From Euzebya sp. (lineage in GTDB: Bacteria; Actinomycetota; Nitriliruptoria; Euzebyales; Euzebyaceae), in contig NZ_CAXQBR010000049.1 in the NCBI RefSeq assembly GCF_964222135.1, forward strand, positions 1 through 54,494: a stretch of DNA of 54,494 bases, read 5' to 3'. Under the pieces are notes generated by a model. That model was not told the origin of the DNA. It worked only from the letters and a program-made list of their open reading frames with translations, and searched no databases. Both the position numbers and the translations under genes were made by a program. Within the stretch, counting starts at the first letter, position 1. Each line of letters begins with the position of its first letter. Shown piece after piece: positions 1 through 54,494 of the stretch.

Positions 1-453
1 GACCGGGGCGCCGCCGGCGCCGCCGGCCTGCAGGTCATCGGGTCGCTTCCCGCCCTCGGCCCGGTCGACGCGGCGGCGCGGTCGAGCGCCGACGCCCTGC
101 CGCGGCTGGGGGCGGCCGGGTTGGCGCTCGGCGGGGCGGCGGCGGCCTGGACCGAGCTGCGCATCCTGCGCATCCGATTGTCCCGGGCCATCGGGCCGAT
201 CGACATCACCGGCGGGGTGCTCGACCACACCCTCGCGGGGTCCCTCGCCGCGGTCGGGGCCACGCTCGTCGTGCGCCTGGTCCTTGGCGGCCTCCCACCC
301 CTCCCCCTCGGGGTCCTCGCGCTCGGCGCGGGCGGCGTCGCCTACCTGCTCGTCACCAAGATGTACGGGTTCCCGCTCGCCCGCGCCGCGCACGGCCGTC
401 CGCCCGCCCGATCGGCCACTGCCCGCCGGTCCAGACGTCGCCCGCCGAGGTAG
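1..453 (+). CDS. murJ: MurJ/MviN-type lipid II flippase, C-terminal part (5' end outside window)
   Basis: The reading frame is open from the first base to a TAG at 451-453, giving about 150 C-terminal residues. They hold hydrophobic segments (around AAGLALGGAAAAWTE and the LVVRLVLGG…LLV stretch) and a very basic RRSRRRPPR tail, as expected for the last membrane helices of a MurJ-family flippase. MurJ moves lipid-linked peptidoglycan precursor across the inner membrane. The call leans on context: in actinobacteria murJ is followed by a kinase-like protein, an ECF sigma factor, its anti-sigma factor, trxB and trxA, exactly as here. The next gene starts 38 bases downstream. The N-terminal majority of the protein cannot be seen, so family assignment is partly inference. 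Confidence 0.7.
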   Translation, partial: DRGAAGAAGLQVIGSLPALGPVDAAARSSADALPRLGAAGLALGGAAAAWTELRILRIRLSRAIGPIDITGGVLDHTLAGSLAAVGATLVVRLVLGGLPPLPLGVLALGAGGVAYLLVTKMYGFPLARAAHGRPPARSATARRSRRRPPR

Positions 454-491
454 GGACCTACACTTCCCTGGCCGGCGGGGTCGACGACCGA

Positions 492-2150
492 GTGGCCTCC
501 CGACCTCTTCCTCACGTGCACCCGAACCCAGACCCCACCAGCGTGCGCAGACGCCCACCGCTCAGCGGGCCGGTCACCTCCGACCTGCTCGCGAACCGGT
601 ACGTCCTCGAGGAGCACATCGCGGTCGGCGGGATGGCGGCGGTCTGGCGCGCCCACGACGAGGTCCTCGCCCGGACGGTCGCGATCAAGATCCTCCACGA
701 CGACCTGTCACGCGAGGAGGCGATCCGCGAGCGCTTCCGACGTGAGGCGGTCGCCGCCGCGAAGCTGGTCCACCCGGGGATCGTCAGCCTGTTCGACACC
801 GGCGTCGACGGCGGCCGCGTGTACCTGGTGATCGAGTACGTCGAGGGGCGGACCCTCGCCGACGTGCTGGCGACCGAGGTCCTCGAGCCCGAGGAGGTCG
901 CCCGCATGGCGAGCCGGATCGCGAGCGCGCTGGCCCACGCCCACGACCGCGGGATCATCCACCGGGACGTCAAGCCCGCCAACGTGCTGCTCTCCGCCGC
1001 TGGCGCCGGCGGCGGGTGGGCCAACGGCGCGGTGAAGGTGACCGACTTCGGCATCGCGAAGGCGGCGCAGGACTCGACCCTCACCGCCCCCGGTCGGGTG
1101 ATGGGCACCGCCGCGTACGTGGCGCCCGAGCAGCTCCGGGGCCACGAGATCGACGCGCGCGCCGACCTGTACTCCCTCGGGCTGGTGATGTACGAGGCGA
1201 TGACCGGCGAGCGGGCCTTCTCCGGCGGCGACCCGATCAGCGTCGCCGAGGCGCGGCTGGGCGCCGGTCCGCTGCACCCCCGCCAACTGCGGGCCGACGT
1301 GCCGAAGGCCCTCGACGACGTGGTCGCGGCGCTGACGGCCCCCGAGCCCGCGGATCGCCCGGCGTCGGCAGCCGCCGTGGTCGAGCTCCTGCGGCCCTTC
1401 GCCGCCGACCGGACCGTGCCCCCCGCACTGCCGGCCGCCGAGGAGGACGACGAGGGCACGTCCCTCCGCTCCGAGCTGCGCTGGCTGGCGCCGGTCGGCG
1501 GGCTGCTGCTGCTCGCCGCCGCACTCGTCGCTGTCGGGATAGTGGGCGGGATCATCGACGACGACCGCATCTCGCTGTCCGCGGAGGAGGTCACGCCCGA
1601 CCTCGGCGCCGGCGGGGCGGACGCCGACCCGATCGCCGAGGCAGGTCGTGACGCGGGCGCGGGCGAGGGAGGGGAGGAGCCGGCGCCACAGGTCGTGCCG
1701 CTCCGGCTTGGGCAGATCACGGCGTTCGACCCCCAGGGCGACGGCGGCGGCGAACGCGACGAGTTCCTCCCCAACCTGACCGACGGCGCCCCGAACACCG
1801 CGTGGGCGACCGAGCGCTACGACACGCCGCAGTTCGGGAACCTGAAGGACGGCGTCGGCTTCCACGTCGACCTCAGCGGGTCGAGGACCCTCGCCGAGGT
1901 CGTCCTCGAGGTGCCGCGAGGCGGCTTCGACGTCGAGATCCGGGTGGCGGGCCGGGTCGACCCCGACCCGGCCGCGTGGGTGACGGCGACGACCATCGAC
2001 GACATCGCGCCCGGCCGGAGCACCTACCCGCTGCCCGAGAACCCCACGGCGCGGTACCTGCTGGTGTGGATCACCGGTGACCTCCAACCCTTCGAGACCG
2101 GCTTCCGAGCCGAGATCGGCGAGATCGAGGTGCAGGCGCTCGCATCCTGA
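492..2150 (+). CDS. Membrane Ser/Thr protein kinase with C-terminal extracellular discoidin-like domain
   Basis: A 552-residue protein from a GTG start. The kinase domain spans roughly 35-305: glycine-rich loop near 43-50, VAIK lysine K66, HRDVKPAN at 157-164 (catalytic D159), DFG 185-187 and APE 211-213. All catalytic residues are present, so it should be an active Hanks-type kinase. One membrane helix lies at about 331-355, followed by an acidic, low-complexity linker and a C-terminal beta-rich region (about 400-550) resembling the galactose-binding/F5-8-type fold. The same locus in Mycobacterium encodes a pseudokinase fused to MurJ (MviN) with a comparable exodomain; here it is a separate gene right behind murJ. 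It probably controls lipid II export or reports on the wall. The start is not certain because the upstream ribosome site is weak. Confidence 0.85.
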   Translation: MASRPLPHVHPNPDPTSVRRRPPLSGPVTSDLLANRYVLEEHIAVGGMAAVWRAHDEVLARTVAIKILHDDLSREEAIRERFRREAVAAAKLVHPGIVSLFDTGVDGGRVYLVIEYVEGRTLADVLATEVLEPEEVARMASRIASALAHAHDRGIIHRDVKPANVLLSAAGAGGGWANGAVKVTDFGIAKAAQDSTLTAPGRVMGTAAYVAPEQLRGHEIDARADLYSLGLVMYEAMTGERAFSGGDPISVAEARLGAGPLHPRQLRADVPKALDDVVAALTAPEPADRPASAAAVVELLRPFAADRTVPPALPAAEEDDEGTSLRSELRWLAPVGGLLLLAAALVAVGIVGGIIDDDRISLSAEEVTPDLGAGGADADPIAEAGRDAGAGEGGEEPAPQVVPLRLGQITAFDPQGDGGGERDEFLPNLTDGAPNTAWATERYDTPQFGNLKDGVGFHVDLSGSRTLAEVVLEVPRGGFDVEIRVAGRVDPDPAAWVTATTIDDIAPGRSTYPLPENPTARYLLVWITGDLQPFETGFRAEIGEIEVQALAS

Positions 2151-2171
2151 GGGGGAGGTCGCTGGCATCCT

Positions 2172-2822
2172 GTGCTGACCGATGCCCGCAGCTCCTCCGG
2201 CGCCGTGACCCGGCGCCCGACCGCACCCCGCGCGGAGGCGACCGACCAGGTCCCCGACGAGGACCTCGTCGCGGCCTTCGTCCGCGGGGACGAGCGCGCG
2301 TACGTCGCGCTGGTCGACCGCTACCGGCGGCGGGTCTTCGGAATCTGCATCCGCTACTTCGGCGATCCGGTCGACGCCGAGGACGCCGCCCAGGACGTCT
2401 TCCTCACGCTGTACCGCAGGGCGGCGACCTTCCGGGGCGGATCGAAGTTCTCGACCTGGATGTACCGGGTGACGACGAACGCCTGCAACGACCTCGCCCG
2501 CAAGCGCGCCCGTCGGCCGCAGAAGGCCGATGCGGTGGTCGAGGAGCTGCCGCTGGCCGACGCCGACGACCACATCGGTCGCCGCCTCCTCACCCTCGAG
2601 CTGCGGGAGGCGCTGCTGCAGCTCCAGCCCGAGCACCGCGACGCGGTCGTCGCGCACACCGTCGAGGGGCGTCCGTACCACGAGATCGCCGCCGAGGCCG
2701 GTGTCGCCGTGGGGACCATCAAGTCACGCGTCCACCGCGGCCACGCCAAGCTGGCGGCCATCCTGTCCGAGGGGGAGGGGTCGGGAGCGGAACCCTCGGA
2801 CCGCGGCCCACCTCCTACCTGA
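2172..2822 (+). CDS. ECF-family RNA polymerase sigma factor (SigM locus)
   Basis: A 216-residue protein with region 2 at about 40-107 (DRYRRRVFGICIRYFGDPVD, DAAQDVFLTLYRR, FSTWMYRVTTNACND) and region 4 at about 145-195 (LQPEHRDAVV, YHEIAAEAGVAVGTIKSRV). No region 3, so it is an ECF sigma factor. The GTG start sits 21 bases after the kinase stop and a purine-rich GGGGGAGG lies just upstream. The next gene encodes a one-pass membrane protein fitting an anti-sigma factor, and the thioredoxin genes follow. The order equals mycobacterial sigM–rsmA–trxB2–trxC. Whether it recognises the GGAAT…GTT promoters of trxB and trxA is inference; those boxes resemble SigR/SigH sites more than the published SigM consensus. 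Confidence 0.92.
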   Translation: MLTDARSSSGAVTRRPTAPRAEATDQVPDEDLVAAFVRGDERAYVALVDRYRRRVFGICIRYFGDPVDAEDAAQDVFLTLYRRAATFRGGSKFSTWMYRVTTNACNDLARKRARRPQKADAVVEELPLADADDHIGRRLLTLELREALLQLQPEHRDAVVAHTVEGRPYHEIAAEAGVAVGTIKSRVHRGHAKLAAILSEGEGSGAEPSDRGPPPT

Positions 2823-2864
2823 CGCAGCCTTCCCGTCCGCCCCCCCTCGGAGCTCCCTGACCAC

Positions 2865-3947
2865 GTGACCGATCCCGTCGACCTCCGCGAGCAGCTCGCC
2901 GCCTTCCTGGCCGGCGAGCTGGACGGTGCTGCCGCTGATGCGCTCCAGGACCGCATCGACGCCGAGCCCTGGGTCGCCCACCTCGCCGACGAGATGGCCG
3001 ACCTGCTCGTGGAGCTCGGCGGGGTCGACGACGTCACCCCGCCGCCGGGCTACGCCGACCGCCTCGCGGACGCCCTGGCCGCGGAGATCGGTCACCCCCT
3101 GCCCGCCGCCCCGGACCCGCGGGCGCTCGCCGCCACGGGTGCGGCCGCCGCCACGGGGTGGGCCGAGCAGCACACCGGCCCGCGAGGGCGTCGGCCCGGG
3201 AGCGCACGCCCGGCCGGCCGCGGTTCCGGCGGCGACCGCCGGAGGCGGCTGACCCGCGCGCTCGCCGTCGCCGCGGTCTTCGTGGTCATCGGCGTGGCCA
3301 CGGTCGGCGTGCTCGACGGCGGCCTCTTCGGCAGCGCGTCGGATTCGGGCTCGGACGAGGGGGCCGAGTTCGCCCAGGACGAGCGGGAGGTGCTGCAGGC
3401 CGGCGACGCGGCCGAGGACGATGCGGCCGACGGCGACGCGGCCGACGGCGATGCGGCAGCGACCGAGGCCGAGGACCCCGCGGTGGCCGCCGCGCCCGCC
3501 CCGACCGAGGAGGTCGCGGACGCCGCGGCCGAGGAGGGGTCCGCCGGTGCAGGTGCCGACGCCCTGATCGCGATCGACGGTCCCGCGGTCCTCGACCTCG
3601 GGCCGGTCGATCCCGCCGACCTCGGACCGGTCCTCACAGAGGACCCGGCGACGCAGGCCCTGCTGGGACTCGACGCGACCGCCGCCGCAGACCGCGCACG
3701 CGCCCACGCCGACGAGCTGCTCCGCGCCACGTACCCCGACCAGACGCCTGCCGGCACCTGCGTCCGCGAGGTCCTCGACGCCGCCGGCCCCGACCTGGTC
3801 CCCGCCGTCGCCGCGACGGCGGAGCTGCCCGACGGGCCCGTGATCGCCTTCGCGCTGGTCCGCTCCGCCGGCGGTGAGGCCCTGGACGCCGTCGACGTGT
3901 GGGTCGTCGACCCCTCCACCTGCGCGGTCCAGCAGGTCATCAGCTGA
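2865..3947 (+). CDS. Probable membrane anti-sigma factor
   Basis: A 360-residue protein starting at GTG 43 bases after the sigma gene. The cytoplasmic N-terminus (1-125) is acidic and helical (LREQLAAFLAGELDGAAADAL), then a basic patch (RRRR) and a single membrane helix at about 131-150. The outer part is a low-complexity Asp/Ala segment (about 160-220) followed by an ordered domain with two cysteines (TCVREV and STCAVQ near the end). This is the one-pass arrangement of ECF anti-sigma factors. The zinc-binding HxxxCxxC motif of the RsrA/RshA class is not present, so it should sense something other than cytoplasmic disulfide stress. Assignment depends on position behind the sigma gene; sequence similarity to a named family is not obvious. 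Confidence 0.7.
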   Translation: MTDPVDLREQLAAFLAGELDGAAADALQDRIDAEPWVAHLADEMADLLVELGGVDDVTPPPGYADRLADALAAEIGHPLPAAPDPRALAATGAAAATGWAEQHTGPRGRRPGSARPAGRGSGGDRRRRLTRALAVAAVFVVIGVATVGVLDGGLFGSASDSGSDEGAEFAQDEREVLQAGDAAEDDAADGDAADGDAAATEAEDPAVAAAPAPTEEVADAAAEEGSAGAGADALIAIDGPAVLDLGPVDPADLGPVLTEDPATQALLGLDATAAADRARAHADELLRATYPDQTPAGTCVREVLDAAGPDLVPAVAATAELPDGPVIAFALVRSAGGEALDAVDVWVVDPSTCAVQQVIS

Positions 3948-3960
3948 CCCCAGGCGTCTC

Positions 3961-3986
3961 GGAATAGGCTGCGGGACACCGCTGTT
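3961..3986 (+). promoter_or_regulatory. SigR/SigH-type ECF promoter of trxB (GGAAT-N18-GTT)
   Basis: GGAAT at 3961-3965 and GTT at 3984-3986 are separated by exactly 18 bases, which is the consensus of thiol-stress ECF factors (SigR of Streptomyces, SigH of Mycobacterium). It lies in the 86-base gap before trxB. The longer string GGAATA…GTTC recurs with the same spacing before trxA. Confidence 0.65.
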
Positions 3987-4033
3987 CAACGCCCTGCCGC
4001 CACCTCGGTCCCGCCTCGGAGGAAACCACCCAC

Positions 4034-4969
4034 ATGCCCGACACGCCCATCCGCAACGTCGTGATCATCGGCTCCGGCCCGGCCGGGCTGACCGCGGCGC
4101 TCTACGCCGCGCGGGCGGACCTCGAACCCCTCGTGATCGAGGGTCAGGCCGCTGGCGGGCAGCTGATGCAGACCACCGAGGTGGAGAACTTCCCGGGCTT
4201 CCCCGACGGGCGCATGGGTCCGGAGCTGATGATGGACTTCCGCAAGCAGGCGGAGAAGTTCGGCACCGAGTTCCTGACCCGCGACGTCGACGCGGTCGAC
4301 CTCACCAGCGGCTCGCCGTTCGCCATCACGGTCGGCGCCGACACGATCCTCGCGAGGACGGTCATCATCTCGACGGGCGCCACCGCCCGCTGGCTCGGCC
4401 TGCCCAACGAGCAGCGCCTGATCGGCAAGGGCGTCTCGGCCTGCGCCACCTGCGACGGCTTCTTCTTCCGCGACCGCGAGCTCGTCGTCGTGGGCGGTGG
4501 CGACTCGGCGATGGAGGAGGCGATGTTCCTGACGAAGTTCGCCTCCAAGGTCACCGTCATCCACCGCCGGGACCAGCTGCGGGCCTCGAAGATCATGGCG
4601 GACCGGGCGATGGCGAACGAGAAGATCGTCTTCGAGTGGAACAGCGAGGTCGTGGACGTCCTCGGCGACGACGTCGTCACCGGCGTCGTCCTGGCCGACA
4701 CCCGGACCGGGGAACGTCGGGAGATGGCCGCCGACGGGCTCTTCCTCGCGATCGGCCACGACCCGGCGTCGGGCCTGTTCGCCGACCAGCTCGAGACCGA
4801 CAGCCAGGGGTACCTCGTCGTCACCGAGCCCACGACCGCGACCAGCATCCCCGGCGTCTTCGCCGCCGGTGACATCACCGACACGATCTACCGGCAGGCG
4901 ATCACCGCAGCCGGGCAGGGCTGCAAGGCCGCGATCGACGCCGAGCGGTGGCTCGAGGCCAGCCACTGA
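4034..4969 (+). CDS. trxB: Thioredoxin-disulfide reductase
   Basis: A 311-residue FAD/NADPH flavoenzyme that reduces oxidised thioredoxin in the cytoplasm. The FAD-binding GSGPAG lies at 13-18, the redox-active pair is C137/C140 in CATCDG, the NADPH-binding GGGDSA is at 154-159, and the C-terminal FAD motif GVFAAGDITD is present. Length is normal for the low-molecular-weight class. The ATG at 4034 is preceded by GGAGG (4018-4022 region) at good spacing. Its substrate TrxA is encoded 95 bases downstream but has its own copy of the same promoter, so the two genes can be induced together yet separately transcribed. Confidence 0.97.
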   Translation: MPDTPIRNVVIIGSGPAGLTAALYAARADLEPLVIEGQAAGGQLMQTTEVENFPGFPDGRMGPELMMDFRKQAEKFGTEFLTRDVDAVDLTSGSPFAITVGADTILARTVIISTGATARWLGLPNEQRLIGKGVSACATCDGFFFRDRELVVVGGGDSAMEEAMFLTKFASKVTVIHRRDQLRASKIMADRAMANEKIVFEWNSEVVDVLGDDVVTGVVLADTRTGERREMAADGLFLAIGHDPASGLFADQLETDSQGYLVVTEPTTATSIPGVFAAGDITDTIYRQAITAAGQGCKAAIDAERWLEASH

Positions 4970-4988
4970 CCTCCGGGGGGTCGGCTAC

Positions 4989-5014
4989 GGAATAGCCGGC
5001 CCCGCCGAACCGTT
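4989..5014 (+). promoter_or_regulatory. SigR/SigH-type ECF promoter of trxA (GGAAT-N18-GTT)
   Basis: GGAAT at 4989-4993 and GTT at 5012-5014 with an 18-base spacer, in the gap between trxB and trxA. It shares the extended form CGGAATA…GTTC with the trxB promoter although the spacer sequences differ, which argues for conservation of function. Confidence 0.65.
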
Positions 5015-5064
5015 CTGGACCGTCGACGCACAGCTGAAGACCGCGACACAAGAGGAGCGCACCC

Positions 5065-5388
5065 GTGAGCAACACCCCCGCCGTCACCGACGCCACCTGG
5101 AGCACCGAGGTGCTCGAGGCCGACAAGCCCGTCCTGATCGACTTCTGGGCCGAGTGGTGCGGGCCGTGCCGGATGGTGGCCCCGGTGATCGACGAGATCG
5201 CGACCGAGCAGTCCGACAACCTGAAGGTCGTCAAGCTCAACGTCGACGAGAACCCCGACACCGCCCGCCAGTACCGGGTCATGTCGATCCCGACCATGCT
5301 CGTCGTCTCCGACGGCGTCGAGAAGAAGCGGATCGTCGGCGCCAAGGGCAAGGCCGCGCTGCTCGGCGACCTGGCCGAGTTCCTCTAG
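5065..5388 (+). CDS. trxA: Thioredoxin
   Basis: A 107-residue thioredoxin with the active site WCGPC (C32, C35), the DFWAEW strand before it, and the cis-proline in SIPTM. It is the general protein-disulfide reductant fed by the upstream TrxB. The GTG start is chosen because GAGGAG (5052-5057) lies eight bases before it and the translated N-terminus fits the family without extension. A strong hairpin follows 30 bases after the stop. Confidence 0.97.
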   Translation: MSNTPAVTDATWSTEVLEADKPVLIDFWAEWCGPCRMVAPVIDEIATEQSDNLKVVKLNVDENPDTARQYRVMSIPTMLVVSDGVEKKRIVGAKGKAALLGDLAEFL

Positions 5389-5420
5389 GCCGCGCGCCAG
5401 CGCCACCCCGCACCGCGACC

Positions 5421-5445
5421 AGGCCGCCCCACATCGGGGCGGCCT
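5421..5445 (+). terminator. Intrinsic terminator-like hairpin after trxA
   Basis: A perfect 10-bp stem (AGGCCGCCCC at 5421-5430 with GGGGCGGCCT at 5436-5445) and a five-base loop, followed by TCGTCGTTC. It lies between the convergent trxA and the GNAT gene and could serve both strands. The U-tract is poor, as is usual in actinobacteria. Confidence 0.7.
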
Positions 5446-5467
5446 TCGTCGTTCACCCCTCGTCGGT

Positions 5468-6118
5468 TCAATCTGCCGCGGGGGAGGGGACCGACTCGAG
5501 GGCCGGCCGCGACGTGGCCCTCTCGCGCCGCGAGAGCGCCGCGACCACCTCGGCCAGTGCGTGGCTCATGGACTTGGCCCACGTCGCCGTACGACGCGTC
5601 TCGAAGCGGTACAGGGGGGTCTTCAGGTCCGACCGGTGGAGGCGGAAGCCGAGGTGCTCGAGGAACTCCCCGGTGACGACGCACCCGCCGGGCGCGTGGG
5701 CGGCGCCGGCGCCGACGAGGGTCCCGTAGGCCTCGACCGCCTCGATGCCGTGGGCGACGGCCTCGCGCGCCACGACCTGGAACAGGTGGCGGGCCAGCCC
5801 CGCCCGGCGGTGGTCGGGGTCGACCCAGACCGTGGCGAGCACCATCGCGTCCTCGCTCGCGGGGGGCCCGAGGACGCGGCTCCGCTGGAGGTGCACCGTC
5901 GGCGCGAACAGCGCGTAGGCGACGAGGCGGTCGTCGTCCCACACCGCCCGGCCGGGGACGCCCCACTCGAGCTGGACGGCCTGCCACCAGGCGTCCTGCG
6001 CCGCGGGGTCGCTGGGCAGCCCTCCGCGGGCGGCCGAGGTGGTCTGCCAGAAGGCGCAGCCACGGCAGGGGGCCGGGAGGTCGTCGAGGTCCTCCATGCG
6101 GAGCTCGCGCACCCGCAT
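5468..6118 (-). CDS. GNAT-family N-acetyltransferase
   Basis: A 216-residue protein. The acetyl-CoA fold is visible in MVLATVWVDPDHRRAGLARHL, where the V-x-x-x-x-R-x-x-G-x-A loop binds the pyrophosphate of acetyl-CoA, followed by EAVAHGIEAVEAYG and FLEHLGFRLHR. A CRGCAFWQ motif near residue 20 is distinctive: a Cys pair next to aromatic residues in the N-terminus. The ATG at 6118 overlaps the stop of an upstream 42-residue ORF (ATGA), so translation may be coupled. A perfect SOS-type palindrome lies 21-34 bases before the start. The substrate cannot be inferred. Confidence 0.85.
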   Translation of the reverse strand: MRVRELRMEDLDDLPAPCRGCAFWQTTSAARGGLPSDPAAQDAWWQAVQLEWGVPGRAVWDDDRLVAYALFAPTVHLQRSRVLGPPASEDAMVLATVWVDPDHRRAGLARHLFQVVAREAVAHGIEAVEAYGTLVGAGAAHAPGGCVVTGEFLEHLGFRLHRSDLKTPLYRFETRRTATWAKSMSHALAEVVAALSRRERATSRPALESVPSPAAD

Positions 6119-6246
6119 CAGGGACCCACCACGTCCTCCGAACGAACGTTCGGGTAGCTGCTCCAGCGGAAGAGCAGGGCCACCCCGACGCCGAGGGCGC
6201 ACGCCACCGCGGTGCGCGTGATCAGGTGGGCGGTGCGCGAGGTCAC
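6118..6246 (-). CDS. Small single-pass membrane protein, probably leaderless
   Basis: A 42-residue ORF beginning with GTG and ending in a TGA that overlaps the GNAT start codon by four bases. Its middle (HLITRTAVACALGVGVALLF) is one membrane helix preceded by basic residues. A -10-like TATCCT lies exactly seven bases before the GTG, the arrangement of leaderless actinobacterial transcripts. I do not recognise a family. Against it: it is very short and the SOS-type box at 6139-6152 lies inside its coding sequence. Confidence 0.45.
   Translation of the reverse strand: MTSRTAHLITRTAVACALGVGVALLFRWSSYPNVRSEDVVGP
6139..6152. promoter_or_regulatory. LexA/SOS-box match upstream of the GNAT gene
   Basis: CGAACGAACGTTCG fits the Gram-positive/actinobacterial LexA consensus CGAACRNRYGTTYG at every position. 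It lies 21-34 bases before the GNAT ATG, a typical operator distance, but also inside the small upstream ORF. Confidence 0.5.
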
Positions 6247-6253
6247 GTCAGGG

Positions 6254-6282
6254 AGGATAGGCCTCGCGGTCCTGCCGGTCAG
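6254..6282 (-). promoter_or_regulatory. Promoter of the small ORF/GNAT unit
   Basis: On the minus strand CTGACC (6277-6282), a 17-base spacer, then TATCCT (6254-6259). The predicted start of transcription coincides with the GTG at 6246. Confidence 0.5.
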
Positions 6283-6306
6283 CGGGCCGACCGGCGGGGG
6301 CCGGGT

Positions 6307-6342
6307 GGCCACCGCGGTGGCCCGGCCGCCCGCGGTTACGCT
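6307..6342 (+). promoter_or_regulatory. Palindromic operator and -10 of the aminotransferase-ddl unit
   Basis: A perfect 16-bp palindrome GGCCACCGCGGTGGCC (6307-6322) covers the place where the -35 should be for the -10-like TACGCT at 6337-6342. Transcription would start about 65 bases before the aminotransferase GTG. A regulator binding there would block the polymerase. No regulator gene is adjacent. Confidence 0.4.
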
Positions 6343-6414
6343 GGACCCGGCCGCGCTGGCGTGGTGGACGTGGAGCCCCCGCGGTCCGGCCGTCACGACG
6401 TCGAGGAGCTGACC

Positions 6415-7647
6415 GTGAGCCCAGCCGACCCCTACCTGCACCGGTACGCCACCCGGGCGCAGGGCATGACCGCGAGCGAGATCCGCGCGCTCTTCGCCGT
6501 GGCCTCGCGGCCCGAGATCGTCTCCCTGGCGGGTGGCAACCCGGACGTGACGGTCCTCGACTTCGACGAGGTCGCCGACGTGGCGGCGCGGGTGATCCGC
6601 GAGCGGGGGGCGAGCGCGCTGCTGTACGGCGGGGGGCAGGGCCTCGGCGAGATGCGCGAGCAGCTGACCGGCGTCCTCGCCGCCGAGGGGATCCGCGCTC
6701 GGGCCGACGACCTCGTCGTGACCACCGGCGGCCAGCAGGCCCTCGACCTCCTCGCCCGCCTGTTCATCGACGCCGGCGACGTCATCGTGGCCGAGGGCCC
6801 CACCTACGTCGGTGCCCTCAGCGCCTTCAGCCAGTACCAGCCGCGGGTGGTGCACGTGCCGATGGACTCCGACGGCGTGGTGCCCGAGGCGATGGCGGAC
6901 GTGCTGGACCGGCTGCGGGCCGAGGGCGTCAAGCCGAAGATGCTCTACACCATCCCCAACCACCAGAACCCCGCGGGGGTCTCGCTGACCGAGGACCGGC
7001 GCCGCGCCGTCCTCGCGCTCGCGGACGCCCACGACCTGATGGTGGTCGAGGACAACCCCTACGGGATGCTCGACTTCAAGCACGAGACCCGGACGCCGCT
7101 CGTGACGCTCGCCCCGGAGCGGGTGATCTACGTCGGCACGCTGTCGAAGATCTTCTCCCCGGGGGTCCGGACGGGCTTCGTCCTCGCCCCCCACGCCGTC
7201 CGCGACAAGCTCGTGCAGCTGAAGGAGGCCTCGGACCTCTGCCAGTCGAACATGACGCAGGCGATCGCCGAGGCGTGGCTCCGGACCCAGCCGTGGCGGG
7301 AGCACGTCCGCGCCTTCACCGAGCTGTACCGCGAGCGCTGCGACGAGATGCTGTCGGAGATCGAGGTCGCGTTCCCACCCGAGGCGCACGTCGCGGCCCC
7401 CACCGGCGGCATGTTCACCTGGGTCCGGCTGCCGGAGCCGATCGACACCGGCGCCCTGCTACCCCGCGCGATCAACGCGCGCGTCGCGTACGTGCCCGGC
7501 CGCGGGTTCTACGCCGACGGCAGCGGGAAGCAGGAGATGCGCCTGAACTTCAGCTACGCGTCAGCCGACCGCATCCGCGAGGGCATACGCCGACTGGGGG
7601 AGCTCATCGGTGACGAGCTCGAGCTGCTGCACGCGTTCGGGCGCTGA
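6415..7647 (+). CDS. PLP-dependent class I/II aminotransferase (2-aminoadipate aminotransferase-like)
   Basis: A 410-residue fold-type I aminotransferase. Visible landmarks: YGGGQGLGEMREQL near 71, TTGGQQALDLLARL near 103, IPNHQNPAG at 180-188, VEDNPYG with the pyridine-nitrogen Asp D213, and the Schiff-base lysine K245 in TLSKIFSPGVRTGF. The pattern matches the LysN/2-aminoadipate group and the catalytic part of MocR regulators, but there is no GntR DNA-binding domain. The GTG at 6415 is chosen because GAGGAG (6403-6408) precedes it. The frame remains open further upstream, but that part looks like promoter sequence. It ends nine bases before ddl, with which it forms an operon; a role in wall amino-acid supply is only a guess. 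Confidence 0.9.
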   Translation: MSPADPYLHRYATRAQGMTASEIRALFAVASRPEIVSLAGGNPDVTVLDFDEVADVAARVIRERGASALLYGGGQGLGEMREQLTGVLAAEGIRARADDLVVTTGGQQALDLLARLFIDAGDVIVAEGPTYVGALSAFSQYQPRVVHVPMDSDGVVPEAMADVLDRLRAEGVKPKMLYTIPNHQNPAGVSLTEDRRRAVLALADAHDLMVVEDNPYGMLDFKHETRTPLVTLAPERVIYVGTLSKIFSPGVRTGFVLAPHAVRDKLVQLKEASDLCQSNMTQAIAEAWLRTQPWREHVRAFTELYRERCDEMLSEIEVAFPPEAHVAAPTGGMFTWVRLPEPIDTGALLPRAINARVAYVPGRGFYADGSGKQEMRLNFSYASADRIREGIRRLGELIGDELELLHAFGR

Positions 7648-7656
7648 GGAGGTCTG

Positions 7657-8613
7657 ATGGAACCGCTGCGCATCGCCGTCATCGCCGGTGGCCTGTCGTT
7701 CGAGCGCGATGTCAGCCTGCGCTCGGGTGCGCGGGTCACCGCAGCCCTCGAGTCCCGCGGGCACGACGTGACCCTGTTCGACGTCGACCAGCACCTGCTG
7801 GACGAGCTCGAGACCTGCAAGCCCGACGTGGCCTACGTCGCCCTGCACGGCCGCATGGGGGAGGACGGCACCATCCAGGGGCTCCTGCAGCTGATGGGGA
7901 TCCCGTTCACCGGTCCCGACGCGCGCGCCTCGTCGCTCGCCTGGGACAAGGCCGTCGCGAAGGGGGTGTGGCGTCGACACGGGATCCCGACGCCTGACTG
8001 GATCTCCCTGTCGTCCGACGCGGTCCGCGACCTCGGCGCCGTCCGGATCCTGCCGCAGGTCACCCAGCGCCTCCCGGGGCCCCTGGTCGTCAAGCCGACC
8101 CAGGGGGGCGCGTCGATGGGCGTCGGGTACGCCAGCGACGCCCAGGACCTGACCGATGCGCTGATCGGGTCCTTCCGCTACCACCCGGTCGCCCTGGTCG
8201 AGCGCTTCGTCGAGGGGGTCGAGGTGGCCGTGTCGATCGTCGACGGTGAGCCGCTGCCCCCCGTCGAGATCGACGTGCCGCACGCCGACGGCGAGGACGG
8301 CCACTACGACTTCAGCGCGCGCTACACGCCGGGTGCGACGGTGCTCCACGCACCGGCGCGGCTCGACGCGTCGACCGCGGCGCGCGCCACCGACGCGGCC
8401 ATGGCCGCCTACGGAGAGGTCGGCGCCCGCCACGTGACCCGTGCCGACATGATCATCGACGCCGACGGCAACCCCTGGCTGCTCGAGCTCGACACCTCGC
8501 CGGGGATGACCGAGACCTCGCTGCTGCCCGCCGCCGCCGAGGCCGCCGGCGAGGACTTCGCCTCGGTGTGCGAGCGGATCCTGCTCGCCGCACTGCCGGC
8601 ACACACCCGCTGA
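7657..8613 (+). CDS. ddl: D-alanine–D-alanine ligase family ATP-grasp enzyme
   Basis: A 318-residue ATP-grasp ligase joining two D-Ala for peptidoglycan. Visible: N-terminal GGLSFERDVSLRSG, the ALHGRMGEDGTIQGLL substrate loop, SLAWDKAVAKGVW, the KPTQGGASMGVG ATP-binding loop (near 147-158), and the metal-binding LLELDTSPGMTETSLLPAAA at the C-terminus. In canonical Ddl the last motif reads E-x-N-x-x-P-G; here the position is Asp-Thr (ELDTSPGMT), a D-for-N difference seen in some relatives. The ATG follows TGAGGAGG, and the upstream gene ends nine bases before it. Convergent with parB. Confidence 0.88.
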   Translation: MEPLRIAVIAGGLSFERDVSLRSGARVTAALESRGHDVTLFDVDQHLLDELETCKPDVAYVALHGRMGEDGTIQGLLQLMGIPFTGPDARASSLAWDKAVAKGVWRRHGIPTPDWISLSSDAVRDLGAVRILPQVTQRLPGPLVVKPTQGGASMGVGYASDAQDLTDALIGSFRYHPVALVERFVEGVEVAVSIVDGEPLPPVEIDVPHADGEDGHYDFSARYTPGATVLHAPARLDASTAARATDAAMAAYGEVGARHVTRADMIIDADGNPWLLELDTSPGMTETSLLPAAAEAAGEDFASVCERILLAALPAHTR

Positions 8614-8724
8614 CCACACACCGAAGGGCGCGCTGACCTGGGCGAACGCGCCCACGTCGCGCCTGGGCGACGTTCCGGACCGCTCGCATGGTCGACCATG
8701 GGCCGTTCGGGGCCCGGGAGACGG

Positions 8725-8748
8725 TCCTCGCGGGTCAACCCGCGAGGA
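8725..8748. terminator. Bidirectional hairpin between ddl and parB
   Basis: A perfect 10-bp stem (TCCTCGCGGG / CCCGCGAGGA) with loop TCAA, which is the parB stop region itself. No U-tract on either side. It sits at a convergent gene end, where a terminator is expected. Confidence 0.5.
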
Positions 8749-9637
8749 GGTCCTGTCCCGCACCACGGCCGAGGATGTCGATGAGGCGCTCGAGGTCCTC
8801 CGCCCCCGAGAACTCGATGACGACACGGCCGCGCTTCACCGATCCCTTGATCTGCACCTTCGTCGCCAGCGCGTCGACCAGCCGCTCCTCCACGTGCGCG
8901 AACGGCGACGACCGCCGCCGACCGCGAGCGTCGGCGGCGAGGTCCTTCATCGTGGCATCCGCCGAGCGGGCCTGCCGGTCGGAGATGGTGCGGACCAGGT
9001 CCTCGGTGGCCCGGACGCTGAGCCCCTCGGCGACGACCTGGGTGGCCAGCCGCTCCTGGTCCTCCGGCTCGCCCAGGCCGAGCAGCGCGCGCGCGTGCCC
9101 GGCGGACAGGGATCCGCCGATGACCAGGTCCTGGACCGCGGGCGGCAGGGCGAGGAGCCGCAGGCTGTTGGAGATGGCGGACCGGGACTTGCCGAGCTTC
9201 GTGGCGAGCGCATCGTGGGTGAGGCCGAAGTCGTCCAGGAGCTGGCGGTAGGCGAGCGCCTCCTCGATGGCGTCGAGGTCGGCGCGGTGGACGTTCTCGA
9301 CCAGCGCCTCGGTCAGCAGCTGCGCGTCCTCGGTGTGGCGCACCACGACGGGGACCTCCGCCATCCCGGCCATCCGCGCGGCCCGGAACCGCCGCTCACC
9401 GGCGATGATCTGGTACCCGCCATCGGGCTCGGGGCGCGCGACGATCGGCTGCAGCATCCCCACCTCGGAGAGGCTCGCGGCGAGCTCCTCGAGCGCGCCG
9501 GCGTCGAAGCGGTCGCGCGGCTGCCGGGGGTTCGGGTGGAGCTCGTCCAGGGACACGGTGACGAGCCCGGACTGGCCGGGACTCGCAGCAGGGATCAGCG
9601 CACCGAGACCTCGGCCCAGTCCTCCGGGACGGCTCAT
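8735..9637 (-). CDS. parB: Chromosome partition protein ParB (CTPase clamp)
   Basis: A 300-residue ParB. The N-terminus LGRGLGALIP is the ParA-interacting segment; the CTP-binding fold carries GERRFRA at 80-86 and ENVHR at 114-118; the parS-reading helix-turn-helix covers about 139-160 (LTHDALATKLGKSRSAISNSL); the C-terminal dimer domain is 235-300. It loads onto parS and slides, organising the origin region. The ATG follows GAGAGG. It is 91 bases behind parA, and three parS sites are in this window. Confidence 0.97.
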   Translation of the reverse strand: MSRPGGLGRGLGALIPAASPGQSGLVTVSLDELHPNPRQPRDRFDAGALEELAASLSEVGMLQPIVARPEPDGGYQIIAGERRFRAARMAGMAEVPVVVRHTEDAQLLTEALVENVHRADLDAIEEALAYRQLLDDFGLTHDALATKLGKSRSAISNSLRLLALPPAVQDLVIGGSLSAGHARALLGLGEPEDQERLATQVVAEGLSVRATEDLVRTISDRQARSADATMKDLAADARGRRRSSPFAHVEERLVDALATKVQIKGSVKRGRVVIEFSGAEDLERLIDILGRGAGQDLLAG

Positions 9638-9728
9638 GGCGGTTCCTCTCTCCTGGCGGGGTCGGTGTCGATCAGCTCACATCGGTCATGCGGGTTCGCT
9701 CATGCCGGCTCGTCCATCATCGGCTCGC

Positions 9729-10748
9729 TCACGCCACGGCTCCCTGGCGCGCGGCGCGCTGGTCGAGGCGGCCGATGACCTCTCGGGCCAGGCGGCGGTA
9801 GGCCATCGCGCCACGTGAGGCCGGGTCGCACTGGGTGATCGGCTGCCCGAACCCGGGGGCCTCGGCGAGCCGGACGGTGCGGGGGATGCGCGCGTCGAAG
9901 ACGCGCTCGCCGAAGTGGGCGTGGACCTCGTCGACGACCTGCTGGCTGAGCTTGGTGCGCGAATCCATCATGGTCAGGACGAACCCGGTCATCTCGAGGT
10001 GGGGGTTGAGCTGCTCGCGGATGAGCTCCGCGTTGCGGCGGAGCGCGCCGAGGCCCTCGAGTGCGAAGTACTCGCACTGGATCGGGACGATCACGCCGTC
10101 AGCGGCGGTCATCGCGTTCACGGTCAGGAGGCCGAGGCTGGGCGGACAGTCGATCACGACGGCGTCGTACTCCCCCCGCACCGCATCGAGGGCCCGGCGC
10201 AGCTTGTGCTCGCGGCTGAACGCGCTGACCAACTCGACCTCCGCACCCGCCAGGTCGATGGTCGCGCGGACCATGTCGAGACGGACCTGCGACGTCTGGA
10301 CGACCGCATCGGTGATGGGGACGTCGTCGACGATCACGTCGTAGATCGACGTGTCCTCGGGTCCCGCTCGCAGCCCGAGGCCGCTGCTAGCGTTCCCCTG
10401 GGGGTCGAAGTCGACCAGCAGCACGTGGAGCCCCTGCTCCGCCAGGGCGGCGGCGAGGGACACCGCCGTCGTCGTCTTCCCGACCCCGCCCTTCTGGTTG
10501 GCGACGGCCAACACGGTGGCCTGGGCGTAGCGCTGCGCACCCCGGACGGGCGGGGGAGGGGGAGAGGCGGCGTCGGTCGGGGGGAGGGGACCCGACGGTT
10601 CACGCTGGGGGGGATCGACCTGAACCGGGTCGGGGCGTTCCACGTGGAACACCTCCGGGTCGGCGGGGCGGGAGGTGGCGGGCCGGGGCGGGTCGCCGGA
10701 TCCGCCGGCCCAGTAGCGATACCAGCCGCTCGTGGATGCCTCCGTCAT
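9729..10748 (-). CDS. parA: Chromosome partition ATPase ParA
   Basis: A 339-residue deviant-Walker ATPase. KGGVGKTT at 86-93 holds the signature lysine; FDPQGNASSGLG and VVIDCPPSLGLLTVNA mark the A' and B motifs. The N-terminal 75 residues are a proline-rich, disordered extension; within it the codons for VFHVERPD contain a parS palindrome, so part of the extension may exist because the DNA site is there. The ATG overlaps the rsmG stop (ATGA), indicating translational coupling. Confidence 0.96.
   Translation of the reverse strand: MTEASTSGWYRYWAGGSGDPPRPATSRPADPEVFHVERPDPVQVDPPQREPSGPLPPTDAASPPPPPVRGAQRYAQATVLAVANQKGGVGKTTTAVSLAAALAEQGLHVLLVDFDPQGNASSGLGLRAGPEDTSIYDVIVDDVPITDAVVQTSQVRLDMVRATIDLAGAEVELVSAFSREHKLRRALDAVRGEYDAVVIDCPPSLGLLTVNAMTAADGVIVPIQCEYFALEGLGALRRNAELIREQLNPHLEMTGFVLTMMDSRTKLSQQVVDEVHAHFGERVFDARIPRTVRLAEAPGFGQPITQCDPASRGAMAYRRLAREVIGRLDQRAARQGAVA
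10637..10650. promoter_or_regulatory. parS site inside the parA 5' coding region
   Basis: GTTCCACGTGGAAC is a perfect palindrome differing from the bacterial parS core GTTTCACGTGAAAC by one symmetric base pair per half. It lies beside parAB near the origin. Confidence 0.8.
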
Positions 10749-11500
10749 GTCCGTCCACCTCCCAGCGGTGACGATTGGGGGATCCCGTTCCGTCGGGGGA
10801 TCCCTCGTGGCGGACCACCCTGCGCGGCGATGCTAACAAGGACCGTGCCACGATCCGCGGAGCCGACCCCCTCGGTGTGCAGCTCCTTCATGCGGAGGCG
10901 TCCCGACGCGCGCTGGAAGTAGCCTCGCTCGGAGTCGACGGAGGGCCCCTTCACGACCACCAACCGCCCGCGGGGGCGCAGGAACCCCCGCGCCAGCTCC
11001 GCGGTCACGTCGAGCCTGGCGAGGGCGCGGCTGACCACACCGTCGTAGAGTCCGCGGAACGCGTCGTCGTGGGCGAGCACCTCCGCGCGGCCGGCAACGG
11101 CCCGTGCGTTCTCGAGGCCCAGGACGTCGATGAACTCGGACACCGCATCGACCTTCTTCTGCCGTGCATCGATGAGCGTCCACCCCACGCGAGGGCGGAG
11201 GATCGCCGCCACGAGGCCGGGGAGCCCGCCGCCCGTGCCGAGATCGACCCAGTGCTGGCCGTCACCGGCGTGCAACGCCTCGACGACCGCGACGGACTCC
11301 GGGATGTGGACGGTCGCCACCAGCCCACGGTCCCTGCTGGACACCAGGTTGTGGGGGGACTCGGCGATCAAGGTGCCCAGCAGCTCGAGCTGCTCGGCGG
11401 TCGAGAGCGGCGTTCCACGTGAAACGCGGGATGGACCTGCATCGGCCCATCCCGCGTCCCTCGCATGCTCGTCATCGATGGCGTCGTCATCGATGGCCAT
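10745..11500 (-). CDS. rsmG: 16S rRNA (guanine-527-N7)-methyltransferase
   Basis: A 251-residue SAM-dependent methyltransferase. The SAM loop is VDLGTGGGLPGLVAAIL, followed by TLIDARQKKVDAV and the VVSRALARLD motif typical of RsmG. Catalytic context VVVKGPSVDSE is present. The N-terminal 25 residues are acidic (AIDDDAIDDE) and are encoded by an exact tandem repeat of GTCATCGATGGC. A parS site lies at codons for SRGTP. The C-terminus has an unusual Arg/Gly-rich tail of about 20 residues. Its stop overlaps the parA start, as in many actinobacterial gid–parA–parB operons. Confidence 0.94.
   Translation of the reverse strand: MAIDDDAIDDEHARDAGWADAGPSRVSRGTPLSTAEQLELLGTLIAESPHNLVSSRDRGLVATVHIPESVAVVEALHAGDGQHWVDLGTGGGLPGLVAAILRPRVGWTLIDARQKKVDAVSEFIDVLGLENARAVAGRAEVLAHDDAFRGLYDGVVSRALARLDVTAELARGFLRPRGRLVVVKGPSVDSERGYFQRASGRLRMKELHTEGVGSADRGTVLVSIAAQGGPPRGIPRRNGIPQSSPLGGGRT
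11412..11425. promoter_or_regulatory. parS site inside rsmG
   Basis: GTTCCACGTGAAAC matches the parS core with a single mismatch in the left half. It is 760 bases from the site in parA. Confidence 0.8.
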
Positions 11501-11508
11501 GTGCAGTC

Positions 11509-12015
11509 CTAGTCAGCTGGTCGGATCACGACGCGCCGCCGCGGCTCCGCGCCTTCGCTGGCCGAGGTCACGCCCCCGGCCGAAGCCGCCAGGTCGTGCA
11601 TCATCTTGCGCTCGTAGGCATCCATCGGCTCGAGCTTGACCGGGGCGTTGGTCTCGCGAACCTCCGCGATGGCCTCTCGACACCGCTCGCGCAGCTTCTC
11701 GAGCTGACGCGCGCGGTAGCCCTCGACGTCGACGCGCACGTGGCTGCGCCGTTCGGTCTGGCGCTGCACCGAGCAGCGGACGAGCTCCTGGAGCGCATCC
11801 AGCGTCGCGCCACGTCGGCCGATCAGGAGCCCGCTGCCGACGTCCTGGACGGTGACGACGGCCTGATCCTCCTTGACCTCGATGTCGATGTCCCCTGGCA
11901 GGTCGAGGATGTCGAGCAGGCCCTCGACGAAGTCCGCCGCGAGATCGGCGTCCTCGTCCAGCTGCTCGACCAGCGTGCCCTCGTCCTGCGGATCGGTTCC
12001 GGTGTCGGTGCTCAC
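11509..12015 (-). CDS. jag: KhpB/Jag RNA-binding protein (KH + R3H)
   Basis: A 168-residue protein from a GTG start with AAGGGGG upstream. The KH domain carries the GxxG loop as LLIGRRGATLDALQ (about 83-96), and the R3H domain contains LRERCREAIAEVRETNAPV with the following MDAYERKMMHDLA. The N-terminus (1-35) is very acidic. Jag/KhpB is a small-RNA/mRNA-binding partner in cell division and wall synthesis, and it is regularly encoded next to yidC. It lacks the Jag_N domain of firmicute homologues. Confidence 0.93.
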   Translation of the reverse strand: MSTDTGTDPQDEGTLVEQLDEDADLAADFVEGLLDILDLPGDIDIEVKEDQAVVTVQDVGSGLLIGRRGATLDALQELVRCSVQRQTERRSHVRVDVEGYRARQLEKLRERCREAIAEVRETNAPVKLEPMDAYERKMMHDLAASAGGVTSASEGAEPRRRVVIRPAD

Positions 12016-12081
12016 ATGAGCCCCCTTCGTCTGTCAGGTCCCCAGCTCGATGTGGGGACGCGGCTGATGGAGAGTGGTGGC

Positions 12082-13134
12082 CTAGCGGTCCCGCTCGCCG
12101 CTGCCGCCGGAGCGGCCCTTGCGGGAGCTGCCCTCGCCCTTGCCCGAGCTCTCGCCCTTGCCCTTGCCCGTGCTCCCGCCCTTGCTCGAGCGCTGGCTGC
12201 GCGGCGTCCCGTTCGACCCGTTCGTGCGTGGTCGGGAGCCGGAGGAGCCGGAGTCCACGATGTCCTTCGACTGATCCCGCTTCCCCGTGACCTCGTCCGC
12301 CCGGGCCCGGCGGTCACCGCTCTGGCCCTTGGGCCGGGTGCGCTTGCTGGCGACGCGCTCCTCCTTGCGCTGCCGCGCGGCTTCGGCCTCCTCGGCCTCC
12401 ACCTTCTTGAAGATGTAGGCCTGCTGGCCGATGGTCCAGATGTTGGTGGTGACCCAGTACAGGACCACGCCGATCGGGAAGGTGAACGACAGCCAGCCGA
12501 GGAAGGCCGGCATGACGTACATCATGATCTTCTGGACCTGGGCCTGCTGGTCGTTGGAGTTGCCGGAGTTGCGGGCCTGCATCTGCTTCTGGGTGTAGAA
12601 GGTCGTGAAGACCTGCAGCGCCACCAGCACGAACGCCCCGATGCCGGCGCCCTCGGCGGCCGTCATGCCCAGGCCCTCGATGCCGAAGAACGGGGCGGCG
12701 GTGAGCTCCTCCACCCGGGCGTTGTCCCGCAGCACGTAGAAGAGCGCCAGGAAGATCGGCATCTGCAGCAGCAACGGCAGGCAGCCGCCCACCGGGTTGA
12801 CCTGGTGCTCCTGGTAGAGCGCCATCTGGGCTTCGCGCTGCTTGTCCTTGAGCTTCTTGTAGCGCTCCGGGTCGGTCTTGATGAGCGACCGGTCCGCCTT
12901 GTACTTCTCCTGGATCTTCTTCAGCTCCGGCTGGAGGCGCTGCATCGACCGCATGGACCGGGTCTGGCGGACCATGAGCGGGATGAGGAAGATCCGGACC
13001 GTGACGGTCAGGAGGATGATCGCGAGTCCCCAGGCGTAGCCGCCGGCGAGCGGCTCGAGGAGCCCCTCGTAGAACCGCAGGACCTGTGCGAGGGCGTCCT
13101 GCAACCCACCGAAGATGTCGCCTAGGAATCCCAT
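12082..13134 (-). CDS. yidC: Membrane protein insertase YidC/Oxa1
   Basis: A 350-residue YidC of the Gram-positive type, lacking the large periplasmic domain. Five membrane segments can be placed: [20 protein letters not shown] (with the R of the hydrophilic groove), [53 protein letters not shown] and [15 protein letters not shown]. The last 80 residues are Lys/Ser/Gly-rich and would bind ribosomes. The ATG follows GAGGAG. The gene overlaps the yidD stop by 13 bases and is followed by jag. Confidence 0.96.
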
Positions 13135-13514
13135 GGTGTGCGCTCCTCTGCAGGCCTCGTGGCCGGGACGAGCTGATCGCGCTCATCCGGCCCACCGTGG
13201 GCCGCGGGCTGGTCGTGATGACGTGTGTCGTGGTCGGGTGCGCGACGTCGCGGTCGCGCCGGGGGCACGGGGTCGATCCCCGTCCCGCCCCAGGGGTGGC
13301 AGCGCCCCAGGCGGCGGAGCGTCAGCCAACCGCCCCGGAGCGCACCGTGCACGGTGACGGCCTCCAGGCCGTAGGCCGAGCAGGTCGGGTGGTAGCGGCA
13401 GCGGTCCTGGGTCTTCGGGACCAGCCGGTAGGCCCGGATGACGAGGACCAGCAGCCATGCGAGGGGCGAACGCATGTTCGAGTTCGAACTTGCCTGTGCG
13501 GTGCCGCGGGTCAT
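13122..13514 (-). CDS. yidD: Membrane protein insertion efficiency factor YidD
   Basis: A 130-residue YidD. The family core is complete: [19 protein letters not shown] and [18 protein letters not shown], preceded by the amphipathic [13 protein letters not shown] helix. The ATG at 13514 is preferred because it overlaps the rnpA stop (ATGA), giving translational coupling; a second ATG at 13475 would also keep the whole domain. The Arg/His-rich C-terminal tail overlaps the yidC start by 13 bases. The protein assists YidC insertion. Confidence 0.9.
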
Positions 13515-13849
13515 CGGGTGGCTCGCCGGCCCGCCCGCCGGATGCCGTCGGCGATCTGGGCCTCGAGCGCCGCGAAGGGGACCGAGTCGGCCCCTGCACG
13601 ACCGCTCACGACGAGATCGAGCCCCGCGGGGAGGTCGCACGACGCGAGCACCGCCCGCATCCGGCGCTTCGCGCGGTTCCGCACCACCGCACCGCCGACG
13701 CGGCGTCCCGCCACGACGGCCACGCGCGCACCGCCGCCGTCACCGCGCGAGCGCGCGTGCACGACGACCTGGTCACTGCCCCACGACGCGCGTGCGGTGA
13801 ACACCCCGCGGATGTCCGCGGAGGACCGCAAGCGCAGGGGGGTGGGCAC
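13511..13849 (-). CDS. rnpA: Ribonuclease P protein component
   Basis: A 112-residue RNase P protein that binds the catalytic RNA in tRNA 5' maturation. The signature basic helix RNRAKRRMR lies near 57-65, and the [11 protein letters not shown] start region is typical. Three in-frame GTG codons (13858, 13855, 13849) could start it; 13849 gives the usual family N-terminus and is taken here, but no clear ribosome site separates them. It lies 35 bases downstream of rpmH and its stop overlaps yidD. Confidence 0.92.
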
Positions 13850-13884
13850 GGACACCACCGTAGCGACGCCCGGGTGTCGGGGCG

Positions 13885-14019
13885 TCAGGCCGACAGCTTC
13901 TTGCGCCCCTTCGCCCGCCGTGCCTTGATGATCCGGCGACCGGCAGGGGTGCTCATGCGGCTGCGGAAGCCGTGCTTGCGCTTGCGGCGACGGTTGTTGG
14001 GCTGGAAGGTGCGCTTCAT
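13885..14019 (-). CDS. rpmH: 50S ribosomal protein L34
   Basis: A 44-residue L34, starting [18 protein letters not shown] and ending GRKKLSA, nearly identical to the family consensus ([12 protein letters not shown] in the middle). It begins the minus-strand operon rpmH-rnpA-yidD-yidC-jag-rsmG-parA-parB. A good housekeeping promoter lies about 160 bases upstream. Confidence 0.98.
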
Positions 14020-14175
14020 GGCTGGTGACCTCGGTGGTGGAGCGGCCTGGGGGAGGCGGTGCCGTCCCCGCGCGCGTCGTGCTCGGCAGACGTGCGGTCG
14101 GGTGGCGGTGGAGCGGGCGTGGTGCCCCGGCGGATCGCAGTGCGACAGACTGCTGCGCCCCGCATGCGTCAGGAC

Positions 14176-14205
14176 AGTGTAGGGAGCCCCCTCTCACCCC
14201 GTCAA
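14176..14205 (-). promoter_or_regulatory. Housekeeping promoter of the rpmH operon
   Basis: Minus strand: TTGACG (14200-14205), an 18-base spacer, TACACT (14176-14181). Strong sigma-70-type match; predicted leader about 150 bases. Confidence 0.7.
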
Positions 14206-14223
14206 CCGGCCACACGACGGGGC

Positions 14224-14253
14224 TTGTTGCCACGACCCGGGTGTGCCTAGACT
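14224..14253 (+). promoter_or_regulatory. Candidate dnaA promoter
   Basis: TTGTTG (14224-14229), 18-base spacer, TAGACT (14248-14253), followed 48 bases later by three DnaA boxes, which would allow autoregulation. Divergent from the rpmH promoter in the same gap. Confidence 0.5.
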
Positions 14254-14300
14254 CCGCGACCTTCCACGTCGGCGGGCCCCGTCCGCGGCCTCGCCCTTCC

Positions 14301-14333
14301 CCGTCCACAGCGTGTGGACAACTCTGTGGACGA
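14301..14333. promoter_or_regulatory. DnaA boxes upstream of dnaA
   Basis: Three 9-mers: CCGTCCACA (14301-14309), TTGTCCACA on the minus strand (14313-14321, exact Streptomyces consensus) and TCGTCCACA on the minus strand (14325-14333). The rest of the 400-base gap 14020-14419 holds two promoters and nothing else I recognise. Confidence 0.8.
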
Positions 14334-14419
14334 TGCCGATCCGCGAGGCAGCATCGATGCCCCGCCTCGACGTGCCCGAACGCCAGTGCCGACCGCCGTG
14401 AAGTGAGCGTGACACCCTG

Positions 14420-15838
14420 ATGGAGCAGCAGCCACCCGATCTCCCACAGCTGTGGAGGGCGGCGGTCGACGCTCTGGCCCACCAGGTCTCCGGCCCGGCG
14501 CAGATGGCGTGGCTCGACCAGACCGAGCCGATCGGACTGACCGACGGGGTCTTCGTGCTGGCCGCGCCCAACGGGTTCGCGCAGGAGCAGCTCAAGCGCC
14601 GCTTCACCGAGCCGCTGACCGAGGCCCTGAGCGCCGCGGTGGGCGAACCGGTCACGCTGGTCATCACCGCCCGGCCCGACGCGGGCGGTGCCGCCGTGGG
14701 CGACCCCCCCGAACCGGAGGACGACGCGGTGATCGAGGAGGTCGAGGCGCCGTTGCGGGCGGTGCCGGGGGGTCGGTCGAGCGACGGGCCCACGCCGCTG
14801 CCGGTGCCGAACCTCTCCGACAAGTACGTGTTCGACCGCTTCGTCATCGGGGCGAGCAACCGCTTCGCGCACGCTGCCGCCTTCGCCGTGGCCGAGGCAC
14901 CTGCCAAGGCCTACAACCCGCTGTTCATCTATGGCGACTCCGGGCTCGGCAAGACCCACCTCCTGCAGGCCGTCGGCCACTACGCAGGCCGGCTCTACCC
15001 CCGCAGCCGGATCACGTACATCACGTCCGAGCAGTTCACGTCGGAGTTCATCGAGGGCGTCCGGAGCGGCCAGCAGGCGAGCTTCCAGCGGCGCTACCGG
15101 GACGTGGACATCCTCCTCATCGACGACATCCAGTTCCTCGAGAAGGCCGAGCGGACCCAGGAGGAGTTCTTCCACACCTTCAACGCGCTCCACCACGCGG
15201 AGAAGCAGATCGTGCTGACGTCCGATCGGCCGCCGCGCCGGCTCGAGCGCCTCGAGGAGCGCCTCCGCACGCGCTTCGAGATGGGCCTGCTGACAGACGT
15301 CCAACCGCCGGACCTCGAGACCCGCCTGGCCATCCTCCGCCGCAAGGCCGAGCTCGACGGCGTCGACGTCCCCGGCCCGGTCCTCGAGCTGATCGCCGGT
15401 CGGATCGCCACCAACATCCGCGAGCTCGAGGGCGCGCTGATCCGGGTCATCGCCGCCGCCAGCCTGTCGAAGCGGCCCGTCACCCTGGCGCTGGCGGAGA
15501 CCGCGCTGAAGGACGTGTTCCCCGAGTCCCAGAGCGGCGAGATCACGGCGGACATCATCAAGGCCGAGACCGCCGCGTACTTCGGGTTCACCGTCGACGA
15601 GCTGTGCTCGAGCACCCGCACCCGCGCCCTGGTGAACGCCCGCCAGATCGCCATGTACCTCACGCGCGAGCTGACCGAGCTGTCCCTGCCGAAGATCGGC
15701 GAGGCCTTCGGCGGGCGCGACCACACCACGGTCATCCACGCGAACAAGAAGATCCAGGCCCTCATCAAGGAGCGGCCCGCGACCTTCGAGCAGATCCAGG
15801 ACCTGACGGGGCAGATCAAGGTCAAGGCGCGTGGCTGA
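14420..15838 (+). CDS. dnaA: Chromosomal replication initiator DnaA
   Basis: A 472-residue DnaA. Domain I (1-90), a short acidic linker (about 95-130), the AAA+ domain with Walker A GDSGLGKT at 172-179, Walker B LLIDDIQFL, sensor motifs ERLRTRFEMGL, and domain IV with the DNA-binding signature FGGRDHTTVIHA. Domain II is short compared with Streptomyces. It binds the boxes on both sides of its own gene. The ATG at 14420 is supported by family alignment. Confidence 0.98.
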   Translation: MEQQPPDLPQLWRAAVDALAHQVSGPAQMAWLDQTEPIGLTDGVFVLAAPNGFAQEQLKRRFTEPLTEALSAAVGEPVTLVITARPDAGGAAVGDPPEPEDDAVIEEVEAPLRAVPGGRSSDGPTPLPVPNLSDKYVFDRFVIGASNRFAHAAAFAVAEAPAKAYNPLFIYGDSGLGKTHLLQAVGHYAGRLYPRSRITYITSEQFTSEFIEGVRSGQQASFQRRYRDVDILLIDDIQFLEKAERTQEEFFHTFNALHHAEKQIVLTSDRPPRRLERLEERLRTRFEMGLLTDVQPPDLETRLAILRRKAELDGVDVPGPVLELIAGRIATNIRELEGALIRVIAAASLSKRPVTLALAETALKDVFPESQSGEITADIIKAETAAYFGFTVDELCSSTRTRALVNARQIAMYLTRELTELSLPKIGEAFGGRDHTTVIHANKKIQALIKERPATFEQIQDLTGQIKVKARG

Positions 15839-16141
15839 CCGAGCACACCACTGGAGCGCAGGTGATGTGTCCACAGCGGGGTGTGGATCGGCGGTGGACG
15901 TCCCTGGTCTGCCCACAGGGCGTCGGGCAGACTGGGCGCTGCCCACAAGGCGTTCAGGGAATTACACGAACGCCGAACAGGACGTCCACATCGATCCGCA
16001 CAGGCCCGAACCCGCGCTGACCTGGGAGGACACCGGTTCTCCACACCCCAGCTCCGCCCCTACAGCTACAACTTCTCATGTACCTCTCCCAACACCCTCA
16101 CCCAGGAGGGGCGCCGGGAGCGGTGGACAAAGGAGCCCGTC
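15839..16141. other. oriC: dnaA-dnaN intergenic region with DnaA boxes
   Basis: This 303-base gap holds at least seven DnaA-box-like 9-mers in both orientations: GTGTCCACA 15867-15875, the reverse of CGATCCACA 15882-15890, CTGCCCACA at 15909-15917 and again at 15939-15947, ACGTCCACA 15982-15990, TTCTCCACA 16037-16045 and reverse TTGTCCACC 16122-16130. The stretch 16060-16085 is the most AT-rich part and a candidate unwinding element. In actinobacteria oriC lies between dnaA and dnaN. The dnaN ribosome site AAAGGAG is at its end. Confidence 0.88.
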
Positions 16142-17266
16142 ATGAAGTTCCGCGCAGAGCGCACCGAGTTCGAGGAGGCGGTCAAGTGGGTCCAGCGGAC
16201 CGTCGGGGAACGTGTCAGCTTCCCCGCGATGGCGGGGATCAAGCTGAGCCTGTCCGGTGACACGCTGACGCTCTCGTCGACCAACGGGCAGGTCGACTCC
16301 GAGCTGCACCTGACCGTCCAGGGCGAACGCGACGGCGGGGCGCTCGTGTCCGGCAAGCTGCTCACGAACGTGGTGCACCTGCTGCCGAACGACGCGGTGG
16401 AGCTCGAGGTGGAGGCGGAGTCGCTGCACATCACGTGCGGACGGGCCAGCTTCGAGCTGCGCCTGATGATGCTGGAGGACTTCCCCGCGATGCGCACGCC
16501 GATGGCGGACGCGCCGTCGGCCACGTTGAAGGCCGAGGAGTTCGCCGCCCTGGTCGGGCAGGTCGCCAAGTCCGCCAGCACCGAGGACGCCCGGGCGGCC
16601 CTGACCGGGGTGAAGCTCGAGGCGGGGGACGGCAGCTTCACCGCGGCGGCCACGGACTCCTACCGCCTCGCGGTCCGGACGATCGGCTGGGACGGTGAGG
16701 GGGAGATGAGCGCGCTGGTCTCGCGCCGCGCCCTGGACCAGGCCCGCAACGCCGCCGAGATGCTGTCGAGCGAGGTCAAGCTGATCCTCGAGCCGAGCTA
16801 CGCGACCTTCGAGTTCGCCGACCGCCGGCTCGTGTCCACCCTCATCGAGGGCAAGTACCCGCCGTACCGCCAGCTGATCCCCGACGGCTTCGAGCGCCGC
16901 ATGCGCGTCGACCGCCAGGCCCTGACCGAGGTCGTGCGCCGCATCGCGGTGGTCGGCGAGGCCGACAAGGCGATGACGCCGGTGATCTTCGAGATGGCTG
17001 GCTCGAGCGTCGTGGTGAAGGCGGACTCCACGGAGGCCGGGCAGGCCCAGGAGTCCCTGCCGATCGAGCTCGAGGGCGAGCCGCTGACGATCGCCTTCAA
17101 CCCGCGCTTCCTCATCGACGGCCTCGACGCGGTCGGCGGGGACGAGGTCATGCTCGAGTTCCGCGACGAGCTGAAGCCCGCCATCCTCCGCCCGCCGGCG
17201 CCGGAGCAGGGCGACGACACCGACCAGGCCGACTTCCTCTACCTGCTGATGCCGGTCCGGATGTGA
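16142..17266 (+). CDS. dnaN: DNA polymerase III sliding clamp, beta subunit
   Basis: A 374-residue beta clamp, with three repeated clamp domains. It starts MKFRAERTEFEEAVKWVQ; the hydrophobic client pocket region near the end contains FLYLLMPVRM, the canonical MPxR(L/M) C-terminus. The ATG at 16142 is chosen over the long open frame upstream because AAAGGAG is seven bases before it and the protein then begins as the family does. recF follows after 27 bases. Confidence 0.97.
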   Translation: MKFRAERTEFEEAVKWVQRTVGERVSFPAMAGIKLSLSGDTLTLSSTNGQVDSELHLTVQGERDGGALVSGKLLTNVVHLLPNDAVELEVEAESLHITCGRASFELRLMMLEDFPAMRTPMADAPSATLKAEEFAALVGQVAKSASTEDARAALTGVKLEAGDGSFTAAATDSYRLAVRTIGWDGEGEMSALVSRRALDQARNAAEMLSSEVKLILEPSYATFEFADRRLVSTLIEGKYPPYRQLIPDGFERRMRVDRQALTEVVRRIAVVGEADKAMTPVIFEMAGSSVVVKADSTEAGQAQESLPIELEGEPLTIAFNPRFLIDGLDAVGGDEVMLEFRDELKPAILRPPAPEQGDDTDQADFLYLLMPVRM

Positions 17267-17293
17267 GCCGGTGACGGCCGCGCCGTCGCGCTG

Positions 17294-18439
17294 ATGCGGC
17301 TCGAGTCCCTCCACCTCCTCGACGTCCGCAACTACGAGCGGGTGGACCTGGCCCTCGAGCCGGGCGTGTCCCTCTTCGTCGGCCCGAACGCCCAGGGCAA
17401 GACCAACCTGCTCGAGGCCGTCAGCTACCTGGCCCTCGGCCGCAGCCACCGGGTGTCGAGCGATCAGGCGCTGGTCCGCGTGGGCGCCGCTGCCGCGGTG
17501 ATCCGGGCCGAGGCCCGCAGCGACCACGACGAGCGCATCGCGGTCAGCCTCGAGCTGCGCCAGGGCCGCAACCGCGCCCAGCTGAACGGCCAGCCCCAGC
17601 AGCGGATCGGTGACGTCATCGGTCGGATCCGCTCGGTGCTGCTCGCGCCCGAGGACCTCTCCCTCGTCCGGGGCGATCCCGGGGACCGGCGGCGGTTCCT
17701 CGACGACCTCCTGGGTGGTCGTCGCGCCAGCTACATCGGGATCCGCAGCGACCTCGACCGCGCCCTGGCGCAGCGCAACGCGCTGCTGAAGGACGCGCGG
17801 GCGAGCGGGAGGATCCCGCGGGACGTGCTCGAGGTGTGGACCGACACCTACGTCCACACCGCCGGCCCGGTCCTGGCCGCGCGGATCGCCGCCGTCCACG
17901 CCCTGGCCGACCCGGTCCGCGAGGCCTACGCCGACCTGGTCGCCGACAGCCCGAGCCACGACGTCGCCCGCCTCCCCGAGCTCCGCTACGAGCTCTCGAG
18001 CGGCCGTCACGTCGTCGGCCGGACGGGACAGCCCGTCCCCGACCCCGCCGAGCTCGCCCAGGAGCTGCGGGAGTCCCTGGCGGCGCAGGAGGGTGATGAG
18101 GTCCGGCGGGGCACCACGCTCGCCGGGCCCCACCGCGACGAGCTCTACCTCGGCATCGGCGCGCTCCCGGCCAAGGGCTACGCGAGCCACGGCGAGCAGT
18201 GGTCGATCGCGCTGGCCCTCAAGCTCGCGTCCCACGGTGTGATCGCCGAGGTGGGGGATCAGCCGCTGGTCCTGCTCGACGACGTGTTCGCCGAGCTGGA
18301 CGACCACCGCAGGCGACGTCTGGCCGAGCGCTGCGCGGCCTTCGACCAGGTGCTCGTGACCTCCGCGATGGGCACCGAGGTCCCTCTGGACGGGATGCGC
18401 TTCCAGGTGCGCGCCGGTAGCGTCACGGCGGCGTCGTGA
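17294..18439 (+). CDS. recF: DNA replication/repair protein RecF
   Basis: A 381-residue SMC-like ATPase loading RecA at gaps. Walker A is GPNAQGKTNLLEAV (about 31-44), the signature motif region contains ASHGEQWSIALALKLA and Walker B is PLVLLDDVFAELD. It begins MRLESLHLLDVRNYE as expected. It is followed after 13 bases by the DUF721 gene, and that gap contains a parS site. Confidence 0.96.
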   Translation: MRLESLHLLDVRNYERVDLALEPGVSLFVGPNAQGKTNLLEAVSYLALGRSHRVSSDQALVRVGAAAAVIRAEARSDHDERIAVSLELRQGRNRAQLNGQPQQRIGDVIGRIRSVLLAPEDLSLVRGDPGDRRRFLDDLLGGRRASYIGIRSDLDRALAQRNALLKDARASGRIPRDVLEVWTDTYVHTAGPVLAARIAAVHALADPVREAYADLVADSPSHDVARLPELRYELSSGRHVVGRTGQPVPDPAELAQELRESLAAQEGDEVRRGTTLAGPHRDELYLGIGALPAKGYASHGEQWSIALALKLASHGVIAEVGDQPLVLLDDVFAELDDHRRRRLAERCAAFDQVLVTSAMGTEVPLDGMRFQVRAGSVTAAS

Positions 18440-18445
18440 CAGGGA

Positions 18446-18459
18446 GGTTCACGTGAAAC
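18446..18459. promoter_or_regulatory. parS site over the DUF721 start codon
   Basis: GGTTCACGTGAAAC has one mismatch to the parS core GTTTCACGTGAAAC and includes the GTG start of the next gene (18453). It is on the opposite side of oriC from the other two sites. Confidence 0.75.
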
Positions 18460-18767
18460 AGGGGCGACCGCGACGACCGGAACCCCAGCCGCTGGGCCGG
18501 GCGCTCGACGAGCTGGTCATGCGCCGGCGGTGGGCTGGACGCCTCGACGGCGCGCGGATCTTCGACGTGTGGGACCAGGTGGCGGGGGAGGAGATCGCGG
18601 CCCACGCGACCCCGGTCCGCCTGCACGGCGGTGTCCTCGTGATCCGCGCGGCGGATGCCGGGTGGGCGACCCAGCTGAGCTACTTCACCGGCGACCTCCA
18701 GGCACGGGCGAACTCCCTGATGGGACCGGACACCGTCCGGAAGGTCCAGATCGTCGTCGGCAGCTGA
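18453..18767 (+). CDS. DUF721 (DciA-like) protein
   Basis: A 104-residue protein of the DUF721 family, encoded between recF and gyrB in almost all actinobacteria. Typical features: LGRALDELVMRRRWAGRL, then IFDVWDQVAGEEIAAHATPV and LVIRAADAGWATQLSYF. DUF721 proteins include DciA, the loader of replicative helicase in bacteria without DnaC; a replication role here is an inference from family and place. The GTG start is fixed by MKQGRPRRPEP and coincides with a parS site. Confidence 0.9.
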   Translation: MKQGRPRRPEPQPLGRALDELVMRRRWAGRLDGARIFDVWDQVAGEEIAAHATPVRLHGGVLVIRAADAGWATQLSYFTGDLQARANSLMGPDTVRKVQIVVGS

Positions 18768-18956
18768 TCGATCCGCCCCTGACCAGGGCAAATGCGATCT
18801 GGGGACGCCTGCGGGCCTGACCCCCCTGGCGTGGTAGGCTGGGCGACCAAGACGTTCCAGGCCCAGAGACGCCCGCAGACACGCCATTTCTCCCCTGTCT
18901 GCCGATGGCGTCTGCACGCGGGTCGACGTGTCACCCCGATCCAGGGAGGCTCCGAC

Positions 18957-21050
18957 GTGGCAAGCGACGAAATCGATGGTGTGCCCCCAGGACGGGACGA
19001 GGAGGCCGAGATCGTGGTCCCGTCGGACCCCGCCCCCGGCGGCGCGCCGCATGAGTACGTCGCCTCGGGAGGGGCGCATGAATACGTCGCGTCTGACATC
19101 ACCGTGCTCGAGGGGTTGGAGGCCGTCCGCAAGCGGCCCGGCATGTACATCGGCTCGACCGGCCCCCGCGGGCTGCACCACCTGGTCTGGGAGGTCGTCG
19201 ACAACTCCGTCGACGAGGCGATGGCCGGTCGCTGCGACCGCATCGACGTGGTCCTGACCGCCGACGGGGGCGTGCGGATCACCGACGACGGTCGCGGCAT
19301 CCCCGTCCTCGAGCACCCGACGCAGAAGAAGTCGACCCTCGAGGTCGTCATGACCGTCCTCCACGCGGGCGGGAAGTTCGACAACCAGGCCTACGCGGTG
19401 TCCGGTGGCCTCCACGGCGTCGGCATCTCGGTCGTCAACGCGCTGTCGAGCCGTCTCGTCGCCGAGGTGAAGCGCGACGGGCACCTGTGGCGCCAGTCCT
19501 ACCAGCGCGGTGTCCCCGACGGTCCCGTCTCCCAGGTCCGCCCCCTCGCCGAGGGCGAGGGCACCGGCACCACGATCACCTTCTGGGCCGACGACACCGT
19601 GTTCGAGACCACCGAGCTGAACTGGGAGACGCTGGTCACCCGGTTCCGCGAGACGGCATTCCTGACAGCCGGCCTGCGGATCACGGTCACCGACGAGGGC
19701 GTGGACCCCGACGAGGAGGAAGGGCCCCGCCACGCGGAGTTCCACGCCGAGGGCGGTCTGAGCGACTTCGTCGCGCACCTCAACGCCACGAAGAAGACCG
19801 AGGTGCAGGAGGAGGTCATCGCCTTCACCGGCTCGGAGCAGCACGAGACCGAGGGCATGGCCGAGATCGACGTGGCCATGCAGTGGACCAGCGAGTACCA
19901 CGACTCGATCCACTCCTTCGCCAACACGATCAACACCCACGAGGGGGGTACGCACGAGGAGGGCTTCCGGGCCGCGCTGACCTCGGTGGTGAACCGGATG
20001 GCCAAGGAGGCCGGGATCCTGCCCACCAAGGGCAAGGACGGCATCGAGAACCTCGACGCGGCCGACATCCGCGAGGGGCTGACCGCGGTCCTCAGCGTGA
20101 AGCTCGGCGACCCGCAGTTCGAGGGGCAGACCAAGACCAAGCTCGGCAACACCCACATCCGCAGCTTCGTGCAGCGGACGGTGAACGAGCACCTCAAGAC
20201 CTGGTTCGAGGAGCACCCGAACGAGGGCAAGCGCATCTTCCTGAAGGCCGTGTCGTCCGCGCAGGCGCGGATGGCGGCCCGGCAGGCGCGCGACCTGACC
20301 CGGCGCAAGGGCCTCCTCGACTCGACGTCGCTGCCCGGCAAGCTGGCGGACTGCCAGTCCCGGAACCCCGAGGAGTGCGAGATCTTCGTGGTCGAGGGGG
20401 ACTCCGCCGGCGGCACGTCCAAGCAGGCGCGCAAGCGGGAGTACCAGGCGATCCTGCCGATCCGCGGGAAGATCCTGAACGTCGAGAAGGCCCGGATCAC
20501 CAAGATCCTCGAGAACAAGGAGATCCAGGCGCTGATCACCGCGATCGGGACCGGCATCGGTGAGGAGTTCGACATCACCAAGGCCCGGTACCACAAGGTC
20601 GTGATGCTGATGGACGCCGACGTCGACGGCGCCCACATCCGGACCCTCGTCCTGACCTTCCTGTTCCGCTACATGCGCGAGCTCATCGAGGCCGGCTACG
20701 TCTACATCGCCCAGCCGCCGCTGTACCAGATCAAGCCCAAGGGCTCGAAGTCGAAGAAGAACATGCGCTACGCGCTGAACGACGCCGAGCGCGACCGGAT
20801 CGTGGCGGAGATGACCAACGGCGAGGGCCGGAAGGTCGAGATCGGCCGCCTCAAGGGCCTCGGCGAGATGGACGCCGAGCAGCTCGAGGTCACGACCATG
20901 GACCCGCGGACCCGGAAGATGCTGCAGGTCTCCCTGCAGGACGCCGCCGCCGCCGACCAGATGTTCTCCATCCTGATGGGTGACGACGTCGAGGCACGTC
21001 GTGACTTCATCGTCCGCAACGCGAAGAACGTGGAGTTCCTCGATGTCTGA
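18957..21050 (+). CDS. gyrB: DNA gyrase subunit B
   Basis: A 697-residue GyrB. GHKL ATPase: [21 protein letters not shown] and [15 protein letters not shown]; transducer; TOPRIM with VEGDSAGG and [15 protein letters not shown]-terminal KGLGEMD. The GTG at 18957 is chosen because GGGAGG (18944-18949) precedes it. The first 43 residues are an acidic extension containing a repeated HEYVAS hexapeptide. It overlaps gyrA by eight bases. An open frame continues upstream to about 18792 but includes the probable leader. Confidence 0.97.
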
Positions 21051-23613
21051 CAACGACCTCCCGGGCGGCCCGATCGATCCGAACGACGAGGTCGGCGCGG
21101 AGATCGCCGACGCGGCCCTCGAGACCTTCGAGCCGGTCGAGATCGAGGAGGAGCTGCAGCGCTCCTACATCGACTACGCGATGTCCGTCATCGTCGGACG
21201 GGCGCTGCCGCACGCCCGCGACGGGTTGAAGCCGGTGCACCGCCGGATCCTCTTCAGCATGTGGGAGGGCGGCATGCGGGCGGGGACCCAGCACCGCAAG
21301 TCCGCCGCCGCCGTCGGCGACGTGATGAAGAAGTACCACCCCCACGGCGACTCCCCGATCTACGACGCGATGGTCCGCATGGCCCAGCCCTGGGCCATCC
21401 GCTACCCGCTGGTCGAGGGGCACGGGAACTTCGGGTCCGTCGACGGCGACCCGCCCGCGGCGATGCGCTACACCGAGGCCCGGCTGTCCCCGCTCGCGAT
21501 GGAGCTCCTCCGCGACATCGAGGAGGAGACCGTCGACTTCCAGGACTCCTACGACGGGATGGAGTCCGAGCCGCTGGTGCTGCCCAGCCGCTTCCCGAAC
21601 CTGCTGGTCAACGGGTCGGCCGGCATCGCCGTCGGGATGGCGACCAACGTCCCCCCGCACAACCTCAACGAGATCACCGACGCGGTCATCGCCCAGATCC
21701 GCAACCCGGAGATCACGCTCGAGGAGCTGATGCAGATCGTCCCCGGGCCGGACTTCCCGACCGGCGCGCTGATCATGGGCAACGCCCCGATCCGCGAGGC
21801 CTACGAGACCGGCCGCGGCTCGATCCGCATGCGCGCGATCGTCGACGTCGAGGAGCACGCCGGCGGGGAGCGGCTGGTCGCCACCGAGCTGCCCTACCAG
21901 GTCAACAAGGCGAACCTGGCGCTCAAGATCGCCGAGCTGGTCAACACCAAGCGGATCACCGGCATCCGCGACATCCGCGACGAGTCCAACCGCCAGGGCA
22001 ACCGGCTGGTCATCGAGCTCAAGCGCGACGCCAACGCCCAGGTCGTGCTGAACCAGCTCTACAAGATGACCCAGCTGCAGGACACCTTCGGCGTCATCAA
22101 CCTGTCGCTGGTCAACGGCGTGCCCCGGACGATGGGGCTCAAGGCCACCATCGCGGAGTACATCGACCACCAGGTCGAGATCATCCGCCGGCGGACCGAG
22201 TACCGGCTCCGCAAGGCGCGCGAGCGCGCCCACGTCCTCGAGGGCCTGATCGTCGCCCTCGAGAACCTCGACGACGTCATCCAGCTCATCCGGAACTCCG
22301 CCAGCGCCGACGCCGCCCTGAGCGAGCTGATGGAGACCTACGACCTCTCCGAGGTCCAGGCCCGCGCCATCCTCGACCTGCCCCTCCGCCGCCTGGCCGC
22401 CCTCGAGCGCCAGCGCATCGCCGAGGAGTACGACGAGCTGATGGGCCGCATCACCGAGCTCGAGGGGATCCTCGCGGACCACCAGAAGGTCCTCGACATC
22501 ATCACCACCGAGCTCAGCGAGATCCGCGACAAGTTCGGCGACGCCCGCCGCACCCGCATCGTGCCCGCGGAGGGGGACCTCGACGTCGAGGACCTCATCA
22601 CCGAGGAGGAGATCGTCGTCACGATCACCCAGGGCGGCTACATCAAGCGGGTCAAGGCCAGCGAGTACCGCACCCAGAAGCGCGGCGGCAAGGGCATCTC
22701 GTCCGGCGGGCTGAAGGACGAGGACATCATCTGGGACCTGTTCAGCACCTCGACCCACCACTGGGTGCTGTTCTTCACCTCCACCGGTCGGATGCACCGG
22801 ATCAAGGCGTGGCAGATCCCCGAGAAGAGCCGCACCGCCCGCGGGGTGTACATCGCGAACGTGCCGGGCCGCGAGCGCGAGGCCGACGAGGTCGTCCGCA
22901 CCGTCGTGCACCTGCCCGACCTCCAGTCCGAGGGCCTGAACCTGCTGTTCACGACCGCCGGCGGGATCGTCAAGCGGACCAAGTTGGAGGAGTACGACTC
23001 GCCGCGGTCGACGTTGATCGCCATCTCCCTCCGCGAGGGCGACGAGCTGATCGACGTGCGGCTGACCAGCGGCGACGACCAGGTCATCCTCGTCAGCGAG
23101 AAGGGCCAGGCGATCCGCTTCCACGAGTCCGACGCCCGGACGATGGGTCGCAGCGCGTCGGGCGTCAAGGGCATGGACCTCGCGGACGACGACAAGGTCC
23201 TGGCCTGCGCCATCGCCGAGCCCGAGGGCTACCTGGTCGTCATCACCGACGAGGGGTACGGCAAGCGCACCCCGCTCGAGCGCTACCCCACCCAGAAGCG
23301 CGGCGGGAAGGGCGTGCTGACCGCCCGGCTGACCGACGCGCGCGGCAGCCTGGTCGGCGCGCTCGTCGCCGGCTACGAGCAGGAGATCTTCGTCGTCACC
23401 GACCGCGGCACGATCATCCGCATGGACGTCAAGGACGTCCGCCCCACCGGCCGCGCGACCCAGGGCGTCCGGATCATGACGCCGGCCGCAGGCGCGAAGG
23501 TGGCGAGCGTCGCCAAGGTGATGGAGCTCGTCGACGACGAGGACGACGTGGAGGGGACGGCGCCGGTCGAGGGCGACGACGACCCGGCCGACGAGGCCGG
23601 GGCGGACGAGTGA
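21043..23613 (+). CDS. gyrA: DNA gyrase subunit A
   Basis: An 856-residue GyrA. The cleavage tyrosine is Y143 ([11 protein letters not shown]). The quinolone-determining region reads [15 protein letters not shown] with S104 and D108, the residues found in susceptible enzymes. The C-terminal wrapping domain has the GyrA-box as QKRGGKG at about 545-551 and a second copy with the same seven residues at about 751-757, comparable to GyrA-box-1 of mycobacteria. The acidic tail DDEDDVEG…[12 protein letters not shown] is notable. The start overlaps the gyrB stop, fixing subunit stoichiometry by coupling. Confidence 0.98.
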
Positions 23614-23648
23614 TCCGGCGACCAGCGCGCGTATAGACTGCCTCGACG

Positions 23649-24083
23649 ATGTCCACCACACAGCGCCCGCAGAGCGCCCGCAGCCGCGGCGCGACCCGCG
23701 TGAGCAGCCAACCGCCACGCGAGCGCGTCCGCACCGGGCAGGTCGTGCGGCGCCGTGCCACCGTCCGCCGGGTCGACCCCTGGTCGGTCCTGAAGCTCAG
23801 CGTGATCTTCTACTTCTGCTTCCTGCTGGTGGTGATGCTCGGCCTGACCGTGTTCTGGTCGGTCGTCATCAACATCGGGATCATCGACACGATCACCAGC
23901 TTCCTGGCCGACCTGCAGCTCGAGCTCGCGATCAACGGGTCCAACATCGCCCGCGCCGCGTTCCTCCTGGGCCTGCTCAACGTCGTGCTGTGGACCGGCA
24001 TCAACGTCTTCCTCGCCTTCCTCTACAACCTGGTCGCCGACCTCCTCGGCGGCCTTCGGATCGAGTTGGCGAGCGAGGAGTAG
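23649..24083 (+). CDS. DUF3566 membrane protein
   Basis: A 144-residue protein with a basic N-terminus (1-45) and two membrane helices (about 52-75 and 100-128). DUF3566 proteins always follow gyrA in actinobacteria (Rv0007 in M. tuberculosis) and their role is not established. TATAGACT (23632-23639) gives a -10 nine bases before the ATG, so the mRNA would be nearly leaderless and independent of gyrA. Confidence 0.88.
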   Translation: MSTTQRPQSARSRGATRVSSQPPRERVRTGQVVRRRATVRRVDPWSVLKLSVIFYFCFLLVVMLGLTVFWSVVINIGIIDTITSFLADLQLELAINGSNIARAAFLLGLLNVVLWTGINVFLAFLYNLVADLLGGLRIELASEE

Positions 24084-24094
24084 CCGCGTACACT
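24066..24094 (+). promoter_or_regulatory. Promoter of tRNA-Ile
   Basis: TTGGCG (24066-24071), 17-base spacer, TACACT (24089-24094), about 20 bases before the tRNA. It overlaps the end of the DUF3566 gene. Confidence 0.6.
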
Positions 24095-24114
24095 CCTCCG
24101 TCCGCAACGCATAC

Positions 24115-24188
<74 letters not shown>

Positions 24189-24197
24189 CGCGGGGTT

Positions 24198-24338
24198 GGA
24201 TGTCATGAGCGTCCGCCCATGACATCCACCGGACCGGAGTCCCGGCTTCGCCGGGCATCCGGTCAGCCGCGTGGGCTCCGCCCACGTCCCTCCCAAGGGG
24301 GCTCCGCCCCCTTTCGATCCCCCGGTGCCGTGCACCGG
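24198..24338. repeat. Chain of five hairpins after tRNA-Ile
   Basis: Successive perfect stems: GGATGTCATG/CATGACATCC (24198-24227, ten-base loop); GACCGGA/TCCGGTC (24232-24264) enclosing CCCGGC-TTC-GCCGGG; CGTGGGC-TCC-GCCCACG (24270-24286); AAGGGGGC-TCC-GCCCCCTT (24295-24313, then TTCG, terminator-like); CCGGTGC-CGT-GCACCGG (24322-24338). The rest of the gap 24189-24482 has no gene that I can support. Confidence 0.7.
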
Positions 24339-24482
24339 TTGGGTCAGACGCCGTTGGGCGGTTGGGGTCTCCGGGGTGGGTGTGCACCGTCGGGTGGGGT
24401 CCGGGCGCGCGGATGTGCACTTGGGCCAACCGGGTGGCTCACGTGCACATCGTGGCCGGGTCGTTGCGTGGTCGTGGCCCGC

Positions 24483-27182
24483 TCAGAGGGGCTGGGCGGG
24501 GGCGGGTGGGGCCAGTCGGATGCGGACGTCGACGGGGGTGACGCCGTGGCCCTCGGGGCGGACGAAGACGGGGTTGATGTCGAGCTCGGCGATCTCGGGG
24601 ACGTCCTCGACCAGGGCGCTGATGCGGAAGAGCAGGTCGCGGAGGGCGGCGACGTCCGCGGGCGGCGCGCCGCGGTAGCCGGTGAGCAGGGGGTAGGTCC
24701 GCAGCCCGGTGAGCATGTCGTCGATGTCGACGTCGGTCAGGGGGGTGATGCCGACGGCGACGTCACCGACCAGCTCGAGGGCGGGGCCGCCGGCGGCGAT
24801 GGTGACCACGGGTCCGAAGGACCGGTCGTGGACGACGCGGACGGCGACCTCGACGCCGTCGGTGACCATCTCCTGCACCAGGTACGCGCCGGACAGGTCG
24901 GTGCGGCCACGGGTGGCCAGCGCGGCGTCGATCCGCCCGACGGCCTCGTGGGCCTCCGCGGCCGTGCGACAGCCGAGGACGACCGCACCCAGGTCCTGCT
25001 TGGCCACCGGCGCGGCGATCTTCACCGCCACCGGCGCATCGAGCTCGCGCTGGGCCAGCGATGCCTCCGCCGCCGACGTCACGCGTCGGGTCCGGACGCG
25101 ACGCACCCCGTAGGCGTCGAGCACGTCGGCGGTCTGGACGTCCTGGAGCCACGTGCCCTCCGGGTGCGCGGCGAGGACGGCTCGGAGGTCACGCCGCACC
25201 CCCTCGACGTCGACGCCCTCGGGGCGGACCACCGTGCCGAGCGGCCGGCGGCGCCACTCCGCGTGCACCGCCGCGCGGCCCAGGGCTCGCGCGGCGTCCG
25301 CCGGGTCCCGGAACCACGGCACCGCACCGCCGGTCCGCCTGGCGGCCTGCTCGGGTCCGAACAGGACCGCCACGGCGGCCACGTCCTCTCCCAGGCCCTC
25401 GGCCCCGCTCGCGATGCCCTGCGCGACGTCCTCGACCCGCGCCGCCGGCGGGCTGGTGATCGCCACCACGGCGTCGACCTGACCGCTGGCCCCGACGAGC
25501 TCGATCGCCTGGCGGTAGGCGTCACCGCCGGCGCCGGCCAGCAGGTCGATCGGGTTCGCCGTCCCGGCCCCCTCGCACAGGACGGCCGCCAGGGCGGACC
25601 GCAGCTCCTCGTCGAGCTCCGGCAGGACGAGCCCCGCGGCCTCGAGCGCATCGGCGGCCATGGCGCCGGGTCCGCCACCGTCGGTGACCACCGCGATGCG
25701 ACGTCCCCTGGGCAGCGGTTGGCTGCCGAGCAGGCGTCCCACGTCGAGCAGCTCCTCGAGCGTGCCGGTCCGGATGACGCCGGCCTGACGGCACAGTGCC
25801 TCCACCGCGCCGTCGAGGTCCGTCGGGTCCGCGGGGCTGACGGGGGTGCGGTGACCGGTGGCGGCGCGCTGGGCCGCGGGGCCGCGGACCGCCTTCACGA
25901 TGGCGATCGGCTTGGTCCGCGCGATCCGCCGCGCGATGCGCGCGAAGCGGCGCGGGTTGCCGAAGGACTCGAGGTACGCCAGGACGACGGCGGTGCCCGG
26001 GTCCTGCTCCCAGCTGAGGAGCAGGTCGTTGCCGCTCACGTCGGCCTTGCCGCCGAGCGAGACCGCGCTCGACACCCCGAGGCCGAGCTCCTCGGCCCGT
26101 CGCAGCACCGTCGAGGTGACCGCGCCCGACTGGGAGGCGAGCGCCACCCGACCGGCCGGTGGCAGTCCCGGGGTGGTGGTGGCGTTGAGCCGCACCTCGA
26201 CGGCGGTGTTGACCAGTCCCACGCCGTTCGGCCCGATCACCCGCATGCCGTGGGCGCGCGCGCGATCCAGGAGGTCTGCCTGCAGCGCGGCCCCCTCGGC
26301 TCCCCGCTCGAGGAAGCCTCCGGACGCGACGTACGCCGCCCGCACGCCGAACCGCCCGGCGCGCTCCACCGCGTCCGGCACCTCGGGGGCCGGCAGGCAG
26401 ACGTACAGCAGGTCGGGGACGTGGGGGCAGTCCTCGATCGCGGCGATCCGGCCGTCGGACGGGTCTGCCGGGAGGGAGGGGTCGACGACGTAGACCGCGC
26501 CGGTGAAGCCGCTCGCGCGGAGGTTCGCCGCCACGGCACCCGCACCGTCGACGGTGTCGCCGGTGGCCCCGATGACCGCGATGCGGCGGGGCTGGAGGAA
26601 GCGGCGCAGCGCCTGGCGGGCGGCGACCTGCTCGTCGCGGGCGATCGCGGCCAGGTACGACTCGGTCGGGTGCACGTCGAACGTCGCGTGGACGTCGGTG
26701 CCCTCGAGGTGCTGGACGACGTCGACCCCCAGGTCGTGGATGACGCGCAGCATGCGGACGTTCGAGGCCTGCACCTCCGCGACGATGCGCGTCCTCCCCT
26801 CCTCACGGGCGATGGCGGTCAGCTCACGGAGGAGCACCGTGCCGATGCCCCGCCCCTGGTGCGCGTCCTCGACCAGCGCAGCGAACTCCGCGGTCGACTC
26901 GTCGACCGCGGCGAGCTGGGCCAGCGCCACCACCTGCTCGGCGCGTCCGCTGCCGGTGGTGGCGACCCGCACGACCGGGCCGTCCGGCTGCTCGAGGCCC
27001 AGGAGCGCGGGTGCCCGGTCGATCGCCACCGCGCCGCCGAACCGGTACCGGATGGACGTCGGCGACAGGCGATCCCACATCGCACGCAGCTTCTCGACGT
27101 CGCCCTGCCGTGGCGGTCGGACGTGGATCGTGGTGCCGTCGGGCAGCAGGTGGTCGGCCTCGGCGCTGGCAAGCGTGGTCAC
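24483..27182 (-). CDS. Bifunctional GNAT acetyltransferase / NDP-forming acyl-CoA ligase (Pat-like)
   Basis: An 899-residue fusion. The N-terminal GNAT domain (about 15-185) has the acetyl-CoA loop EDAHQGRGIGTVLLREL. Next come a CoA-binding domain (IAVIGATGDTVDGAGA, about 200), a ligase-CoA domain pair (GPNGVGLVNT, VALASQSGAVTSTVL, VVTDGGGPGAMAADALE) and an ATP-grasp domain ending ELDINPVFV. GNAT-plus-NDP-ligase proteins include protein lysine acetyltransferases such as Pat/SlPatA that control acetyl-CoA synthetase; in those the ligase part is often a sensor rather than an enzyme. The normal phospho-His region SHTG is altered here (TGHRTPVSP), so ligase activity is doubtful. GTG start chosen for GAGGAG upstream; the frame is open further but low in plausibility. 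Confidence 0.88.
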   Translation of the reverse strand: MTTLASAEADHLLPDGTTIHVRPPRQGDVEKLRAMWDRLSPTSIRYRFGGAVAIDRAPALLGLEQPDGPVVRVATTGSGRAEQVVALAQLAAVDESTAEFAALVEDAHQGRGIGTVLLRELTAIAREEGRTRIVAEVQASNVRMLRVIHDLGVDVVQHLEGTDVHATFDVHPTESYLAAIARDEQVAARQALRRFLQPRRIAVIGATGDTVDGAGAVAANLRASGFTGAVYVVDPSLPADPSDGRIAAIEDCPHVPDLLYVCLPAPEVPDAVERAGRFGVRAAYVASGGFLERGAEGAALQADLLDRARAHGMRVIGPNGVGLVNTAVEVRLNATTTPGLPPAGRVALASQSGAVTSTVLRRAEELGLGVSSAVSLGGKADVSGNDLLLSWEQDPGTAVVLAYLESFGNPRRFARIARRIARTKPIAIVKAVRGPAAQRAATGHRTPVSPADPTDLDGAVEALCRQAGVIRTGTLEELLDVGRLLGSQPLPRGRRIAVVTDGGGPGAMAADALEAAGLVLPELDEELRSALAAVLCEGAGTANPIDLLAGAGGDAYRQAIELVGASGQVDAVVAITSPPAARVEDVAQGIASGAEGLGEDVAAVAVLFGPEQAARRTGGAVPWFRDPADAARALGRAAVHAEWRRRPLGTVVRPEGVDVEGVRRDLRAVLAAHPEGTWLQDVQTADVLDAYGVRRVRTRRVTSAAEASLAQRELDAPVAVKIAAPVAKQDLGAVVLGCRTAAEAHEAVGRIDAALATRGRTDLSGAYLVQEMVTDGVEVAVRVVHDRSFGPVVTIAAGGPALELVGDVAVGITPLTDVDIDDMLTGLRTYPLLTGYRGAPPADVAALRDLLFRISALVEDVPEIAELDINPVFVRPEGHGVTPVDVRIRLAPPAPAQPL

Positions 27183-27342
27183 AGGAGCTCCTCGCACTCG
27201 TCGCCAGCCACCCTCGCGGGACGCACAGGGACCCGCTAGGGCTGATGGCCTCCCCGTGGCAGGGACCATCGACCCGACGCCCGGCTGAGCCGCCCCGCGT
27301 GGTCGGGTACGCTCCGCGGCCCACGGCTCCATGGAGGACGAG

Positions 27343-27456
27343 ATGAAGAAGTTGCTGATCCTGCTGGCCGCTGCGACCGCCGGCGCGCTGGCGCTCAAGC
27401 GGCAGCGCGACCGTGAGCTCGACGAAGCGATCTGGGAGGAGCCGCGGGACCTCTGA
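27343..27456 (+). CDS. DLW-39 family small protein
   Basis: A 37-residue protein, MKKLLILLAAATAGALALK then a charged tail ELDEAIWEEP. The N-terminal hydrophobic stretch is a likely membrane anchor. DLW-39 proteins are about 39 residues, end in a D-L-W-like acidic motif and are encoded in this place between gyrA and tRNA-Ala in actinobacteria; function unknown. GGAGG at 27333-27337 supports the start. Confidence 0.85.
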   Translation: MKKLLILLAAATAGALALKRQRDRELDEAIWEEPRDL

Positions 27457-27495
27457 GTCCCGCTACGCTTGTCCGATCCCCGCAGGGGACCCCTC

Positions 27496-27568
27496 GGGGC
27501 CATAGCTCAGTTGGTAGAGCGCTGTCTTTGCAAGGCAGATGTCGCCGGTTCGATTCCGGCTGGCTCCA
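27496..27568 (+). tRNA. tRNA-Ala (TGC)
   Basis: Acceptor GGGGCCA/TGGCTCC with one G-T pair, D-arm GCTCAGTTGGTAGAGC, anticodon stem CTGTC/GGCAG (one G-T) with loop TTTGCAA (anticodon TGC), T-loop GGTTCGATTCC. CCA not encoded. A -10 TACGCT lies at 27464-27469. Confidence 0.97.
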
Positions 27569-27571
27569 CGA

Positions 27572-27895
27572 TCAGTTGAGGTGCGGGACCTCGGTCCGCT
27601 CGTGCATGCGCTCGCCGCAGTGCCGGGGCGGGGTCGCTGACCCGCGCACGAGCAGGAGCATCTCGGCCCCGCACCCGCTGCACAGGTAGGTCACGCGCCC
27701 GTCCTCCGGTTCGACGGGGGTCGGGGGACCGTCGGGGATGTGATCGCCGCCGCGGCGGAGGGACCCCAGCGACGCGACCCCCACCGACCAGATCGCGACG
27801 CCGAGCAGCGGCGCGAGCACCCACTCCAACGGGATCCGCCCGGCCAGGGCGGCTCCGAGGGCGACCAGGATCACCGCCCACAGCGCGCGCTTCAT
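27572..27895 (-). CDS. Membrane protein with C-terminal zinc-ribbon-like motif
   Basis: A 107-residue protein with two adjacent N-terminal helices (LWAVILVALGAALAG and EWVLAPLLGVAIWSVGVASL) and a cytoplasmic tail holding CSGCGAEM … RHCGERM, a CxxC plus HC pair arranged as a small zinc ribbon. I do not recognise the family. Its stop is four bases from the end of the oppositely oriented tRNA-Ala. It lies downstream of crgA on the same strand, separated by a 213-base gap with DnaA-box-like sites. Confidence 0.65.
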   Translation of the reverse strand: MKRALWAVILVALGAALAGRIPLEWVLAPLLGVAIWSVGVASLGSLRRGGDHIPDGPPTPVEPEDGRVTYLCSGCGAEMLLLVRGSATPPRHCGERMHERTEVPHLN

Positions 27896-28012
27896 GCGTC
27901 ACAGCCTGCCACGTCGGCCCCCGGGCACCCTCCCCACGTCACTGGGAGGACCTCCCTGGTGGGGGGTGGACCCTGGACCACAGCCATGTGGTTCCGCAGG
28001 TCACCCGCGAAC

Positions 28013-28108
28013 TCGTCCACAGGTTTGCCCACAGCTGTGGATGACGTCACACGAGGGGAGTTCCGCACGTGTCGTTCTGTCCACACCTGGGGAGAGCGGT
28101 GTGGACAG
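28013..28108. promoter_or_regulatory. Cluster of five DnaA-box-like sites
   Basis: TCGTCCACA 28013-28021, TTGCCCACA 28025-28033, reverse TCATCCACA 28036-28044, CTGTCCACA 28077-28085, reverse CTGTCCACA 28100-28108. The last two form an 11-bp perfect inverted repeat (CTGTCCACACC, ten bases, GGTGTGGACAG) that starts right after the crgA stop and could instead be its terminator. Confidence 0.5.
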
Positions 28109-28339
28109 CTACCGCCACTGGCTCAGGATGCCCAATCCCACCGCCATGAACCCGAAACCGCCGAAGATCCACGCGTTCCCACCGGGCAGGAACCCCGGGA
28201 AGATGTAGTTCACGAGGATCACGACGATCCCGGCGATGATCAGCCCGGTGCCGACCACGGGCACCCAGGTCGGGCTGGGCGGCGGCTTCGGCTTCGGCGG
28301 CGGCGTGTAGGTGTCGCGCTTGGACTTGGACTTGGGCAC
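28109..28339 (-). CDS. crgA: Cell division protein CrgA
   Basis: A 76-residue CrgA. MPKSKSKRDTYTPPP is the basic/proline N-terminus; helix 1 is VPVVGTGLIIAGIVVILVNY and helix 2 WIFGGFGFMAVGLGILSQW, linked by IFPGFLPGGNA. CrgA is a septal membrane protein that coordinates FtsZ/FtsI and wall synthesis in actinobacteria. It is divergent from the sortase gene, with an inverted repeat in the middle of the shared promoter gap. Confidence 0.95.
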   Translation of the reverse strand: MPKSKSKRDTYTPPPKPKPPPSPTWVPVVGTGLIIAGIVVILVNYIFPGFLPGGNAWIFGGFGFMAVGLGILSQWR

Positions 28340-28418
28340 AGCAGGACCTCGCTAGCTCGTTCGACGCGGTCCCGGCGCACGGCGGCACGCGGCTGCGGCG
28401 AGCCGGGACGGACCGCAA

Positions 28419-28437
28419 GGGTAGCGCCGTGCTACCC
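28419..28437. promoter_or_regulatory. Symmetric divergent promoter element of crgA and sortase
   Basis: GGGTAGC-GCCGT-GCTACCC: the arms give a TACCCT -10 on each strand, with downstream distances of about 65 bases to the sortase ATG and 80 to the crgA start. Confidence 0.4.
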
Positions 28438-28501
28438 TCGGCTGCTGGGTCGGCGGGACTCGACCCTCGCCCCTGCTGTCTGACCACGAGGAACGCCGGA
28501 G

Positions 28502-29230
28502 ATGCGGCTCGCACTGCGCGCACTGGGCTGGCTGCTGATCGCGGCCGGCGCGGTGGTGGCCCTGTACCTCGTCTACTCGCTGTACTGGACGGGACTCGAG
28601 ACGTCCCGCTCCCAGGACCGGCTCATGCAGGAGTTCGAGGAGTCCATCGGGGGGGACTTCGTCGCGGCGGCGCCGACCGAGGGCGACGACTTCGACCTCG
28701 AGACCGCGGCACTCGACCCGCTCAGCGCGGAGGACCCCTCCGTGGGCCCCGCGACCGCGCCGACCGCCGCCGAGGTGGGGGATGCGGTCGGCGTCATGGA
28801 GTTCCGGCGTCCCGCCACCGGCCAGCAGGTCGTCACCGACCCGGTGGTCGTGGTGGAGGGCATCACCACCGAGGCGCTCCAGTCCGGGCCCGGTCGGTAC
28901 CCGGGGACCGCCTACCCGGGCCAGACCGGCAACTTCGCCGTCGCCGGGCACCGCACGACCTACGGCGCGCCGTTCTGGGATCTCGACCAGCTCGAGGCCG
29001 GCGACGAGATCCACGTCACCGACCGCAACGGGACCCGCTGGGTCTACGAGTTCGCCGAGAGCCGCATCGTCGGTCCCCAGGACGTGTCGGTGATCGGCGA
29101 GGACCCCCTGGGCACCGGCGCGCCGACCCTCACCCTCACGACGTGCCACCCGCGCTGGTCCCAGACCGAGCGCCTGATCGTCTTCGCGACCCTCAGCTCG
29201 GACCAGGTCCCCCTGGCGCTCGCGTCATGA
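28502..29230 (+). CDS. Class E sortase
   Basis: A 242-residue sortase with an N-terminal membrane anchor (about 4-27), a linker rich in Asp/Ala/Thr (60-95) and the catalytic domain 98-242. Catalytic triad: H150 in VAGHRTTY, C215 in TLTTCHPRW, R224 in QTERLIVFA. The motif TLTTCHPRWS and the position next to crgA/trpG are those of class E sortases in high-GC actinobacteria, which attach proteins carrying LAxTG-type signals. Its stop overlaps a 16-codon ORF (ATGA). Confidence 0.92.
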   Translation: MRLALRALGWLLIAAGAVVALYLVYSLYWTGLETSRSQDRLMQEFEESIGGDFVAAAPTEGDDFDLETAALDPLSAEDPSVGPATAPTAAEVGDAVGVMEFRRPATGQQVVTDPVVVVEGITTEALQSGPGRYPGTAYPGQTGNFAVAGHRTTYGAPFWDLDQLEAGDEIHVTDRNGTRWVYEFAESRIVGPQDVSVIGEDPLGTGAPTLTLTTCHPRWSQTERLIVFATLSSDQVPLALAS

Positions 29231-29277
29231 GCGATCGGCCGCCGCCCCCTCCGTCCACACCTGGCCACCACCCGTGA
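29227..29277 (+). CDS. 16-residue Pro-rich mini-ORF linking sortase to a membrane peptide
   Basis: MSDRPPPPPSTPGHHP. It overlaps the sortase stop by ATGA and the next ORF by GTGA, so a terminating ribosome can restart at each junction. No family; it may be only a translational bridge. Confidence 0.35.
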   Translation: MSDRPPPPPSTPGHHP

Positions 29278-29399
29278 GCCCGCTCGCCCGCGGCGCCATG
29301 ATCGCCGCCGCCGTCGTGGTGGCGGTCGTCGTGCTGTTCACCTGGGTCTTCCCCTGGATCGAGCGGATCCTCGTCGCCGACCCGACCCTCGCCGGCTGA
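29274..29399 (+). CDS. Small membrane protein of 41 residues
   Basis: MSPLARGAMIAAAVVVAVVV begins it; a single helix (about 8-28) is followed by FPWIERILVADPTLAG. It has a GTG start overlapping the mini-ORF stop. The place behind the sortase suggests an accessory to sortase or wall proteins. Unknown family; length and overlap are the evidence. Confidence 0.45.
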   Translation: MSPLARGAMIAAAVVVAVVVLFTWVFPWIERILVADPTLAG

Positions 29400-29420
29400 C
29401 CCCGCTCCTGTCAGAGGGGG

Positions 29421-30881
29421 TCACCGGGGGCGCCGGCGGCGCACCACCTCGGCGAGTCCGAGGCCGACCAGCACCAGGAGCGCGGCGGCGAGCGCGATCG
29501 CGCTCGACCGCGGTGCGGGCAGGGCGGTGGTCATGACGGCCATGGGCCGCTCGGTGGGGGTGGCCACCTCCGACGCTGGTGCTGGACGCGTCTCGGCCTG
29601 CGGGACGACGGGTCCGGTGGGCGGCGGGTCCGGGGTCGGTTCCGCGGTGGGCGGGTCCGCAGTGGGAGGGTCCGCGGTGGTCGGGTCCGCTGTGGCAGGG
29701 GGTGGGCCCGGCGGGGCCACGGCCGCCAGCTGGGCATCGAGGGCGGTCCACACCTCCGGCGGTTCGAACCCCGCCCGCCACGCCGCGATGCCGGCGAGGC
29801 CGTGGGTGGCGACCAGCACGGTCTTGCGCTGGAGGCTCGCGACGTCCTCCATCCAGATCCGGTGGGGCCGGCCGCGCTCGTCGACGTAGGTGTGGACGTC
29901 CATGCCGGCTGCCGGGTCGTAGGCGACCGCCGTGCCGCGCTCGGCCGCCCGGCGGGCCATCGCCTCCATCCCCAGGGTGGCGTCGAGGTCGATGCCCTGC
30001 TCCGCCGAGGGGTCCTCGGCCCAGTCCCGTGCGTACAGCGGCAGGCCGAGCACGACCTTCTCCGGCGGGACGGTCCTGAGCAGGAACGCGGTGGACTCGG
30101 CGACCCACGAGAGGCCGGCCACGGGACCATCGCGCCGCAGGGCGTTGTGCTGGTCGTAGGCCATGAGCATGACGTAGTCGGCTACTCGGCCCAGCCCCTC
30201 CCGGTCGAAGGCCGTCGACCAGTTGCCGAGCACCCAGGTGTCGGTCATCGCGGTGACGTCGACGCTGATGACGCGGTCGGGCAGTGCGGCCTGGAGGTCG
30301 GCGACCAGCTGGGTCAGCAGCGGTGCGGTCCGGTCGTGCAGGTTCTCGAAGTCGACGTTGACGCCGTCCACGCCGCTGCGCCTCACCTCGGCGGCGATCT
30401 GGTCCACGACGCCCGCCCGGAGGGATGGATCCCGCAGCACCTGGTCGGTCAGGTCGGGATCGATGTGGTTGCCGAACAGCGGCCAGACCGCGATGCCACG
30501 GCCGTGGGCGTGGGCGACCAGGGCGGCGTCGGTGTCGATCTCCAGGGCTCCCGGGCGGGCGGGATCGAGGTACCACCACGTCGGCGACACCACGGACAGG
30601 CCGTCGGCGCGGTCGATCTGGGCGATGTACTCCGCGGTCGAGCCGCCGTAGAGCCACGCGAGGGCGATGTGCCCGTCCGGCCGCAGGTGGCGTGCCGCTG
30701 GGTCGGCGGTCGCGCCGGCAGCCGGCGGGGTGCGCAGCCCCAGGATCGCCACCAGCATCGCCACCAGGAGCGCCAGCGGGACCGCGACGACGAGGGCGGT
30801 CGCCCGGAGGACCGTCGATCCGGGTGTCGGCCCCGCGGCCACCGCCGCGGACGTCGCCACCTTGCGCTGCGTCCCCACCAC
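29421..30881 (-). CDS. Membrane-anchored GH18-type glycoside hydrolase (YaaH-like)
   Basis: A 486-residue protein with an N-terminal helix (about 29-50), a TIM-barrel hydrolase (70-380) containing the GH18 catalytic motif DGVNVDFEN with D172, D177 and acid E179, YVMLMAYDQHN with the substrate-binding MxYD, and GIAAWRAGF. A Thr/Pro-rich repeat linker (about 390-445: PTTADPPTADPPTAEP) leads to a C-terminal helix and RRRRPR tail. The fold is that of chitinase/SpoIIQ-YaaH peptidoglycan-active enzymes. A TACCGT -10 seven bases before GTG 30878 suggests a leaderless mRNA; GTG 30881 is the alternative start. It converges on the sortase. Confidence 0.85.
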   Translation of the reverse strand: MVGTQRKVATSAAVAAGPTPGSTVLRATALVVAVPLALLVAMLVAILGLRTPPAAGATADPAARHLRPDGHIALAWLYGGSTAEYIAQIDRADGLSVVSPTWWYLDPARPGALEIDTDAALVAHAHGRGIAVWPLFGNHIDPDLTDQVLRDPSLRAGVVDQIAAEVRRSGVDGVNVDFENLHDRTAPLLTQLVADLQAALPDRVISVDVTAMTDTWVLGNWSTAFDREGLGRVADYVMLMAYDQHNALRRDGPVAGLSWVAESTAFLLRTVPPEKVVLGLPLYARDWAEDPSAEQGIDLDATLGMEAMARRAAERGTAVAYDPAAGMDVHTYVDERGRPHRIWMEDVASLQRKTVLVATHGLAGIAAWRAGFEPPEVWTALDAQLAAVAPPGPPPATADPTTADPPTADPPTAEPTPDPPPTGPVVPQAETRPAPASEVATPTERPMAVMTTALPAPRSSAIALAAALLVLVGLGLAEVVRRRRPR

Positions 30882-30999
30882 CGCGACGGTAGCACCGGCG
30901 AGCACGCCCGATCGGCGCACGGACGGTGCGGTCCGGGCGTGGAAGAATGCGGGCGCGTCCCCCGGGGATCGCGAGCGCAGCGGAGGAGATGAGGACACG

Positions 31000-33900
31000 G
31001 TGCCAGAGCAGGAACCCAGCGCGGCCGAGCGCGCCCGACGTGCCGCCGAGGCGGCAGCGGAGGCCCGCCGCGAGGCGGCTCGCCACGCCGCTGCCCGGCG
31101 TGCGGAGCAGGCTGCCCGCCGTCGGGAGGTTCCCGCCCGCCGTCCGCCGGGGACCTCGCGGGCGACGGCCCCCCCGCCGGGTGCGGCCGCCGGGGGACCT
31201 GCCCGTCCCGCGGTGACACCGGATCCCGGCCGCACCACCCCCGCCGGTCCGGTGGGCGACAGGCCCGCGCCCCGACGCGGTCGGGGTGGCGACACCGGGG
31301 ACGGGACCGCGACGAGCGCCGCCGGGACTCCCGGACGGGCGACTCCGTCGACCCCGCCTGCGGGGTCGTCGCGCGACGTGTCGCGGCTGGCCCGACCCCC
31401 CGCGATCCGACGTCCGGTGCCGCCCGCCACGCGGACCGGCCGGCCGCCCGCGCCCGGCGCGCAGCCACCCGCCGCCCGACTCGGCGGCGACGTGCCAGCA
31501 CGCGACGCCGGTCCGACACCGGGTGCGCCGGACCAGGGCCGCGTCACCCCGCTCGCTGACGAGGGTCCCGCCGCGACCGGACCGGCGACCACGGGATCGA
31601 CGACGGCGCCGCAGGTCTCCGGGGCCCACGAGCCCAGCCGGACGAGCCCCGAGGAGACGGCGGACGAGCCGAGGGCGTCCGGGACGGCCCCCTCGGCCGG
31701 GCTCCCGGTGGACGGCCAGCGGTTGGGGGCGGCGACGGGCCAGCTCACGGATCTGCCGCCCCTCCCCGAGCCGCCAGGGCGGACCGCGCCCGGGGGCGAG
31801 GCGACGACGGACGCCGCCGGCGCCCCCCACGCAGGACCGGCGGCGCGCGCGCTCGACGGCCTGGTGCTCCCACGGCCGCCACGAGATGGCCCCGCCTCAG
31901 CGGGCACCGCACCCGACGCCGCGCCGGTCGCCGACGGGGATCCTGATTCGGCCTCACCGAGCGACGTGGCGCCCAGCGGTGCAGCAGCCGAGCCCGACGC
32001 CACGGGTGGCGCCGACGCCTCCGCCTCCCCGTCGGTCGGCCTCGCGACCGCGGACCTGCCGGTCGACCTCCCCGTGCCCGGCGACGGGGAGCCCACCGCG
32101 GGCGAGGACGACCGCCACCCGCCCGCGAACCCCGCGGCACGCACCCATGACGCCGACGCCGAGCCCGCGAAGCCCCCGTCCCCCGGGTCCGATGACCCGG
32201 CCGCCGACCCCACCGTCGACCTGCGGAGCGCGGCCGCGACGTCGGACACCGTCCGGCTCGCTCCCACCGCAGGGACCCCGGTCGCCGCCCAGGCGGGCAC
32301 CCGCCCGTGGGTGCGGGCGTACCCGCCCGGGGTGCCGGAGACCTACCGGTACCCGCTGGTCCCCCTCACCCGGTTCCTCGACGACGCGGCCCAGGACTTC
32401 CCCGACACCACCGGGCTGTCCTTCCTCGGGACCGAGACCAGCTACCGCCAGCTGTCCGAGCAGGTCGACCGGCTCGGGTCGGCGCTCACCGACCTCGAGC
32501 TGTCCGTCGGGGACCGCGTCGGGATCGCGCTGCCGTGGAGCCCGCAGCTCGTCCTCGCGCTCCACGCGTGCTGGCGACGCGGCTTCGACCCGGTGGTCCT
32601 CGACCCCGACGCCCCCGGTCACGTCCTGGCCGGCGCGGTCGGACTGTCGGCCCCCCGGGTCCTGATCCTCCTCGACACCCTCTACCCGGCGCTGACCGCG
32701 CACGCCGAGCAGCTGTCGAGCGTCCGCCACGTGGTCGCCACCAACCTGCTCGACGCCCTGCCGAGCCTCCGCGCCCGCGTGCAGTCGGTCCGCATGAAGG
32801 TCCCCACCGTCGAGATCCCCGCGAGCGAGGGCGTCCTCGCCCTCCGCACCCTCCTCGAGCGCGCGGCGCCCACCGCGACCCAGGTGGACGTGGACGTCGA
32901 GTCGGCGCCGGCGATGACCGTCGTCCGCGACGGCGCGGTGACCGCGTTCACCCACCACCAGCTCCTCGTGGGCGCGTTCCAGGCCCGTCTGTGGATCCCC
33001 GACGTCCAGGCCGGCCGCGAGGTGGTGGCGGTCGCGGGCGACCCGACCGATCCGTACGGGATGGCGGCCGGCATGCTCATGGCCGTCCTGTCCGCCGGCA
33101 CGGTCCTGCTGCCCGAGCCGCGTCCCGGCGGCCTGGCGCGCACGATCGACGCAGGCCGCCCGACGATCCTCGTCACCGGCGTCGAGGAGGTCCGCAAGGT
33201 CCTCGCCCCGTCCTCCCGCAAGCAGGACCTGACGTCCCTCCGCGTGAGCCTCGTGGCCGGCGCGCCCGCGGACCCGGCGGTGCGCGCCACCATGGAGCAG
33301 CGCACGGGCGGGCGGCTCCGCACGGCGGTCACCACCCCGCGCATCGCGGGCATCGCCGTCGCGGAACCCGTCTACGCGGACCCGCGTGGCACCGGTGCGG
33401 GGCTGGCCCTGCCAGACACCGACCTCCGCGTCGTCCCCGGCGACGGCCCCGCGGCCGGTCTCGCCGTCGGACCCGTCGAGGTGTCCGGCCCCCAGGTGCC
33501 AGGTGGCTGGCAGCCGCTCGGCCTGGTCGGCTGGCTCGACGACACCGGCTTCCTGACCGTCGTCGGCGACGCCGCTTCGACGGTCGTGCACGCCGACGGC
33601 GTGTCGGATCCCGCCGTGATCGCCGCGGCCGTCCGCCGCAGCCCCGGGGTGGTCGACGCGTCGGTGCGGACGGAGTTCACCGACGGCGCCCTCCGCCTGG
33701 TCGTGGACGCCACCGTCGCCGACGACGGGGTCACCCCCGCCCACCTCCTCGCCGGGCTCGCCGAGCGCGCCCCCGCACAGGCGCCTCCGTCGCGCTGGGA
33801 CATCACCGTCGCCGCGCCGACCCCGGCTGCGGTCGCCTCCGAGCCCGCCCAGCCCGAAACCCCCCAGCCCGAGGCCGGCCAGGCGGCGGTCACCCAGACC

Positions 33901-34128
33901 GACGCCGACCAGCCGGACGGGCCCCGGAGGGACGACACCGAGCCGCTCGGCGGCCAGACGGTCCGCCTCGACCTCTCCGACGGGGCGGGCGCGCCCCTGG
34001 GTGAGCTGCCCGATGCCGCCTCGGAGGATGCCGCCTCGGACGATGCCACCCCGGACGATGCCGGCACCGATGACGCCGTCCACGAGGACGCGGCGCCCGA
34101 TGACCCGGCGCGCGGGGGTGGGACCTGA
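31000..34128 (+). CDS. Large AMP-binding (ANL) fold protein, probably catalytically inactive
   Basis: A 1042-residue protein. Residues 1-440 are disordered: a charged Ala/Arg helix (AAEAAAEARREAARHAAARR) then Pro/Ala/Thr/Gly-rich sequence. From about 445 to 930 it follows the acyl-CoA synthetase/AMP-ligase fold (SYRQLSEQVDRLGSAL, VGDRVGIALPWSPQLVLALHACWRRG, LVGWLDDTGFLTVVGD), but the P-loop TSGTTGxPKG is reduced to TVVRDGAVTAFTHHQ and the YGxTE motif is unrecognisable. The tail is acidic with DNA repeats coding DAASEDAASDDATPDD. It is probably a scaffold or a binding pseudoenzyme. Start GTG chosen for GGAGGAG upstream. It is divergent from the GH18 gene. Confidence 0.75.
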   Translation: MPEQEPSAAERARRAAEAAAEARREAARHAAARRAEQAARRREVPARRPPGTSRATAPPPGAAAGGPARPAVTPDPGRTTPAGPVGDRPAPRRGRGGDTGDGTATSAAGTPGRATPSTPPAGSSRDVSRLARPPAIRRPVPPATRTGRPPAPGAQPPAARLGGDVPARDAGPTPGAPDQGRVTPLADEGPAATGPATTGSTTAPQVSGAHEPSRTSPEETADEPRASGTAPSAGLPVDGQRLGAATGQLTDLPPLPEPPGRTAPGGEATTDAAGAPHAGPAARALDGLVLPRPPRDGPASAGTAPDAAPVADGDPDSASPSDVAPSGAAAEPDATGGADASASPSVGLATADLPVDLPVPGDGEPTAGEDDRHPPANPAARTHDADAEPAKPPSPGSDDPAADPTVDLRSAAATSDTVRLAPTAGTPVAAQAGTRPWVRAYPPGVPETYRYPLVPLTRFLDDAAQDFPDTTGLSFLGTETSYRQLSEQVDRLGSALTDLELSVGDRVGIALPWSPQLVLALHACWRRGFDPVVLDPDAPGHVLAGAVGLSAPRVLILLDTLYPALTAHAEQLSSVRHVVATNLLDALPSLRARVQSVRMKVPTVEIPASEGVLALRTLLERAAPTATQVDVDVESAPAMTVVRDGAVTAFTHHQLLVGAFQARLWIPDVQAGREVVAVAGDPTDPYGMAAGMLMAVLSAGTVLLPEPRPGGLARTIDAGRPTILVTGVEEVRKVLAPSSRKQDLTSLRVSLVAGAPADPAVRATMEQRTGGRLRTAVTTPRIAGIAVAEPVYADPRGTGAGLALPDTDLRVVPGDGPAAGLAVGPVEVSGPQVPGGWQPLGLVGWLDDTGFLTVVGDAASTVVHADGVSDPAVIAAAVRRSPGVVDASVRTEFTDGALRLVVDATVADDGVTPAHLLAGLAERAPAQAPPSRWDITVAAPTPAAVASEPAQPETPQPEAGQAAVTQTDADQPDGPRRDDTEPLGGQTVRLDLSDGAGAPLGELPDAASEDAASDDATPDDAGTDDAVHEDAAPDDPARGGGT

Positions 34129-34150
34129 CGCTGCTAGCCTTCGCCGCCTG

Positions 34151-34873
34151 ATGGCAGGTGCCGGCTCCGCACGGACCGCGGGCGGCGTGGACGCGCGGCC
34201 CGGGCCCGCCCGCTCCCGCGCACGCCGGGGTGACGGTGCCCGCCTGCGCCGAGAGATCCTGGACGCCACCACCCGGCTGCTGGTCGAGACCGGTGACGAG
34301 GGCGCGGTCAGCGTCCGCGCGGTCGCCGAGCGGGTCGGGGTGACCCCGCCGTCGATCTACCTCCACTTCGGGGACAAGGGCGAACTGATCTTCGAGTGCT
34401 GCCGGATGCTGATGGGACAGCTCGCCGTGCGGGTCACCGAGGCGGTGGAGGGGATCCGGGACCCCGTCGAGCGACTCCGCCTGGCCGCCCACACCTTCGT
34501 GACCTTCGGCATCGAGAACCCCGAGCCGTACCGCATCACGTTCATGTCGCCCCACCACGAGGTCCCCGACGACTTCGACATCGAGTCCTACGAGGGGACC
34601 CACGCGTTCCGCCTGCTCACCGACATGGTCGCCGACGTCCGGAGCCCCCGCGTGGCCCCCGCCGATCCGCCGCACGACGCGCCCCACCCGACGGACGAGA
34701 TGTGGGCTATGGGGTTGCTCGCCGCCTTCCACGGCGTGACGTCCCTGATGGTCGCGAAGGCCGTCGAGCCGATCGACTTCCCCTGGCCCGAGGTCGGGCC
34801 GCTCGTCGACCACCTCCTCGACGTCCACCTCGCCGCCATGACCGCGGGGGCTGCGGGTGGGGTCGCGCCATGA
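34151..34873 (+). CDS. TetR/AcrR-family transcriptional regulator
   Basis: A 240-residue regulator. The HTH is at about 40-80 (REILDATTRLLVETG, AVSVRAVAERVGVTPPSIYLHFGDKGELI) and the C-terminal ligand domain follows the WHG type (IENPEPYRITFMSP). The first 30 residues are an Arg-rich disordered extension and could be shorter if a later start is used. It lies 22 bases after the AMP-binding-fold gene and overlaps trpG/pabA by ATGA. The target is not known; the upstream gene is the natural candidate. Confidence 0.88.
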   Translation: MAGAGSARTAGGVDARPGPARSRARRGDGARLRREILDATTRLLVETGDEGAVSVRAVAERVGVTPPSIYLHFGDKGELIFECCRMLMGQLAVRVTEAVEGIRDPVERLRLAAHTFVTFGIENPEPYRITFMSPHHEVPDDFDIESYEGTHAFRLLTDMVADVRSPRVAPADPPHDAPHPTDEMWAMGLLAAFHGVTSLMVAKAVEPIDFPWPEVGPLVDHLLDVHLAAMTAGAAGGVAP

Positions 34874-35481
34874 GCGCCCCTCCGCGCGTGCTGCTCGTCG
34901 ACAACTACGACAGCTTCACCTACAACATCGCCCAGGAGATGGGGGAGCTCGGCGCCGCGGTGGAGGTGGCGCGCCACGACGCGTTCACCCTCGACGACGT
35001 CGAGGCCGACGCGCCCGACGGGATCGTCATCTCACCCGGTCCCGGCGTCCCGGCCGACGCGGGGATCTCGAACGACGTGATCCGCCGGTTCGCGGGCGAG
35101 ATCCCCCTCCTCGGCGTCTGCCTCGGCCACCAGTGCATCGCCGAGGTCTACGGCGCCACGATCGTCCCGGCGCCCGAGCTGGTCCACGGCAAGACCTCCG
35201 CGATCCACCACGACGCGCGCGGGGTGTTCAGCGGCCTCCCCCAGTCCTTCGACGCGACGCGGTACCACTCCCTCGTCGCGGACCCGGCCACGATCCCCGA
35301 CGAGCTGGTCGTCACCGCGCGGACCGGTCCGGGTTCGGCCCACCCCGACCTCATCATGGGGGTGCGCCACGCGACCCTGCCGGTGGAGGGGGTCCAGTTC
35401 CACCCCGAATCGATCCTCACCCGCGTCGGGATGACCCTGCTCGGCAACTTCCTGGCGAGCCTGCCGGTCCGGATCGGCTGA
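34870..35481 (+). CDS. Class I glutamine amidotransferase, anthranilate/aminodeoxychorismate synthase component II
   Basis: A 203-residue glutaminase subunit. DNYDSFTYN begins it; nucleophile Cys in GVCLGHQCIAEVYG, HGK oxyanion/partner loop in VHGKTSAI, and catalytic His/Glu in GVQFHPESI. The product feeds ammonia to TrpE or PabB for tryptophan or folate synthesis; the partner subunit is not in the window, so trpG and pabA cannot be told apart. In M. tuberculosis the same gene (Rv0013) also lies convergent with pknB. Start overlaps the TetR stop. Confidence 0.93.
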   Translation: MSAPPRVLLVDNYDSFTYNIAQEMGELGAAVEVARHDAFTLDDVEADAPDGIVISPGPGVPADAGISNDVIRRFAGEIPLLGVCLGHQCIAEVYGATIVPAPELVHGKTSAIHHDARGVFSGLPQSFDATRYHSLVADPATIPDELVVTARTGPGSAHPDLIMGVRHATLPVEGVQFHPESILTRVGMTLLGNFLASLPVRIG

Positions 35482-35488
35482 CCGACCG

Positions 35489-37396
35489 CTACTCCCCGGG
35501 CGGGGTCGGCGGGGTCGGCGGCTGGGCCGGACCGGGAGTGGGCGTCGGCGTCGGGGTGGGTGGCGGCGTCGGCGTCGGTTGCGCGGTCGGCGTCGGCTCG
35601 GGCTCGTCGGTCGGCTCGGGCTCGTCGGTCGGCTCGGGATCCGGCGGGGGGGTCTCGGTCGGCTCCGGCGTCGACAGCGTGATCGTGACCAGCGATCCGA
35701 TCTCGACCGGCTCGCCGGCCTCGGGGTCGCTGCGGATCACCCGTCCCTCACCGACCTCGCTCGCGTCGGTCCGCACGTCGACCAGCGCGCACACCGGCTC
35801 GCCCGGCTCGCGGCCGCAGGCGTTCTCGATCTGCTCGCGGGCCACCTCGGCGGTCAGGTCGACGACGAAGGGCATCTGGAACGTCTGCTGCCCGGCGGAG
35901 ACGACGAGCGTGACGCTGCTGCCCTCCTCCACCTGGCTGCCGGCGCCCGGCTGGGTGCGCAGCGCGAGCCCCTCCTCCACCTGGTCGTCCTCGTCGGTGA
36001 TGACCTCCTCGACGACCAGGCCCGCGGCCTCGAGCGTCTCCTCCGCCTCCGCCTGGGTCAGGTCGGCGACGTTCGGGATCACGACCGTCCCACGACCCGA
36101 GGAGAGGGTGAGGGTCACCGTCGAGCCGGCGTCCACGGTGGTCCCCGGCGGCGGGTCGCTCGCGAGGACCGCCCCCGGCGGCGCCTCCGGGTCGGACTGC
36201 GCCGGCCCGAACGCCGGCTGCAGCCCGAGGTCGACCAGGATCTCCTGGGCCTGCTCCTGATCGATCCCGATGATGCTGGCGGGGATCTCGACCTGGGCGA
36301 GGTCCTCCTCGTCGCCGTCGGTCACCGTGGTGAACAGGTACACCGCGATGCCGACCAGCGCGAGGATCAGCACGACCAGGAAGGCGTAGGCGACGATCCG
36401 CCCGGTGTTCGGCCCCTCGTCGGCGTAGTAGCGCTCAGGCTCGGCGGTCGTGGTGGTCCGGGTGGCGACCAGCGTCGGGTCGTGCGGCGCGGCGGCACCG
36501 GCGGCCTGGCGCGGGATGGCCTGCGTCGCCGCGTACGCCGCGGTCGGGCTGGTGGACACCTGCTGGCCGGCGACGGCGCGGTGCAGGTCGTCGGCCATCT
36601 CCCGCCCGGTCTGGTAGCGCTGGGCCGGGTCCTTGGCGAGGGCCTTCAGGACCACGGCCTCGAGCTGCGGGGAGATCTCGGGGTTGATGCTGCGCGGCTG
36701 CGGCGGCGCCTCGCTGACGTGCTTGTAGGCCAGGGTCACCGCCGACTCGCCCGTGAACGGCTGCTGGCGGGTCAGCATCTCGAACAGCACGCAGCCGAGG
36801 GCGTAGATGTCGGTGCGCCCGTCGACGCGCTGGCCCTGCGCCTGCTCGGGCGCGACGTACGCGGCCGTGCCGAAGATCGACGACGTCTGCGTGATCGACT
36901 CGACGTTGACCGCGCGGGCGATCCCGAAGTCGGTGACCTTCACCCGCCCGTCGTCCCCGATCATGATGTTGCCTGGTTTGATGTCGCGGTGGACGATGCC
37001 GCGCTCGTGGGCGAAGTGCAGGGCCTGGGCGGCCTCCGCGGCGATCTCCGCGGCGCGTCGGGGCAGGACCCCCTCCCGCTTGAGGATCTCCCGCAGCGTC
37101 CGGCCGGCGATGTACTCCATCACGATGTAGGGACGGCCGGCGTCCGAGCCGGTGTCGTACACCCCGACGACGTTCGGGTGGTTGAGCGCGGCGGCGGACT
37201 GCGCCTCCCGCCGGAACCGCTCGACGAAGGAGTCGTCGCCGGCGTAGCGCTCGTGCAGCATCTTGATCGCGACCTGGCGATCGAGGACCTCGTCGTACGC
37301 CAGCTCGACGTCGGCCATCCCACCCTGGCCGAGCAGACCGCGCAGGACGTAGCGGCCGGCGACCACTCGCCGGTCCTGTCCGTCAGTCGTGCTCAC
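35489..37396 (-). CDS. pknB: Ser/Thr protein kinase PknB with PASTA repeats
   Basis: A 635-residue kinase from GTG 37396 (GGAAGG nine bases upstream; an ATG at 37417 is the other choice). Kinase: LLGQGGMADV, VAIK, HRDIKPGN, DFGIARA and YVAPEQ. One helix (VAYAFLVVLILALVGIAVYLF) then three extracellular PASTA repeats (about 385-450, 450-515, 516-590) and a Pro/Thr/Glu tail (PTPTPPPTPTPTPTPG). PASTA modules bind muropeptide and lipid II, and PknB controls wall synthesis and division. The last gene of the fhaA-fhaB-pstP-rodA-pbpA-pknB operon. Mycobacterial pknA is missing before it. Confidence 0.96.
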   Translation of the reverse strand: MSTTDGQDRRVVAGRYVLRGLLGQGGMADVELAYDEVLDRQVAIKMLHERYAGDDSFVERFRREAQSAAALNHPNVVGVYDTGSDAGRPYIVMEYIAGRTLREILKREGVLPRRAAEIAAEAAQALHFAHERGIVHRDIKPGNIMIGDDGRVKVTDFGIARAVNVESITQTSSIFGTAAYVAPEQAQGQRVDGRTDIYALGCVLFEMLTRQQPFTGESAVTLAYKHVSEAPPQPRSINPEISPQLEAVVLKALAKDPAQRYQTGREMADDLHRAVAGQQVSTSPTAAYAATQAIPRQAAGAAAPHDPTLVATRTTTTAEPERYYADEGPNTGRIVAYAFLVVLILALVGIAVYLFTTVTDGDEEDLAQVEIPASIIGIDQEQAQEILVDLGLQPAFGPAQSDPEAPPGAVLASDPPPGTTVDAGSTVTLTLSSGRGTVVIPNVADLTQAEAEETLEAAGLVVEEVITDEDDQVEEGLALRTQPGAGSQVEEGSSVTLVVSAGQQTFQMPFVVDLTAEVAREQIENACGREPGEPVCALVDVRTDASEVGEGRVIRSDPEAGEPVEIGSLVTITLSTPEPTETPPPDPEPTDEPEPTDEPEPTPTAQPTPTPPPTPTPTPTPGPAQPPTPPTPPGE

Positions 37397-37428
37397 AGCA
37401 CCATGCCTTCCATCCACGAGCAGCTCGC

Positions 37429-38913
37429 CTAGGTGGCGAGCGCTGCTTCCAACACCGTACGGGCGATCGGCGCCGCCACGCCGCCACCGGTCCCGCTCTC
37501 ACCCGCGTCGCCCCCGCCCTCGACCACGACGGCCACGGCCACCCGGGGTTCGTCCGCCGGCGCGAAGCCGATGAACCACGTGTCCGGCGGCTCGCCGTCG
37601 CCCTGCTCGGCGGTCCCCGTCTTGCCGGCCACCTGCACGCCGGGGACCTGGGCGTTCGAGCCGGTGCCGTCAGCGACGACGCCGACCATCATGTCCGTCA
37701 GCGCCTCCGCGGTCGCCGGGCTGATCGCCACACCCGATGCGCTGGCCTGCGTCGCCCGCGCCTCCGCGGGGTACTGGCGGACGGTGCGGCCCGCGAAGTC
37801 CTGCACCTCGGTCACCAGGCGGGGGCGCATCATCACCCCGTCGTTGCCGATCGCGGCGGCCACCAGGGCCATCTGCAACGGCGACACGCGGACGTCGCGC
37901 TGGCCGATCGCGCTCTGGGCCGTCTGCGGCGGGTCGAGCTCCTTCGGGATCCGGCTGGTGGCCGTCGGCAGGTCGAACTCGAGGTCGGCGTTCAGGCCGA
38001 ACGCCTCCGCGGTCTCGATCAGGGCCTGCGCGCCGAGGTCCAGGCCGATCTGGCCGAAGGTCGTGTTGCACGAGACCTCGAGGGCCCGTCGGAGCGACAC
38101 GGTCCGCCCGTCGCCGCACGACCGCCCGCGGGCGAAGTTCCCGATCTGGGCCTCGGTCTGGGGCAGGTCGAGGAAGGGCGGGTCCGGGTAGGTGTCGGCG
38201 GGCGTCACCCCGCGCTCGAGCGCCGCGGCGGCCGTGATCACCTTGAACGTCGATCCGGGCGCGTACAGCTCGCTGGTGGCGCGGTTGAGCCGCGGGTTCG
38301 ACGGGTCCGCCTCGAGCGCCTCCCACGTCTCGCGGATCTGCGCGCCGTCGTGGCTCGACAGCAGGGTCGGGTCGTAGGAGGGACTCGACACCATCGCGAG
38401 GACGTCCCCGGTGCGGGGGTCGAGCGCGACGACCGCGCCGGTCTGGCCGGCCAGCGCCTGCGCCGCGGCGGCCTGCACCTGCGGGTCGATCGAGGTGACG
38501 ACCGTGTCGCCCTGGCGCTCGCGGCCCTGCAGCGCGTCCCCCAGGTTGCGGAACAGCGCCTCGGGCGAGGAGCCCTGCAGGAAGTCGTTGTAGCGCTGCT
38601 CGAGCTGGCTGCGGCCGAAGATGAAGGAGTGGAAGCCGGTGACGTGCGCGTACAGCTCCGGCTCGGCGTACTCGCGCAGGAAGCGGAGCTGGTCGTCGGT
38701 CTCGCGGGAGCTGGCGATCGTCTGCTGGGCGCCGCCCCGCCCCACGGTGATCGACCCGCGTCGGATGTCGTACTCCGCCAGCAGCTGCCGGCGGTTCCGG
38801 GGATCCTCCGCCAGGTCGTCGGCGCGGATGACCTGCAACCAGTTGAGGTTGAGGAACAGCAGGCCGAAGAGGACGAACACGGTCCAGGCCGTGCGGCGGA
38901 TGGAGCGCGTCAC
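37429..38913 (-). CDS. pbpA: Penicillin-binding protein (class B transpeptidase) PbpA
   Basis: A 494-residue class B PBP: one N-terminal helix (about 7-25), a dimerisation region, and the transpeptidase with S-x-x-K as STFK (in LYAPGSTFKVI), SxN as SCN (VSCNTTFG) and KTG in AGKTGTAEQ. It crosslinks peptidoglycan. The GTG overlaps the rodA stop (GTGA), so the SEDS polymerase and its PBP are made together, as expected for a RodA–PbpA pair. Confidence 0.96.
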   Translation of the reverse strand: MTRSIRRTAWTVFVLFGLLFLNLNWLQVIRADDLAEDPRNRRQLLAEYDIRRGSITVGRGGAQQTIASSRETDDQLRFLREYAEPELYAHVTGFHSFIFGRSQLEQRYNDFLQGSSPEALFRNLGDALQGRERQGDTVVTSIDPQVQAAAAQALAGQTGAVVALDPRTGDVLAMVSSPSYDPTLLSSHDGAQIRETWEALEADPSNPRLNRATSELYAPGSTFKVITAAAALERGVTPADTYPDPPFLDLPQTEAQIGNFARGRSCGDGRTVSLRRALEVSCNTTFGQIGLDLGAQALIETAEAFGLNADLEFDLPTATSRIPKELDPPQTAQSAIGQRDVRVSPLQMALVAAAIGNDGVMMRPRLVTEVQDFAGRTVRQYPAEARATQASASGVAISPATAEALTDMMVGVVADGTGSNAQVPGVQVAGKTGTAEQGDGEPPDTWFIGFAPADEPRVAVAVVVEGGGDAGESGTGGGVAAPIARTVLEAALAT

Positions 38914-40295
38914 GGCCCGGTCGCCACCCCGGCGAGCGCGGCGGATGCCGCCCGACGGCCCTGCGCGCGCCGGGCGCCGCTGATCAGCACCAGCAGGGCG
39001 ATCAGCACGTAGTTGGCGAGCAGGCTCGACCCGCCGTAGGAGACGAGCGGCAAGGTGATGCCGGTCAGGGGGATCAGCCGGGTGACGCCGCCGACGATCA
39101 CGAAGACCTGGAGCGCGAACACGAACGTCAGACCGGCTGCGAGCAGGCGGCTGAAGTCGTCCGGCGCGCGGAGCGCGATGACGAACCCGCGGCCGACGAG
39201 CAGGAAGTAGAGGAGCAGGATCGCGGTGGTGCCGAGCAGCCCGAGCTCCTCGCCGATCGCGGCGAAGATGAAGTCGGTCGGCACGTCGGGGATGAGCTCG
39301 GGGTTGCCGCGTCCCCAGCCGACCCCGGCGACCCCGCCGGTACCCAGCGCGAACAGGGACTGGACCAGCTGGAAGCCGGCGCCCTGGGCATCGGCGAACG
39401 GGTCGAGCCAGATCTCGACGCGGGTCTGGACGTGGCTGAACGCCGTCCAGCTGAGGAACGCCCCGCCGCCGAAGAGCAGGCCCCCGACCGCGACGTAGGC
39501 GACCCTGCCGGTCGCCATGTAGAGCATCGCGACGAAGATGCCGAACACCAGCAGGCTCAGGCCGAGGTCCCGCTCGAAGACGAGCACCCCGAGCGACACC
39601 CCCCAGGCGACGGCGACCGGTCCGAACGCCCGTGCCGGCGGCACGTGGAGCGGGCCCAGTCGTGACGTCGCCGCGCTCAGGAGCGCCCGCTTCTCCGCGA
39701 GGTAGCTGGCGAAGAAGACCACCAGGCCGATCTTGGCGAACTCGCCGGGCTGCAGGCTGAACCCGCCGGGGATGCGCAGCCAGATGCGGCTCCCCCGCCC
39801 GAAGTCGGTGCCGAGCACCGGCAGCAGCGGCGTCATCAGCGCGATGACGGCACCGAGGCCGATGAGGTACCGGTAGCGGTCGAGCACCGTGTGGTCCCGC
39901 AGGAGCAGCACCGTGCCGCAGAACAGGCCGATGCCGACCATCGTCCAGATCGTCTGCAGCGGCGCGAGCGCGTTGTCGGCGGCGAGCGCGTGGTCGATGC
40001 GGCGGACCATGACCAGCCCGATGCCGTTGAGCAGGAACGCGATCGGCAGCAGCAGCGGGTCGGCGTGGGGGGCCAGGCGGCGGACGACGATGTGCGCCGC
40101 GGCGGCCAGCGCGACGAGGACCCCGCCGTAGGCCGCGAGGTCCGCGGGGATGGCCGGCTCGCGCGCCAGGTTGACCAGCACGTAGGCGCTGAGGGTGATG
40201 ATGATCGCCAGGATCAGCAGCGCCAGCTGCGCGCCGCCACGCCGCCTGCCCTGCGGGGACCGCGTCGCGGCCGACCGGCCGGTCGCGTCAGCCAT
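38910..40295 (-). CDS. rodA: SEDS-family peptidoglycan polymerase RodA/FtsW
   Basis: A 461-residue multi-helix protein with the SEDS signatures GSRIWLRIPGGFSLQPGEFAK, DLGLSLLVFGIF (the Asp essential for glycosyltransfer) and GITLPLVSYGGSSLLANY. It polymerises lipid II into glycan. RodA rather than FtsW is chosen from the operon, which is the same as mycobacterial fhaA…pknB. The pstP stop lies inside its first codons (8-base overlap). Confidence 0.94.
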   Translation of the reverse strand: MADATGRSAATRSPQGRRRGGAQLALLILAIIITLSAYVLVNLAREPAIPADLAAYGGVLVALAAAAHIVVRRLAPHADPLLLPIAFLLNGIGLVMVRRIDHALAADNALAPLQTIWTMVGIGLFCGTVLLLRDHTVLDRYRYLIGLGAVIALMTPLLPVLGTDFGRGSRIWLRIPGGFSLQPGEFAKIGLVVFFASYLAEKRALLSAATSRLGPLHVPPARAFGPVAVAWGVSLGVLVFERDLGLSLLVFGIFVAMLYMATGRVAYVAVGGLLFGGGAFLSWTAFSHVQTRVEIWLDPFADAQGAGFQLVQSLFALGTGGVAGVGWGRGNPELIPDVPTDFIFAAIGEELGLLGTTAILLLYFLLVGRGFVIALRAPDDFSRLLAAGLTFVFALQVFVIVGGVTRLIPLTGITLPLVSYGGSSLLANYVLIALLVLISGARRAQGRRAASAALAGVATGP

Positions 40296-41637
40296 CGGAT
40301 GCGGTGCCGTCCGAGGGGTCGGGTTCGGGCGTGACCTTCTCCTCGGTCGCGGGCTCGGTGGCCGACTCCGTCGCCGGGACGTCCGTCGCGTCCTCGACCG
40401 GTTCGTCCCCGTCCACCTCGTCGACGGCGGGCAGCAGGACCTGGCGGACGTGCGCGGCCGCCTCCGCCTCGGTCGAGAAGCTGATGCCGTCCTCGAGCCC
40501 CGGGTGCAGCCGCTCGGGCAGGTCGTCGAGGGTGAAGGGCTGCTCCTCCACCAGGGTCGACAGCCCGATGCCGAGCAGGTCGCCCTGTATCCCCCGGTAG
40601 ATCCCGACCTGGCCGTCGTCGCCCACCCCGACGAAGTACTGGCGGCTGAGCAGCAGGTAGGCGCCCCCGACCAGCACGGCGAGGACGATCAGCACCCCGA
40701 CGACGACGGCGGCGATCCGGCGGCCCCGGCCACCCCCGGAGTCGCGGTCGCCGTCGTCGACCACGCCGCGCGCGATGTCGGGGTCGCCGTCGCTCAGCTC
40801 GGCCAGGCGTCGCGCGTCGAGGGTCGAGGGCTCGCCCAGCTCGGCGGTGGCGTCCTCGTCGGACGTCGCCCGCGGCACCTGCTCGACGGGCGCAGGGGCC
40901 GGTCCCTCCCCCTCCACCCGCAGCAGGACGCAGGTGATGTTGTCCGGCCCGCCGCCGGCGTTCGCCGCGTCGATCAGGCGCTGGCAGGCGATGTTGCCGT
41001 CCGACTCGGTCTGCAGGATCTCGGCGATCAGCGCCTCGGACACGGGACCGGTCAGCCCGTCGGAGCACAGCAGGATCTGATCGCCCGGCATCAGCTCGAG
41101 CGGCTGGGCCATCACGTCCACCTCGATGGCCGACTCGACGCCGATCGCCCGCGTGATCACGCTGCGCTGGGGGTGGGTGGCCGCCTGCTCCTCGGTCAGC
41201 CGCCCGTCCTTGACCAGCTCGTTGACCAGGGTGTGGTCCTCGGTCAGCATCTCGAGCATGCCGCTGCGCAGCAGGTAGGCACGGCTGTCGCCGACGTGGG
41301 CGAGGTGCAGCCGGCGCCCGCGGACCATCACGGTGGTGAGGGTCGTGCCCATGCCCCGGAGGTCGGGGTCCGCGGTGGCCTTCTCGATCACCAGGTGGTT
41401 GGCCTCGCGCACCGCGTCGGCGAGGGCCTCCGTCGCGGCGGTCGGGTCCCGGAACTCGGTGCCGTCGATGGCCTGGAGCGGACCGATGGCCGCGGCCGAG
41501 GCGACCTCGCCGGCGGCGTGCCCGCCCATCCCGTCGGCCACGGCGAAGACCGTGCGGCCGACCATGAGGTTGTCCTCGTTGATCTCGCGGAACAGCCCCT
41601 TGTTGGTGTCGCCGAAGGCGTGGACCGTGAAGCTCAT
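40288..41637 (-). CDS. pstP: PP2C-type protein phosphatase PstP
   Basis: A 449-residue PPM/PP2C phosphatase that reverses PknB signalling. Metal motifs: INEDN, ADGMGGHAAGE, HVGDSRAYLL, CSDGLT and GPDNITC. One helix at about 295-318 (IAAVVVGVLIVLAVLVGG) is followed by an external domain and an acidic Thr/Glu tail. Its start is seven bases after fhaB, and its stop overlaps rodA. Confidence 0.96.
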   Translation of the reverse strand: MSFTVHAFGDTNKGLFREINEDNLMVGRTVFAVADGMGGHAAGEVASAAAIGPLQAIDGTEFRDPTAATEALADAVREANHLVIEKATADPDLRGMGTTLTTVMVRGRRLHLAHVGDSRAYLLRSGMLEMLTEDHTLVNELVKDGRLTEEQAATHPQRSVITRAIGVESAIEVDVMAQPLELMPGDQILLCSDGLTGPVSEALIAEILQTESDGNIACQRLIDAANAGGGPDNITCVLLRVEGEGPAPAPVEQVPRATSDEDATAELGEPSTLDARRLAELSDGDPDIARGVVDDGDRDSGGGRGRRIAAVVVGVLIVLAVLVGGAYLLLSRQYFVGVGDDGQVGIYRGIQGDLLGIGLSTLVEEQPFTLDDLPERLHPGLEDGISFSTEAEAAAHVRQVLLPAVDEVDGDEPVEDATDVPATESATEPATEEKVTPEPDPSDGTASDG

Positions 41638-41644
41638 AGCCCGC

Positions 41645-42115
41645 TCATCGTCTGACCTCGACGCTCGTGCGGCCGAACGAGATCTGGTCGCCCGCGCGGA
41701 GCGGTGTCGGAGCCGTCAGGCGGACGGCGTTCAGGTAGGTGCCGTTGGTCGAGCCCTCGTCGATCAGCGTCCAGCCATCGCCGTCGGTCTCGATGCGGGC
41801 GTGGAAGTCGCTGGCGTACGGGTCGCTCAGCACGACCGTCGCCGTCTCGTGGCGGCCGAAGGTCACCTGGCGACCCTCCTCGAGGGGCAGCACGCGCGGC
41901 GCGCCGTCGGGGGCGTGGATGACCAGCTCGCGCGGCGTGGCGCGACGTTGCTTGGCCGGGCGGCTCCGGGCCGGTGCCGGAGCGGGCGCCGGGCTGGTCG
42001 GCGCGGCGACGTCCCGGATGACCCACCGCACCGCCCGCGCCACGAAGGCGTACAGCAGGACCAGGAACAGCGCCTGGAGGACGGTGAAGACGATCGGCGG
42101 CACGTCACTGCCCAC
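41645..42115 (-). CDS. fhaB: FHA-domain membrane protein FhaB/FipA
   Basis: A 156-residue protein with an N-terminal helix (VFTVLQALFLVLLYAFVARAV), a Pro/Ala linker and a C-terminal FHA domain: GRHETATVVLSDPYASDFHA and STNGTYLN. It binds phosphothreonine on partner proteins; in mycobacteria FhaB links PknB targets to septal assembly. The GTG at 42115 overlaps the fhaA stop by 11 bases; GTG 42103 is another possible start. No ribosome site decides. Confidence 0.9.
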   Translation of the reverse strand: MGSDVPPIVFTVLQALFLVLLYAFVARAVRWVIRDVAAPTSPAPAPAPARSRPAKQRRATPRELVIHAPDGAPRVLPLEEGRQVTFGRHETATVVLSDPYASDFHARIETDGDGWTLIDEGSTNGTYLNAVRLTAPTPLRAGDQISFGRTSVEVRR

Positions 42116-42902
42116 TGAGCAGGAAGGTGAAGGTCACGTCGCCGACCTCCAGCCGGTCGCCGGGCTTCACCTCGCTGACCTGCACGGGCTGTGCGTTGAC
42201 CCGGACCCCGTTGGTGGACCCCAAGTCGGTGATCGTCCACCGGTCACCCTCCTGCTGCAGCTTCGCGTGGCGCCGGGACACGCCGGCACCGGTCAACGTG
42301 ATGTCGCACTCGGGCAGCCGCCCGAGGACGACCTGGGAGTGTTCCACGGGGAACACCTTGCCGGCATCCGCCCCGTCCACCGCGCGCAGCACCGGGCGGG
42401 CCGCCGGACCCGCGGGCGCGGCGGTGGACACGGCAGGCTCGGCAGCCGGGGGCCGCGGGGCGGGCTGGGCGGTCGGGGGTGACGCGGGCATCGGCGGCGG
42501 GCCCTGTCGACTCGACGACGGTGCGCCCGTCCCCGGCGCCTCGCTCTTGCCGCGCAGCTCGAAGGTGCCGACGCGGATGTCGTCGGAGCGCTCGAACTCG
42601 ATCCGGATGGGTCCCTGGGTGCGCCACCCCTTCTCGTCCGCGGTGCGGCGCGCCACGTCCGCCAGCTCGCGCTGGAGGGACCGGGTGAACCCGCTGAACC
42701 GTTCGATGTCGGACTGGGAGAGGGTGAAGCGGTAGACGTTCGGGACGTACACCGCGTCGACGCCGACGTGCTGGTAGTCGGCCTCGTAGCGCTGGATGGC
42801 CTTGGCCAGCTCGACGGGTTGCAGTCCGGAGCGGAAGGCGCGCGCGAAGAAGCCCTCCACCGCGCCTTCGAGGCGCTTCTCGAAGTCCCTCAGGATGCTC
42901 AT
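42105..42902 (-). CDS. fhaA: DUF3662 and FHA domain protein FhaA
   Basis: A 265-residue cytoplasmic protein: an N-terminal DUF3662 domain (1-115, MSILRDFEKRLEGAVEGFF), a Pro/Ala linker (120-165), and an FHA domain (about 180-262: LGRLPECDITLTGAGVSRRH, GSTNGVRVN). In mycobacteria FhaA binds the MurJ-associated pseudokinase MviN and controls lipid II export; here the kinase at the beginning of the window is the probable partner. The ATG follows GGAG. First gene of the operon. Confidence 0.95.
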   Translation of the reverse strand: MSILRDFEKRLEGAVEGFFARAFRSGLQPVELAKAIQRYEADYQHVGVDAVYVPNVYRFTLSQSDIERFSGFTRSLQRELADVARRTADEKGWRTQGPIRIEFERSDDIRVGTFELRGKSEAPGTGAPSSSRQGPPPMPASPPTAQPAPRPPAAEPAVSTAAPAGPAARPVLRAVDGADAGKVFPVEHSQVVLGRLPECDITLTGAGVSRRHAKLQQEGDRWTITDLGSTNGVRVNAQPVQVSEVKPGDRLEVGDVTFTFLLSGQ

Positions 42903-43012
42903 AGATCTCCGTCACCACGGGCGTCGGCCCGGTCGTCTCCGCAGGGAGTCTACGGTTCGCGTCGCACCGCAGCGGGCTGTCCGACCGCAGGTGTGCACGG
43001 CGCCGTCGGGGG

Positions 43013-44083
43013 TCAGGGACCGGGCCAGTCGCGCAGGACCCGCACGGCGCTGACGCGGTCGCCGGACAGGCCGAAGAGGACCCCGAACGACCCGCCGGCC
43101 TCGTCGGTCAGGGCGACCAGGACCTGCTGGTCGCTGAGCAGCACGTCGGACACCTCCGCCGGCCGCAGGTCGATCACCCGGCTGACGTGCGCGGCCGCGT
43201 CGGCGGCGTCGAGCGTGATCGTCAGGTGGTCGCCGGCCGGCTCGTCCACGGCGACCTGCTCGGCGAACCCCCGCTGCAGCACGTCCCAGCGGCGGCGGGC
43301 GATCGCGCTGCTCAGCCGGGCGGCGACGGGTTGGGAGGAGGGCCGCACCGAATCCGAGCGCCGGACGTGCATGGCCAGCACCTGCTCGACGTCCCACCCG
43401 GCGACCACGGCCGGCTCGATGCCGACGACCATCGTGAACAGCGCCCGCCGCAGCACGGTCGCGTAGGGGTCCTCCAGATCCGCGATCACCCGGTCCCACG
43501 CGCCGGCCAGGTCGTCACCGATCCAGTGGACCAGCAGCATCGCCGGGAGGTCGTGCCGGCGTGCCTGCAGCCAGATCCACTCCTCGCGGATCGACGCGTC
43601 GTTGAGGAACTTGGTGTGCGGTCCGGCGAGGTCGCCGAACTCGATCTGCTCGAGCAGCTCCCGGACCGCCCCGATGCCCTCGTCGGGGACGGGGAGGGCG
43701 AACATGGTCTGCGCCCCGGCGGAGGCCGTCGCCCGGGTCGTCGTGCCGCTCAGCACCTCCGGCTCGGGGAAGGCGAACCCGTCGGCGGGCTGGCCGTGGA
43801 ACGTGCGCAGCACGGTGTCGACCAGCCAGCGCTCGTGGGTGGACGGTCGGCGCCCGTCGCACACGGCGGTGGCGGCATCGACGTCGTCGCAGTCCCACAG
43901 CGCGAGGGTGAGGGGCGGGGTCCCGGCCCCGGTCTGGGTCCACACCCGCTCGCGGAAGATCCCCCGCTCCAGCAGGAACGCGCGGTGCGCCCGCGCCCCG
44001 GTCTGGGGCAGGGCGGTGGCGGCCTCGTGCCAGGCCGACCGCTGGTCGGCGACGAGGGGCAGCGCGAAGGCGAATCGGGGCAT
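43013..44083 (-). CDS. Unknown protein with two related alpha/beta-barrel-like repeats and a third domain
   Basis: A 356-residue soluble protein. Residues 3-70 and 125-195 resemble each other: FALPLVADQRSAWHEA / FALPVPDEGIGAVRELL, GARAHRAFLLERGIFRERVW / GPHTKFLNDASIREEWIWL, then a hydrophobic strand (PPLTLALWDCDD / PAMLLVHWIGDD). This pattern recalls dimeric alpha/beta-barrel (DUF6176-like) domains in tandem. The final 110 residues look like an NTF2/SnoaL-type domain (VLFGLSGDRVSAVRVL). Domain names are my inference. It precedes fhaA on the same strand by 110 bases. Confidence 0.6.
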   Translation of the reverse strand: MPRFAFALPLVADQRSAWHEAATALPQTGARAHRAFLLERGIFRERVWTQTGAGTPPLTLALWDCDDVDAATAVCDGRRPSTHERWLVDTVLRTFHGQPADGFAFPEPEVLSGTTTRATASAGAQTMFALPVPDEGIGAVRELLEQIEFGDLAGPHTKFLNDASIREEWIWLQARRHDLPAMLLVHWIGDDLAGAWDRVIADLEDPYATVLRRALFTMVVGIEPAVVAGWDVEQVLAMHVRRSDSVRPSSQPVAARLSSAIARRRWDVLQRGFAEQVAVDEPAGDHLTITLDAADAAAHVSRVIDLRPAEVSDVLLSDQQVLVALTDEAGGSFGVLFGLSGDRVSAVRVLRDWPGP

Positions 44084-44269
44084 GCGGGCACAGAGCGGTC
44101 GGCGGCGGTGGTCGGGCCAACTCTAGGGGCCGGCCACCGCCCACCGCGTGCCCAGAACGGGCCAGATCCGCCGGCGCACCGGTGCTCCGCTGTGGCTAGT
44201 CACCGGCGGCCGGCTCGGGGTGGGTGCCGTGGGGGCGTCGGGGTGCACCCGTTCTGGCATGCTCCTCCG

Positions 44270-47200
44270 GTGCGTCGACTCCTGATCGCGGTCACGGTCG
44301 GATCCCTCGCCCTGGCCCTGCTCGGCGTGGCCCCGGCGGCCGGGCAGCCCACCGCGCCGCGGTTGCGGGGCGACGCCGCATCGATCCTGCCCCCTGGGAA
44401 CTCCGGCTTCGTCAGCGCGGCCGGCCAGGCGTCCGGCGCGGCTGGCGGGAGCTACGGCCCGAACCTCGACGACCAGTCCGAGCGGTACTGGGGGCTGGAC
44501 GGGTACTCCGGGCACGGCTTCGCCGACCCCGCCGACGCCGTCCGCGTCGAGGAGCCCGCCGACGGCGTGACGATCTACTGGGACTCCCACGCGGTCCCCG
44601 CGATCTACGCCGACTCCGGCCGGGACGTGTGGTTCGGGGCCGGCTACGCCGTCGCCGAGCTGCGCCTGTTCCTGATGGACGCCGTCCGGCGCATGGCGCG
44701 GGGGACCTTCGCCGAGCTGACCGGTCCCTCGGGCGTCCCCGCGGACGTCCAGGCGCGGGTGCTCGGCTACACCGACGCCGAGTACGAGGCGATGTTCGCC
44801 GCCCTGTCCGACGAGGCGCGCGACGCCGTCGAGGGCTACGTCGACGGCGCCAACGCCTGGCGCGAGCGGGCGATCGCCGACCCGACCCTGCTCCCCGCCG
44901 AGTACGCCCTGCTGACCACCGTGCCCGAGCCCTTCGACGTCATCGACGTGCTGGCGAGCGGGGTGTTCATCACCCGGTCCGTCGCCTCCGAGGGCGGCCA
45001 GGAGATGGGCAACGTCGCCCTGCTGCGCGAGCTCGAGGCGACCTACGGCGTCGAGGCGGGTCGCGGGGTCTTCACCGACTTCGTGTGGGACACCGACCCC
45101 GCCGCGGCCGTGACCGTCCCGCGCGCCGAGGGGGTGTTCACCGGCGGGGCAGCCGGCGATCCCGCGGCGGCGTTCGACGCGATGGCGGACTGGGCCGCGA
45201 CGCTGCCGCTGTCCCTCGCCGAGGGTCCCGGGACCGGCGATCACCCCGAGCCGGCGTCGCTCGACGTCGGTGCGGCCGTGCCGACCGTCGCCGATGCCGG
45301 CGCGGTCCTGACCGCCCGGGCCATCGCCCAGCTCGCCGCGTTCCGGGACTCGATCCGCGGCGGGTCGATCGGTGTCGCGATCGGGCCGCGCCTGACCGCC
45401 GAGGGCGGCGCGATGCTGCTGAGCGGCCCGCAGCTGGGGTACTCATACCCCTCCCTGCTGGTCGAGCTCGAGGTCCACGGCGGCGGCTACGACGCCCGCG
45501 GCGCCAGCGTCCCCGCCCTCCCGGTCGTGGGGATCGGCTACACCGACTCGGTCGCCTGGGCGCTGACGACGGGCTTCTCGAAGACCATCGACAGCGTCAT
45601 CGAGACCGTCCGGGGCGGGGGCGACGCCGGGCCCCTCGAGGTTCTCCACGACGGCGAGTGGGTGCCCGCGGACTGCCGCGAGGAGGTCGTGGGCTACCGC
45701 GAGGCGGCGATGGGCCTGCCCCTCACACCCGCCCTGCGCAGCGAGGCCGTCGAGGTCTGCCGGACCGTCCACGGCCCCATCGTCGCGACCGAGGAGGGGG
45801 AGGGGGAGCGCCTCGCCCGCGCCGTCCAGTACCACATGTGGGCGAGGGAGCTCGAGACGGTCGAGGGCGTGCTGGCCTGGAACCGCGCAGACGACCTCGA
45901 GGACTTCGCCGCCGGCGTCCGCCAGGTCACGTGGAACGAGAACGCCATCTACGCCGACGCCGACGGCCACATCGCCTACTGGCACCCGGGCCTGCACCTG
46001 CAGCGCCCGGAGGGGAGCGATCCGCGCCTGCCCCTCCCCGGCGACGGGTCGATGGACCTCGGCGCGCCCCTGCCGTTCGAGGCCCTGCCGCAGGTCGTCG
46101 ACCCGGTCCAGGGCTTCGTCGCGAACTGGAACAACTCCCCGGCGCACGGCTGGCCCGGCGGGGTCGGGATGGGCTACGCCTCGCGTCCGCCCGGGCCGGT
46201 CCAGCGCGTCGTCAACGCCGCCGAGCTGGCCACGTCGACCGACGACCACACGCTGCAGACCCTGGCCGACCTGGAGGTCGAGGCGGGGCTGCGCGACGTC
46301 CGGGCGGGCGCGTTCCTGCCGTTGGTGCTCGCCTCCCTCGAGGGATCTGACGGGCGGCTCGCCGAGGTGGCCGACCTGCTCGAGGGGTGGAACCGCCGCC
46401 ACCACGACCCCGCGGGCGCGCCGTCGCTGTACGCCGGTCCGGGCGGCACCTCCGTCGACGGCACGGACGGGCCTGCGCCGACGGTCTTCGACGCCATCGT
46501 CGACGCGCTGCTCGTCGAGCTGTTCGCCGACGTGCCCGAGGACCTGGTCAGCCGCCAGCGCAGCGTCGCCAGCCACGTCTACGACGCGAGCCCGGTGCAC
46601 AACCTGGCGCTGCGGGTCCTCGACCCCACGTCGTCGGGGCTGACCCCCTCGATGGACTACACCGGCGGCCGGTCGGCTGAGGAGGTGGTCCTCGACGCGG
46701 TGGAGTCGGCCCTCGCATCCCTGGCCGAGGTCCACGGATCGGACGACCTGGACGCCTACCGGCGCCCGACCGCGACGTCGGAGGTCGAGTCGCTGACCGG
46801 CGTCGTCGGTCCCTCCTCGACCCAGCCGTACATGGACCGCGGTTCCTACGTGCACCTCGTCGCGTTCGACCCGCCTGCAGAGCTCGCCGTCGAGCGGGCC
46901 TGGGGGAGCGAGCGGATCGGGACGTCGGTGGACGCCTCCCGGCTGGCCCACCTGGACGGTGCGGCGACCGTCGTCGTGGCCTCGGCGCAGGACTTCCCCG
47001 ACGCGTTGGCGGCCGCGCCGCTCGCGGCGGTGGATGGTGCGCCGATCCTGCTGGTCGGGACGACCCTGCCGGAGGTCGTGGCCGAGGAGGTCGTCCGGTT
47101 GGGGGCGACGCGGGCGGTCGTGGTGGGCGGTCCGGCCGCGGTGCCCCACGCGGTGGTGGCCGGCCTGGAGGCGCTCGACGTCACCGTCGAGCGGGTGGCC

Positions 47201-47779
47201 GGACCGGACCGCGTGGCGACGGCCGCGGCGGTGGCCCGACGGGTCGGGGCGGGGGAGGGGGTGGGCGCCTACGTCGTGTCGGGTGAGGCGTTCGCTGACG
47301 CGCTCGCCGTCGGTGGGGTCGCGGCGCGGACCGGGACGCCGATCCTGCTGACCGGGTCCGGGGAGCTGTCGCCGGCCACTGCCGCGGTGATCGACGAGCT
47401 CGGGATCACCTCCACGGTGGTCGTGGGCGGGGAGGCGGCCGTCGGGTCGTCGGTGGCTGCGGCCCTGCCCGCTGCCGAGCGGGTCGCTGGCACAGACCGG
47501 TACGCGACGGCGGCCGAGGTGCTGGCGCACGCGCGGGCGAGGGGGGTGGGCTTCGGGACGGTGGTGCTGGCGACCGGCGCGGACTTCCCCGACGGGCTGA
47601 CCGCCGGGGCGGGGGCCGCGGCGGTCGACGGGGTCGTCGTGCTGGTCGACGGGTTGGCGGTGGGCAACCCCGGCCCGGCCTTCGACGTGGCACGCAGCCA
47701 GCGCGCCTCGGTCGAGCGCCTCGTCGTGCTGGGCGGCAGGGCGGTGGTGGCTGACGGGGTGCCCGACCGGCTCCGCTGA
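44270..47779 (+). CDS. Secreted penicillin-acylase-family Ntn hydrolase with cell-wall-binding repeats
   Basis: A 1169-residue protein with a signal peptide (RRLLIAVTVGSLALALLG…AAG). The acylase alpha-like part spans about 85-360 (YWDSHAVPAIYADSGRDVWFGAGYAVAELRL), and the beta part starts at S366 in RGGSIGVAIGPRL, the self-cleavage serine position. GFVANWNNSP and AWALTTG correspond to the oxyanion and substrate segments. After residue 870 there are three CWB2 repeats (VVASAQDFPDALAAAPLA, YVVSGEAFADALAVGG, VLATGADFPDGLTAGAG, each with a VVVGG-like follow-up), which bind secondary wall polymers. Substrate possibly acyl-homoserine lactones or amide antibiotics; unknown. Confidence 0.9.
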   Translation: MRRLLIAVTVGSLALALLGVAPAAGQPTAPRLRGDAASILPPGNSGFVSAAGQASGAAGGSYGPNLDDQSERYWGLDGYSGHGFADPADAVRVEEPADGVTIYWDSHAVPAIYADSGRDVWFGAGYAVAELRLFLMDAVRRMARGTFAELTGPSGVPADVQARVLGYTDAEYEAMFAALSDEARDAVEGYVDGANAWRERAIADPTLLPAEYALLTTVPEPFDVIDVLASGVFITRSVASEGGQEMGNVALLRELEATYGVEAGRGVFTDFVWDTDPAAAVTVPRAEGVFTGGAAGDPAAAFDAMADWAATLPLSLAEGPGTGDHPEPASLDVGAAVPTVADAGAVLTARAIAQLAAFRDSIRGGSIGVAIGPRLTAEGGAMLLSGPQLGYSYPSLLVELEVHGGGYDARGASVPALPVVGIGYTDSVAWALTTGFSKTIDSVIETVRGGGDAGPLEVLHDGEWVPADCREEVVGYREAAMGLPLTPALRSEAVEVCRTVHGPIVATEEGEGERLARAVQYHMWARELETVEGVLAWNRADDLEDFAAGVRQVTWNENAIYADADGHIAYWHPGLHLQRPEGSDPRLPLPGDGSMDLGAPLPFEALPQVVDPVQGFVANWNNSPAHGWPGGVGMGYASRPPGPVQRVVNAAELATSTDDHTLQTLADLEVEAGLRDVRAGAFLPLVLASLEGSDGRLAEVADLLEGWNRRHHDPAGAPSLYAGPGGTSVDGTDGPAPTVFDAIVDALLVELFADVPEDLVSRQRSVASHVYDASPVHNLALRVLDPTSSGLTPSMDYTGGRSAEEVVLDAVESALASLAEVHGSDDLDAYRRPTATSEVESLTGVVGPSSTQPYMDRGSYVHLVAFDPPAELAVERAWGSERIGTSVDASRLAHLDGAATVVVASAQDFPDALAAAPLAAVDGAPILLVGTTLPEVVAEEVVRLGATRAVVVGGPAAVPHAVVAGLEALDVTVERVAGPDRVATAAAVARRVGAGEGVGAYVVSGEAFADALAVGGVAARTGTPILLTGSGELSPATAAVIDELGITSTVVVGGEAAVGSSVAAALPAAERVAGTDRYATAAEVLAHARARGVGFGTVVLATGADFPDGLTAGAGAAAVDGVVVLVDGLAVGNPGPAFDVARSQRASVERLVVLGGRAVVADGVPDRLR

Positions 47780-47805
47780 GCCGCACGGAGCGGCCGCGGC
47801 TCAGC
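47775..47805. terminator. Bidirectional hairpin between the acylase gene and DUF1697
   Basis: A perfect 10-bp stem GCTGAGCCGC/GCGGCTCAGC with an 11-base loop covers both converging stop codons. No U-tract. Confidence 0.5.
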
Positions 47806-48343
47806 CGGACAGGTACTTCGCGTGGATGCGGGCCAGGGTGTTGCGCGAGCGGACCGTGGTGACCCCGATCAGGGGGTCGAGGCTCCGCCAGTCCAGCGCG
47901 GCGCGGCCCACGCCGTCGCGGGGCAGCCACAGGATCTCGCGGTCGAGGACGGCCAGTCGGTCGGCGGCCGTGGACAGGGCGGTGACCGCCTCGGCCCCGG
48001 GTCCGTCGAGGGGCTCGCGGAGCAGGATGACCTGCGGGGCCGCCACCGCCGCCTCCACGGCGGGGGGCTCGAACACGTCGGCGCCGACGATGGCCTCGAT
48101 CTCCTCGGCGGTCCTGATGAAGACCTCCGAGGCGAACCCGAGCCCCTCCTCGAGGGCCGTCTCGAGAGCCCTCGTCGCCTGGTCGGGGGACCGGTCACCC
48201 GCGTCCACCACGAGGTTCCCGCTGGCCAGGAAGGTCGCGGGATCGGCGAACCCGGCATCGGTGGCCACGCGGCGGAGGTCGTCGTTCGTGACCCGCCGGC
48301 CACCGACGTTGATGGCGCGCAGGAACGCGGTCAGGCGGGGCAT
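47801..48343 (-). CDS. DUF1697 family protein
   Basis: A 180-residue protein with the full DUF1697 pattern: LTAFLRAINVGGRRVTNDDLR, ASGNLVVDAG at about 40-50, and the C-terminal TTVRSRNTLARIHAKY. Family function is not known. It is last in a minus-strand group with a flavodoxin and a small membrane protein (46-base gap). Confidence 0.93.
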   Translation of the reverse strand: MPRLTAFLRAINVGGRRVTNDDLRRVATDAGFADPATFLASGNLVVDAGDRSPDQATRALETALEEGLGFASEVFIRTAEEIEAIVGADVFEPPAVEAAVAAPQVILLREPLDGPGAEAVTALSTAADRLAVLDREILWLPRDGVGRAALDWRSLDPLIGVTTVRSRNTLARIHAKYLSG

Positions 48344-48389
48344 GTGCGCAGGTCTATCCGATCCGCCACCGCACAGCCACCGACCGCCG

Positions 48390-48659
48390 TCAACGGATCA
48401 GCACGACCACCGTCGCCACCAGCCCGAGGAGCACGATCGCGCCGGCCATGGCGGCGATGCGGGGCCGGTCGCGGGCAGGCGCGAGGGCCAGGCCGCTGTG
48501 GAGCACCCCGGTGATGAGTCCGATCGCCGCGCCCAGCACCAGCCCCGTCGCCAGCTGATCCACCAGGACGCCGACGACCGAACCGACGGCGGCGCCGATC
48601 ACCAGGGCCGCGCCGTGCCACCGGCCCCAGGTCGCCTGCGAGCTGCCGTCGGCGCTCAT
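48390..48659 (-). CDS. Small integral membrane protein
   Basis: An 89-residue protein with three hydrophobic segments (ALVIGAAVGSVVGVLV, TGLVLGAAIGLITGVL and MAGAIVLLGLVATVVVLIR). Glycine-rich helices suggest a pore-like or packing role. The ATG overlaps the flavodoxin stop (ATGA), so the two are translated as a pair. Family not recognised. Confidence 0.7.
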   Translation of the reverse strand: MSADGSSQATWGRWHGAALVIGAAVGSVVGVLVDQLATGLVLGAAIGLITGVLHSGLALAPARDRPRIAAMAGAIVLLGLVATVVVLIR

Positions 48660-49156
48660 GCTGCGGTCACCGGGGTGAGGTGGCTGTGGATCTGCTCGGC
48701 CCACGCCCGGATCGCGTCGCGGTCCCGGAAGTCGCCGTAGGGCGCGCGGACGGCCTTGACGACCATGCGCTCGGCCAGGCTGAGGTCCTCGCGGCGGAGG
48801 CTGCCGGCGAACGTGCGGTGCTCGACCGGGTGGATCCGCTCGACCATCGCCGACGCGTCGGCCGGCTCCTCGGCGGGCGTGGGCGGGTCGCCGAGCGGAC
48901 CGCTCGAGAACAGCCACACCGGGATGGTCGTACCCGCCGCGGCGAGCCGCTCGACGAGGTCCTTCGCGTCCGCGAGCCACCGACCGGCGTAGATGGCGCT
49001 GCCGACGACGATGCCGTCGACGTCGGTGAGGTCGCCGACCGCCCTCGGGAGGGGACGGTCGACATCCGCGCCGAGCTCCTCGAGGCGCCCCGCGATCACC
49101 TCCGCGATCCCGTCGGTCGATCCGTGCTTGCTGGCGGCGGTCACGACGATGCGCAT
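48656..49156 (-). CDS. Flavodoxin-domain protein (HemG-like)
   Basis: A 166-residue flavodoxin fold: MRIVVTAASKHGSTDGIAEVI holds the FMN phosphate loop (SKHGSTDGIA), and VDGIVVGSAIYAGRW and VWLFSSGPLG are the isoalloxazine-binding loops. This is the flavodoxin_5/protoporphyrinogen-oxidase-like group; the SAIYAGRW motif is typical. Redox partner unknown. AGGAG precedes the ATG at suitable distance. Confidence 0.9.
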   Translation of the reverse strand: MRIVVTAASKHGSTDGIAEVIAGRLEELGADVDRPLPRAVGDLTDVDGIVVGSAIYAGRWLADAKDLVERLAAAGTTIPVWLFSSGPLGDPPTPAEEPADASAMVERIHPVEHRTFAGSLRREDLSLAERMVVKAVRAPYGDFRDRDAIRAWAEQIHSHLTPVTAA

Positions 49157-49239
49157 CTGCGGCTCCTGTCCCGAGGCGGTCGTCCTCGCAGGATCCGCCT
49201 GCGGGGAGGGGCGGGTCAGGGCCGATCGTCGGCGATGTC

Positions 49240-49257
49240 CGGGGACCTTCGTCCCCG
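49240..49257 (-). terminator. Hairpin after the lipoprotein gene
   Basis: CGGGGAC-CTTC-GTCCCCG, a 7-bp perfect stem with a four-base loop, eight bases beyond the lipoprotein stop on the minus strand. Confidence 0.45.
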
Positions 49258-49265
49258 CCGGGGCG

Positions 49266-49952
49266 TCACTCCACGGTCAGGTCGATCGCGGCGGAGGAGT
49301 CGCCCTGCGCACCGGACCAGGTCAGCCAGAGGGTGTGCTGGCCCGGTTCGAGACCGCTGACGTCGACGATCCAGATCCCCGGGTTCTCCGGGGTGACGGG
49401 CAGGGGGAGGCGGTCGACACCGGCGGAGTCGTCATCGGTCAGCGGTGGTGAGATCTCGGCCCCGAGCTCGCCCTCCGGGTAGGTGACGACGATGCGGGCG
49501 TCGGCGGTGAGCTCCTCACGCGAGCCGGGGAACCCGTCCGAGCACACACCGCTCTCCTCTGTGGTCCAACAGGAGGTGTAGGGCTCGGCGACCACGTCGT
49601 CGGCCTCCGCGCTGACCCCGAACGGGGGTGCGGTCTCGGGGTCGCCGGCGCCGCTGCCGTCGTCGCCGATCCCGCCATCGGGTTCGACCGGGATCGGGGT
49701 GTCGCTGCCGACCGGGCTGCTGGAGGTGCCGATCCCGCCGTCCGGTTCGACCGGGATCGGGGTGTCGGCGTCGGACGGGGTGTCCCCGATCCCGCCGTCG
49801 GGCTCGACCGGGATGGGCGCCTCGCTGTCCGGTTCGGTCACCGGGTCGGTCGGGTCACCGCCGGCACCCACGTCCGTGGCCGAGCCGGCGCAGCCGGCCC
49901 CGGCGAGGGCCAGGACGAGGAGCAGGGCGAGGAGGGGGAGGGGGGTGCGCAT
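49266..49952 (-). CDS. Lipoprotein with three PIPVEPDGGIG repeats
   Basis: A 228-residue protein with a lipoprotein signal (LLALLLVLALAGAGC; lipobox LAGAGC with C21), then three copies of PIPVEPDGGIG at 46-56, 65-75 and 86-96 spaced 19 and 21 residues, and a folded C-terminal domain (about 115-228) with two Cys (SCWTTEE, GVCSDG) and beta-strands. The repeat is acidic and may be a spacer lifting the domain through the wall. No known family. Confidence 0.75.
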   Translation of the reverse strand: MRTPLPLLALLLVLALAGAGCAGSATDVGAGGDPTDPVTEPDSEAPIPVEPDGGIGDTPSDADTPIPVEPDGGIGTSSSPVGSDTPIPVEPDGGIGDDGSGAGDPETAPPFGVSAEADDVVAEPYTSCWTTEESGVCSDGFPGSREELTADARIVVTYPEGELGAEISPPLTDDDSAGVDRLPLPVTPENPGIWIVDVSGLEPGQHTLWLTWSGAQGDSSAAIDLTVE

Positions 49953-50032
49953 CGTGGTCAGGTGTCCTTCGTGGGGTGGGTCGCCAGGGTGTGACGCGCC
50001 GACGGACCCCAGGGTTCCCGACGACCGGACGG

Positions 50033-50062
50033 TTGGCCGCTCTCAGGACGTCCCGCTACACT
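50033..50062 (+). promoter_or_regulatory. Promoter of tRNA-Leu
   Basis: TTGGCC (50033-50038), 18-base spacer, TACACT (50057-50062), about 20 bases before the tRNA; the same form as for tRNA-Ile. Confidence 0.6.
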
Positions 50063-50082
50063 CCGCGTTCCTCAAAGGCCAC

Positions 50083-50167
50083 GGGCGAGTGGCGGAATTG
50101 GCAGACGCGCACGGTTCAGGTCCGTGTGTCTTCGGACATGGGGGTTCAAGTCCCCCCTCGCCCACCA
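50083..50167 (+). tRNA. tRNA-Leu (CAG), CCA encoded
   Basis: Acceptor GGGCGAG/CTCGCCC, anticodon stem CACGG/CCGTG around TTCAGGT (anticodon CAG), the long variable arm TGTCTTCGGACA expected of class II tRNAs, T-loop GGTTCAAGTCC, and CCA at 50165-50167. It is the integration site of the following island by position. In M. tuberculosis the equivalent leuT lies beside fhaA. Confidence 0.97.
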
Positions 50168-50253
50168 CCACCTCCAAACCACATCTGACCTGTGGATATG
50201 GGCCCGAAGCGGGGGCTCGGCGAGGTCGCGTGTCGCTGCGGCGCGGGGCTCCC

Positions 50254-50284
50254 TTGACCAACTCATGACCAACCTTGACCAACT
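50254..50284. repeat. Three tandem TGACCAAC direct repeats near the tRNA-Leu end
   Basis: TTGACCAACT (50254-50263), ATGACCAACC (50265-50274), TTGACCAACT (50275-50284), one helical turn apart. Such phased repeats close to an attachment site are typical of integrase arm or excisionase sites. Confidence 0.6.
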
Positions 50285-50430
50285 GCGGTTGTGAAACGGG
50301 GTGGGATTGACGGTTCCGCCGTGGGCGTCGCGGCGTCGTCAGCGGCCGGGCGATCGGGGGGCCGTCGGCGGGTCGGGCGCGGGGTGTCCACCGGCCGAGT
50401 TCGCTGCCCACAGATGTGGGGGCGTGGGTC

Positions 50431-50690
50431 GTGCGGCGGCCGTCGGGTTGAAGAGCGCCTCGACGATGATTGTTGGCGGCCATGTGGTCGTCGTCGGGCA
50501 CGACGTGGGCGTAGCTGGCGTCGGAGTGGCCCAAGCGGTTGGCAACGACGTGGACCGGGACTCCTGGGTGAGCATGAGCGCGGCATCCCAGTAGCGCAGC
50601 CCGTGCACGTTGATGGGCGGCGGCGCAGTCACGGACATCGATCCCGTCCGGGGTTGCCGGATCGAGTGGAGCACCCAGACCTAGACGAAT
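50431..50690 (-). pseudogene. Decayed tyrosine integrase C-terminus, copy 1
   Basis: In different frames of the minus strand, conserved pieces of a tyrosine recombinase remain: NVHGLRYWDAALMLTQ (box II His-x-x-Arg became HGLRY), then VHVVANRLGHSDAS and SYAHVVPDDD. Frame changes between them show that it is broken. DNA at about 50440-50625 aligns with 53733-53925, where the same motifs are better kept. Upstream LGAPLDPATPDGIDV is another fragment. Confidence 0.75.
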
Positions 50691-50865
50691 GAGATCCGTG
50701 GGCACGCTCTCTGTGAGTAGCGTCCTTGCTAGCTCGGCCTTGACCGGACTCACCGTGCACAAGGTTGAAGCCGCCGTTCTTGTGGCGACATCCGTTCACG
50801 AACGATCAAGTGGACCATCGGCCGCGACGCTGCGTGGGAGGTGTCTCCCGAGCGCCTGTAGACAA

Positions 50866-52536
50866 CTAGTCCAGGGTGGGTGGGTCAACCCCATTCTCCT
50901 CGGACCACGCCAAAACCTGTTCGTGAAGCGTGTCCACTACAGCCTGCAGTGAACCAGCTTGACTATGTTGCGCCCCCGCCAACGCGGGCCGGTGCATGGG
51001 CAGCCAACCCTTCTGTGGCGCGAATTGGTCGAATAGGAGATCGGTAAACGGACTGCCGACCTTCGGATTCACACGAGAACGGGCGTTGAACTCTTCCTCG
51101 GCGAGGGCAAGTACTCGCAGGCGCTTCTCTTCGTTCTCACGTACCGCGGGATGCACGTAAACGGTGAGGCGCCACAGCCCTTGGTGAGCCTCGTTAAGGG
51201 AACGGATCCTCCGTGAATGCAGGTCGTCCCACTCGGAGAGTTTAAGAATGCTCTGCCCGCCATTAATCAACACGCGAACGTCCGCGTCCTTATGCATCAT
51301 CTTGGGCCGAGGCAGATGAATGAGGACCTGCCCTGGGTCGGCCCCGGCTAGGGCGGCGATGCGGTCCTCTAGTTCTCGCCGGGTTTGCGGCCGGGCTCCG
51401 TATCGGGCATAGAGGTCAGCGGCATCCGCAGGCAGGTCGTCTTTCACCGCTAGGAATGCGACCTTGTATAGGCGTCGTTCACGCAGTGCACTTCCGAGCT
51501 CTCGGCAGAGCGCTCGGTCGGCCGCGGACGGGGCGATGTCGATGCCGTAGGCAGCGGCCAAGTCGGGATTGGCCAAAATCTGCAGAAGGACGTCGTCGGT
51601 TAGGTCAAGAAACGCATCGTCCTGGGACTGGGGGTCATCCTCGCCCATTGCCAGTCCCAGAGCTTGAACGGCGCGACCGATCATTACGGACGCAGCGTTC
51701 TTGGCATGGTGGAAGTAGACGCGTTCCGCAAGAGTGTAACGATGCGTGAGTAGCGCGACAATCTCGGACTCTACGTCGGGCCTTGGCATACCCGCCTTGT
51801 CGATGTTGACGGCAAGGCGGCGACGGTTGAGTTCGACCGGCGTCTCTGGACCCGTGAGAGTAAGGTAATCAAGGAACCGGCGGTTAATCGTGACCGGCAT
51901 CCCGCACGCCGCCAAGTCACGGGGCACGTAGTCGAGTAGGTCGGCACAGAGGGTATTCCCGACGATATCCCCAACGTACGGATACTTGAGCGCGGCTATC
52001 TCCTCGTCCGTCTTGGCTTCGAGGGTCTTGACCAAGACTTCGAATTCGTCTTGGCCGATGGTGCTTCGTAGCAGGTCACCGATGTGGCTTTCAACTAGGA
52101 GAGCTTGCATCCTGCTGGGGTTCTTGTCATGACGCTGGAGTAGCGAGAACTCGTCCTCCAGTGTGTGACCGTAGGGCACGTGGGGGAGATCGTGGAGAAG
52201 ACACGCCAGTCGTGCAACCCGTCGCGCGCTGGCTTCAACTTCACCAGGTGTCGTGCGATTCCGGGCGACCGCCTGGAGCATCTCCTCGGCACGCTGCAGT
52301 GTGCCGAGCGAATGCTCGAAGCGGGTGTGCAGGGCGCCGCGGTAGACGTAGTTCGTCGTGCCCAGTTGCTTGATGCCGGCCAGTCGCTGGAACTGGGGTG
52401 AATCAACGATGGTGACTTCGGGGCCGTACAGCCTGACGGTGTCGTCCGGCGGCAGCGTGTACGTCTTGACGCGCTCCCGGACCTCCGAGTCTATCGACAG
52501 GTCGCTATAGGGATTGACCGGCAACAACTTGGACAT
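50866..52536 (-). CDS. SAMHD1/COG1078-like HD-domain phosphohydrolase
   Basis: A 556-residue HD protein. FQRLAGIKQLGTTNYVYRGA and HTRFEHSLGTL match the dNTPase/SAMHD1 family. Metal ligands are all present: H75 (FEHS), H115 and D116 (LLHDLPHVPYGH) and D202 (LLDYVPRD); R72 corresponds to SAMHD1 R164. Such enzymes hydrolyse dNTPs (or related nucleotides), and some limit viruses. The C-terminal third (about 400-556) is unlike dGTPases and may bind a ligand or partner. The ATG has a good GGGAGG before it and lies inside the end of the upstream Zn-peptidase gene (32-base overlap), so the two form an operon. Confidence 0.88.
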   Translation of the reverse strand: MSKLLPVNPYSDLSIDSEVRERVKTYTLPPDDTVRLYGPEVTIVDSPQFQRLAGIKQLGTTNYVYRGALHTRFEHSLGTLQRAEEMLQAVARNRTTPGEVEASARRVARLACLLHDLPHVPYGHTLEDEFSLLQRHDKNPSRMQALLVESHIGDLLRSTIGQDEFEVLVKTLEAKTDEEIAALKYPYVGDIVGNTLCADLLDYVPRDLAACGMPVTINRRFLDYLTLTGPETPVELNRRRLAVNIDKAGMPRPDVESEIVALLTHRYTLAERVYFHHAKNAASVMIGRAVQALGLAMGEDDPQSQDDAFLDLTDDVLLQILANPDLAAAYGIDIAPSAADRALCRELGSALRERRLYKVAFLAVKDDLPADAADLYARYGARPQTRRELEDRIAALAGADPGQVLIHLPRPKMMHKDADVRVLINGGQSILKLSEWDDLHSRRIRSLNEAHQGLWRLTVYVHPAVRENEEKRLRVLALAEEEFNARSRVNPKVGSPFTDLLFDQFAPQKGWLPMHRPALAGAQHSQAGSLQAVVDTLHEQVLAWSEENGVDPPTLD

Positions 52537-53143
52537 GTGAACCCTCCCGGCGAACGCGTGCCCTCACTGTAAAGCACTCACAACCCGCTAGGTGGGGCCG
52601 ATGGCCGCACGTTCGGCAAATGACGGTGGGACCGACCTGCGTCAGTGCGGGGCCAAGTCCGAGACGGGCTGTCTGCGCAGCCACGGTGAGGGCCGGCGCC
52701 GCACGAGCGCCCGAGAGATCGGCCAGGAGTTGCGCCGGAAGCAGCAACTCGTGGCCGAACCAGTCGGCGAGCCACTCCTCCGCCAACGAGCTAGCCCAGG
52801 GCCACCGCCCACGCGACAGCAAGACGTGGGCCAACTCGTGTGCGAATGCGAAGAGCTGCAGGTCGCCGGGCAGCCCTTGGTTGATGACGATGCGCCCCTT
52901 CCCCAAGTGGAGGCCCCACAAGTGCGAGGCCATCCCCCGATGCTTCACGGAGACCTCCCAAGCCTCAGCCAGGGCCGGTAGCGACAAGCTGGCGGCCGCA
53001 GCGCGTACTTCAGCTGCAGCCTCGGCCAAGGTGGGGGCGAGGGGACCTAGAGCATCTGCGGTTTTAAAGCCGCACTCGGATGCTATGCTGGGTCGTGAGC
53101 TGGTCGAAAACACCTGTCTGTAGTTTACTTCGATGGACTTCAC
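52505..53143 (-). CDS. ImmA/IrrE-family metallopeptidase
   Basis: A 212-residue protein if it starts at ATG 53143; the motif HELAH at 102-106 with AEEWLADWFGHELLLP (third ligand Glu near 122) is the ImmA/IrrE (COG2856) zinc peptidase. RIVINQGLP and LQLFAFAHELAHVLL are typical. These enzymes cut XRE-type repressors or act as toxins in XRE-COG2856 pairs. Unusual: a Cys-rich tail with C176, C179, C188 and C190 (CRTCGHRP…CECF). The N-terminal 35 residues look poorly conserved and the probable promoter region lies over them, so a later start is possible. Confidence 0.85.
   Translation of the reverse strand: MKSIEVNYRQVFSTSSRPSIASECGFKTADALGPLAPTLAEAAAEVRAAAASLSLPALAEAWEVSVKHRGMASHLWGLHLGKGRIVINQGLPGDLQLFAFAHELAHVLLSRGRWPWASSLAEEWLADWFGHELLLPAQLLADLSGARAAPALTVAAQTARLGLGPALTQVGPTVICRTCGHRPHLAGCECFTVRARVRREGSHVQVVAGQSL
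53058..53096 (+). promoter_or_regulatory. Possible operator and -10 of the divergent HTH/ImmA gap
   Basis: GCGGTTTTAAAGCCGC (53058-53073) is a nearly perfect inverted repeat (one mismatched pair); TATGCT (53091-53096) preceded by TG is an extended -10 pointing to the HTH gene. The HTH protein could bind the repeat. Confidence 0.35.
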
Positions 53144-53164
53144 GCCTCAAGTTCTGGAGGCAGC

Positions 53165-53458
53165 GTGCGGCCTAGAAACCGCATACCGGACGGCGTGCCG
53201 CATCTCGGGTCGAGACTTCGGGCCCTGCGGCAAGCGGCCGCGCTATCAGGCCGTGAGGCGGCCCGCGTCTGCGGTCTCGACGAGAAGACCTTCAGGCGTC
53301 TTGAGAGTTCGCCGACGCCGAATCCGCAGCTAGCCACGCTCGTGGCTATGCAACGGGCATACGGAGTGGGATCGATCGACGAACTACTCGGGCGTTCTGC
53401 GGTCGAGCGCCTGGGTGAGGAGTGGGGCAAGGGCGAAACCGGTTCCGACGCGGCGTGA
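53165..53458 (+). CDS. XRE-family helix-turn-helix protein
   Basis: A 97-residue DNA-binding protein with one HTH_XRE domain (about 14-72: LGSRLRALRQAAALSGREAA, LDEKTFRRLES, PQLATLVAMQRAYG). It starts at GTG with GGAGG upstream. It is divergent from the Zn peptidase, so it is the likely repressor of that operon and the likely substrate or antitoxin partner of the peptidase. The cap-like PTPNP between helices 3 and 4 is usual. Confidence 0.85.
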   Translation: MRPRNRIPDGVPHLGSRLRALRQAAALSGREAARVCGLDEKTFRRLESSPTPNPQLATLVAMQRAYGVGSIDELLGRSAVERLGEEWGKGETGSDAA

Positions 53459-53478
53459 AGCGGCATGCACCAGATAAT

Positions 53479-53492
53479 CGAACATATGTTCG
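53479..53492. promoter_or_regulatory. LexA/SOS-box match in the island
   Basis: CGAACATATGTTCG matches CGAACRNRYGTTYG fully and is palindromic. It lies 21 bases after the HTH gene. The next gene on either strand is not evident, so its target may have been lost or lie in the same transcript unit. Confidence 0.55.
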
Positions 53493-53636
53493 TCCAAGTC
53501 AATGCACGGGCCGCGTGGAAGGCGCCAACGAACGCGGTCGCGGGCTGGCCCGCGAGGGTCGTTCAGGGAGCCGATCAGGGTTAGGCCATGATCTGTGCGA
53601 CGCTGGGGGTAGGGAGATGGAGCCCACGAGAGCTCG

Positions 53637-54370
53637 TCACCCCCCGATGTGTCGCCCGTCTTCAGGCCTGGCCGTGGGTGTCCTGCGCTCAGGTGTCGGG
53701 TGGAGCCTGGTGCGTCTAGCGGGTCGGGCCGGTGGGATGAAGAGCACCTCGGCGATGGCGGTGGCGGCGATCTCGTCATCGTCGGGCATGACGTGGGCGT
53801 ACACGGCCAGGGTCGTGCTGGCGTCGGAGTGGCCCAGGCGGTTGGCGACGACGTGGATCGGGACGCCTTGGGTGAGCATGAGCGTGGCAGCCGTGTGGCG
53901 CAGGCCGTGCACGCCGATCGGTGGGAGGCCTGCCCGGGCTGCGGTGCGGCGCAGCGTGTTCGTCAGCCGTTGGGGGTCAAGCGACGCGCCGGTCGGGTCG
54001 GTGAAGACCGGGCCGTCGGTGACGTCCATGCCGAGCTGGGCCTGTCGGGTGCGGTGTCGCGCCAGGACCTGGACGAGGTGACCGTCAAGCGTCAGGCGTC
54101 GCCGGGCGGCGTCGGTCTTGCCATCGGTCGTGACCCGCTGCCCGCGCACGACGGTGGTCATGGTTCGCACCTCGAGGGTTGCCGCGGTGAGGTCGACGTC
54201 GTGCCAGGCGAGGCCGACCAGCTCCCCACGTCGCAGTCCGGTCGTGAGGGCCACGGTCCACATGACTTCCAGCGGATCTCATCCAGCGTCGATGTCGTGC
54301 CGGTCGCGGTCGAGGGATCGGTCAGGGTCGGCTGGTCGCCAGCCGGAGCGTCATGGACTATCTTCAACAT
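53637..54370 (-). pseudogene. Truncated, frameshifted tyrosine integrase, copy 2
   Basis: From ATG 54370 (GGAGGAG upstream) a frame reads MLKIVHDAP … TSTLDEIRW and then leaves the integrase frame; from ATG 54263 the second frame gives WTVALTTGLRRGELVGLAW (box I Arg), VHGLRHTAATLML (box II, H-x-x-R), LGHSDASTTLAVYAHV (box II H and the nucleophile Tyr in VYAHV). The catalytic C-terminus is therefore nearly complete, while the N-terminal arm-binding domain is missing and a shift or deletion lies around 54265-54290. It could also be a sequence error at that point. Similar to copy 1 at 50.4-50.7 kb. Confidence 0.75.
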
Positions 54371-54494
54371 CAGGCGTACTCCTCCCACCGGGCTGCAACC
54401 CGGCGATCTACTTCAGGACTTCGGGAGGGTACGCCGCCCTCGTTTTCAGACCTCCGATCCACAACATCTGGGTATAGCTCAGCAGGCCATCGAG

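Follow-up and report, generated by a model that had tools for sequence, protein, structure and literature searches.

The pseudo-FadD locus and its conservation

The window analysed here is a stretch of 54,494 nucleotides from Euzebya sp. (contig NZ_CAXQBR010000049.1), and its features of interest surround a long open frame that starts with the GTG at 31000 and stops at 34128 (Table 1). In the GC frame plot the third-position GC is 0.90–0.99 over the core of the gene and a mixed 0.77–0.94 in the low-complexity N-terminal part. A wrong-frame artefact is ruled out by the third-position GC of the core, by conservation of the frame and by the excess of third-position differences between the congeneric genomes G001 and G003, and an assembly or frameshift artefact by the occurrence of the gene in many independent genomes. 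Long overlapping open frames are also present on both strands between 32300 and 33800, most likely as a by-product of the 72% GC content and not as genes.

Table 1. Features of the pseudo-FadD gene and its neighbours (positions in the window)
Feature	Position	Strand	Basis
Sortase, conserved upstream neighbour	28502..29230	+	Pfam PF04203, 2.1e-31; synteny
Shine-Dalgarno-like GGAGG...GAGG preceding GTG	30982..30994	+	direct sequence reading
CDS of pseudo-acyl-CoA synthetase, 1042 aa	31000..34128	+	open frame, GC frame plot, family matches
N-terminal extension, 430 aa, Ala/Pro/Thr/Gly/Arg-rich, presumed disordered	31000..32289	+	composition; frame conservation in the genus with third-position excess; alignment
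Helix-like N-terminus, Ala/Arg/Glu-rich, conserved in 4/4 genus members	31018..31125	+	alignment
ANL fold, N-domain and reduced C-terminal subdomain (predicted)	32290..33813	+	AF2 pLDDT 92.8; VIA-align Z 41.6 to 4wv3
N-terminal arm plus first helix of FadD type, YPPGVPxxYxYPxVPLTRxLDDAAxDFP, kept in dead members	32320..32403	+	alignments
Lost P-loop (A3) site, TVVRDGAVTAFTHHQ	32917..32961	+	alignment to intact orthologs
Segment after former P-loop, FQARLWIPDVQAGRE; R-L-W-x-P-D and E invariant in 37/37 dead members	32977..33021	+	alignments
Lost A5 motif (YGxTE) site, RTAVTTPRIAG	33319..33351	+	alignment to intact orthologs
Lost A7 motif (TGD) site, PLGLVGWL	33514..33537	+	alignment to intact orthologs
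C-terminal tail, Asp/Ala/Pro-rich, without catalytic lysine	33817..34125	+	composition, alignment
TetR regulator (approximate start), conserved only within part of the genus	34100..34873	+	Pfam PF00440, 4.1e-12; synteny
pabA-type glutamine amidotransferase (approximate start), conserved downstream neighbour	34857..35481	+	Pfam PF00117, 2.8e-54; synteny
Cell-growth cluster: PknB-, PBP-, FtsW-, PP2C- and FHA-like genes	35489..42902	-	named from translations and synteny

The encoded protein has three parts. The 430-residue N-terminal extension (A 22%, P 18%, G 11%, R 10%, T 9%) is presumed, from its composition alone, to be disordered, and its frame is conserved within the genus. The core is followed by a tail of about 110 residues, 17% of them aspartate, with DAxxDDA repeats at 34012–34104. 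A preliminary description of the locus had pointed to this Pro/Ala/Thr-rich N-terminus and acidic repeat tail, and both are borne out; the very long extension is typical of the window's genus, but orthologs elsewhere mostly measure 430–620 aa.

Orthologs were sought in 60 related genomes together with the window's own, and in a scan of public contigs that yielded seven relatives from the class by name (named Nitriliruptorales and Egibacter MAGs) and two weak matches; the sources are mostly draft or metagenome-assembled genomes, and synteny was judged from flanks of up to ~10 kb on either side. A positional ortholog lies between the sortase gene and pabA at 44 loci of the class. The recurrent order, with strand kept, is sortase, [GH18], pseudo-FadD, [TetR], pabA, PknB, PBP, FtsW, PP2C, FHA; most members of family f4 have their PknB cluster elsewhere, beyond ~10 kb. 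Adjacency to a TetR gene, which the preliminary description had noted, holds in G000, G001 and G003, but only there, and is no general feature. A position in the core origin region, as that description proposed, would agree with the PknB/PBP/FtsW/PP2C neighbours and with the situation in G003, whose 5.8-Mb contig carries the pseudo-FadD gene 17.6 kb from its start. Divergent from the pseudo-FadD gene is a GH18-family gene (29421–30900, minus strand), found at the locus only in G001, G003, G010 and G016. Farther upstream (24483–27503, minus strand), a large open frame resembles a fusion of a GNAT domain with an ADP-forming acyl-CoA synthetase, of the protein acetyltransferase type.

Fold and catalytic motifs

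The Pfam AMP-binding model (PF00501) matches the core of about 500 residues with an E-value of 9.5e-30. The closest curated models are those of long-chain fatty-acid–CoA ligases, with scores far under their cut-offs: the best NCBIfam model, PRK05605, gives the window protein 139.2 bits against a cut-off of 766, which intact orthologs of the class likewise miss, with 597 and 542 bits. An AlphaFold2 model of the core, computed with 41 class orthologs as input, reached a pLDDT of 92.8 and a pTM of 0.92. Fold comparison with VIA-align (Foldseek was also run) matched it to 4wv3 with a Z-score of 41.6 and to the long-chain acyl-CoA synthetase of Thermus thermophilus, ttLC-FACS (1ULT/1V25/1V26), with a Z-score of 38.8 to 1v26 and an rmsd of 2.4 over 372 residues. 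Given the confidence of the prediction and these matches to ANL enzymes, the modelled core has the fold of an acyl-CoA synthetase, comprising the N-domain and a C-terminal subdomain; the ANL fold that the preliminary description had recognised in the sequence is thus confirmed by structure prediction. The relationship is to FadD (the PRK05605/PRK06710 group of PF00501, whose models match the intact ortholog G024 with 638 and 597 bits), with which the window protein shares its fold and from whose intact members it descends directly by position.

What sets the window protein apart from FadD, besides the long extension and the tail, is the loss of its catalytic motifs, all of which are present in the active ttLC-FACS. 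Where intact orthologs carry YTGGTTGxSKGVMLTH, it has TVVRDGAVTAFTHHQ; no [ST]GTTGxPKG remains (TVVRDG...AVTAFTHH), and the deletion is present in four of four members of the genus. The A5 motif YGxTE is gone, with RTAVTTPRIAG opposite REGYGLTETSP of the intact orthologs, as is the TGD of A7 (PLGL as against LTGD), and the GKVLRR that bears the A10 catalytic lysine is missing. Alignment to intact orthologs therefore upholds the reported loss of the P-loop and of YGxTE and extends it to TGD and the lysine. Only 4 of 40 FadD-conserved motif residues are retained, versus 47 of 94 other residues of the N-domain. With the P-loop, YGxTE, TGD and the catalytic lysine all lost, acyl-AMP synthesis by this protein in the usual manner is not credible, and since the adenylation motifs are absent it is unlikely to be an active fatty acyl-AMP ligase (FAAL). 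The window protein shows one mark of a pseudoenzyme, a homologous fold whose catalytic residues are missing.

Intact, dead and absent copies across the class

Catalytic motifs were scored in 43 of the 44 orthologs, leaving out the fragment G026, which is also without a P-loop. They are retained in six (G010, G016, G024, G027, G054 and G060) and lost in the other 37. The preliminary description had held that orthologs with intact motifs might expose the gene as one decayed copy; such orthologs do exist, in these six members and at the same locus outside the class, but with 37 of 43 dead a single decayed copy is ruled out. In 17 of the 37 dead orthologs the C-terminal subdomain is wholly missing, and tblastn found no trace of it at those loci; a match in G050 proved to be a different gene. 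At locus L095 of G050 (2404–3996, plus strand) there is a second FadD-like open frame with a C-terminal subdomain, on the opposite strand and several kb from the dead copy, which is possibly an active partner.

The locus thus occurs in graded states: intact (six), partly damaged (G015, G019), fully damaged, and cleanly absent. The last is seen in G017 and G018 (L241, L248), where both neighbours are kept and a gap of 167–200 bp separates sortase and pabA. The gene was also not detected adjoining pabA in G020–G023, G031, G033, G038 and G046, and the sortase–pabA gap of lineages without it holds no gene remnant. As several lineages lack the gene, it is not essential class-wide and its role is not universal.

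The direction of change is indicated by a phylum-wide profile search with inspection of flanking regions. Two further families of the phylum have a FadD gene next to pabA (at least seven loci, L209–L215), at several of these loci also beside sortase or PknB, and all seven copies have complete motifs; the ancestral state at the locus, as read from these sequences, is therefore an active FadD. The C-terminal subdomain was lost seven or eight separate times on each of three trees. For the P-loop, the gene trees imply one or two losses, and a species tree built from neighbour genes plus rpoB implies 11; the latter figure is probably an overestimate, since that tree separates, for lack of data, G054 and G060, two intact members of one genus. 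Given that split, and as relaxed sites pull dead members together, the true count may lie between the two figures. An AU test on the gene alignment mildly rejected two species groupings (p 0.018 and 0.037), which could stem from parallel loss of constraint or from an old duplication.

The dead core shows purifying selection in the pair G001/G003, with a dN/dS of 0.071 over 500 codons, a low value that comes mainly from this one close pair, and with 13, 12 and 129 differences at codon positions 1, 2 and 3. In this pair it is constrained as tightly as its neighbours pabA (0.070), sortase (0.072) and PP2C (0.073); the values for PknB, FtsW and GH18 are 0.040, 0.030 and 0.210, and that for the N-terminal extension is 0.355 (NG86) or 0.182 (YN00). 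Other dead pairs have ratios of 0.16–0.24 (G051–G053, G030–G034), rising to 0.48 with near-saturated dS. Slow reductive decay, in which a formerly useful FadD is being lost from one lineage after another and serves no function today, would be compatible with the graded series from intact to cleanly absent and with the moderate ratios of several dead pairs (0.44–0.48). These ratios, however, stem from the pairs with near-saturated dS, and the long open frames of all 37 dead members, the match to neighbouring genes within the genus, the confidently predicted intact fold and the invariant RLWxPD described below make decay very unlikely. The earlier suggestion of a conserved non-catalytic protein rather than a decaying one thus agrees with both the selection data and the ortholog survey.

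Retained surface and possible roles

Among FadD-conserved residues, mean retention in dead members is lowest in the P-loop (9%), A10 (16%), A8 (19%) and the C-domain (23%), followed by FFHxYG (28%) and A5 (39%), and reaches 56% in A7 and 58% in the rest of the N-domain, of which 26 columns are retained at 85% or more. Dead members keep the N-terminal arm and, after the former P-loop, a segment of the pattern FQxRLWxPDxQAGRE, whose R, L, W, P, D and E occur in 37 of 37 dead and six of six intact class members. In 16 active relatives outside the class the counts are R 11, L 2, W 16, P 9 and D 11, W and E being general FadD residues. Judging from these alignments, the surface formed by the arm and RLWxPD apparently gained constraint in the class before catalysis was lost. 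Because the residue set is also present in intact class members, a second role would probably predate the loss of catalysis.

This distribution also bears on the possibility of a changed enzyme, which would use other catalytic residues or would have turned the old acyl pocket to another reaction, such as ATP-independent acyl binding, transfer or hydrolysis. In its favour, structure prediction gives an intact ANL N-domain, and there are known pseudoenzymes whose catalytic residues have migrated (PMC10211241). Yet most of the FFHxYG residues belonging to the former active site are gone, and the invariant columns (V, P, R, D, A, L, W, E, G) form no new catalytic-looking set; catalysis by relocated residues is itself unlikely, because the P-loop, the lysine and, in 17 members, the whole C-terminal subdomain are gone. 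We regard a changed enzyme as quite unlikely.

We therefore favour, at a probability of about 0.6, the reading that the protein is a FadD-type ANL protein that has lost ATP binding and adenylate/thioester catalysis but that selection maintains for a non-catalytic task, a dead FadD probably re-used for a job other than that of an enzyme. As to what the task may be, dimer contacts in ttLC-FACS reportedly lie in the N-terminal arm and in the helix that follows the P-loop, and these segments correspond to those retained in dead orthologs. On this basis we tentatively propose that the FadD N-domain would serve as a dimerisation or docking module, predicted to pair with an active acyl-CoA synthetase or another partner, which the docked pseudo-FadD might regulate or position; the long flexible extension would have been added in the window's genus. 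Even granted a selected pseudoenzyme, this mechanism falls somewhat short of even odds. Many further AMP-binding genes, found by family search in the window's own genome, could be the active partners. Further partial AMP-binding matches in long open frames of this genome, G000 (C62:32775–33134, C74:47885–48502, C84:17821–18300), may represent additional degenerate ANL proteins.

Many pseudoenzymes work in this way, and their part as allosteric partners is well documented (PMC10211241). FAM20A, MTMR13 and the trypanosome prozyme have likewise lost motifs while retaining their fold under selection, with possible pairing with an active relative (PMC10211241, PMC5201418); they belong to other enzyme families and their partners are demonstrated, whereas that of pseudo-FadD is putative. 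The preliminary description had suggested a scaffold or a lipid sensor. A lipid or acyl-CoA sensor, binding its ligand and signalling to envelope growth through the PknB/FHA neighbours, would suit the synteny with PknB, PBP, FtsW and PP2C in many members, and the Thr-rich extension of the genus could be a kinase substrate. That extension is missing from most orthologs, though, and the distant PknB cluster of f4 also argues against a sensor, which we consider unlikely. For the class as a whole, the selected non-catalytic protein may represent an ANL pseudoenzyme family that gained a protein-binding surface (the arm and RLWxPD) while still an active FadD, then lost catalysis repeatedly and became a conserved part of an envelope-growth locus, a scenario to which we give slightly less than even odds.

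Pseudoenzymes have been well studied among kinases, phosphatases and proteases. For the acyl-CoA synthetase superfamily our literature search brought up no description of such a family, and the pseudo-FadDs would be a new one there. An annotation as "AMP-binding" or "FadD" would mislabel most of these genes. Related bacteria have this one locus in an intact, half-dead, dead or lost state, and the order in which a new function comes first and catalysis is lost later is therefore testable.
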